Positions 1-33,014 of a DNA stretch of 33,014 bases are shown in pieces. Each line of letters begins with the position of its first letter. Within the stretch, counting starts at the first letter, position 1. The position numbers and the translations under genes were made by a program. The notes beneath the pieces are model-generated. The model saw nothing but the letters and a program-made list of their open reading frames with translations. It did no database searches and was not told the origin of the DNA. The DNA lies in assembly GCA_031432545.1 (NCBI GenBank), contig JAVKGX010000016.1, positions 1 to 33,014 on the forward strand. Direction: 5' to 3'. This DNA is from Armatimonadota bacterium (GTDB lineage: Bacteria > Sysuimicrobiota > Sysuimicrobiia > Sysuimicrobiales > Sysuimicrobiaceae).

Positions 1-349
1 TGATCTCCTCGGTGATGCCGCGCAGGACCAGCACCCGGGCACCCTGGCGCAGGGCTTGCTGGGTCGCATCGGTGTGGGTGATCGCGTACGTGACGGGCTG
101 AATGATCACGTCGGCGGCGCGCATCGCACCCGCCACGATCGGCGGGGGCTCGTTGCCGTGCGCCCGACGCGGGGTCATGCATACGAGCACGGGTTCGGCG
201 CCGGCTTCCCTGGCGGCCTTCAGGATCGCTTGCGCGATGGGTAGCGTCTTGGTGTCCGCGACGATGCAGACTTGCTCTGCCACGCGGACCCGGGCGCAGG
301 TGCGCACGACGTTCCGCGCGCTGTCGACAAGCCTCGAGGAGTCGCTCAA
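1..349 (-). CDS. M29 aminopeptidase / NicX-like metalloenzyme, N-terminal part (runs off the window)
   Basis: About 116 residues can be read before the window edge. The stretch with ADVIIQPVTYAITHTDAT followed by GARVLVLRGITEE resembles the N-terminal half of the M29 (leucyl aminopeptidase / thermophilic aminopeptidase) fold, which also includes the ring-cleaving 2,5-dihydroxypyridine dioxygenase NicX. The family's metal ligands lie in the missing C-terminal part, so peptidase and dioxygenase cannot be told apart. I chose a TTG start because it overlaps the stop of the upstream GntR gene (TTGA) and has GGGAGG six bases before it. It is the most distal visible gene of the leftward run. Family assignment is from remembered motif pattern; the specific function is open. 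Confidence 0.6.
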   Translation of the reverse strand, partial: MSDSSRLVDSARNVVRTCARVRVAEQVCIVADTKTLPIAQAILKAAREAGAEPVLVCMTPRRAHGNEPPPIVAGAMRAADVIIQPVTYAITHTDATQQALRQGARVLVLRGITEEI

Positions 350-1095
350 CGGACGCCTCCCGTACCGATCCTGGTTGTCCGAGCCAGGACGGCCTGCAGC
401 GTCGCCCAGCTGCTCTCCAGGTGCTCGACCGCCCGGCGCTCCGCCAGATCCGGGTTGCCCCGCGCGATGGCCTGCAGGATCCTGCGGTGCTGCCGAATCG
501 TCTGCAGCGGACGGTAGGGGATCGCTCGCCATAACGTCACGCGCAGCAAGGCGATGTGCCCACGCAGGTGCCCCAGCAGCTGCTGCAGCGCCTGGTTGTT
601 GGAAGCACGCGCGATGGCGTCGTGGAAGCGGTGGTTCGCCAACGCCATCCCCTCCCGATCTCGGGCCATCGCCGCCCGCTCTGCCTGCGAGAGCGCCTCA
701 GAGAGCGCGCCGACGGTGTGGGGCGTGACCTGTGCGGCCGCCAGGCGGGCGGCCAGCCCCTCGAGAGGGATGCGCACCTGGTAGATGTGCAGCGCCTCCT
801 CGTATGAGAAGGTGCGTACCAGCACGCCGCGGTGCGGGAGGTGGAGGACCAGCCCTTCCTGGGCCAGCCGCCGCAGTGCCTCGCGCACGGGGGTCCGCGA
901 CACGCGGTAGGCGGCGACCAGCTGCCGTTCGGTCAACCGGGCACCCGGGGAGAAGCGGCCCGCGAGCATGTCATTGCGGATAGCAATGTATACACGTTCG
1001 CTGGCTGTCGGTGTCGGAATGCCGCTCGTGCCCATGACAACGGATATTTCTACGAGGGTGCCCCGGGCTCCTGCGGCACTTGTGATATATTGCAT
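346..1095 (-). CDS. GntR family regulator, FadR/FCD subfamily
   Basis: A 249-residue protein. Residues about 28-95 form a winged helix-turn-helix (ASERVYIAIRNDMLAGRF, then LTERQLVAAYRVSRTPVREALRRL-type recognition helix). Residues about 105-235 form an all-helical FCD ligand domain with the usual R, D/H-rich pattern (FHDAIARASNN, IRQHRRILQAI), where metal-bound carboxylates often sit. Regulators of this type usually repress catabolic genes for organic acids or amino-acid derivatives. An ATG at 1035 is an alternative start, but the one at 1095 has GGGTGA seven bases upstream. A GntR-type palindrome (1089-1100) overlaps the start codon, so autoregulation is likely. It sits 19 bases after a cupin gene and overlaps the next gene by four bases. 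Confidence 0.9.
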   Translation of the reverse strand: MQYITSAAGARGTLVEISVVMGTSGIPTPTASERVYIAIRNDMLAGRFSPGARLTERQLVAAYRVSRTPVREALRRLAQEGLVLHLPHRGVLVRTFSYEEALHIYQVRIPLEGLAARLAAAQVTPHTVGALSEALSQAERAAMARDREGMALANHRFHDAIARASNNQALQQLLGHLRGHIALLRVTLWRAIPYRPLQTIRQHRRILQAIARGNPDLAERRAVEHLESSWATLQAVLARTTRIGTGGVR

Positions 1096-1100
1096 ACAAT
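1089..1100. promoter_or_regulatory. Candidate GntR/FCD operator (inverted repeat ATTG-N4-CAAT)
   Basis: The 12 bases ATTGCATACAAT form an inverted repeat with ATTG and CAAT arms. They closely match the ATTGTATACAAT-like sites bound by many FadR/FCD regulators. The site lies exactly on the start codon of the GntR gene, in the only gap of this part of the operon. Binding by the encoded regulator is an inference. Confidence 0.5.
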
Positions 1101-1114
1101 CTTCACCCAGCGAC

Positions 1115-1495
1115 TCAGGCGCCCTCCCACCGCAGTCCGCAGGCCCGGAGCAACGCGACGTCCGGCGGGCAGGGGCCGCCGACGCTGACCATCCGTTCGA
1201 CCGCCCGTACCGCGTGCACCACCCGCGGGGGCACGTGGACGGCGCATCCGGCGCCGATGGCGTGTTCGATTCCGGCCGACAGGTCCTGGATCACCCCCGT
1301 GCCCTCGACGATGAAGATCGTGTCCTCGGACTCGGGGTGCTCGTGTGGGACGTTCTCCTCTCCGGGCTCGAGGACCACGCGGTTCATGGACGCCACCCGC
1401 GCGCCGTTGCCGGGCCAGACGACCAGCCGCGCCTGACGGGCGATGAGGGGGATCGGGACGCCGTCGCGGAGCGGATCGAAGACTCGGATGGGCAT
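1115..1495 (-). CDS. Small single-domain cupin protein
   Basis: A 126-residue single-domain cupin. The first motif holds PHEHPESEDTIFIVEG, which supplies two histidines and a glutamate. The second motif holds GAGCAVHVPPRVVHAV, which supplies the last histidine, so the metal site looks complete. The C-terminus carries VGGPCPPD, a short motif shared with the cupin at 12936-13358 but not with the other small cupins here. It starts two bases after the neighbouring cupin stops and lies just ahead of the GntR gene. The role is unknown: cupins of this size include isomerases, aminohydrolases of ureide metabolism and ligand-sensing proteins, and nothing in the sequence decides between them. Confidence 0.85.
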   Translation of the reverse strand: MPIRVFDPLRDGVPIPLIARQARLVVWPGNGARVASMNRVVLEPGEENVPHEHPESEDTIFIVEGTGVIQDLSAGIEHAIGAGCAVHVPPRVVHAVRAVERMVSVGGPCPPDVALLRACGLRWEGA

Positions 1496-1497
1496 GC

Positions 1498-1848
1498 CTA
1501 CGACTCCAGGATCCGAACGTCGTGATTCGAGCGCCGTGCAGGGGAGACGATGCTCACGACCCAGGCACCTTTTGGGCCCGCCACGGCGTCATGCGGCAGG
1601 TCTGGTGGTATCCACAGGACCGTGTCGGGTACGGCCGTCTCCTGGGCAGATGCGGCCGAAAAGGTCAGGGCACCCCGGATGACCAGCACTGCCTGTTCCT
1701 GCGCGTGGGCGTGAAGCGGAAATCGGCCGCCCGGCTCGAACTGGTAGAAGGTAACGGTCATGAGGCGCCCACTGGCCACCCGTCGACGGACTCCTGGGAG
1801 GACCTGCTCCCACCCGTCTGCCCACCGGTCGAGTCGAAGTCCGCTCAT
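1498..1848 (-). CDS. Small single-domain cupin protein
   Basis: A 116-residue cupin. Motif 1 is FPLHAHAQEQAVLVIRG, with the HxH and following glutamate/glutamine region. Motif 2 is TVLWIPPDLPHDAVAG, with the closing histidine, so metal binding is likely. I chose the ATG at 1848 because it forms an ATGA overlap with the stop of the isochorismatase-fold hydrolase gene. A longer open frame upstream runs antiparallel to well-supported genes and is not used. The next cupin follows after two bases. Two cupins in a row, directly behind an amidase-type gene, suggest a shared small-molecule pathway, but the substrate is not evident. Confidence 0.83.
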   Translation of the reverse strand: MSGLRLDRWADGWEQVLPGVRRRVASGRLMTVTFYQFEPGGRFPLHAHAQEQAVLVIRGALTFSAASAQETAVPDTVLWIPPDLPHDAVAGPKGAWVVSIVSPARRSNHDVRILES

Positions 1849-2537
1849 CGGCCTGCCTCCACGCGGGCCATCCGATCCTCCCATGCCTCCAGTAGATCCT
1901 CCGCGTCCATTACGAGCCCGAGGTGCAGCGAAACGATCCTCAATGCGGCGTCCTCCATTTCGGGTGAAAACCCGCGCACGAGGTCTCGCATGACCACGAC
2001 CCTGTAGTCGCGGTTGGCTGCATCGAAGGCGGCGTTCAGCACGCAGCAATCGGTCATGACACCGGTGAGAACGACGGTCCGGCGTCGTAGCTGGCGCAAG
2101 AGGAAGTCGAGATCGGTGGGATAGAATATGCTCAGGCGCTTTTTCGTATCCACGATGTGGTCGTTTGGGTCCACCTCTGTCACCAGCTCGGTCCATGGGG
2201 TTCCGACCAGGCCGTGTGCGTCCGAGTTTGGGATGGGCCCCACCGTGATCGGAAACGTGAGACGCCATGCTGAACGGAATCCCTCGTCGACACCGCTCGA
2301 GCGGAGCACGGTCTTCACATGGATGACGGGCACGCCAAGACGTCGGCAGCGTCGGTGGAAGATGTTGATGGGCTCTACGATCTCACGGGCCCGCGGTGCC
2401 GGGCATGGGCAGTCTGGACTGTCGTCCAGATGTCCCCGGTGCATGTCGACGCAGACTGCTGCGGTTGTTCGCGGATCCAACCACTCCTCGAACCCCTCCG
2501 GAATTCGCTTGCGCACGCCGTAAAAGTACGCTTCCAT
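1845..2537 (-). CDS. Isochorismatase-fold cysteine hydrolase (possible N-carbamoyl/amide hydrolase)
   Basis: A 230-residue protein with the three catalytic elements of the isochorismatase-like family: Asp31 in AVCVDMHRGHLD, Lys132 in VDTKKRLSIF and Cys165 in GVMTDCCVLNAA. The family includes nicotinamidase, N-carbamoylsarcosine amidase, ureidoacrylate amidase and maleamate amidase, all of which release ammonia from an amide or carbamoyl group. The start at 2537 has GGAGG seven bases upstream. The gene lies 14 bases after a BMP-type permease and overlaps the next cupin (ATGA). In an island with hydantoinase A/B, an N-carbamoyl-amino-acid amidase role is attractive, as in the N-methylhydantoin to N-carbamoylsarcosine to sarcosine route, but this is inference. 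Maleamate-type amidase is the main alternative. Confidence 0.88.
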   Translation of the reverse strand: MEAYFYGVRKRIPEGFEEWLDPRTTAAVCVDMHRGHLDDSPDCPCPAPRAREIVEPINIFHRRCRRLGVPVIHVKTVLRSSGVDEGFRSAWRLTFPITVGPIPNSDAHGLVGTPWTELVTEVDPNDHIVDTKKRLSIFYPTDLDFLLRQLRRRTVVLTGVMTDCCVLNAAFDAANRDYRVVVMRDLVRGFSPEMEDAALRIVSLHLGLVMDAEDLLEAWEDRMARVEAGR

Positions 2538-2551
2538 TCCGTCACCTCCGG

Positions 2552-3475
2552 TCACCGCTCGCGGAAATATGGACGTCCCAATGCTGCTGGCATACCTGCG
2601 GCACCTCGGGCCCAAGTGATGAGGACGAGGACGACGAGCGTGAACAGATAGGGCGCCATGCGCAGCAGGATCGAAGACATCTCGATTCCCGCAAGCTGTG
2701 CCCAAAACCCAGCGACCTCGACCGCTCCGAACAGGTAGGCCCCAGCCAGGAGGCGCAGTGGGTGCCATGTCGAGAAGACCACCAACCCGATGGCGATCCA
2801 CCCAAGACCGCCGGTCATGTTCTCGGTCCATGCCGGCGTGTACGCGAGGGAGAGATAGCCACCTGCCAGTCCGGCGAGTGCTGCCCCACCCACCGTCGCT
2901 GCGTACCGTACCATGGTCACGTTGACACCGACGGCGTCGGCCGCTGCGGGATCCTCGCCGCAAGCTCTCAGATGCAGGCCCTGTCGAGTGCGCATGAGCC
3001 ACAACCACCCGATCAACGCCAGGGCGTAACTCGCGTACACGAGGGCGTTCTGTTGGAACAACACGCGGCCCAAGACCGGTAGCCCAGAAAGGCCCGGCAG
3101 GGGCACAGCTGCGAAGGGAGCGGGATTGGGGATGCCGATGAGCGGCTTGCCCAAGAAGGCGCTGAGACCCGTTCCGAACATAGCCAGCGCCAGCCCTGTC
3201 GTGACTTGCTCCGTTCCCAGGGTCACGGTCAACAGGGCATGCCCGGCGCCCAGCAGTCCTCCTGCCAGAAGTGACGCACCGACGCCAAGCCACGGATCAC
3301 CCGTCGTGAGGACGACAGCGAAGCCCGCCATCGCACCGATCAGCATCACCCCATCGATCCCTAGGTTGAGGACGCCGCTTCGCTCCGCGAAGACCTCCCC
3401 GAGTCCGGCCAGCACGAGCGGGGTGCCGGCACCAACTGCTGCTGCGAGCAGCAACACGAGCTGATCCGTGCTCAT
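2552..3475 (-). CDS. BMP-type ABC importer permease (NupQ/YufQ-like)
   Basis: A 307-residue, very hydrophobic protein with about eight to ten membrane segments. The N-terminal GLGEVFAERSGVLNLGIDGVMLIGA stretch is typical of the second permease of nucleoside/BMP-family importers (BPD_transp_2). A later MRTRQGLHLRACGEDPAAADAVGV region is the expected cytoplasmic coupling segment. The ATG at 3475 overlaps the stop of the other permease (ATGA), so the pair is translationally coupled. With the upstream permease, the double ATPase and the BMP binding protein it makes a complete importer. Family members take up nucleosides, purines or simple sugars; the substrate here is unknown. Confidence 0.9.
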   Translation of the reverse strand: MSTDQLVLLLAAAVGAGTPLVLAGLGEVFAERSGVLNLGIDGVMLIGAMAGFAVVLTTGDPWLGVGASLLAGGLLGAGHALLTVTLGTEQVTTGLALAMFGTGLSAFLGKPLIGIPNPAPFAAVPLPGLSGLPVLGRVLFQQNALVYASYALALIGWLWLMRTRQGLHLRACGEDPAAADAVGVNVTMVRYAATVGGAALAGLAGGYLSLAYTPAWTENMTGGLGWIAIGLVVFSTWHPLRLLAGAYLFGAVEVAGFWAQLAGIEMSSILLRMAPYLFTLVVLVLITWARGAAGMPAALGRPYFRER

Positions 3476-4551
3476 GGTTGCCCACGTGCGCGTGTGATCG
3501 CGACAGCCCGCCGCCACCGAATGCGGTGGACCAGGCGCTCGGTTGCTAGCACAAAGGTGAGGATCAACGCCTGCAAGATGGCCGCGATGGCGGCGGGCAC
3601 GCCGGTCGCCTGAATGGCCAACCCGCCGTTGAGCAAGGCTGCCATGAGGACGGCCACCGCCACCACGCCAAGGGGATGCAACCGCGCGATCCACGCCACG
3701 ATGATGGCCACGTAGCCGTATCCTTGGGAAACGCCCTGCTGCAAGCGGTGGAGGGCGCCTGCCACTTCCACCGCACCTGCCAGCCCCGCCAGGCCACCGC
3801 TCAGAGCCATGACGATCACCACGTTCCGAATCACTGGGATCCCCGCGTATCGGGAAGTCCGCGCGCTTGCACCCATCACGCGGACCTCGTAGCCCCAGGG
3901 GGTCTGCCGAAGGACCCACCAGAGAGCCCCAGCCGATAGGAGCGCGAACAACAGGCCCATGTGGACGTCACCGAACACCGCAGGCAGGTGCGCACTTGTG
4001 GGAAACGGCCGAGAGTAGGGAAACGTGAACGCAGCCGGGTCGGCCCACGCGCCGAAAACGAGGTAGTCGACCAGCAGCAATCCCACGTAGTTCAGCATGA
4101 GCGTGGCGAGGATTTCGTTGATGCCGAACAGCACCCGGAGAAGGCCGGGGATCGTTGCCCATGCGGCACCGCCGAGCACGCCCAGGAACAGAAGACTTGG
4201 AAGCACGAAGGCAGCAGACAAGTGCTCTGAGGCTAAGGCGAGCCATGTCGCAGCGATGGCGCCCACTGCCATCTGACCCTCTGCCCCGATGTTCCACAGG
4301 CCTGCTGTGAAGGCCAGGGATACGGCGAGGGCGCACAGCAGCAGGGGAATGGCCTTTAGTACCGTCTGCTCCACAGCGTACGCCGACCCGAGCGCACCGA
4401 CTGCCATCTCCCGATAGGCAAACCAGGGATCGTGGCCCGTCGCGGCGACCAGGAGACCACCTGTCACAACGGCCGTGAGGACCGCGCCGGCTCGGAGCAG
4501 GACACCCTCGACACGGGTACCGACCGGAACGTCGTTTACAGTCGCGCTCAC
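3472..4551 (-). CDS. BMP-type ABC importer permease (NupP/YufP-like)
   Basis: A 359-residue membrane protein of the BPD_transp_2 family, with about ten hydrophobic segments. The stretch AFTAGLWNIGAEGQMAVGA is the family hallmark of the first permease in BMP-type importers. FGINEILATLMLNYVG and WGYEVRVMGASARTSRYAGI, the latter the coupling segment, also fit. It starts three bases after the ATPase stop and overlaps the second permease by four bases. It works with its neighbour as a heterodimeric channel in the cytoplasmic membrane. Confidence 0.9.
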   Translation of the reverse strand: MSATVNDVPVGTRVEGVLLRAGAVLTAVVTGGLLVAATGHDPWFAYREMAVGALGSAYAVEQTVLKAIPLLLCALAVSLAFTAGLWNIGAEGQMAVGAIAATWLALASEHLSAAFVLPSLLFLGVLGGAAWATIPGLLRVLFGINEILATLMLNYVGLLLVDYLVFGAWADPAAFTFPYSRPFPTSAHLPAVFGDVHMGLLFALLSAGALWWVLRQTPWGYEVRVMGASARTSRYAGIPVIRNVVIVMALSGGLAGLAGAVEVAGALHRLQQGVSQGYGYVAIIVAWIARLHPLGVVAVAVLMAALLNGGLAIQATGVPAAIAAILQALILTFVLATERLVHRIRWRRAVAITRARGQP

Positions 4552-4554
4552 GGT

Positions 4555-6057
4555 CTACGCAGCCCCGGCCATCCACAGGCCAACCTGCTCCCGGGTGAGC
4601 TCGGTGGTGGGCGCGCCTCCTACCAGCCGGCCCCGATGGAGGACGACGATCCGGTGAGCGACAAAGAAAAGCTCGTCCAGGCTCTCCGATACCAACACGA
4701 CACCGCAACCGAGCGAGCACAGCTCCGACAGGGTTCGGTGAACCTCAAGCGATGCAGCCACGTCTAGGCCTCGTGTCGGGTACAGGGCCACCAGCACACG
4801 GGGTGAGCCCTGGACCTCACGACCCACCAGCACACGTTGCTGGTTGCCCCCCGATAGGCTGGCGACGGAGACGTCGAGAGAGGGCGTACGGACGCCGAAG
4901 CGGTGTACGAGTTCGCTCGCCCGCATCCTCGCTGCCTGCCAATCCACCTGCAGACCTCGGCGGATGGGTGCGCGGTGGAAATCCCGCAGGACACTGTTCT
5001 CAGCGACCGAAAACGACGGCACGAGCCCTTCCTGCAGGCGATCCTCTGGAATGTAGCGAAGGCCCAACGCCCACCGCTCCCGGGGCCCAAGGTGTGTGAC
5101 GTCTCGGTCATCCAACCGGATACACCCTTCCTCAGGCATACGAAGGCCGGCGATCACCTCTGCGAGCTCCCGCTGGCCGTTGCCGGCCACCCCCGCCAGT
5201 CCCACGATCTCGCCAGCCCGGACGCCCAACGTTACGTCCTGAATCCGAAGGCCGCTTTCCCCGGTTGCGCGGACGTTGACCGCCTCCAGCACCACCGGCC
5301 CCGGCGATCTTTGGGTGGTGGGTCGGTGCGCTTCCCACTCGTGTCCCACCATCATGTGGGCCAGTTCGCGAACGTTGGTCTCGTCCGGAAGAACTGCCCC
5401 CGTCATGCGGCCCTTGCGCAGGATCACGATGCGATCCGCGAGGTCGATGGCTTCCGAGAGCTTGTGCGTGCTGAACACGACTGCTCGCCCCTCAGATGCC
5501 ATGCGGCGGATCGAAGTGGTTAGCCGATCCACCTCCTGGGGTGTCAGTACGGCTGTGGGTTCGTCGAGGAGGAGTACCCGCGCGTCACCGTAGAGGAGTT
5601 TGAGGATCTCGACCCGCTGGCGCTCTCCCACGGACAAGGTCCCCACGCGCGCATCGGGCTCGATGTCAAGCCCGTGCGCACGAGCCAGACGCGCCACCTC
5701 GGCGTCGTGTACACGGGTGCTGAGAAGGAAGCGGGGTCTCCGGCGACCGAGCAAAACGTTCTCCGTGACCGTGAACGCGTCGACGAGCCGGAAGTGCTGG
5801 TGCACCATGCCCACGCCGAGTGCCAGGGCGTCTCGGGGAGACCGCAGTGTTGCGGGAGTTTCGTTGATCAGGATGGTTCCAGCGTCGGGACGGTACAGGC
5901 CTGCCGCGATGCTGAGAAGCGTCGTCTTGCCAGCGCCGTTCTCCCCCAGCAGGGCTACCACCTCCCCGGGCGTTACTGCGCAGTCGACACCGTCGAGCGC
6001 GACCACGCCCGGGAAGGCCTTTACGATGCCCCGCCACTCCAGCGCCAGCCGGCTCAT
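4555..6057 (-). CDS. BMP-type ABC importer double ATPase (NupO/YufO, MglA-like)
   Basis: A 500-residue protein with two fused ATPase domains, the normal layout for this family. Domain 1 has a full Walker A (GENGAGKTTLLS), signature LSVGERQRVEILK and Walker B LLLDEPTAVLTP. Domain 2, from about residue 255, has a degenerate Walker A (GLAGVAGNGQREL) and signature LSGGNQQRVLVGREV. Its Walker B ends in ALYPTRGLD, lacking the catalytic glutamate. This asymmetry is normal in the family. The ATG at 6057 is chosen because MSRLALEWRGIVKAFPG is the natural N-terminus and the gene then starts four bases after the BMP protein. The longer open frame upstream runs through that gene. Confidence 0.92.
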   Translation of the reverse strand: MSRLALEWRGIVKAFPGVVALDGVDCAVTPGEVVALLGENGAGKTTLLSIAAGLYRPDAGTILINETPATLRSPRDALALGVGMVHQHFRLVDAFTVTENVLLGRRRPRFLLSTRVHDAEVARLARAHGLDIEPDARVGTLSVGERQRVEILKLLYGDARVLLLDEPTAVLTPQEVDRLTTSIRRMASEGRAVVFSTHKLSEAIDLADRIVILRKGRMTGAVLPDETNVRELAHMMVGHEWEAHRPTTQRSPGPVVLEAVNVRATGESGLRIQDVTLGVRAGEIVGLAGVAGNGQRELAEVIAGLRMPEEGCIRLDDRDVTHLGPRERWALGLRYIPEDRLQEGLVPSFSVAENSVLRDFHRAPIRRGLQVDWQAARMRASELVHRFGVRTPSLDVSVASLSGGNQQRVLVGREVQGSPRVLVALYPTRGLDVAASLEVHRTLSELCSLGCGVVLVSESLDELFFVAHRIVVLHRGRLVGGAPTTELTREQVGLWMAGAA

Positions 6058-6061
6058 GCGA

Positions 6062-7144
6062 CTATCTCGCGGTGGGGGCCTGTCCTTCGATACCCCGCAG
6101 CAGCCAGTCGAACCCCAGGATCTCTCGCAGTTCCATCGTCTTTCCCGAGGGTACCCGCACCCTCCCGGTCTGGTCGGCCAGCGGTCCCCGGAAAACCTGG
6201 AATGTGCCGTCGGTGATGGCCTGGCGCCGTCGTTCGATGAGCTGGCGGACGTCTGCCGGAACGCTCGGATGCAGCGGCCCAAGAGTCACCACACCGTCTG
6301 CCAGTCCGCCGTAGTAGTCCTCGGACTTAAACTGTCCTGCCAGAATGCCCCGCACGATGGACTCGTTTACCCTTCTCCAATCCCAGATCGTCCCGGTGAG
6401 GTAGGCGTTGGGTGCGAAGCGCTGCATGTTCGATTCGGATCCGATCCCGTACTTCCCGATCTCGGCAGCGGCCAGCAGAGCACTGGGGGTGTCCTGGTGC
6501 TGAGCCACAATGTCGGCGCCGGCATCGAGCAGCGCTTTGGCGGCGGCTTTCTCTTTGGGTGGGTCGTACCAAGTACGAGTCCAGACGACCTTGATCTTAG
6601 CGTCGGGGTTGGTCTCCCACACTCCCAATGCGAAGGCGTTGACGCCTGCCACCACCGTACTGATGGGGTGGGCGGCCACGAACCCTACGACGTTCGTGCG
6701 GGTCATCTTGCCGGCGACCAGACCCGTGAGGTAACGGCCTTCCCAGATCCGGCCGTAGATGGTCTTCACGCGCGGGGCCAGCCCGATCGCCGGCCCGATA
6801 CCGATGATGTAGACGTCCGGGTGCTGGCGGGCAACTTCTAGACTGAATCGCTGGTAGCCGAACGCGGTCGCGAAGAGGATCTTGTAGCCCTGCCGGATGA
6901 GTTGTTCCATCACGCGGCGCACTTCCGTCGTCTCGGGTACGGACTCCACAAACCGCGTGTCGGCCCCCAGCGCACTTTGCAGGTGACGACGGGCCACATC
7001 GTGCTGAAACGTCCAGCCCGCGTCGCCGATGGGTCCGACATAGATGAAGGCTACCTTGGGCCTCTGAGGTGCTGCCCAACCCGTCACGGCGGTAGCCGTC
7101 ATGGCCAACGCCGCCACACACAGCAACAGAGCCAGCCCTCGCAT
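6062..7144 (-). CDS. BMP-family ABC importer substrate-binding protein
   Basis: A 360-residue secreted protein. A signal peptide (MRGLALLLCVAALAMTATA, cleavage near AVTGWA) precedes the BMP fold, which opens with RPKVAFIYVGPIGDAGWTF. The same opening is seen in the BMP (PnrA/Med-like) family that binds nucleosides and related heterocycles. There is no lipobox cysteine, so it is probably free in the periplasm rather than a lipoprotein. A GGAGGG ribosome site lies close before the ATG. It is the first gene of the BMP importer, which continues with the double ATPase four bases on. Ligand unknown; a purine, ureide or hydantoin-like ring is possible from context. Confidence 0.92.
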   Translation of the reverse strand: MRGLALLLCVAALAMTATAVTGWAAPQRPKVAFIYVGPIGDAGWTFQHDVARRHLQSALGADTRFVESVPETTEVRRVMEQLIRQGYKILFATAFGYQRFSLEVARQHPDVYIIGIGPAIGLAPRVKTIYGRIWEGRYLTGLVAGKMTRTNVVGFVAAHPISTVVAGVNAFALGVWETNPDAKIKVVWTRTWYDPPKEKAAAKALLDAGADIVAQHQDTPSALLAAAEIGKYGIGSESNMQRFAPNAYLTGTIWDWRRVNESIVRGILAGQFKSEDYYGGLADGVVTLGPLHPSVPADVRQLIERRRQAITDGTFQVFRGPLADQTGRVRVPSGKTMELREILGFDWLLRGIEGQAPTAR

Positions 7145-7190
7145 TGCGATCCCTCCTCTGCGGGGATGTTCCCTCCCAACTCTCCGATGA

Positions 7191-7943
7191 CTAGTCCTCG
7201 ATGAACGCCACCACGCGGCACGGGCTCGCCTCGCCGCCGACGAATCTCCACGGGAAGCAGCCGATCAGGCAACGCCGGTTCAGCACGTGCGCGATGTCGC
7301 CACCGATGTTCTCGACGTGCAGGACGCCGGCGCGGAACGGGACGTGGTGCATCACGAACAGGTCCTCCTCGCCGAACGCCTCTTCGGGATCGCGCCCGGT
7401 CCGCCGGCGATACTCGCGGGCGATGTCCGACCGCTTGTACCGTATGCTGGTGTTCATGGGGTGGTCGGCCGAGGCGCAGTCGAATCCGGTCCAGCGGAAT
7501 TCCATCTCCGCGATCCACTCGGCCAGCTCCCGGCCGCCTCCGGGATGGCGGCAGAAGTACCGGACTTCGTCCTCGTGCGGGCAGCCGTTGTAGTACCGCG
7601 ACCAACCCGTGTGGTAGATGAGGATGTCCCCCTTGCGGACCTCGGCCCTTCGGGTGATGTGCTCCGGGCGGATGACCGTCCAGTCGTCCATGTCTTCGCT
7701 GATGTCGACGATCACGCCCTCGCCGATCAACCGATCTAGGGCGACGCTCGCGATGTCGGCCCCGCCGGACAGGATGTGCATCTCGGCGTCCAGGTGGGTC
7801 CCCACGTGCAGAGGCATCTCGACGTACTGGCTCACGATGCCGTGGGTGTGGTGGCGCTGGATGTAGGAGATTTTGGGGGACGGATATCCTACCCAACCCG
7901 GCGTGTGTATGCTGAACGGTTGCGTCAGATCGACCGCTCTCAT
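7191..7943 (-). CDS. Cyclase-family metal-dependent hydrolase (kynurenine formamidase-like)
   Basis: A 250-residue protein with the cyclase-family metal motif HVGTHLDAEMH (His46, His50, Asp52, His56). The usual proline before the last histidine is a glutamate here (position 54). Members hydrolyse N-formyl, lactam or cyclic amide bonds (arylformamidase, isatin hydrolase). The start at 7943 has GGAGG at good distance. The gene sits between the second binding protein of the taurine-type importer (48 bases) and the BMP binding protein (46 bases). In this setting it is a good candidate for ring opening or deformylation of an imported compound, but the substrate cannot be read from sequence. Confidence 0.88.
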   Translation of the reverse strand: MRAVDLTQPFSIHTPGWVGYPSPKISYIQRHHTHGIVSQYVEMPLHVGTHLDAEMHILSGGADIASVALDRLIGEGVIVDISEDMDDWTVIRPEHITRRAEVRKGDILIYHTGWSRYYNGCPHEDEVRYFCRHPGGGRELAEWIAEMEFRWTGFDCASADHPMNTSIRYKRSDIAREYRRRTGRDPEEAFGEEDLFVMHHVPFRAGVLHVENIGGDIAHVLNRRCLIGCFPWRFVGGEASPCRVVAFIED

Positions 7944-7991
7944 CGATCGCCTCCGCTGGCGCGTGCGTCCAGCCTCAAGGCCGGAAGTGAC

Positions 7992-8966
7992 CTACGGCCG
8001 GTACAGCCAGCCGGCGTCCGGCATCCGATCGACCAATCCCGCCTCGACGGCCAGGCGAAACATCTGCTCGATGACCGCTCGCTCCCGACCCCAAGCCGGG
8101 TAGACCTCGAACTGGAGCCGGCGGAACAACACCGCTTCCTTGAAAGCACCGCGCGGCAAACCCGTCGTCCGCGCAACGATCCCGTCGGCCTGGTCGAGGT
8201 GGGTGCGCACGTAGCCGGCAAAGTCTGTGAACATTTTCAGCGCCGCTGGCACACCGGCCGGGTTCCGGCGGATCGCATCCTCACGCAGCCACAAGATCAG
8301 TTCCCATCCGTCGGTGCCCGTCATCTCGCGCCAGGCCCTCCGACCATTGAAGACGATCCGGTAGGCGGGACTGTCGCGCATGGCCAAAGTGGCAACGGGT
8401 TCGATTAGCATGGCCGCATCGACCCGCCCCGCCGCGAGTTGCGCTCGGGCGAGGGGGAAGGGTGCCTGTACGACCGTGACGTCACGGCGCAGATCCAAAC
8501 CCTTCCAGCGTGCGTAGATCGAGGTCAGCTGAAACTGTTGCGATCCTATGTCCGCGGCCAGAGTCTTGCCGCGCAGGTCGGTGAGGGATCGCACGTCGGG
8601 ATGCCGGGCGATGATGACGAGGTCACTGGGGCGGACCAGCGTGCCCACGGCTTTGATCGGCACGCCTTCCAGGCGCATCCGCTGGAGCACGTTGGGGCCG
8701 CCCGCCAGGGTGTCCACCTCTCCGGTCGCGATGCCGGCGTAGTAGGCGGAGATGGTCGCGTAGTTTGCCGTGTCGAGTTCGATCCCGTTGGCGCGATCGA
8801 GGCCCGCCTCGCGGATCACCTGGGCCACGAACGTACTGATGGCGGGGAAGGACAACACCCCCATGCGCAGGCGCGTAGGGTGGGGTGGGGCCGAGGGGGC
8901 CGAGGGGGCGACCGCCAAGACCAGCAACAGCGTGCAGGCCCATACCCGTTTGGCAAGCGTGCTCAT
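7992..8966 (-). CDS. NitT/TauT-type ABC substrate-binding protein (SsuA/NMT1-like), copy 2
   Basis: A 324-residue secreted protein with a signal peptide (MSTLAKRVWACTLLLVLA, cleavage near APSAPSAPP) and no lipobox. The mature part fits the SsuA/NMT1 fold: GVLSFPAISTFVAQVI, ATGEVDTLAGG, LTDLRGKTLAADIGS and ARAQLAAGRVDAAML. It is clearly a paralogue of the binding protein at 10579-11553: the lengths are equal, the C-termini are similar (RIVFNGRRAWREMTG against RIIFNGRAGWRELTG), and both end in YRP. It overlaps the ATPase gene by ATGA. Two binding proteins around one permease/ATPase pair suggest two related ligands or different affinities. Confidence 0.9.
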   Translation of the reverse strand: MSTLAKRVWACTLLLVLAVAPSAPSAPPHPTRLRMGVLSFPAISTFVAQVIREAGLDRANGIELDTANYATISAYYAGIATGEVDTLAGGPNVLQRMRLEGVPIKAVGTLVRPSDLVIIARHPDVRSLTDLRGKTLAADIGSQQFQLTSIYARWKGLDLRRDVTVVQAPFPLARAQLAAGRVDAAMLIEPVATLAMRDSPAYRIVFNGRRAWREMTGTDGWELILWLREDAIRRNPAGVPAALKMFTDFAGYVRTHLDQADGIVARTTGLPRGAFKEAVLFRRLQFEVYPAWGRERAVIEQMFRLAVEAGLVDRMPDAGWLYRP

Positions 8967-9751
8967 CCGGACACCTCGTGCAGCTCCATGTCGACGGCCG
9001 GTCGGCCTGTGTTCAGCATCGATTGAATGACCTGCCGGGTTCGGACTCGGTCGCCTCCCAGGAACGCATCGGGGCGGATGTCGGCGAGCAGACGGCCGGG
9101 TTGCCCGAACACCAGCACCCGTTCTCCCACCGAGAGGGCTTCCTCGATCTGATGGGTCACCAGGAATACTGTCTTGGCGTCGGCGCGGGCGAGCGACAGA
9201 AAGTCCTGGCGGATTTGCGCGGCGGTGACTTCGTCGAGGTGCCCGAATGCCTCGTCGGCGACGAGGATCTCAGGATTCACCGCGAACGCGCGCGCCAGGG
9301 CAACCCGCTGCCGCATGCCGCCCGACAGCTCGTTGGGAAACGCGTGGAGAAACCCCCCCAGGCCGAGTTTCACCAACCAGTGCTGGGCCAGGTGACGGCG
9401 CCGCTGCGGCTCGGTGCCAAGGATCTCCAACGGCAGCTCGACGTTGGCCAGTACGGTGCGCCACGGCAGGAGCCGGTCCTGCTGGAAGACCGCAGCGATG
9501 CGGCCACGGAAGAAGGCGAAGTCGCGGTACGGTTCGCGGCCGTCGACTTCCACTTTCCCAGCGGTCGGCGCCTCGAGGCCGATGAGGATGTTGAGAAAGG
9601 TGGACTTCCCGCACCCGGTTTGGCCCACGATCGCAACGACTTCACCTCGGCGGACCGCGAAATCCAGACCCTGGAGGGCCACGACGCTCCGCCCGGTACC
9701 CTTCTGACGGTAGACCTTGCTCAGGCCTTGGACCCGAACGTCCATCGTCAT
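8963..9751 (-). CDS. NitT/TauT-type ABC importer ATPase (SsuB/TauB-like)
   Basis: A 262-residue ATPase with Walker A GQTGCGKST near residue 43, Q-loop VFQQDRLLPWRTV, signature LSGGMRQRVALARAF and Walker B ILVADEAFGHLDEVT. The QDRLLPW segment is typical of the taurine, nitrate and sulfonate importer family. The first ATG shares one base with the stop of the permease gene (TGATG); a second ATG two codons on is possible. Downstream it overlaps a binding-protein gene by ATGA, so permease, ATPase and binding protein 2 are translated in step. Confidence 0.93.
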   Translation of the reverse strand: MTMDVRVQGLSKVYRQKGTGRSVVALQGLDFAVRRGEVVAIVGQTGCGKSTFLNILIGLEAPTAGKVEVDGREPYRDFAFFRGRIAAVFQQDRLLPWRTVLANVELPLEILGTEPQRRRHLAQHWLVKLGLGGFLHAFPNELSGGMRQRVALARAFAVNPEILVADEAFGHLDEVTAAQIRQDFLSLARADAKTVFLVTHQIEEALSVGERVLVFGQPGRLLADIRPDAFLGGDRVRTRQVIQSMLNTGRPAVDMELHEVSG

Positions 9752-10545
9752 CAGTCCCGCCAGACCAGGACTCGCCGCTCCACTCCGCCGACGACCACCT
9801 GCGTGGCCATCAACATCACGACCAAGACGACCGTCCAGGCGAAGACGTCGGCCACCGAAAAGAGCTCCTGCGCGATGACCAAGCCGTAGCCGATGCCGCT
9901 GGTGGCCCCGACCAGTTCCGCCATCGTAACCACGCGGATCGCCAGACTGAGGTTGATCTTCCAGGACGTCAGGATGGCCGGCAGGGTCGCCGGCAGGATG
10001 AGTTTGGAGAAGTACTGGACCGGCGTTGGGCGAAAGGAGCGAAGCATGTCACGCAGTTCGCGGGGAACGCCTTGCATGGCATCCAGGACATCGATCAGAA
10101 AGATCGGCGCGCAGACGACCACCAACACGAAAGCGATCCTCAACTCGACGCCGCGGAACCACAAGACGGAGAACAGGATCCAGCAGACCACCGGGACCGC
10201 CATCACCAGCCGGACGAGGGGCATCAGGTACCGGTCGAGGACGCGCCACTGGAACATGGCCACGGCGAGCGCGATGCCGCCGACGAACGAGACGACGAGG
10301 GCCAGCAAGACACGTCCCGCGGTGACGACGACGAATTCGTACCGAAGCCCTTGGAGGGCAGCCCAGATGCGTTCCCACGACGGGACGACGTAAGGTGGGA
10401 GCACCGCAGACGCCACCTGCCATGCGACGGCGAAGGCAGCGAGCGCAACCAGCGTCTCGTGCGGAACCCGCGCCAGGCGGGCACCCGGGGGCTGCACGGC
10501 TTCCGGGATCTCGACGGCGACGGTTGCGGGCGTCTGACGACTCAT
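9751..10545 (-). CDS. NitT/TauT-type ABC importer permease (SsuC/TauC-like)
   Basis: A 264-residue membrane protein with about six hydrophobic segments. The coupling region ELRDMLRSFRPTPVQYFSKLILPATLPAILTSW matches BPD_transp_1 permeases of the nitrate/taurine/sulfonate type, here with the usual EAA-like glycine replaced. I prefer the ATG at 10545, with GAAGGGG spaced well before it, over a GTG three codons upstream at 10554. It follows the first binding protein by 33 bases and overlaps the ATPase by one base. Confidence 0.9.
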   Translation of the reverse strand: MSRQTPATVAVEIPEAVQPPGARLARVPHETLVALAAFAVAWQVASAVLPPYVVPSWERIWAALQGLRYEFVVVTAGRVLLALVVSFVGGIALAVAMFQWRVLDRYLMPLVRLVMAVPVVCWILFSVLWFRGVELRIAFVLVVVCAPIFLIDVLDAMQGVPRELRDMLRSFRPTPVQYFSKLILPATLPAILTSWKINLSLAIRVVTMAELVGATSGIGYGLVIAQELFSVADVFAWTVVLVVMLMATQVVVGGVERRVLVWRD

Positions 10546-10578
10546 CGGTTTCACCCCTTCCCCGACCGGCTCGCCTTC

Positions 10579-11553
10579 CTAGGGCCGGTACACGATGGCC
10601 CTGTCGGGGAGGCGCGGCAGCAGACCGACGTCCACTCCGGCTCGAAACATCTCCCACAGGGCCTCGGTGACCGCCGGTTGCCATGCGGGCCGCACATCGT
10701 AGACGATCCGACGGAACAGCACTGCCTCCTTGAGAACTCCCGCCGGCAAGTTCAGAGACGAAGCGACCACGCGGTCGCTGGCATCTAGATTCGTGCGTAG
10801 GTACGCCTGACCGTCCTGGAACGTCTTGATCAGACGATCGACCGCAGCGGGGTTGCGCCGGATGGCGTCGTCCCGCATGTGTACCACGAGCTGCCATCCG
10901 TCCTTCCCCGTCAACTCGCGCCAGCCGGCTCGGCCGTTGAAGATGATGCGATAGTCTTTGCTGTCGCGGATGGTCAACGTCGCCGTCGGCTCCCAGGTCA
11001 TCGCCGCATCGACACGTCCCGCGGCGAGTTGCGCGCGTGCGAGGGGCGGACCGGCCTGGATCACGTTGACATCGGTGCGCAGGTCCAGGCCTTTGCTCTT
11101 GGCGTAGATGGACAGGATCGCGAACTCCGATGATCCCATGTCGGCAGCCAGGCTCCGGCCGCGCAGGTCCGTGATCGTGCGCACCTGGGGGTTGCGCGAG
11201 ATCACCACCATCGCGGACAGGCCCACGTAGGAGGCCAGGATCCGCACCGGTGCTCCTTCGAGTCGCAGCCTCTGGTACACATGCGGCCCACCCACCCCTG
11301 CATCCACTTCGCCGGTGGCCTGCGCCGCGTAGAACCCGGAGACCGCGCTGAAGGAGATCGGCTCCAAGTCCAGGCCGTTGCTGCGATCGAGCTCTGCGGC
11401 TTTGACGATGTCCACCATCACCGAGACCAGGGAAGGGAAGGCCAGCCGGGCGATGCGAACCCGGATGCGGTCGGGCGGCGCTGCCTGCCCATGGTGGGCA
11501 CCAACCGCCAGGAACAGCGCGAGGACCACGATCGTAAGCCGTACGTGCCTCAT
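10579..11553 (-). CDS. NitT/TauT-type ABC substrate-binding protein (SsuA/NMT1-like), copy 1
   Basis: A 324-residue secreted protein. The signal peptide is MRHVRLTIVVLALFLAVG with cleavage near HHGQAA, and there is no lipobox. The mature domain shows IARLAFPSLVSVMVDI, ATGEVDAGVGG, ITDLRGRSLAADMGS and ARAQLAAGRVDAAMTWEP, as in the SsuA/NMT1 family. The start at 11553 is fixed by GGGAGGTGG just upstream and by the signal peptide; the longer open frame before it has no support. It is a paralogue of 7992-8966. A 77-base gap with a hairpin separates it from the upstream M20 gene. Confidence 0.9.
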   Translation of the reverse strand: MRHVRLTIVVLALFLAVGAHHGQAAPPDRIRVRIARLAFPSLVSVMVDIVKAAELDRSNGLDLEPISFSAVSGFYAAQATGEVDAGVGGPHVYQRLRLEGAPVRILASYVGLSAMVVISRNPQVRTITDLRGRSLAADMGSSEFAILSIYAKSKGLDLRTDVNVIQAGPPLARAQLAAGRVDAAMTWEPTATLTIRDSKDYRIIFNGRAGWRELTGKDGWQLVVHMRDDAIRRNPAAVDRLIKTFQDGQAYLRTNLDASDRVVASSLNLPAGVLKEAVLFRRIVYDVRPAWQPAVTEALWEMFRAGVDVGLLPRLPDRAIVYRP

Positions 11554-11573
11554 TTCCCACCTCCCTTGCCAGG

Positions 11574-11603
11574 CCGGGCATCGGCGACCTGAAGCCGACC
11601 CGG
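11574..11603 (-). other. Intercistronic GC-rich hairpin between the M20 and binding-protein genes
   Basis: In the 77-base gap a stem of five plus four base pairs can form (CCGGG with CCCGG and CGGC with GCCG), with a small internal loop and an eight-base loop. It lies about 20 bases ahead of the binding-protein start, with no T-tract following. It may protect or split the transcript to favour the binding protein, or partly end it. The structure is seen; the role is a guess. Confidence 0.35.
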
Positions 11604-11630
11604 CTGGTATCCGCTCGCCCGACCGAGGCC

Positions 11631-12932
11631 TCATGTCGGAGCTGCCGAGCACACGGCCGGGGGCCGCGGCTGGTTGCAGACGTCGAGAGCGATGAGTGCG
11701 TACGCCCTTGCCGCGTCCACCATGTCGTCGATGCGCATCGCGAACTGACCTCCGCCGACGCTCGGCCCCGGCCCGTAGATGACCGCGGGGATGCCCAGCG
11801 CATTGAAGACGTTGATGTCCCGCCACATGCTCGTGTACGGAGGGATCGCCGCCGGGGGCGCACCGCCTCGCACCGCGGCGTGCGCGCGCTGGATCGACTG
11901 CACCAGCGGCTCGACCCCGCGCCCCTCACAGCCTGGCCGATAGACGTACAGCTCGACTTCGCCGTGCACGCCTGCGCCGCTCAGCACGGTCCGCAACTCG
12001 TCCCGTACGTCCAGCGGATTCTGCGCCGGGGTGATGCGTACGTCGACGTAGAGTGCGCATACCCCTGCGGTCTTCGTGATCTTCCACGGCACCCCGCCCC
12101 GGATGGCACCGATGTTGACCTTCGGGACGACCACACCGCCCGGGCCCTCATACCGGTGGACCTGCTCGTAGCGGACCGCCCATGCCTCTATGTGTTCGAT
12201 CAGCTTCGCGGCGCGGACGATTGCGCTGGGGCTGCTTTCCGGAGGTGTCGGGCGGGGGATGTAGGGCGTGTACAGGGGGAAGTCGTTTCCGAAGACGGTC
12301 ACCTTGAAGAAGGCCTTGCCGGCCTCGACCCAGCCCACGCCGAAGTCCGTTCCCTCGGCGACCAGGGCGTAGTCCGCGACCGTGCCGTGTTCGACGAGGT
12401 AGCGTGCCCCGGTCTCCTTGGCGACGTATCGTGGCGCTTCGAACTCGTCGACGGGTTCCTGCCCGATCTCGCCCGCGACCATCGTGAGGAGCAGGTCTCC
12501 CCGCAGGGGGATGCCGCTTTCGTGCAGAGCCTTGGCGGCGACGAGCCAACAGGCCATGGGGCCCTTGTTGTTCACGATGCCGTTGCCGATGAGGTGGTCA
12601 CCCTCGCGGCGTCCGGTGTGGAAGACGGGGTCTGCGGCGCGGCGGGTCGTCCAGATCTCCTCCTTGGCGATGGTGGTGTCCATGTGACTGTTGAAGATGA
12701 GGCTGCGGCCGTCCCCGGTTCCCGGGATCCGCGCGACGACGTTGAACCGATCCGGCAGGAGCCCCACGCGCCGAGGGGACAGCCCCCATCGGGTGAGGGT
12801 ATCGGTGAGGTACTCGCCGACGGCCCCCTCCTGGCCGGTGGGGCTGTCGATGTTCGCCAAGTCGAGCGCCAGCGCCACCAGGTCTTCGCGGTCGATGCGG
12901 TCGAGGACCCGCGCCGCCTGTTCTTCCTCCAT
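11631..12932 (-). CDS. M20-family peptidase/deacylase homologue with altered active site
   Basis: A 433-residue protein with the ArgE/DapE/M20 layout. The SHMDTT motif (His83, Asp85) is intact, as are the probable ligands Glu155 (GEIGQEP) and Glu193 (LVAEGTD). The metal-bridging aspartate position is Asn121 (GNGIVNNKGPMA). The general-base glutamate position is Gly154, and the C-terminal histidine position is Met399 (QFAMRIDD). I recall similar NNKGP/GEIGQ proteins, so this may be a conserved divergent subfamily rather than decay. Ordinary M20 members hydrolyse N-acyl or N-carbamoyl amino acids, a natural last step after hydantoin opening, but the chemistry here is uncertain. It starts three bases after the cupin gene. 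Confidence 0.85.
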   Translation of the reverse strand: MEEEQAARVLDRIDREDLVALALDLANIDSPTGQEGAVGEYLTDTLTRWGLSPRRVGLLPDRFNVVARIPGTGDGRSLIFNSHMDTTIAKEEIWTTRRAADPVFHTGRREGDHLIGNGIVNNKGPMACWLVAAKALHESGIPLRGDLLLTMVAGEIGQEPVDEFEAPRYVAKETGARYLVEHGTVADYALVAEGTDFGVGWVEAGKAFFKVTVFGNDFPLYTPYIPRPTPPESSPSAIVRAAKLIEHIEAWAVRYEQVHRYEGPGGVVVPKVNIGAIRGGVPWKITKTAGVCALYVDVRITPAQNPLDVRDELRTVLSGAGVHGEVELYVYRPGCEGRGVEPLVQSIQRAHAAVRGGAPPAAIPPYTSMWRDINVFNALGIPAVIYGPGPSVGGGQFAMRIDDMVDAARAYALIALDVCNQPRPPAVCSAAPT

Positions 12933-12935
12933 GCC

Positions 12936-13358
12936 TCACCTCGCAACCGGTGGTGGGATTCCTCCCGGCGGCTCGCCCACGACGCCCGAAGCCTCGTACA
13001 ACGACGGATCCGGAGGGCACGGGCCACCCACGCACACCAACCCGCGTTGTCCTGCTCGGATGCGGTAAGGTGTGCCCTCCGTGACGTGGAACATCGCACC
13101 CTCGGCGATGGGCTGTTCCTGCCCGGTCTGCTCGTCGAGGACGAACCCGCAGCCCCGGATCGCACAGTAGACGGCCTCTGACTCTGCATGCAGGAGCCGT
13201 ACGGTCCGTGTTCCCGGCAGCAAGGAGATGAGGTGGAGGCTCCTGTGGCGTGCGCCGACGCCGGGCCACACGAGTGCGACGAACCTGCCGTCCCCCTCCA
13301 GCAGGGGGAGTCGGGGCGCACCATCTTCGTTCAGCACCTGGATTCCGTGGCGGCTCAT
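12936..13358 (-). CDS. Small cupin-fold protein lacking most metal ligands
   Basis: A 140-residue cupin-like protein. Motif 1 (LLHAESEAVYCAIRG) keeps only one histidine, and motif 2 (EGTPYRIRAG) has tyrosine where the last histidine is expected, so a normal metal site is unlikely. The C-terminal part holds VCVGGPCPPD, the same short motif as in the cupin at 1115-1495, pointing to common descent. The gene overlaps the XRE-cupin regulator stop (ATGA) and is followed three bases later by the M20 gene. A sensor or partner role beside the regulator is possible, but no function is assigned. Confidence 0.8.
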   Translation of the reverse strand: MSRHGIQVLNEDGAPRLPLLEGDGRFVALVWPGVGARHRSLHLISLLPGTRTVRLLHAESEAVYCAIRGCGFVLDEQTGQEQPIAEGAMFHVTEGTPYRIRAGQRGLVCVGGPCPPDPSLYEASGVVGEPPGGIPPPVAR

Positions 13359-14008
13359 CGGTTGCGCTCGCGCGTGTAGCGCTTGCGGCCGGCAGGGCCG
13401 CCCGAGATCCGAGCGAGGGTGTCCTCGCGGGTACCGTGCAGGTTCACCCAGATCGTGCGGGCCGCTCCCCGGCCCACGTTGGTGAACCGGTGCGGAACGG
13501 TGGAGGAGAAGGCGATGGCGTCTCCCTCGCGCAGCACGAAGGATTGATCTCCCAGTTGGACCCGCAGCCTCCCCTGCAGCACCACCCCGAGTTCGCGGCC
13601 GCGGTGCTTGATCGGGCTGTCGGCGCTGGATTCCCCCGGCTCGTAGCTGTTCTCAGCCAGTTCCACGTCCACCACCGGGTCGCGAACCGCCAGGCGCCGG
13701 CGGACGCCGGGCCGCGTCTCGAAGACCGGTTGTGCCTCCCGGCGCACGACCGGATCGTACCGCCAGACGCCGCCGTGACCGAACAGTTCCGAAACCGGGA
13801 TTTCCAAAGCGTCGGCGATTGCGATCAGGGTGCCGATTGACGGGTTGGCGATTCCGCGCTCGACCAGGCTGATCATGGAGGCGCTGACCCCCGTCCTGCG
13901 CGCCACCTGCCCGAGCGTCAGACGCCGGGCAGTCCGCCACTCGCGGATCGCGCTGCCCAGGTTCCGCAGCGCCTCGGCCAGGTCGGGCGCTCTCGACGCG
14001 ACGGCCAT
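13355..14008 (-). CDS. XRE-family regulator with C-terminal cupin domain
   Basis: A 217-residue protein. Residues about 15-72 are an XRE helix-turn-helix (LTLGQVARRTGVSASMISLVERGIANPS...). Residues about 135-200 are a cupin sensor domain (GVVLQGRLRVQLGDQSFVLREGDAIAFSS, VPHRFTNVG). The pattern resembles PuuR/SutR-type regulators that sense small amines or sulfur compounds. The start at 14008 has AAAGGAG upstream. A perfect 14-bp palindrome (14021-14034) sits directly ahead of this ribosome site, so autorepression is likely. It is the first gene of the whole leftward run and diverges from a second XRE-cupin gene. Confidence 0.92.
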   Translation of the reverse strand: MAVASRAPDLAEALRNLGSAIREWRTARRLTLGQVARRTGVSASMISLVERGIANPSIGTLIAIADALEIPVSELFGHGGVWRYDPVVRREAQPVFETRPGVRRRLAVRDPVVDVELAENSYEPGESSADSPIKHRGRELGVVLQGRLRVQLGDQSFVLREGDAIAFSSTVPHRFTNVGRGAARTIWVNLHGTREDTLARISGGPAGRKRYTRERNR

Positions 14009-14020
14009 GGGCGGACTCCT

Positions 14021-14034
14021 TTCAATATATTGAA
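14021..14034. promoter_or_regulatory. Perfect palindromic operator candidate TTCAATATATTGAA
   Basis: The 14 bases TTCAATATATTGAA are their own reverse complement and lie right before the ribosome site of the leftward XRE-cupin gene. XRE-cupin regulators bind short A+T-rich palindromes, so this is the natural site for autorepression. Its A+T content stands out strongly from the surroundings. Confidence 0.65.
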
Positions 14035-14040
14035 CTTGTG

Positions 14041-14054
14041 TTGAATATAAAGTA
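14041..14054. promoter_or_regulatory. Degenerate second copy of the palindromic operator
   Basis: TTGAATATAAAGTA matches the palindrome at 14021-14034 in 10 of 14 positions. It begins exactly 20 bases away, close to two turns of DNA, so two regulator dimers could bind the same face. Read on the minus strand it also contains TATATT, a possible -10 element for the leftward transcript. Confidence 0.45.
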
Positions 14055-14282
14055 CGACGCGGGGCCGGGGACTCCTGCTGGGCCGCGCAAATCGGCCAAA
14101 TGCCCGAGGGAGGATGCCGTGGGGGAAGCCGTCGGACCGCGCAGGACCCCGAGGGCTCGACGGCCTATCCGAGGTTCACGCCAGGAAGAGGGGGGTATTT
14201 TCCCGTGCGTTTTCAGTCCAGCAGGAATTTGTGAAGCTATGTTGAAAGAGCAGGCTAAGCACGAACGGACGGAGGGGCAGCG

Positions 14283-14825
14283 GTGGACGGACTGGCGAAC
14301 AGAATTCGAGAGTTGCGCCAGGAAAAGGGCATGACCCTTAAGGAAGTCAGCGAGCGGACGGGATTCTCCGTTAGTTTCTTGTCGCAGGTGGAAAGAGGGC
14401 TGTCTTCCCTTTCGATCACCTCGCTACAGGCTCTCGCGGAAACCCTGGGCGTGCCGATCGTCGAGTTCTTCCCCGCTCCGCCCGTGCGGAACTATGCGCG
14501 ACGCCGGCACGAACACCAGCCCTTCCAGCTGGATGGTTCCCAGATCCAATACGTGAGCCTCAGCGGCAACTTTCCCTCGCGGAATCTGGAACCGCTCTTG
14601 GTCACGCTGCCGCCACGCCTGCAGCGCCAGGAGCCCTTCGGGCACCCGGGGGAGGAGTTCGCATACGTGCTGTCGGGTCGGATGACGATCGTCGTCGATG
14701 GCGAGGCATACGACCTGGGTCCTGGGGACAGCATCCACTTCAGCTCGCGATCGCTCCACACGTTCGAGAACCCTACCGACGAACCTACGGTCGCCGTTTG
14801 GGTCCTGACGCCAAAGATTTTCTGA
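14283..14825 (+). CDS. XRE-family regulator with C-terminal cupin domain
   Basis: A 180-residue protein starting at GTG, with GGAGGGG about seven bases before it. Residues about 6-62 are an XRE helix-turn-helix (MTLKEVSERTGFSVSFLSQVERG). Residues about 105-175 are a Cupin_2 domain (GHPGEEFAYVLSGRMTIVVDG, GPGDSIHFSSRSLHTFENP). It is only distantly like its divergent neighbour, so the two probably recognise different sites or ligands. The hydantoinase A gene follows 12 bases later, which suggests control of the rightward operon in response to a pathway compound. Confidence 0.92.
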   Translation: MDGLANRIRELRQEKGMTLKEVSERTGFSVSFLSQVERGLSSLSITSLQALAETLGVPIVEFFPAPPVRNYARRRHEHQPFQLDGSQIQYVSLSGNFPSRNLEPLLVTLPPRLQRQEPFGHPGEEFAYVLSGRMTIVVDGEAYDLGPGDSIHFSSRSLHTFENPTDEPTVAVWVLTPKIF

Positions 14826-14837
14826 GGAGGGTCGGCA

Positions 14838-16889
14838 ATGCGGGTTGCCTCCGATATCGGCGGGACCTTCACGGATCTGGTCTACCTCGACGAGCGCTCG
14901 GGGACGCTGAGGACAGCAAAGGTGGACACTACGCCACCGCAGTTTGAGCGCGGAGTGATGGACTCCCTCCGGAAGGCCGGGGTAGAGGGCCACATGATCG
15001 CCTACCTCGTCCATGGAACGACCGTCATCATCAATGCCGTCACCGAGCGCAGGGGAGCGCGCACGGGGCTGATCACCACGCGGGGCTTCCGCGACGTACT
15101 GGAGATCGGGCGCGCGAACCGACCGGACCTGTACAACCTCAGGTACCGGAAGCCAAAACCCTTTGTTCCTCGCTACCTGCGACTGGAGGTCACGGAGCGG
15201 ATCTCCCATAAGGGTGAGGTGCTCGTCCCTCTCTCTGAGGAAGATGTGCGTGATGCAGTCCGGCGCCTGAAAGCCGAAGGTGTGGAAGCGATCGCGATCT
15301 GCTTTCTCCATTCTTACGCGAACCCCGCGCACGAGCGGCGCGCGGCCCAGATCGCACGCGAGGAATGGCCTGACGTGTTCGTCACCTCTTCGCATGAAAT
15401 CACACGAGAGTGGCGCGAGTACGAGCGTACGAGCACCGCGGTGCTGAATGCCTACGTTCAGCCGTCGGCAGCTCGCTACCTGGATGCGCTCGAGCGAGAC
15501 CTGCGCGACAGCGGCGTGGTGGGTACGCTGTACGTCATGCAGAGCAACGGGGGCACAGCGACCTTCGACAGTGCCCGCAGGGCGCCCATCGGGATGGTGG
15601 AGTCGGGTCCGGTAGCCGGTGTCCTGGGCACCCTCGCCCTCGGGCGGTTGCTGGGCGAAACGAATCTGATCTCTCTGGACATCGGCGGTACGACCGCGAA
15701 GTGCACCCTTATCGACCGAGGCGAAGTTCGCGTCACGACGGAGTACAAGATCGAGTGGAGTCGTACGTTTCCCGGATACCCCCTTAAGGTGCCGGTCGTC
15801 GACATCGTAGAGATCGGGGCGGGTGGCGGGAGCATCGCCTGGCTGGACGACGCAGGTGCCCTGCACGTCGGCCCCCAGAGCGCGGGGGCGCTGCCCGGCC
15901 CGGCGTGCTATAGCCGAGGGGGCCAGGCGCCGACCGTCACCGACTCCAACCTCGTCGCCGGCCGCCTGAACCCCGGGTACTTCCTCGGAGGCGAGATTCC
16001 GCTTCAGGTGAGTCATGCGCGGGCGGCCCTAGGGCCGATCGCCGAACGTTTCGGCATCGACGAGATCCAGGCTGCCCTGGGGGTCCTCCGTCTGGCCAAC
16101 GCCAACATGGTCAACGCCCTCAAGCTGGTGTCGATACACCGTGGCTACGACCCGCGGGACTTCACACTCGTTGCGTTCGGCGGGGGAGGCGGGATGCACG
16201 CTGCGTCGCTCGCACGTGAGCTCCACATCCACCGCGTTCTCATTCCCGTTGAGCCGGCCGTGTTCTCCGCGTGGGGCATGTTGATGACCGATCTGCGCTA
16301 CGACCTCGTGCGTACGCACATCGAACGCACCGACGGGGCGAGCCCTCAGGACCTCGATCGACGCTGGAGCGAGATGGAGGAGGCTGCGGTGCGGTACTTC
16401 GCAAACGAACAGATGGACAGCAGCCGCCTCGTGTTCCGCAGATACACGGACATGCGCTATGCAGGGCAGGAACACACCGTGAAGGTACCGTTCCCCGCCG
16501 GTCCCGTAACCACGGAGACGGTTCGGGAAGTGGAGGAAAAGTTTCATGCACTCCATGAGCAGCACTACACGTTCCGGCTTTCGAACCCGATCGAGTTCGT
16601 GAACTTCCATCTCACGACGTTCGGCACGGTCGACAAGCCGTCGATTCCCGAGATTGACGGCACGCGGAACGCGGTACGTGCCAGGAAAGACAAGCGCCGC
16701 GTGGAGTTCGACGGCCACGGGGCGCTGGAGACCCCGATCTACGAACGGGGTCGGCTCGGGCCCGGTGCGGTCGTTCGGGGCCCTGCGATCATCGAGGAAC
16801 CGGCATCGACGACCGTCCTCTTCCCCGGAGACCGGCTTCGGGTGGACCCCTACGGCAACCTCCTGATAGAGGTCTCGGTGCGGGGGTGA
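14838..16889 (+). CDS. hyuA: Hydantoinase/oxoprolinase A subunit (HyuA-like, ATP-dependent)
   Basis: A 683-residue protein of the usual HyuA length. The N-terminal domain opens with the nucleotide-binding motif SDIGGTFTDLVYL and has VHGTTVIINAVTERRGA. The central domain has SLDIGGTTAKCTL and EIGAGGGSIAWLD, the ASKHA-fold ATP elements. The C-terminal domain follows from about residue 500. With HyuB it forms an ATP-driven ring opener for hydantoins, 5-oxoproline, lactams or similar compounds; relatives include acetone and acetophenone carboxylases. GAGGAGG precedes the ATG. The stop shares bases with the start of the hydantoinase B gene (TGATG), as expected for subunits. The exact substrate is not readable. 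Confidence 0.93.
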   Translation: MRVASDIGGTFTDLVYLDERSGTLRTAKVDTTPPQFERGVMDSLRKAGVEGHMIAYLVHGTTVIINAVTERRGARTGLITTRGFRDVLEIGRANRPDLYNLRYRKPKPFVPRYLRLEVTERISHKGEVLVPLSEEDVRDAVRRLKAEGVEAIAICFLHSYANPAHERRAAQIAREEWPDVFVTSSHEITREWREYERTSTAVLNAYVQPSAARYLDALERDLRDSGVVGTLYVMQSNGGTATFDSARRAPIGMVESGPVAGVLGTLALGRLLGETNLISLDIGGTTAKCTLIDRGEVRVTTEYKIEWSRTFPGYPLKVPVVDIVEIGAGGGSIAWLDDAGALHVGPQSAGALPGPACYSRGGQAPTVTDSNLVAGRLNPGYFLGGEIPLQVSHARAALGPIAERFGIDEIQAALGVLRLANANMVNALKLVSIHRGYDPRDFTLVAFGGGGGMHAASLARELHIHRVLIPVEPAVFSAWGMLMTDLRYDLVRTHIERTDGASPQDLDRRWSEMEEAAVRYFANEQMDSSRLVFRRYTDMRYAGQEHTVKVPFPAGPVTTETVREVEEKFHALHEQHYTFRLSNPIEFVNFHLTTFGTVDKPSIPEIDGTRNAVRARKDKRRVEFDGHGALETPIYERGRLGPGAVVRGPAIIEEPASTTVLFPGDRLRVDPYGNLLIEVSVRG

Positions 16890-18670
16890 TGCGCATGGCA
16901 CAGAGGGCCAGGAAGACCCGAACCGCCCCACGGAATCGTCGAGAGCGGACGGTGGATCCGTTCACCCTTGAGATCATCAAGAACTCGCTGGTGGCGATCG
17001 GCGATGAAATGTTCGTCGCTTTGCAGCGTACCAGCATGTCGACCATCATCTACGAGGTGCTGGATTACGCAACCGGCTTGACCGACGCGCGGGGGCAGTT
17101 GATCACTCAGGGCAACGGCGTGACGCTATTCCTTGGCACGCTATCGCACGCCGTCCAGTACACGCTCGAGAAGTTCGGGGACCGTTTGCGTCCTGGCGAC
17201 ATCGTGATCACGAACGACCCGTACACGGGGGGTGGGACGCACCTGTCCGATGTGTCGTTGGTCATGCCGGTCTTCTACGACGGACGGATCGTCGCATTTG
17301 TGGCCAACAAAGCTCACTGGACCGAAATCGGTGGAAAGGATGCCGGGTCGTGGACGACGGACGCCACGGAGGTGTACCAGGAGGGGCTACAGTTCCCGTG
17401 CGTCCGGCTGTTCGAGGAAGGGCGACCCGTCCAGAGTTTGCTCGACCTCATTGAGGCGAACGTACGTCTTCCGCAGATGACTTTGGGAGACCTGTGGGCG
17501 GGCGTGGCCGCGCTGCGGGTGGGGGAACAGCGAGTGCGGGAACTGTGTGACAAGTACGGCGTGGACACGGTGTTGCGTGCGGTGGACAAACTCCTAGACG
17601 ACGGCGATCGGCTCACACGGTTGGCACTGGGTGCTCTGCCGAAGGGTACCTTCGAAGCCGAGGATTGGATTGACGACGACGGCATCGGCAACGGACCGTT
17701 CCCCGTGCGCGTGCGCGTGACGATCAGCGACGAGGAGTTCGTCTGCGACTTCACGGGCACCCACGCGCAAGTTCCCGGCCCCGTGAACTGCACATATACA
17801 GCGCTGGTCAGCGGAGTACGGGCGATGTACCTGGCGGTGACGAACCCTTCGAATCCGGCGATCAACGACGGTGCGTTTCGTTCCCTGCGTGTGGTGTGCC
17901 CGCCACGCACGATCTTTTCGGCCGAGCGACCGGCACCGGTGTCGACGTACTGGGAGACCATGCTATACGTCGCGGATCTGATCTGGAAGGCACTGGCGCC
18001 AGTGATCCCGGATCGCGCCACCGCAGGGCACTTCCTGTCGGTGTGTGGGACGATTGTCGCCGGCCCCCATCCCGACACCGGAGAGTTGTTCCTGCTCGTC
18101 GAGCCCCTTGCCGGGGGATGGGGTGCAGGGGTCGACAAGGACGGGGAGAGTGGCCTCGTGTGCATCGGGGACGGGGAGACGTACATGATCCCCATCGAAG
18201 TTGCCGAGACCCGCTACGGGGTGCGCGTCGAACAGTACGCCTTCCACACCGACGACGGGGGGGCGGGCCGTTTTCGGGGCGGTAAGGGTCTCATCCGCGA
18301 CTACCGGATCATGTCCGACGAAGCCTACCTCACGACCACGTTCGGCCGCCACAAGTTTCGCCCCTGGGGTGTGGACGGAGGCCGAGAGGGATCACCGAAC
18401 TACGTTCGCATCTTCCATGCTGATGGCCGCGAGTTGGTCTTCGGCAAGACGGCGCGCTACCGCCTCAAGAAAGGCGACATGGCACGCCTGGTGACGGGGA
18501 CTGGGGGTGGGTGGGGCGATCCGAGGCAGCGCGCGCCCGAAAGAGTGACCGAGGACGTCCGCAACGGCTACATCACGCCTGCGCAGGCGGAGCAGGATTA
18601 CGGGCTCGCCTTCGGCTCGGGTACAGGCGTCGCCCAGCCGCTGGTGCGCGAGACCACGGGGGTGCGCTGA
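16889..18670 (+). CDS. hyuB: Hydantoinase/oxoprolinase B subunit (HyuB-like), copy 1
   Basis: A 593-residue protein (alternative starts GTG 16886 and ATG 16895). The body begins DPFTLEIIKNSLVAIGDEMF. Likely metal ligands known from related caprolactamase-type enzymes are present: aspartate in EVLDYATGLTD, histidine and aspartate in GGGTHLSDVS, and histidine in NKAHWTEIGG. The last motif is unusual, since many HyuB proteins have AHH-x-D there. The C-terminal part holds GGWGAGVDKDGESGLV and VTGTGGGWGDP. It overlaps HyuA by one base and the next cupin by one base, so it is the HyuA partner. A paralogue lies at 25383-27167. Confidence 0.93.
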   Translation: MRMAQRARKTRTAPRNRRERTVDPFTLEIIKNSLVAIGDEMFVALQRTSMSTIIYEVLDYATGLTDARGQLITQGNGVTLFLGTLSHAVQYTLEKFGDRLRPGDIVITNDPYTGGGTHLSDVSLVMPVFYDGRIVAFVANKAHWTEIGGKDAGSWTTDATEVYQEGLQFPCVRLFEEGRPVQSLLDLIEANVRLPQMTLGDLWAGVAALRVGEQRVRELCDKYGVDTVLRAVDKLLDDGDRLTRLALGALPKGTFEAEDWIDDDGIGNGPFPVRVRVTISDEEFVCDFTGTHAQVPGPVNCTYTALVSGVRAMYLAVTNPSNPAINDGAFRSLRVVCPPRTIFSAERPAPVSTYWETMLYVADLIWKALAPVIPDRATAGHFLSVCGTIVAGPHPDTGELFLLVEPLAGGWGAGVDKDGESGLVCIGDGETYMIPIEVAETRYGVRVEQYAFHTDDGGAGRFRGGKGLIRDYRIMSDEAYLTTTFGRHKFRPWGVDGGREGSPNYVRIFHADGRELVFGKTARYRLKKGDMARLVTGTGGGWGDPRQRAPERVTEDVRNGYITPAQAEQDYGLAFGSGTGVAQPLVRETTGVR

Positions 18671-18993
18671 TGCGGATCGTTCAGGCGGACGGAAGGGAAG
18701 GGGTGCAGGTTCTGATGGCGGTGGACGACCCCGTTCGCGGCCGGATGGCTGCAGGAGTCGCGCGGTTCTCGCCCCAGACCCGCCATCCAATAGAGGGGAC
18801 ATCCGTCCATGAGGCGCACGAGACGTTCTTCGTCCTGAAAGGGCGTTTGCTCGTTAGTACGGCCGAGGGCGAGCAGGCGGTAGCGGAGGGAGATTTCGTC
18901 TACATCGCACCCGGGGAGGAGCACTGGGTGGCCAACGAGTGGGAGCATCCCGCAGAGGTGGTGTGGGTTCTGGTCGGCTCGACGGAAGTATGA
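18670..18993 (+). CDS. Small single-domain cupin protein
   Basis: A 107-residue cupin. The start ATG shares one base with the HyuB stop (TGATG). Motif 1 is SVHEAHETFFVLKG, with histidines spaced HxxH followed by glutamate. Motif 2 is EGDFVYIAPGEEHWVANEW, with the closing histidine, so metal binding is likely. Tight coupling to hydantoinase A/B suggests it acts on the same pathway, perhaps as an isomerase or aminohydrolase of a ring-opened product. No family-specific feature supports a firm name. Confidence 0.85.
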   Translation: MRIVQADGREGVQVLMAVDDPVRGRMAAGVARFSPQTRHPIEGTSVHEAHETFFVLKGRLLVSTAEGEQAVAEGDFVYIAPGEEHWVANEWEHPAEVVWVLVGSTEV

Positions 18994-19030
18994 GCGATCC
19001 AGCAGGCCGACAAGCGATGGAGAAGGGGGG

Positions 19031-20662
19031 ATGGGGATGTCCAGACGCTCGATCGCTGTCATCGGGATCGTCACAGTTGCGATCGTCGTCGCTTTCGTAC
19101 TTGCGCGGAGGCAGCCGGGACCGGAGGTGGCGGCACGGGTGTTACGCATGACCGAGTCGCCTCCGACCCTGATTGACCCGGCACTCGGCACCGACTTTTC
19201 CAGCACAACCTCACACGTGAACCTCTACGACGCCCTGGTCTGGCCGGGAACTGACGGGGAGATCGAACCGCACCTCGCGGAGAGCTGGGAAGCCTCGCCG
19301 GACGGGCTCGTGTGGACCTTCCGTCTGCGACGTGGGGTTCAGTTCCACCATGGGCACGGCGAGCTCACCGCGAACGACGTTGTGTTCACGTTCCGGCGGC
19401 TGATAGCCATCGGCGAAGGCTTTTCCTACTTGTACCAGGGACGGGTGGCGAACGTTGAGGCTGTCGACACCCACACGGTCCGCTTCACGCTGTCGCGTCC
19501 TTTCGGGCCGTTCCTGGCGACACTGCTGCGTCTGGCCATCGTGAGCGAAGCGTGCGTACGGGCCAACAAGAAGGACGGGCCCTACGGCGAGTGGGGCGAT
19601 TACGGTCGAGACTACCTGACGACCAACGACTGTGGGTCGGGACCGTACGTCATGCGTGAGCGCGTTGTCGGTGAGTCCTTCGCCGCCGAGCGTTTCGCGG
19701 ATTACTGGATTCCTTTCCCGGCCGGCGCGCCGGACCGTTTCGTTCTCATGGAGACGACGGAGGCTGCGACCGTACGGACGCTGATGGAGCGGCGAGAGCT
19801 GGAGATCACGGATCAGTGGCAGTCCTTGGAAGCGTACAACACCCTGCAGCAAATCCAGGGCGTGGACGTCGCGAGGATCGCCGACGGATCGATGCTCTAC
19901 TTGATGCTCCACAACCGTAAGGCACCGACCGACGATGTCAACGTCCGGAGGGCACTCGCGTGGGCGATGAACTACCAGCAGGTGACAGACAGCATCTTCC
20001 CCGGGACGAGCCAGGCACGCGGCCCTGTAGCGGCGACTTTGCCCGGCCACGACGCCACCGTCTTTCAGTACAGATTTGATCTGGAGCGCGCCCGCGCGGA
20101 ACTCGCACAGTCACGGTACGCCGACAGGATCGGGCAGATGCCGATCGACTACTGCTGGACCGCGGAGGTCCCCGACCTGGAGAAGATCGCGCTCATGTTC
20201 CAGGCAGATCTGGCCAGGATCGGCGTGAGGGTCAACATCGTGAGCCTGCCGTGGCTGCGGATGATCGAGGCCGCGTCGCGGCCGGAGACGACGTGCCACA
20301 TCATGAGCATCTGGGTGGCGCCGCACTATCCCGAGGCCGGATCCATCCTGGAATCCAAGTACCATTCCCGCGCAACGGGTACCTGGGAGCAGACGGAGTG
20401 GGTGCGGGACCCGGAGCTCGATCGGATGATCGACGACGCGCTCGCGACAATCGACCGGCAGGAGAGGTTTCGTAAGTACGCTGAGATTCAGCGGCGGATC
20501 GTGGAGATGGCCCCCACGATTTGGGTCTATGAGCAGGTCTCGCGCCACGCGTACCAGTCCGGCTACGTCGAGTGGCCGCAGGCAAAGAGGCCGATCCCCG
20601 TCATGGGTTACAACATGGCGGCGCGACTCATCCAGGTTTACCCGGAGCGGGCCAGACGGTAG
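19031..20662 (+). CDS. Dipeptide/oligopeptide-type ABC substrate-binding protein (SBP_bac_5, DppA/OppA-like)
   Basis: A 543-residue family 5 binding protein. After a short basic N-terminus a hydrophobic segment (IAVIGIVTVAIVVAFVLA) acts as signal or uncleaved anchor; there is no lipobox. The mature part shows PTLIDPALGTDF, LAESWEASPDGLVWTFRLRRGVQFHHG, LTANDVVFTFRRL and VRRALAWAMNYQQV, all standard for the family. GGAG lies eight bases before the ATG at 19031; an ATG two codons on is possible. It opens the five-gene importer that follows the hydantoinase genes. Family members bring in peptides, but also opines, nickel chelates and other modified amino acids. Confidence 0.92.
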   Translation: MGMSRRSIAVIGIVTVAIVVAFVLARRQPGPEVAARVLRMTESPPTLIDPALGTDFSSTTSHVNLYDALVWPGTDGEIEPHLAESWEASPDGLVWTFRLRRGVQFHHGHGELTANDVVFTFRRLIAIGEGFSYLYQGRVANVEAVDTHTVRFTLSRPFGPFLATLLRLAIVSEACVRANKKDGPYGEWGDYGRDYLTTNDCGSGPYVMRERVVGESFAAERFADYWIPFPAGAPDRFVLMETTEAATVRTLMERRELEITDQWQSLEAYNTLQQIQGVDVARIADGSMLYLMLHNRKAPTDDVNVRRALAWAMNYQQVTDSIFPGTSQARGPVAATLPGHDATVFQYRFDLERARAELAQSRYADRIGQMPIDYCWTAEVPDLEKIALMFQADLARIGVRVNIVSLPWLRMIEAASRPETTCHIMSIWVAPHYPEAGSILESKYHSRATGTWEQTEWVRDPELDRMIDDALATIDRQERFRKYAEIQRRIVEMAPTIWVYEQVSRHAYQSGYVEWPQAKRPIPVMGYNMAARLIQVYPERARR

Positions 20663-20692
20663 CGGGAGGACGGCAACGAAGAAGAACCCGCC

Positions 20693-21709
20693 ATGGTAGC
20701 GTACCTGGCTTGGCGGCTCGTGCACCTGATCTTCGTGCTGCTCGGGCTGTCGATCCTGATCTTCCTGATCACGCGGGTGATGCCGGGGGATCCGGCGCGT
20801 CTGGCTCTGGGAGCCCGGGCCTCGCCCGAGGCGGTGGAAGCCTTCCGGGCCCGTATGGGACTGGACCAACCCCTGCACGTGCAGTACCATCGGTGGCTGG
20901 CCCACGCCTTGCGCGGGGACATGGGGATGTCGATCTTTACGCGGCGTCCCGTAGCCCGCGATGTCCGCGAGTTCCTGCCCGCTACCCTGGAGCTGATGTT
21001 GTTCGCCGGGGTGGTTATGATCGTCGGAGGCATTCTTCTCGGCATCCTGGCTGCCTGGCACGCCAACTCTTGGATCGACAACGCCGTACGTCTGCTGGCC
21101 TACGTCGGGGTCGTCACACCGGCGTTCGTCTTCGCAATCGTGCTTCTCCTTGTCTTCGGGTACCTCCTCGACCTGCTGCCGACGGCCGGGCGCCTGAGCG
21201 CCGGGGTGCGCCCGCCACCTGTCGTCACGGGGATGATCACCGTCGACAGCCTGCTCGCCGGGCAAGTGGCCACGGCGTTCAATGCCCTGAAACATATGCT
21301 GCTGCCCGGATTGGCGCTGGCGATGGCCGGCCTCTCGCAACAAGCTCGGATCACCCGCGCCAGCATGATCGACAACTTGCAGCGCGACTACATTCTTGCA
21401 GCCCGAGCGGCCGGTATCCCGGAACGCGTGGTCATGACCAAGTATCTTCTGAAGCCCTCCCTGATTCCCACGGTCTCCATCTTGGGGTTGGACTTCGCCG
21501 CGCTCATGGCCAATGCGTTTCTGGTGGAAATGATCTTCAACTGGCCCGGGCTTTCCCGCTACGGCGTCAACGCGATGCTCAGCAAAGACCTAAACGCGAT
21601 TACGGCCGTGGTGCTTGTGATCGGCGTCGTGTTCATGTCCGTCAACATCGTCGTCGATCTGATCGTCTCCTACCTCGACCCGCGAATCCGCTTGAGGAGC
21701 GGGCAGTGA
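20693..21709 (+). CDS. Dipeptide-type ABC importer permease (DppB-like)
   Basis: A 338-residue membrane permease. The N-terminal RLVHLIFVLLGLSILIFLITRVMPGDPARL is diagnostic of DppB/OppB. The coupling loop ILAARAAGIPERVVMTKYLLKPSLIPTVSILG carries the EAA motif, and about six membrane segments are visible. It follows the binding protein by 30 bases and overlaps the second permease (GTGA). Confidence 0.94.
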   Translation: MVAYLAWRLVHLIFVLLGLSILIFLITRVMPGDPARLALGARASPEAVEAFRARMGLDQPLHVQYHRWLAHALRGDMGMSIFTRRPVARDVREFLPATLELMLFAGVVMIVGGILLGILAAWHANSWIDNAVRLLAYVGVVTPAFVFAIVLLLVFGYLLDLLPTAGRLSAGVRPPPVVTGMITVDSLLAGQVATAFNALKHMLLPGLALAMAGLSQQARITRASMIDNLQRDYILAARAAGIPERVVMTKYLLKPSLIPTVSILGLDFAALMANAFLVEMIFNWPGLSRYGVNAMLSKDLNAITAVVLVIGVVFMSVNIVVDLIVSYLDPRIRLRSGQ

Positions 21710-22599
21710 GCACAACCTCCGTGGCTTCCAAGTCGTTTGTGGCCCAGCGGGCGGATGCGCTGGGCCGAGGGTGGTACAGATTCTCGCGCAACGTGCTGTC
21801 CGTTGCGGGTCTGGCGATCGTCACCTCGATCATCTTTGCTGCCATCTTCGCGCCGTACGTCGCTCCGTACCCCCACCATGCTGCCGCCTACGTGGACTTT
21901 AGCAGCGCGAGCCAGCCTCCCAGCTGGCAGCATCCATTCGGGACGGACAGGGTCGGCCGCGACGTGCTGTCCCGGGTGGTCTTCGGATATCGATCTGCGC
22001 TGTTGATGGGAATCGTCGTGCTCGCGCTGGTGGTGCCCGTAGGTGTTTTCCTTGGCTTGGTGGCTGGGTATTTGCGTGGGAGCTTTCTGGACGCCGTGAT
22101 CATGCGCACGACGGACGTCTTTTTGTCTGTGCCGCCACTGGTGCTGGCTTTGGCCATGACCTCGTTGCTGGCGCCGACCCTGCTCAACGCGATGATCGCG
22201 GTATCGTTGATGTGGTGGCCCTGGTACACGCGTCTGGTTTACGGTATGGCATCGTCTCTACGGAACGAGTTTTTCGTCCAGGCTGCGGAACTCACCGGCG
22301 CGGGCAGGGCCCACATCCTGTTTCGGGAGTTGCTCCCGAACTGCGTATCGCCCATCTTGACAAAGATGACGCTCGACATGGGCTGGGTGATCCTGATCGG
22401 GGCGGCCTTGAGCTTCGTAGGACTGGGGGAGCAGCCGCCCCGGCCGGCGCTGGGGACGATGGTGAGCGAAGGCGCCCGGTACCTGCCGGACCTGTGGTGG
22501 CTGAGCCTCTTTCCCGGGCTTGCGATCATGGTCGTCGTGCTGGGCTTCAACCTGTTGGGTGACGGCATCCGCGATTGGCTCGCGCGGGAGGAGGTCTGA
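21706..22599 (+). CDS. Dipeptide-type ABC importer permease (DppC-like)
   Basis: A 297-residue permease starting at GTG, which overlaps the DppB-like stop (GTGA) and has GAGGAG upstream. HPFGTDRVGRDVLSRVVFG, FLSVPPLVLALAM and the EAA loop QAAELTGAGRAHILFRELLPN identify DppC/OppC. The upstream extension of the same open frame overlaps the DppB-like gene and is not coding. It pairs with the DppB-like protein in the membrane, and the ATPase gene begins directly after its stop. Confidence 0.94.
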   Translation: MSTTSVASKSFVAQRADALGRGWYRFSRNVLSVAGLAIVTSIIFAAIFAPYVAPYPHHAAAYVDFSSASQPPSWQHPFGTDRVGRDVLSRVVFGYRSALLMGIVVLALVVPVGVFLGLVAGYLRGSFLDAVIMRTTDVFLSVPPLVLALAMTSLLAPTLLNAMIAVSLMWWPWYTRLVYGMASSLRNEFFVQAAELTGAGRAHILFRELLPNCVSPILTKMTLDMGWVILIGAALSFVGLGEQPPRPALGTMVSEGARYLPDLWWLSLFPGLAIMVVVLGFNLLGDGIRDWLAREEV

Positions 22600-23586
22600 G
22601 TGGCTGCCCCACTGCTGGCGATCCGCGACCTGCACGTAGCTTTCGAGGTCTACGGAGGTGCACTGCGGGTCGTGGACGGCGTCGGCTTGGAGGTGTTGGA
22701 GGGCGAGAAGGTCGGGCTCGTAGGCGAGACCGGGTGTGGGAAGACGACGACGATGAAGGCGGTGATGGGACTCCTGCCGCGACCGCCGGCGCACATCACG
22801 GCGGGTCAGGTTCTGTTCGACGGGCGCGACGTGTTGCGCATGCCTTCTCAACAGCTGCGCGCTCTGCGCGGACGGCAACTCGCCATGATCTTCCAGGACC
22901 CGACGGCCGCCTTGAATCCCGTTTTCACCATCGGAGAGCAGATGATGGATGTAGCCCGGTACGGTCGTGACAGAGTATCGGAGTCCGAAGCCAGGGCCCG
23001 GGTTCTGTCGGCGCTGGAGGAGGTAGCCCTGCCGGATCCCGCCCGCATCATGCGCGCGTATCCATTCCAGTTAAGCGGGGGGATGCGCCAGCGCGTATGC
23101 ATCGCGATGGCTCTGATCAACCGGCCGAGGCTGCTAATCGCCGACGAGCCCGGCACGTCCCTTGACGTGACGATCCAGGACCAGATCCTTCGCCTACTTA
23201 ATCGGATCGTGGAAGACCACAAGATGGCGATCTTGCTAATCAGCCACTCCCTCGGTGTCGTGCGGGAGTGGACCGACCGCGTTTACGTGATGTATGCAGG
23301 AACGATCGCAGAGACGGCTCCGACCCCCAACCTCTTTGCCACGCCGCGTCATCCCTACACGCAGATGCTCATGGGGACGGTTCCCAAGTTGAGCGGTGGC
23401 GGGGTTCCCGAGGGCATCCCCGGCCGCATCCCCGATTACATGCGGCCGCCACCGGGATGTCGTTTCCACCCCCGGTGTCCTCACGTGATGCCGGTGTGCC
23501 GCGAAAAGAGACCGCCCTTGTACGACGTCGGTTCGCGTCACCAGGTGGCTTGCTGTCTCTACCAGGAGGAGCGGCAAACGGCATGA
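22600..23586 (+). CDS. Dipeptide-type ABC importer ATPase (DppD-like)
   Basis: A 328-residue ATPase starting at GTG directly after the permease stop. It has Walker A GETGCGKTTT, Q-loop IFQDPTAALNPVF, signature LSGGMRQRVCIAMAL and Walker B LLIADEPGTSLDVT. The C-terminal oligopeptide-transporter region holds the family's cysteine motif (GCRFHPRCPHVMPVCREKRPP), which may bind an iron-sulfur cluster in relatives. It overlaps the DppF-like gene by ATGA. It acts as a heterodimer with that protein. Confidence 0.94.
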   Translation: MAAPLLAIRDLHVAFEVYGGALRVVDGVGLEVLEGEKVGLVGETGCGKTTTMKAVMGLLPRPPAHITAGQVLFDGRDVLRMPSQQLRALRGRQLAMIFQDPTAALNPVFTIGEQMMDVARYGRDRVSESEARARVLSALEEVALPDPARIMRAYPFQLSGGMRQRVCIAMALINRPRLLIADEPGTSLDVTIQDQILRLLNRIVEDHKMAILLISHSLGVVREWTDRVYVMYAGTIAETAPTPNLFATPRHPYTQMLMGTVPKLSGGGVPEGIPGRIPDYMRPPPGCRFHPRCPHVMPVCREKRPPLYDVGSRHQVACCLYQEERQTA

Positions 23587-24632
23587 CTGGTGCCAACGAG
23601 CTCTTGCAGGTCACGGACCTCCGGAAGTACTTCCCGGTTGAGATTCCGCGTGGCTCCGGGTCGGGCGTCGGTGCGTTCGTCAAAGCCGTGGACGGCGTGA
23701 GCTTTACCGTTCACGCCGGCGAGACCCTGGGGCTGGTCGGCGAGTCGGGGTCGGGGAAGAGTACGGTGGCCTATACGGTCATCGGTATGTACCGCCCGAC
23801 CGGGGGAAAGATTTTCTTTCGGGGCCAGGACATCGGGCGAGAAGCGAGCCGTCGGCACTTGGGCCTCAAAAAGGACATCCAGATCGTATTCCAGGACCCG
23901 GGTTCCTCCCTCAACCCCCGCCGTACGATCCGACAGATTCTCGAGCTGCCACTTCGGGTCCATGGGCTGGCACGGGGAAGGCGCGAGGTCACCGAGCGGG
24001 TCGCTGACCTGTTGGAAACCGTAGAACTGTCCGCAGACTACATGGACAAATACCCTCCCGCCATCGGGGGCGGTGAGCGGCAGATGGTGGCAATCGCCCG
24101 TGCGCTTGCCACAAACCCTGCACTCGTGATCCTCGACGAGCCGACGTCCGCTCTCGATGTGTCCGTCCAGGCCAAGGTCGTTCGCCTGTTGATGCGGCTG
24201 CAGCGCGAGTTCGGTCTCACGTATCTGTTCATTACCCATGATCTAAGCCTGATGCGCAACGTCGCGAGCCGTGTCGCCATCATGTACCTGGGCAAGATTG
24301 CTGAGGTGGCGCCGACCGACCGTTTCTTCGCTCAGCCGCTCCACCCGTACACGCAGATGTTGCTCTCTGCCATTCCGGTAGCCACGGAGGCGGAGGAGGC
24401 TGTGCGTCCAAGGAAGGTCGTGTCACGGGGAGAGATCCCGAGCCCCGTCAACGTACCCACCGGGTGCAGCTTCCACCCACGTTGCCCCATGGTCATGGAG
24501 ATCTGTAAGGAAATCGACCCGGTCGCGGTGGAAGCGGCACCGAGTCAGTGGGTGAGGTGTCACCTCTACTACCAGCACCGCGTTCGGACGACGGGGCGCG
24601 CCCAGAACCCGAGAAGGGAGGCACAGTCATGA
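23583..24632 (+). CDS. Dipeptide-type ABC importer ATPase (DppF-like)
   Basis: A 349-residue ATPase. The ATG at 23583 overlaps the DppD-like stop; the longer open frame upstream is not used. Walker A is GESGSGKSTV, the Q-loop is VFQDPGSSLNPR and Walker B is LVILDEPTSALDVSVQ. The signature reads IGGGERQMVAIARAL instead of the usual LSGGQRQR, a modest departure that should still work. The C-terminal cysteine motif GCSFHPRCPMVMEICKE is present. It overlaps the racemase gene by ATGA, tying the importer to catabolism. Confidence 0.93.
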   Translation: MTGANELLQVTDLRKYFPVEIPRGSGSGVGAFVKAVDGVSFTVHAGETLGLVGESGSGKSTVAYTVIGMYRPTGGKIFFRGQDIGREASRRHLGLKKDIQIVFQDPGSSLNPRRTIRQILELPLRVHGLARGRREVTERVADLLETVELSADYMDKYPPAIGGGERQMVAIARALATNPALVILDEPTSALDVSVQAKVVRLLMRLQREFGLTYLFITHDLSLMRNVASRVAIMYLGKIAEVAPTDRFFAQPLHPYTQMLLSAIPVATEAEEAVRPRKVVSRGEIPSPVNVPTGCSFHPRCPMVMEICKEIDPVAVEAAPSQWVRCHLYYQHRVRTTGRAQNPRREAQS

Positions 24633-25408
24633 CAGGCATGACCCGCCGTATCCTATGGATCAACCCGGTGGGAACTCCTATGTGGGACCAGGAGATCGCG
24701 TCGCTGCTGCAACAGGAGGCGATGCCGGGTACGTACGTAGAGGCGCGATCGCTCCCGCGGGGACCCCACCACCTCGAGTACCTCTCATACGATGCCCAGG
24801 TGGTGCCCGACGTGCTCCACACGATTCGGCAGGCGGAGCGGGAGGGGTTCGATGCGGCGGTGGTCGGCTGCTTCTATGACCCGGGCGTTCGCGAGGCGAG
24901 GGAGGTTGCGGAGCGGATCGCTGTCGCTTTTCCGTGTGAGTCGTGTGTCATGCTGGCCGCCACGCTGGGCGACCGCTTTTCGGTCATCGTGGGACGCGAG
25001 AAGTGGATCCCGGCCATGCGAGAGAACGTCTGGCGGTACGGGATGGAACGGCGGCTGGCATCCTTCCGTGCGGTGGGGCTGGGTGTCCACGACTTTCAGC
25101 GTGACCCACCCGAGACGGAGCGCCGCCTTCTCGCCTCTGCCCGGGCAGCCGTGGACCAGGATGGCGCAGAGGTCATCATTCTCGGGTGCACCATAGAGTT
25201 TGGATTCTTCCGCAGCCTGCAATCACAACTCGGCGTGCCCGTGCTCGACGCCACGGTGACACCATTCAAGGTCGCCGAGCTGCTGGCTGAGTTGAAGCAG
25301 CGATTCGGGTGGTTACCCAGCAAGGTCGGCGGCTTCGAAAGCCCGCCGCCGCACGAGGTGGAATCCTGGATACTCCCCCAGTATGAGGCAGCCGCGGGTC
25401 GGTCGTGA
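24629..25408 (+). CDS. Asp/Glu-hydantoin racemase superfamily protein
   Basis: A 259-residue protein with the two catalytic cysteines of the family: Cys81 in AAVVGCFYDPGVREA and Cys187 in VIILGCTIEFGF. Those flanks resemble hydantoin racemase more than glutamate racemase. The N-terminal RRILWINPVGTPMWDQ is also like hydantoin racemases (WINPNTS-type). The superfamily further contains maleate isomerase and arylmalonate decarboxylase. The start overlaps the DppF-like stop (ATGA). Next to hydantoinase genes, racemising the ring substrate so that both enantiomers are used is the simplest role, by inference from context. Confidence 0.88.
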   Translation: MTGMTRRILWINPVGTPMWDQEIASLLQQEAMPGTYVEARSLPRGPHHLEYLSYDAQVVPDVLHTIRQAEREGFDAAVVGCFYDPGVREAREVAERIAVAFPCESCVMLAATLGDRFSVIVGREKWIPAMRENVWRYGMERRLASFRAVGLGVHDFQRDPPETERRLLASARAAVDQDGAEVIILGCTIEFGFFRSLQSQLGVPVLDATVTPFKVAELLAELKQRFGWLPSKVGGFESPPPHEVESWILPQYEAAAGRS

Positions 25409-27167
25409 GGATCGAGATCCGTTTACCATCGCAATCGTCGGCGAGGCCCTGCGGACGATCAGCGAGGAGATGTTCGCTGTTCAGGGCCGGGTGAGCCAGA
25501 GCCCGGTTATCTACGAGGTTCTCGACTACGCTTGCGGTCTGACGGATCCGGTCGGCTCTCTGGTCGCACAGGGCCAGGGTGTGACTGGGTTTCTCGGCAC
25601 GCTGTCCGCGGCCGTTCAAGAAACGCTCTCCAAGTTCGGCAGGAAGCTGAGCCCCGGCGACGTGATTGGCACCAACGATCCATATGGAGGAGGAGGAACC
25701 CATCCCTCGGATGTCACGCTTGTGGCGCCTCTCTTTTACGAAGGCGAACTGGTGGCTTTCGCCGCGAGCAAAGCCCATTGGACCGAGCTCGGCGGCAAGC
25801 ACCCAGGCTCCTGGACAACCGACGCCGTCGATGTGTACCAGGAAGGCCTCCTGATTCCTTGCATCAAACTGCTCGGATCCGGCCGTCCAGCGCAAGGACT
25901 GCTGGAGTGGATCGCAGCCAACGTGCGCCTTCCGGAGATGACGTTGGGTGACCTGTGGGCCGGCGTGGCAGCCTTGCGTATAGCGGACCGGCGCGTCGGC
26001 GAACTCTGCCGGCGCTTCGGAAAGGCCACGGTGCGCGCGGCGATGGCACACCTGCTGGATCACTCCGAATGTCTGGCTCGCCGGGAGCTACGCAAGCTCG
26101 CGCCGGGATGTTACCGGGCACAAGACTGGGTGGATGATGACGGCGTCGGCAACGGCCCTTTTCCTGTGTGCGTCGAAGTGACGGTGACTCCGGAGCGCTT
26201 CGTCTGCGACTTCACGGGCACACATCCTCAAGTACCCGGTCCGATCAACTCCACGTGGGCGACGCTGCTGAGTTCTGTCCGGCAAGCCTTTTTGGGCGTC
26301 GTCGGTCCGCAGCTGCCGGTGAACGACGGATGCTTCCGAGCGGTGGAGGCCATCTGCCCGCCGGGCACGCTCTTCACCGCCCGCAAACCGGCACCGGTGT
26401 CTGCGTACTGGGAAACCGACGGCTTGGCGACAGACCTCGTCTGGAAGGCACTCGCTCCCGCACTCCCGGACCGGCTTCCAGCTGGGCACTTCCTCTCCGT
26501 ATGTGCCACGATCATAAGCGGTTTGCACCCCGACACCGGTGAACTGTTCTTGCTCGTGGAGCCGCAGCCGGGCGGATGGGGCGCCGGTTGCGGCAAGGAC
26601 GGGGAGAGCGGCTTGGTTTGCAGTGGTGACGGGGAGACCTACGTTGTCCCGGCCGAAGTGTGCGAGGCGCGCTACGGGGTACGGGTGGAGGAGTTCGGCT
26701 TTGCGATCGAAGATGGAGGTGCCGGGCAGTTTCGGGGTGGTCGGGGAGTTGTGCGGGAGTACCGCGTGGTGGGCCCCGAAGCGTTTTTGACGGTCGCGTT
26801 CGGCCGCCACCGGTTTGTGCCATGGGGCGTCGCCGGCGGGCGAGACGGGTCGCCTAACTATGTCGAGGTCTTTCATACGGATGGGCGGCGCGTCAGATTC
26901 GGAAAGTGTACCCGGTATCGGCTGGGGCGCGACGACCGGGTCCGCTTGGTCACGGGAACCGGGGGGGGCTGGGGCGACCCGTCGTCACGTGACCCGGCGC
27001 GCATTTACGAGGATCTCCGCAACGGAATCGTCACCGTGGAACAATCGCGCCGCGATTACCCGCACGCGATGCGGGAAGTTACGCTTGAACCGAGAGGGAA
27101 GCCTCGTCTGCCGGGCAGGAAGAATGCTGCCCGGCGTGGGGCGACCCGGCGATTCCATTCCGGATAA
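25383..27167 (+). CDS. Hydantoinase/oxoprolinase B subunit (HyuB-like), copy 2, without its own HyuA
   Basis: A 594-residue paralogue of the protein at 16889-18670, similar over its whole length. Shared blocks include EVLDYACGLTD, GGGTHPSDV, KAHWTELGG, NVRLPEMTLGDLWAGVAALR and VTGTGGGWGDP, so the likely metal ligands are kept. The start overlaps the racemase gene by 26 bases. No second HyuA is visible. It may share the HyuA at 14838 to give a second specificity, or form mixed complexes. The last 25 or so residues are a basic tail (GRKNAARRGATRRFHSG) not found in copy 1. It is the last gene of the rightward run. Confidence 0.92.
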   Translation: MRQPRVGREDRDPFTIAIVGEALRTISEEMFAVQGRVSQSPVIYEVLDYACGLTDPVGSLVAQGQGVTGFLGTLSAAVQETLSKFGRKLSPGDVIGTNDPYGGGGTHPSDVTLVAPLFYEGELVAFAASKAHWTELGGKHPGSWTTDAVDVYQEGLLIPCIKLLGSGRPAQGLLEWIAANVRLPEMTLGDLWAGVAALRIADRRVGELCRRFGKATVRAAMAHLLDHSECLARRELRKLAPGCYRAQDWVDDDGVGNGPFPVCVEVTVTPERFVCDFTGTHPQVPGPINSTWATLLSSVRQAFLGVVGPQLPVNDGCFRAVEAICPPGTLFTARKPAPVSAYWETDGLATDLVWKALAPALPDRLPAGHFLSVCATIISGLHPDTGELFLLVEPQPGGWGAGCGKDGESGLVCSGDGETYVVPAEVCEARYGVRVEEFGFAIEDGGAGQFRGGRGVVREYRVVGPEAFLTVAFGRHRFVPWGVAGGRDGSPNYVEVFHTDGRRVRFGKCTRYRLGRDDRVRLVTGTGGGWGDPSSRDPARIYEDLRNGIVTVEQSRRDYPHAMREVTLEPRGKPRLPGRKNAARRGATRRFHSG

Positions 27168-27370
27168 GGATCTTGTATCAACGGAAACCAGCCACGGGCG
27201 CGGCTTCCCTCCCAGCATCTCGGCGACACTCCCAAGGGTACGGTGCTTTGACGCCTATCCGTTCGCCCCTGTCGGTGGGGGGGTGGGGCCGCACGCCCCG
27301 AGCGAGGTCTGCAGCGTACCGAGTCCAGGATCCGGGCAGTCCGCGGAGGGGTTCGGCTTGGGAGGACTCT
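27168..27370. other. Non-coding convergence region between the island and tRNA-Ala
   Basis: About 200 bases with no supported gene. The rightward operon and the leftward tRNA transcript meet here. A short hairpin (27285-27299, GGGGC with GCCCC around a five-base loop) is the only compact inverted repeat seen, without a T-tract. Open frames crossing this stretch have no ribosome site or recognisable domain. Confidence 0.55.
27285..27299. terminator. Possible weak terminator hairpin without T-tract
   Basis: GGGGC and GCCCC can pair around the loop CGCAC in the gap where two transcripts converge. No run of T follows on either strand, so it is at best a non-classical terminator. Confidence 0.2.
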
Positions 27371-27446
27371 TGGTGGAGACGAGCGGATTCGAACCGCCGA
27401 CCTCCTCGTTGCGAACGAGGCGCTCTCCCAGCTGAGCTACGTCCCC
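27371..27446 (-). tRNA. tRNA-Ala (anticodon CGC)
   Basis: Read on the minus strand, a 76-base cloverleaf begins GGGGACG and ends CGTCTCC-A-CCA, with the CCA encoded. The acceptor stem has the G3-U70 pair that marks alanine tRNA. The D-arm is TAGCTCAGCTGGGAGAGC. The anticodon stem CCTCG/CGAGG encloses loop TTCGCAA with anticodon CGC, reading GCG codons. The T-arm is CGGCGGTTCGAATCCGC-like. Its 3' end faces the catabolic island. A sigma70-like promoter lies just upstream. Confidence 0.97.
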
Positions 27447-27457
27447 ACGCGGGGACT

Positions 27458-27485
27458 ATTCTAGCAGCTCGTGGGGAACGCGCAA
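27458..27485 (-). promoter_or_regulatory. Sigma70-type promoter for tRNA-Ala
   Basis: On the minus strand TTGCGC (27480-27485) and TAGAAT (27458-27463) are separated by 16 bases, and the tRNA begins 11 bases after the -10 element. This position and spacing fit a housekeeping promoter. Confidence 0.6.
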
Positions 27486-27538
27486 CGATGAGGTCGGTGT
27501 TGTTATGATGGGATAGCGTTCGACCACAGGGGGACCGT

Positions 27539-28000
27539 ATGGTCAGAGTCGGCGATCCGGCACCCGACTTCAGCGCCCGCGACGACGCCGGCAACGTGGT
27601 GCGCCTGGCCGACCTGCGAGGACGGCGGGTGGTCCTGTACTTCTATCCGAAGGACGACACCCCGGGGTGCATCAAGGAGGCCTGTTCGTTCCGGGACGCG
27701 ATGGGCAGACTCCGGCAAGCGGGCGCCGTCGTGCTGGGCGTCAGCCCCGACGGCGTGGAGTCGCACCGGCGCTTCAAGGACAAGTACGGGCTGGACTTCC
27801 CGCTGGTCGCCGATGAAGACCACGCCCTGGCGGAAGCGTACGGAGCGTGGGTGGAGAAAAACCTCTACGGGCGAAGGACCTGGGGCACGGCGCGCATGAC
27901 GTTCTTGATCGGACCCGACGGCCGGGTCGAGCACGTCTGGCAGAAGGTGGATCCCGAGGGGCACGCCGAGGAGGTCCTCGCAGTGCTCCAGCGGGGCTGA
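27539..28000 (+). CDS. bcp: Bcp/PrxQ-type peroxiredoxin
   Basis: A 153-residue thiol peroxidase. The motif YPKDDTPGCIKEACSF holds the peroxidatic Cys44 and the resolving Cys49 five residues on, the atypical two-cysteine layout of Bcp. VLGVSPDGVESHRRFKDKYGLDFPLVAD and the late RMTFLIGPDG are standard. AGGGGGA precedes the ATG. It reduces hydrogen and organic peroxides in the cytoplasm using thioredoxin-type donors. TATGAT at 27504-27509 could be its -10 element, overlapping the tRNA promoter on the other strand; no good -35 is seen. Confidence 0.95.
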   Translation: MVRVGDPAPDFSARDDAGNVVRLADLRGRRVVLYFYPKDDTPGCIKEACSFRDAMGRLRQAGAVVLGVSPDGVESHRRFKDKYGLDFPLVADEDHALAEAYGAWVEKNLYGRRTWGTARMTFLIGPDGRVEHVWQKVDPEGHAEEVLAVLQRG

Positions 28001-28001
28001 C

Positions 28002-28021
28002 CCGGCCAGGCCGTCGGCCGG
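28002..28021 (+). terminator. Possible hairpin after bcp (CCGGCC / GGCCGG)
   Basis: Immediately after the bcp stop a six-pair stem (28002-28007 with 28016-28021) can form around an eight-base loop. No T-tract follows, so termination is uncertain; it may be a GC-rich non-classical terminator. Confidence 0.3.
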
Positions 28022-28066
28022 CTCGGGGCAAGCACGACGACCCCGTGCCGGTGAGGGGAGCAACGG

Positions 28067-30409
28067 ATGGAGCCGTCCCGGCCACGCAGCACGAGGAGGA
28101 CGCCCCGACGCCCCGCGCGCCAGGGCCAGACCTGGGCGCGCTGGCTGCTGGTCTTCTCGGTGGCGGTAGCCGCAGCCACGGGGCTGGCGTTCATCACGGT
28201 CGCGGCGGTGATCGCCTCGGTCCGCAACAGCCTGCCCGATCTGTCGGCTCTGTACCGCCCGCCCAGTCAGACGTCCCGCGTGTACGCTGCCAACGGCGAG
28301 CTCATCGCCAGCCTGTATCAGGAGAACCGCGCCTACGTCCCCCTGGCCCAGATCCCGCAGGTGCTGCAGCAGGCGGTCATCGCGATCGAGGACGAACGGT
28401 TCTACCACCATCGGGGCGTGGACCTCCGGGGCACGGCGCGGGCTGCGTGGCGCAACCTGACCCGCCAGGCCGTGGTAGAAGGCGGCAGCACCATCACCCA
28501 GCAGCTGGCGCGCAACCTGTTCCTGACGCAGGAGAGGACGCTGGAGCGGAAGGTCCAGGAAGTCCTGCTCGCGATCGAGATCGAGCGTCGCCTCACGAAG
28601 GATGAGATCCTGGAACGGTACCTGAACGAGGTGTACTTCGGCCGGGGCGCCTACGGCGTGGAGATGGCCTCACGCGTGTTCTTCGGAAAGGGAGTCCGTG
28701 ATCTCGGCCTGCCGGGCGCCGCCTACCTCGCGGGATTGATCCAGGCACCGTCCCGGTACGCACCGCCGGAGCGCTTCGAGGCCGCCAAGCGGCGCCAACG
28801 CCAGGTTCTGGCACAGATGCGCGACCTCGGGTTCATCACGCCCAGGCAGGCCGAGGAAGCCGGGCGAGTTAGGCTCGCGTTACGCACGGGGCCGGCGAAC
28901 CTCGGCATGACCGGAATCCGGGCCCCGTACTTCGTCTCCTACCTGATCCCGTTCCTCGTCCAGCGCTACGGCGAGGAGACGGTCTACAAGGGCGGGCTGC
29001 GGATCTACACAACGCTGGACGTCACGATGCAGCGGATCGCCCAAGAGACGATCACACGAGGTGTGGCCGAGGCGCGCGCGGCTGGACTGCGCATATCCCA
29101 GGGCGCGCTCGTGGCGATCGACCCGCGCACAGGCCACATCAAGGCCATGGTCGGCGGAACCGACTTCCAGACCTCGCAGTTCAACCGGGCCTGGCAGGCC
29201 CGACGCCAGCCGGGATCGGCCTTCAAGCCCTTCATCTACGTGGCGGCGCTCGAGGCCGGCGTCTCGCCGGACCAGCCACTGCTGGACCGTCCGGTGGAGT
29301 ACCGGATTGCGGGGTTCGGCTACTGGCGACCGAAGAACTACGATGGGACCTATTGGGGTTCGGTGCCGCTGCGGCGCGCCCTGGAGCACTCGCGGAACAT
29401 CCCGGCCGTGCGGATGCTCGCCGAACTGGGGCCGCAGACCGTAATCGCGACCGCCCGCCGCATAGGTATCCGCAGCACGCTGCAGCCCAACCTGTCGCTG
29501 GCGCTGGGGACGTCGGAGGTGACGCCCCTGGAGATGGCCTCCGCGTACGGCACGCTCGCGACCAACGGCATCTACACCCAGCCCATGGCGATCACCCGCG
29601 TGCTGGATGCGTCCGGCAGGGTCCTGGAGGACGTCATCCCCGAGCGCCGCGTTGCACTGGCCCCAGAGGTCGCGTACGTGATGACCGATATCCTGCGCGG
29701 CGTGATCGCGCGGGGCACGGGCCGCGCTGCGGAGATCGGACGTCCGGCCGCCGGAAAGACGGGGACGACGGACGACTACCGCAACGCCTGGTTCGTGGGC
29801 TATACGCCGAACCTGTCTGTCGCGGTGTGGGTCGGCAACGACGACAACACGCCGATGAACAGGGTGACCGGCGGCACCGTGCCGGCGCGGCTGTGGGCAC
29901 GGTTCATGCGGGCCGCGCTGCACAACGTAGCGCCGCTGCACTTCGAACGCCCCGCCAACGTCGTCGAGTACCGCGTGTGCGTGCGGCAGTCCGACGACGG
30001 GGGCTGCGAGGCGTACGCGACGCACGCCTACATCCGGGGCACGGCCACACCCGCACCGCCGCCGGTCCAGTCGCCCACACCTGCGCCGCCCCAGTCCTCC
30101 GACAACGGGGCGGTGGTGGGGCAGGTCGCGATCCTGCGGCCCCCCAACGGCGCGGTGGTCGCGTCTCCGTTCGTCATCGAGGGTCGGGTGCCCCCGGGCT
30201 GGACGGCGCGGCTGGTAATCGTCATGGAGGGAGGGCCGATCGCCATCCGGGTAACCGAGACCTCCCTCCCGGTGGGTCCGGACGGTGGCTTCGGCTACAC
30301 GTTCGAGTCGTCGCTGCGGTTCTCGGGGGCGCGATACGTCATCACGGTCACGACGACCGGACCCGACGGAACGACCTCGACGGCGACGGTCACCGTAACG
30401 GAGCGGTAG
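28067..30409 (+). CDS. Class A penicillin-binding protein (PBP1A-like) with C-terminal Ig-like domain
   Basis: A 780-residue bifunctional cell-wall synthase. A basic cytoplasmic N-terminus is followed by one membrane segment (about residues 26-50). The glycosyltransferase domain shows IEDERFYHHRGVD (catalytic Glu108), GGSTITQQLARNLFL and ERYLNEVYFGRGAYGVE. The transpeptidase domain has Ser384-x-x-Lys387 (PGSAFKPF), Ser442-Arg-Asn444 and Lys564-Thr-Gly. A Pro/Thr-rich linker near residue 660 leads to a beta-rich end (about 685-780; ASPFVIEGRVPPGW, VGPDGGFGYTFES) that looks like a Gmad2-type Ig domain. GAGGGGAG precedes the ATG. It polymerises and cross-links peptidoglycan. Confidence 0.94.
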   Translation: MEPSRPRSTRRTPRRPARQGQTWARWLLVFSVAVAAATGLAFITVAAVIASVRNSLPDLSALYRPPSQTSRVYAANGELIASLYQENRAYVPLAQIPQVLQQAVIAIEDERFYHHRGVDLRGTARAAWRNLTRQAVVEGGSTITQQLARNLFLTQERTLERKVQEVLLAIEIERRLTKDEILERYLNEVYFGRGAYGVEMASRVFFGKGVRDLGLPGAAYLAGLIQAPSRYAPPERFEAAKRRQRQVLAQMRDLGFITPRQAEEAGRVRLALRTGPANLGMTGIRAPYFVSYLIPFLVQRYGEETVYKGGLRIYTTLDVTMQRIAQETITRGVAEARAAGLRISQGALVAIDPRTGHIKAMVGGTDFQTSQFNRAWQARRQPGSAFKPFIYVAALEAGVSPDQPLLDRPVEYRIAGFGYWRPKNYDGTYWGSVPLRRALEHSRNIPAVRMLAELGPQTVIATARRIGIRSTLQPNLSLALGTSEVTPLEMASAYGTLATNGIYTQPMAITRVLDASGRVLEDVIPERRVALAPEVAYVMTDILRGVIARGTGRAAEIGRPAAGKTGTTDDYRNAWFVGYTPNLSVAVWVGNDDNTPMNRVTGGTVPARLWARFMRAALHNVAPLHFERPANVVEYRVCVRQSDDGGCEAYATHAYIRGTATPAPPPVQSPTPAPPQSSDNGAVVGQVAILRPPNGAVVASPFVIEGRVPPGWTARLVIVMEGGPIAIRVTETSLPVGPDGGFGYTFESSLRFSGARYVITVTTTGPDGTTSTATVTVTER

Positions 30410-30470
30410 CCGCAGCCGGACGTTTCGGTAAGCTGGAAGCAGGCGGATCCCCCCTGAAGCGGTGGCGAAG

Positions 30471-31217
30471 ATGGCCGGTCACTCGAAGTGGCACAATATC
30501 CGCATCAAGAAGGAGAAGATGGACAGGGTGCGGGGGCGGCTGTTCAGCAAGCTCACCCGCGAGATCATCGTCGCCGCGCGCGAAGGGGGCGGCAACCCCG
30601 ATGCGAACATCCGCCTGCGCAGCGCGGTGGACCGTGCCCGTGAGGCGGGGATGCCCAACGAGAACATCCAGCGTGCGATCGCCCGGGGGACCGGCGCGGT
30701 GGGTGGAGAGCACTACGAGGAGGTCACCTACGAAGGCTACGGCCCCGGCGGCGTGGCGATCCTGGTGCGGGCGGCCACCGACAACCGCAACCGGACCGCT
30801 GCGGAGGTACGGGCGGTGTTCAACAAGCACCACGGCAGCATGGCCGGTGCCGGCGCGGTGGCGTGGATGTTCGAGCCCAAGGGGGTGATCCAGGTCGATC
30901 GGTCGGCCGTCTCCGAAGAGGATCTGGTGCTCCGTGCGATCGACGCCGGCGCCGAGGACGTCCGAACGGAGGGCGACGTCTTTGAGGTGCTGACGTCGCC
31001 CGCCGACCTGGCTCGGGTGCGCGATGCGCTCACCGCTGCGGGCGTTCCCGTCCAGTCCGCCGAACTGTCGCAGATCCCCCGGTCGACTGTCAGCGTGGCC
31101 GGCGGAGACGCCGAGCGGCTGCTGCGGCTGATGGAAGCGCTCGAAGACCTGGACGACGTCCAGCAGGTCTACGCGAACTTCGACATGCCCGAGGAGATCC
31201 TCCAGCAGGTCGGGTGA
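30471..31217 (+). CDS. yebC: YebC/PmpR-family protein (TACO1-like)
   Basis: A 248-residue protein. I chose the ATG at 30471 because MAGHSKWHNIRIKKEKMD is the universal N-terminus of the family; a GTG three codons earlier is less likely. GGGNPDANIRLRSAVDRAREAGMPNENIQRAI and YEGYGPGGVAILV are conserved blocks. Members bind ribosomes and help translation of difficult (proline-rich) stretches; some were described as transcription regulators. It stands 36 or more bases before ruvC, the usual bacterial order. Confidence 0.96.
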   Translation: MAGHSKWHNIRIKKEKMDRVRGRLFSKLTREIIVAAREGGGNPDANIRLRSAVDRAREAGMPNENIQRAIARGTGAVGGEHYEEVTYEGYGPGGVAILVRAATDNRNRTAAEVRAVFNKHHGSMAGAGAVAWMFEPKGVIQVDRSAVSEEDLVLRAIDAGAEDVRTEGDVFEVLTSPADLARVRDALTAAGVPVQSAELSQIPRSTVSVAGGDAERLLRLMEALEDLDDVQQVYANFDMPEEILQQVG

Positions 31218-31304
31218 CCCCGCAGTGCCTCCCACCGGCCTTGCAGGCGTTGCGTGCCCGACGGGAGAATCAAACAGAAGTTTGGGGAACGCGGGAGCGA
31301 TGCC

Positions 31305-31841
31305 GTGGTCGTCGTGGGTCTGGATCCCGGGCTGAGGGTCACCGGATACGGCGTGGTTCGCGCGTCCGCGGAAGGATCTGTCCTGCAGGAGGCCGGCGTC
31401 ATCCGTACGTCCGGCGGCACCCTCCAGGCGCGGCTCGTACAGGTCTACGCGGACGTCGTGGGGCTTCTCTGTGAGTTCCGGCCGGACCTCGTCGCACTGG
31501 AGGACGTGTTCAGCCACACCCGTTTCCCCCAGGCCGCGATCTCGATGGCGCACGTACGCGGGGTTTTGTGCCTCGCGGCATCTGTGGCCGGCGTGCCGGT
31601 GCAGGCGATCGCGCCCGCGGCCGTGAAGCAGGCGGTGTGTGGGAACGGCCGGGCTCCGAAGGCCCAGGTGCAGGCGGCCGTGCGGACGCTGCTGGGCGTG
31701 AGGGGGCGGCTGGACAGCCACGCCGCGGACGCGCTGGCGCTGGCGACAACCGTACTGCGGCGACGGGGGTTCGGCGGCGGGTGGGGCACGGGAGGGGAAG
31801 TCGGCCCAGGCCCGGGATTGAAGGCGGTGACCGACCGGTGA
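31305..31841 (+). CDS. ruvC: Holliday junction endonuclease RuvC
   Basis: The RuvC fold starts at VVVVGLDPGLRVTGYGVV, with the first catalytic aspartate in GLDPG. The catalytic glutamate is in LVALEDVF, and the C-terminal carboxylates are in DSHAADALALA. I prefer the GTG at 31305 (178 residues), which has GGAG seven bases upstream. A GTG at 31254 would add 17 residues not seen in the family. A Gly-rich tail follows the domain. The stop overlaps the ruvA start (GTGA). It cuts Holliday junctions set up by RuvAB. Confidence 0.93.
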   Translation: MVVVGLDPGLRVTGYGVVRASAEGSVLQEAGVIRTSGGTLQARLVQVYADVVGLLCEFRPDLVALEDVFSHTRFPQAAISMAHVRGVLCLAASVAGVPVQAIAPAAVKQAVCGNGRAPKAQVQAAVRTLLGVRGRLDSHAADALALATTVLRRRGFGGGWGTGGEVGPGPGLKAVTDR

Positions 31842-32464
31842 TCGCCTACCTGAAGGGCCGGGTGCTCCGGCGGGACGAGACCTCGATCGTGGTCGAGTGC
31901 GGGGGGATCGGCTACGAAGTCGTGCTCCCTGCCTACCTGGCCGCGCAGATGGCGTCCGGGGGCGCACGCGATGAGGTCGTGGAGCTGTTCGTTTCCTACC
32001 AGGTCAGCGCGAACCAGCCGAGGCCGGTGCTGGTGGGGTTCTTGCGGGAGGCGGAACAGGAGTTCTTCGAGCGGTTTATCACCGTAGACGGGCTCGGCCC
32101 GGCGAAAGCGGTGCGGGCGATGGCGCGGCCGGTCCACGAGATCGCGGACGCGATCGAGCGCAAGGACGTCGCCTATCTGCGACGGCTGCCCGGAGTCGGC
32201 ACGCGGACGGCGGAGAAGGTGGTGGCCGCGCTGCACGGCAAGATGGGGAAGTTTGCGCTGCTGCGAGATGCCGCCGCGCCCGCACAACCGCCGCAGCGCG
32301 CCGACATCCAGAGCGAGGTGCTGGAGGTGCTGACGCGCCAGCTCGGGCACCGGCCGGCGGAGGCACGGCGGATGGTTGAGGAGGCGCTACGGCGCAACCC
32401 GGCCGTCGCGACGGCCGAGGAGCTGTTCCAGGAAGTGTACCGGGCGCACAAGGAGATCGGATGA
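31838..32464 (+). CDS. ruvA: Holliday junction branch migration protein RuvA
   Basis: A 208-residue protein starting at GTG, which overlaps the ruvC stop. The N-terminal OB-fold is MIAYLKGRVLRRDETSIVVECGGIGYEV. The two helix-hairpin-helix elements are TVDGLGPAKAVRAM and RLPGVGTRTAEKVV. The C-terminal helical domain that contacts RuvB (VLEVLTRQLGHRPAEARRMVEEAL) is present. It binds four-way junctions as a tetramer and loads RuvB. Confidence 0.96.
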   Translation: MIAYLKGRVLRRDETSIVVECGGIGYEVVLPAYLAAQMASGGARDEVVELFVSYQVSANQPRPVLVGFLREAEQEFFERFITVDGLGPAKAVRAMARPVHEIADAIERKDVAYLRRLPGVGTRTAEKVVAALHGKMGKFALLRDAAAPAQPPQRADIQSEVLEVLTRQLGHRPAEARRMVEEALRRNPAVATAEELFQEVYRAHKEIG

Positions 32465-32516
32465 GACCGGGGATCGGCCGCGACCGCCTTCTTGAAGAGG
32501 CAGCGGGGACGCAGTC

Positions 32517-33014
32517 ATGACGCGCGAACGGTTCACAGCCGGTCAGGTACCGCTCGAGGAGACGGGGTTCCTGCGGACGCTGCGGCCGCGGACGCTGGAC
32601 GAGTGCGTGGGCCAGCAGAAGGTTCGCGAGGGCTTGCGGATCGCCATCCAGGCCGCCCGATCGCGCGGCGAGGTGCTGGACCACATCCTGCTGCACGGGC
32701 CGCCGGGGCTGGGCAAGACGACCCTGGCGAACGTCGTCGCCGCGGAGATGGGCGCCAACCTGGTGCAGACGTCCGGGCCGGCGCTGGAGCGGGGCGGGGA
32801 CCTGATGGGCATCCTCACCAACCTCAACGAGGGCGACATCCTGTTTGTGGACGAGATCCACCGCCTCAGCCGCGCCGTCGAGGAGTTCTTGTACCCGGCG
32901 ATGGAGGACTTCTGCGTCCACTTCACCCTCGACAAGGGCGCGCACGCCCGTACCCTGCGCTACGCGCTCAAGCCCTTCACCCTGATCGGGGCGACGACGC
33001 GCGCGGGGCTGCTG
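32517..33014 (+). CDS. ruvB: Holliday junction helicase RuvB (3' end outside the window)
   Basis: The first 166 codons are visible. The N-terminus runs [23 protein letters not shown]. Walker A is [12 protein letters not shown] and Walker B is [25 protein letters not shown] and [13 protein letters not shown] follow, all standard RuvB. It begins 52 bases after ruvA. It is the AAA+ motor of branch migration, driving DNA through the RuvA-bound junction. The C-terminal winged helix lies beyond the edge. Confidence 0.96.

Follow-up and report, generated by a model that had tools for sequence, protein, structure and literature searches.

XRE-cupin transcription factors have been described in Pseudomonas, where they bind intergenic regions beside their own genes and act as repressors, most likely by promoter occlusion (PMC7901475). 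A palindromic motif is given there for ErfA, PsdR and PauR, where it could be derived, and the targets are metabolic, including peptide uptake (PMC7901475). More generally, a computed catalogue of XRE motifs describes 223 clusters, with palindromes upstream of the regulators' own genes, and gel-shift confirmed 9 of the 10 motifs tested (PMC12565409). Control of genes in this manner is widespread among bacteria; the details of the locus presented here are new, though not surprising.

Two divergent XRE-cupin genes

The window, which is the whole analysed stretch of 33,014 nucleotides, contains two regulator genes, R1 and R2, separated by an intergenic region of 274 bp (14009-14282). Both products consist of an N-terminal XRE helix-turn-helix and a C-terminal cupin (Pfam E-values for HTH_3 of 9e-14 in R1 and 1.1e-15 in R2, and for Cupin_2 of 9.8e-17 and 2.1e-20, respectively), the identity between R1 and R2 is 33%, and the recognition helices of the R1 group and the R2 group are unlike. 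The nearest NCBIfam model of both is PuuR (NF007408), the putrescine regulator of E. coli, which they match over the helix-turn-helix and cupin, yet with 65.1 and 63.4 bits against a cut-off of 211 they are not members; among PDB sequences neither has a relative at 1e-10. Domain order, a candidate site beside the own gene, a palindromic motif and (predicted) metabolic targets that include peptide uptake are features in common with ErfA, PsdR and PauR (PMC7901475), whereas in our case two such genes stand head to head with an apparently common half-site, the comparison being one of arrangement.

The genes on either side are summarized in table 1. The match of the small leftward protein to ectoine synthase is weak and below the cut-off. 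On the right-hand side, hyuA follows R2 in both R2-bearing relatives too. The best model for the HyuA-like protein (14838-16889) is caprolactamase alpha, with 577 bits against a cut-off of 1000, and the scores on acetophenone carboxylase subunits are lower; its substrate is perhaps a lactam. A literature search for a hydantoinase regulator with a cupin domain and an operator found no paper.

Table 1. Features of the control region and of the adjoining genes (positions in the window)
Feature	Position	Strand	Basis or content
Leftward genes after R1	3472..13358	-	ectoine-synthase-like small protein, M20 peptidase, NMT1-type ABC importer, cyclase, PnrA(Bmp)-type ABC importer
R1, XRE (HTH_3) + Cupin_2 regulator, 217 aa	13355..14008	-	Pfam
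R1 ribosome-binding site AGGAG, 7 nt before ATG	14016..14020	-	read directly
Palindrome TTCAATATATTGAA, candidate R1 operator	14021..14034	none	covers predicted R1 -10
Sigma70-like R1 promoter TTTATA-N16-TATATT (9/12)	14024..14051	-	consensus match only
Direct-repeat site TGAACTTGTGTTGAA, conserved 11-bp spacing	14031..14045	+	weak match to relatives' matrix
TTGAATATAAAGTA, third TTGAA half-site and predicted R1 -35 TTTATA	14041..14054	none	10/14 match, promoter scan
R2 promoter block (35 bp): box A TTCAGTCCAGCAGGA 14212-14226, box B TGAAGCTATGTTGAA 14232-14246	14212..14246	+	genome counts, alignment
R2, XRE (HTH_3) + Cupin_2 regulator, 180 aa	14283..14825	+	Pfam
Rightward genes after R2	14838..24632	+	hyuA/hyuB, cupin, oligopeptide-type ABC importer

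The palindrome and its neighbouring half-sites

The original prediction described a perfect 14-bp palindrome against the ribosome site of the leftward regulator gene, and both statements hold: the sequence at 14021-14034 is its own reverse complement, of the form TTCA-N6-TGAA, and AGGAG at 14020-14016 directly adjoins it. The operator of the phage 434 repressor has the same geometry (14 bp, 4-bp arms, 6-bp spacer); its half-site letters are unlike those of the palindrome, and the 434 repressor has no cupin. How surprising is such symmetry in this DNA? Perfect 14-bp palindromes as such are not rare: the window has seven of them against a mean of 4.5 in 30 windows resampled by a first-order Markov model. 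All the others in the window are G+C-rich, however, and no perfect 14-bp palindrome of the resampled windows had at least 12 A/T. Within the 274-bp intergenic region alone, a perfect 14-bp palindrome was present in 112 of 5000 resamplings (2.2%). The particular sequence is also unique, both in the window (one match at up to three mismatches, shuffle mean 0.07) and in the own genome of 2.19 Mb (one site at up to two mismatches). The looser pattern TTCA-N6-TGAA occurs in 16 places of that genome and in 12-29 places per genome examined.

A degenerate copy exactly 20 bases further had been proposed as well, and TTGAATATAAAGTA, which starts at 14041, does equal the palindrome in 10 of 14 bases; a match of this quality anywhere in the 40-bp right flank was reached in 29 of 5000 resamplings. 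This second sequence is not itself palindromic, and the element common to both is the half-site TTGAA. The intergenic region has four TTCAA/TTGAA half-sites where 0.45 are expected (7 of 5000 resamplings reach four); 14021, 14030 and 14041 are the positions of three of them, with a distance of 11 bp between the half-sites at 14030 and 14041. The half-site is a stronger regularity than the 14-bp palindrome plus copy, and the proposed copy makes more sense as a third TTGAA half-site at a distance of 11 bp. Together with the right arm of the palindrome it forms TGAA-N7-TGAA (TGAACTTGTGTTGAA), the first half of which is common to both elements.

The position of the R1 promoter is less clear. A single sigma70-like promoter was reported by the scan, with the -10 hexamer TATATT (14029-14024) inside the palindrome and the -35 hexamer TTTATA (14051-14046) in the second copy. 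The hexamer of the -10 element predicted in the second copy is present (TATATT at 14049-14044 of the minus strand), but the scan assigned no -35 to it, and the scanned promoter has its -10 in the palindrome. A transcript starting 7 nt past the scanned -10 would overlap the ribosome site, which makes the assignment doubtful, and the real R1 promoter may be different and use the other TATATT.

Conservation at orthologous promoters

Among the 42 other genomes of the order, a search at E ≤1e-30 detected an R1 orthologue in four (G026, G020, G017 and G036; identity 53-62%), and R2 orthologues are present in G040 and G031 (58-59%); a search of the phylum covered the same 43 genomes. In the six genomes of the same family that were covered, neither was found. 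In a sample of 386 genomes no further orthologue of R1 (E ≤1e-30) or of R2 (E ≤1e-35) appeared among the matches listed, with up to 7-8 candidates scored per genome, and a protein scan of named genomes with R1, which detects close relatives only, gave two distant matches (L032 and L033), which did not enter the comparison.

All 4-mers in inverted and direct orientation with spacers of 0-12 were scanned in the six orthologous upstream regions of 260 bp, the window being excluded. TTCA-N7-TGAA ranked at the top, with five of six promoters, whereas the runner-up reached three; among 100 resampled sets seven reached four promoters and none reached five. The element lies upstream of all four R1 orthologues and of one of the two R2 orthologues, the R2 promoter of G031 having no exact match and a degenerate form instead. 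Genome-wide it occurs in only 3-9 places per relative genome (completeness being 69% for G040 and 77% for G031). The estimated chance of five in six is 5e-16, or 2e-12 after correction for 3328 inverted combinations of half-site and spacer, a value that would double if direct combinations were added and that treats the promoters as independent, which orthologues strictly are not. In the R1 relatives the sites are A+T-rich patches within upstream DNA of 72-75% G+C. Twelve loci of other R1 homologues served as a control set (the weaker-matching L018-L031 were left out); L016 gave no match, L010 and L011 turned out to be the R2 orthologues again, and in the nine that remain, including L015 with just 199 bases upstream, TTCA-N7-TGAA is present once. 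This one case, L014 (G049), is a distant XRE-cupin homologue (30%) outside the order, where TTCAGTTGTACTGAA lies 291 bases upstream of the helix-turn-helix, and represents either chance or a wider operator code.

Conservation at orthologous promoters, by which the original prediction proposed to be judged, is therefore favourable, but with a spacer of 7 instead of 6. The architecture it had in mind, a perfect palindrome with a copy 20 bp away, is not supported as the conserved one: the 6-spaced TTCA/TGAA pair occurs in none of the six orthologous upstream regions of 300 bp, and the 14-bp palindrome as the conserved element itself is ruled out. Half-sites of the window are inverted at N6 and direct at N7; the exact inverted N7 pair, which is the conserved form of the candidate R1 operator, is not among them. 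The own genome contains two exact TTCA-N7-TGAA sites, on contigs C1 and C17 and none on C16, and eight TGAA-N7-TGAA sites, two of which are in the intergenic region (14031-14045 and 14232-14246). On a 7-spacer matrix that combines the sites of the six relatives, the window scores 6.5 at 14231, which is the ninth score in the window, and 2.2 at 14030, and the best score of the region was equalled in 17% of 2000 resamplings. After removal of the centre column the palindrome scores 17.2, a value reached by 0.1% of 2000 resamplings with a matrix that was picked after the palindrome had been seen; the best match to this 6-spacer matrix in the window (21277, score 20.0) is within a permease gene. 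The candidacy of the palindrome as R1 operator is thus founded on arms identical to the conserved half-sites, on its position and on its uniqueness, and not on exact agreement of spacing. As for earlier records, a literature search for the operator motif found no paper, with print elsewhere possible and the catalogue tables outside the search. TTCA-N7-TGAA may already be among the 223 clusters of that catalogue (PMC12565409).

The R2 promoter carries a related site of its own, which the original prediction had missed. Its boxes A and B are 20 bp apart from start to start, and box B is a TGAA-N7-TGAA element in the position where the R2 relatives have their sites, which are exact TTCA-N7-TGAA in one of the two and degenerate in G031, as in the window. 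The sequence TTCAGTnCnnnAGGAnTnnGTnnAGnnnnGTTGAA is common to the three R2 promoters (window, G040 and G031). At up to three mismatches the block occurs once per genome in the three that bear R2 and is absent from the 40 others of the order; the pattern was drawn from these three promoters, so its presence there is by construction and its absence elsewhere is informative. Compared pairwise over 37 bases, the promoters agree at best in 26, 25 and 28 positions; 200 resamplings of each pair gave at most 25, a value that the pair of window and G040 (25/37) equals and does not exceed. For the claim that the palindrome is an operator of an XRE-cupin regulator, comparative evidence has thus been gained, the half-site pair being found at all four R1 orthologues and the R2 block at both R2 orthologues.

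A model of the control region

Judged from sequence comparison, the palindrome is most likely a docking site of one of the two encoded XRE-cupin regulators. We consider it fairly probable that 14009-14282 is a divergent control region in which R1 would act at the palindrome and R2 at the 35-bp block, each repressing its own operon. A dimer of R1 would bind the TTCA...TGAA palindrome, perhaps together with the third half-site at 14041-14045, and in doing so would cover the R1 promoter. The operon that R1 heads, with its importers and its enzymes for cleaving amides or peptides, would stay repressed until the cupin domain binds a small ligand. R2 would act likewise through its two-box block and control hyuAB and the oligopeptide importer. 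By analogy with the Pseudomonas XRE-cupin factors, the likeliest mechanism is that a dimer occludes the promoter and that a ligand of the cupin domain reverses this. Both repressors probably share one half-site, use local operators and are autoregulating.

The shared half-site makes cross-regulation possible, and the two proteins possibly cross-regulate the divergent catabolic locus. On the one hand, R1 and R2 could read the same half-site, the functional sites being the two TGAA-N7-TGAA elements, 201 bp or about 19 helical turns apart, with both operons under joint control and perhaps DNA looping; TTCA-N7-TGAA is common to R1 and R2 orthologues of different genomes, the two window elements are equal at 12 of 15 bases, and TTCAACANANNTTCA, a pattern drawn from both, finds at up to one mismatch just those two sites in the genome. 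On the other hand, the relatives lack the direct-repeat form, its two representatives score weakly on the relatives' matrix, the recognition helices of the two groups differ, and the Pseudomonas factors showed no shared targets (PMC7901475). We regard joint control through the direct repeats as conceivable and somewhat doubtful.

That the palindrome is no more than an A+T-rich -10 region belonging to the R1 promoter, with a symmetry due to chance and the real operator at 14031-14045 or elsewhere, is unlikely. The sigma70-like -10 inside it, the resampled regions that hold a perfect palindrome and the spacer that differs by one base from the conserved one would all agree with this explanation, but the arms are exactly the half-site kept in five of six orthologous promoters, and the corresponding sites of the R1 relatives are also A+T-rich patches in G+C-rich DNA. 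Another TTCA-N7-TGAA in G026, immediately upstream of an SDR gene and distant from R1, could make one suspect a third regulator, global in scope and with its gene in another part of the genome; such a regulator would have many sites, whereas the palindrome is unique in its own genome, and the R2 block and R2 correspond one to one across the 43 genomes, so this explanation is very improbable.

For the origin of the two local operators, a tentative and rather unlikely scenario is that paralogous repressors of separate ancestral operons with one ancestral code, TTCA-N7-TGAA, were brought head to head in this lineage and that their sites then changed: the site of R1 shifted to a spacer of 6 bp and gained a third half-site that is shared, and TGAA-N7-TGAA arose in both promoters. 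The result would be a two-input switch of amide/peptide and hydantoinase-type operons. What is gained is a candidate operator for two uncharacterised regulators in an apparently little-studied lineage. As a natural experiment on a small scale, the locus also bears on whether XRE-cupin paralogues retain a common DNA specificity or lose it, and how, with half-site spacing changed by a single base. Should each protein bind at both sites, the two catabolic operons would be wired together.

Further sites were seen outside the orthologous promoters. The second TTCA-N7-TGAA of G020, 10 kb from R1, was rejected as an operator, as it lies inside the coding sequence of a short-chain dehydrogenase. The site in G026 (L071:7460-7474, contig C18) precedes a short-chain dehydrogenase gene in a cluster that also has a C-N hydrolase, a DUF1989 and a cyclase-like gene; in sequence and placement it resembles the R1 promoter of the window, a neighbouring gene has a 63% match at window 2-367, and a further member of the R1 regulon is possible. 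Another XRE-cupin homologue, L012 (G027), has a different perfect inverted repeat, CTATAGAGGAACGTATTCCTCTATAG (11-bp arms, spacer 4), located 23-48 bases before the R1 match begins; it is likely to be an operator of another specificity.
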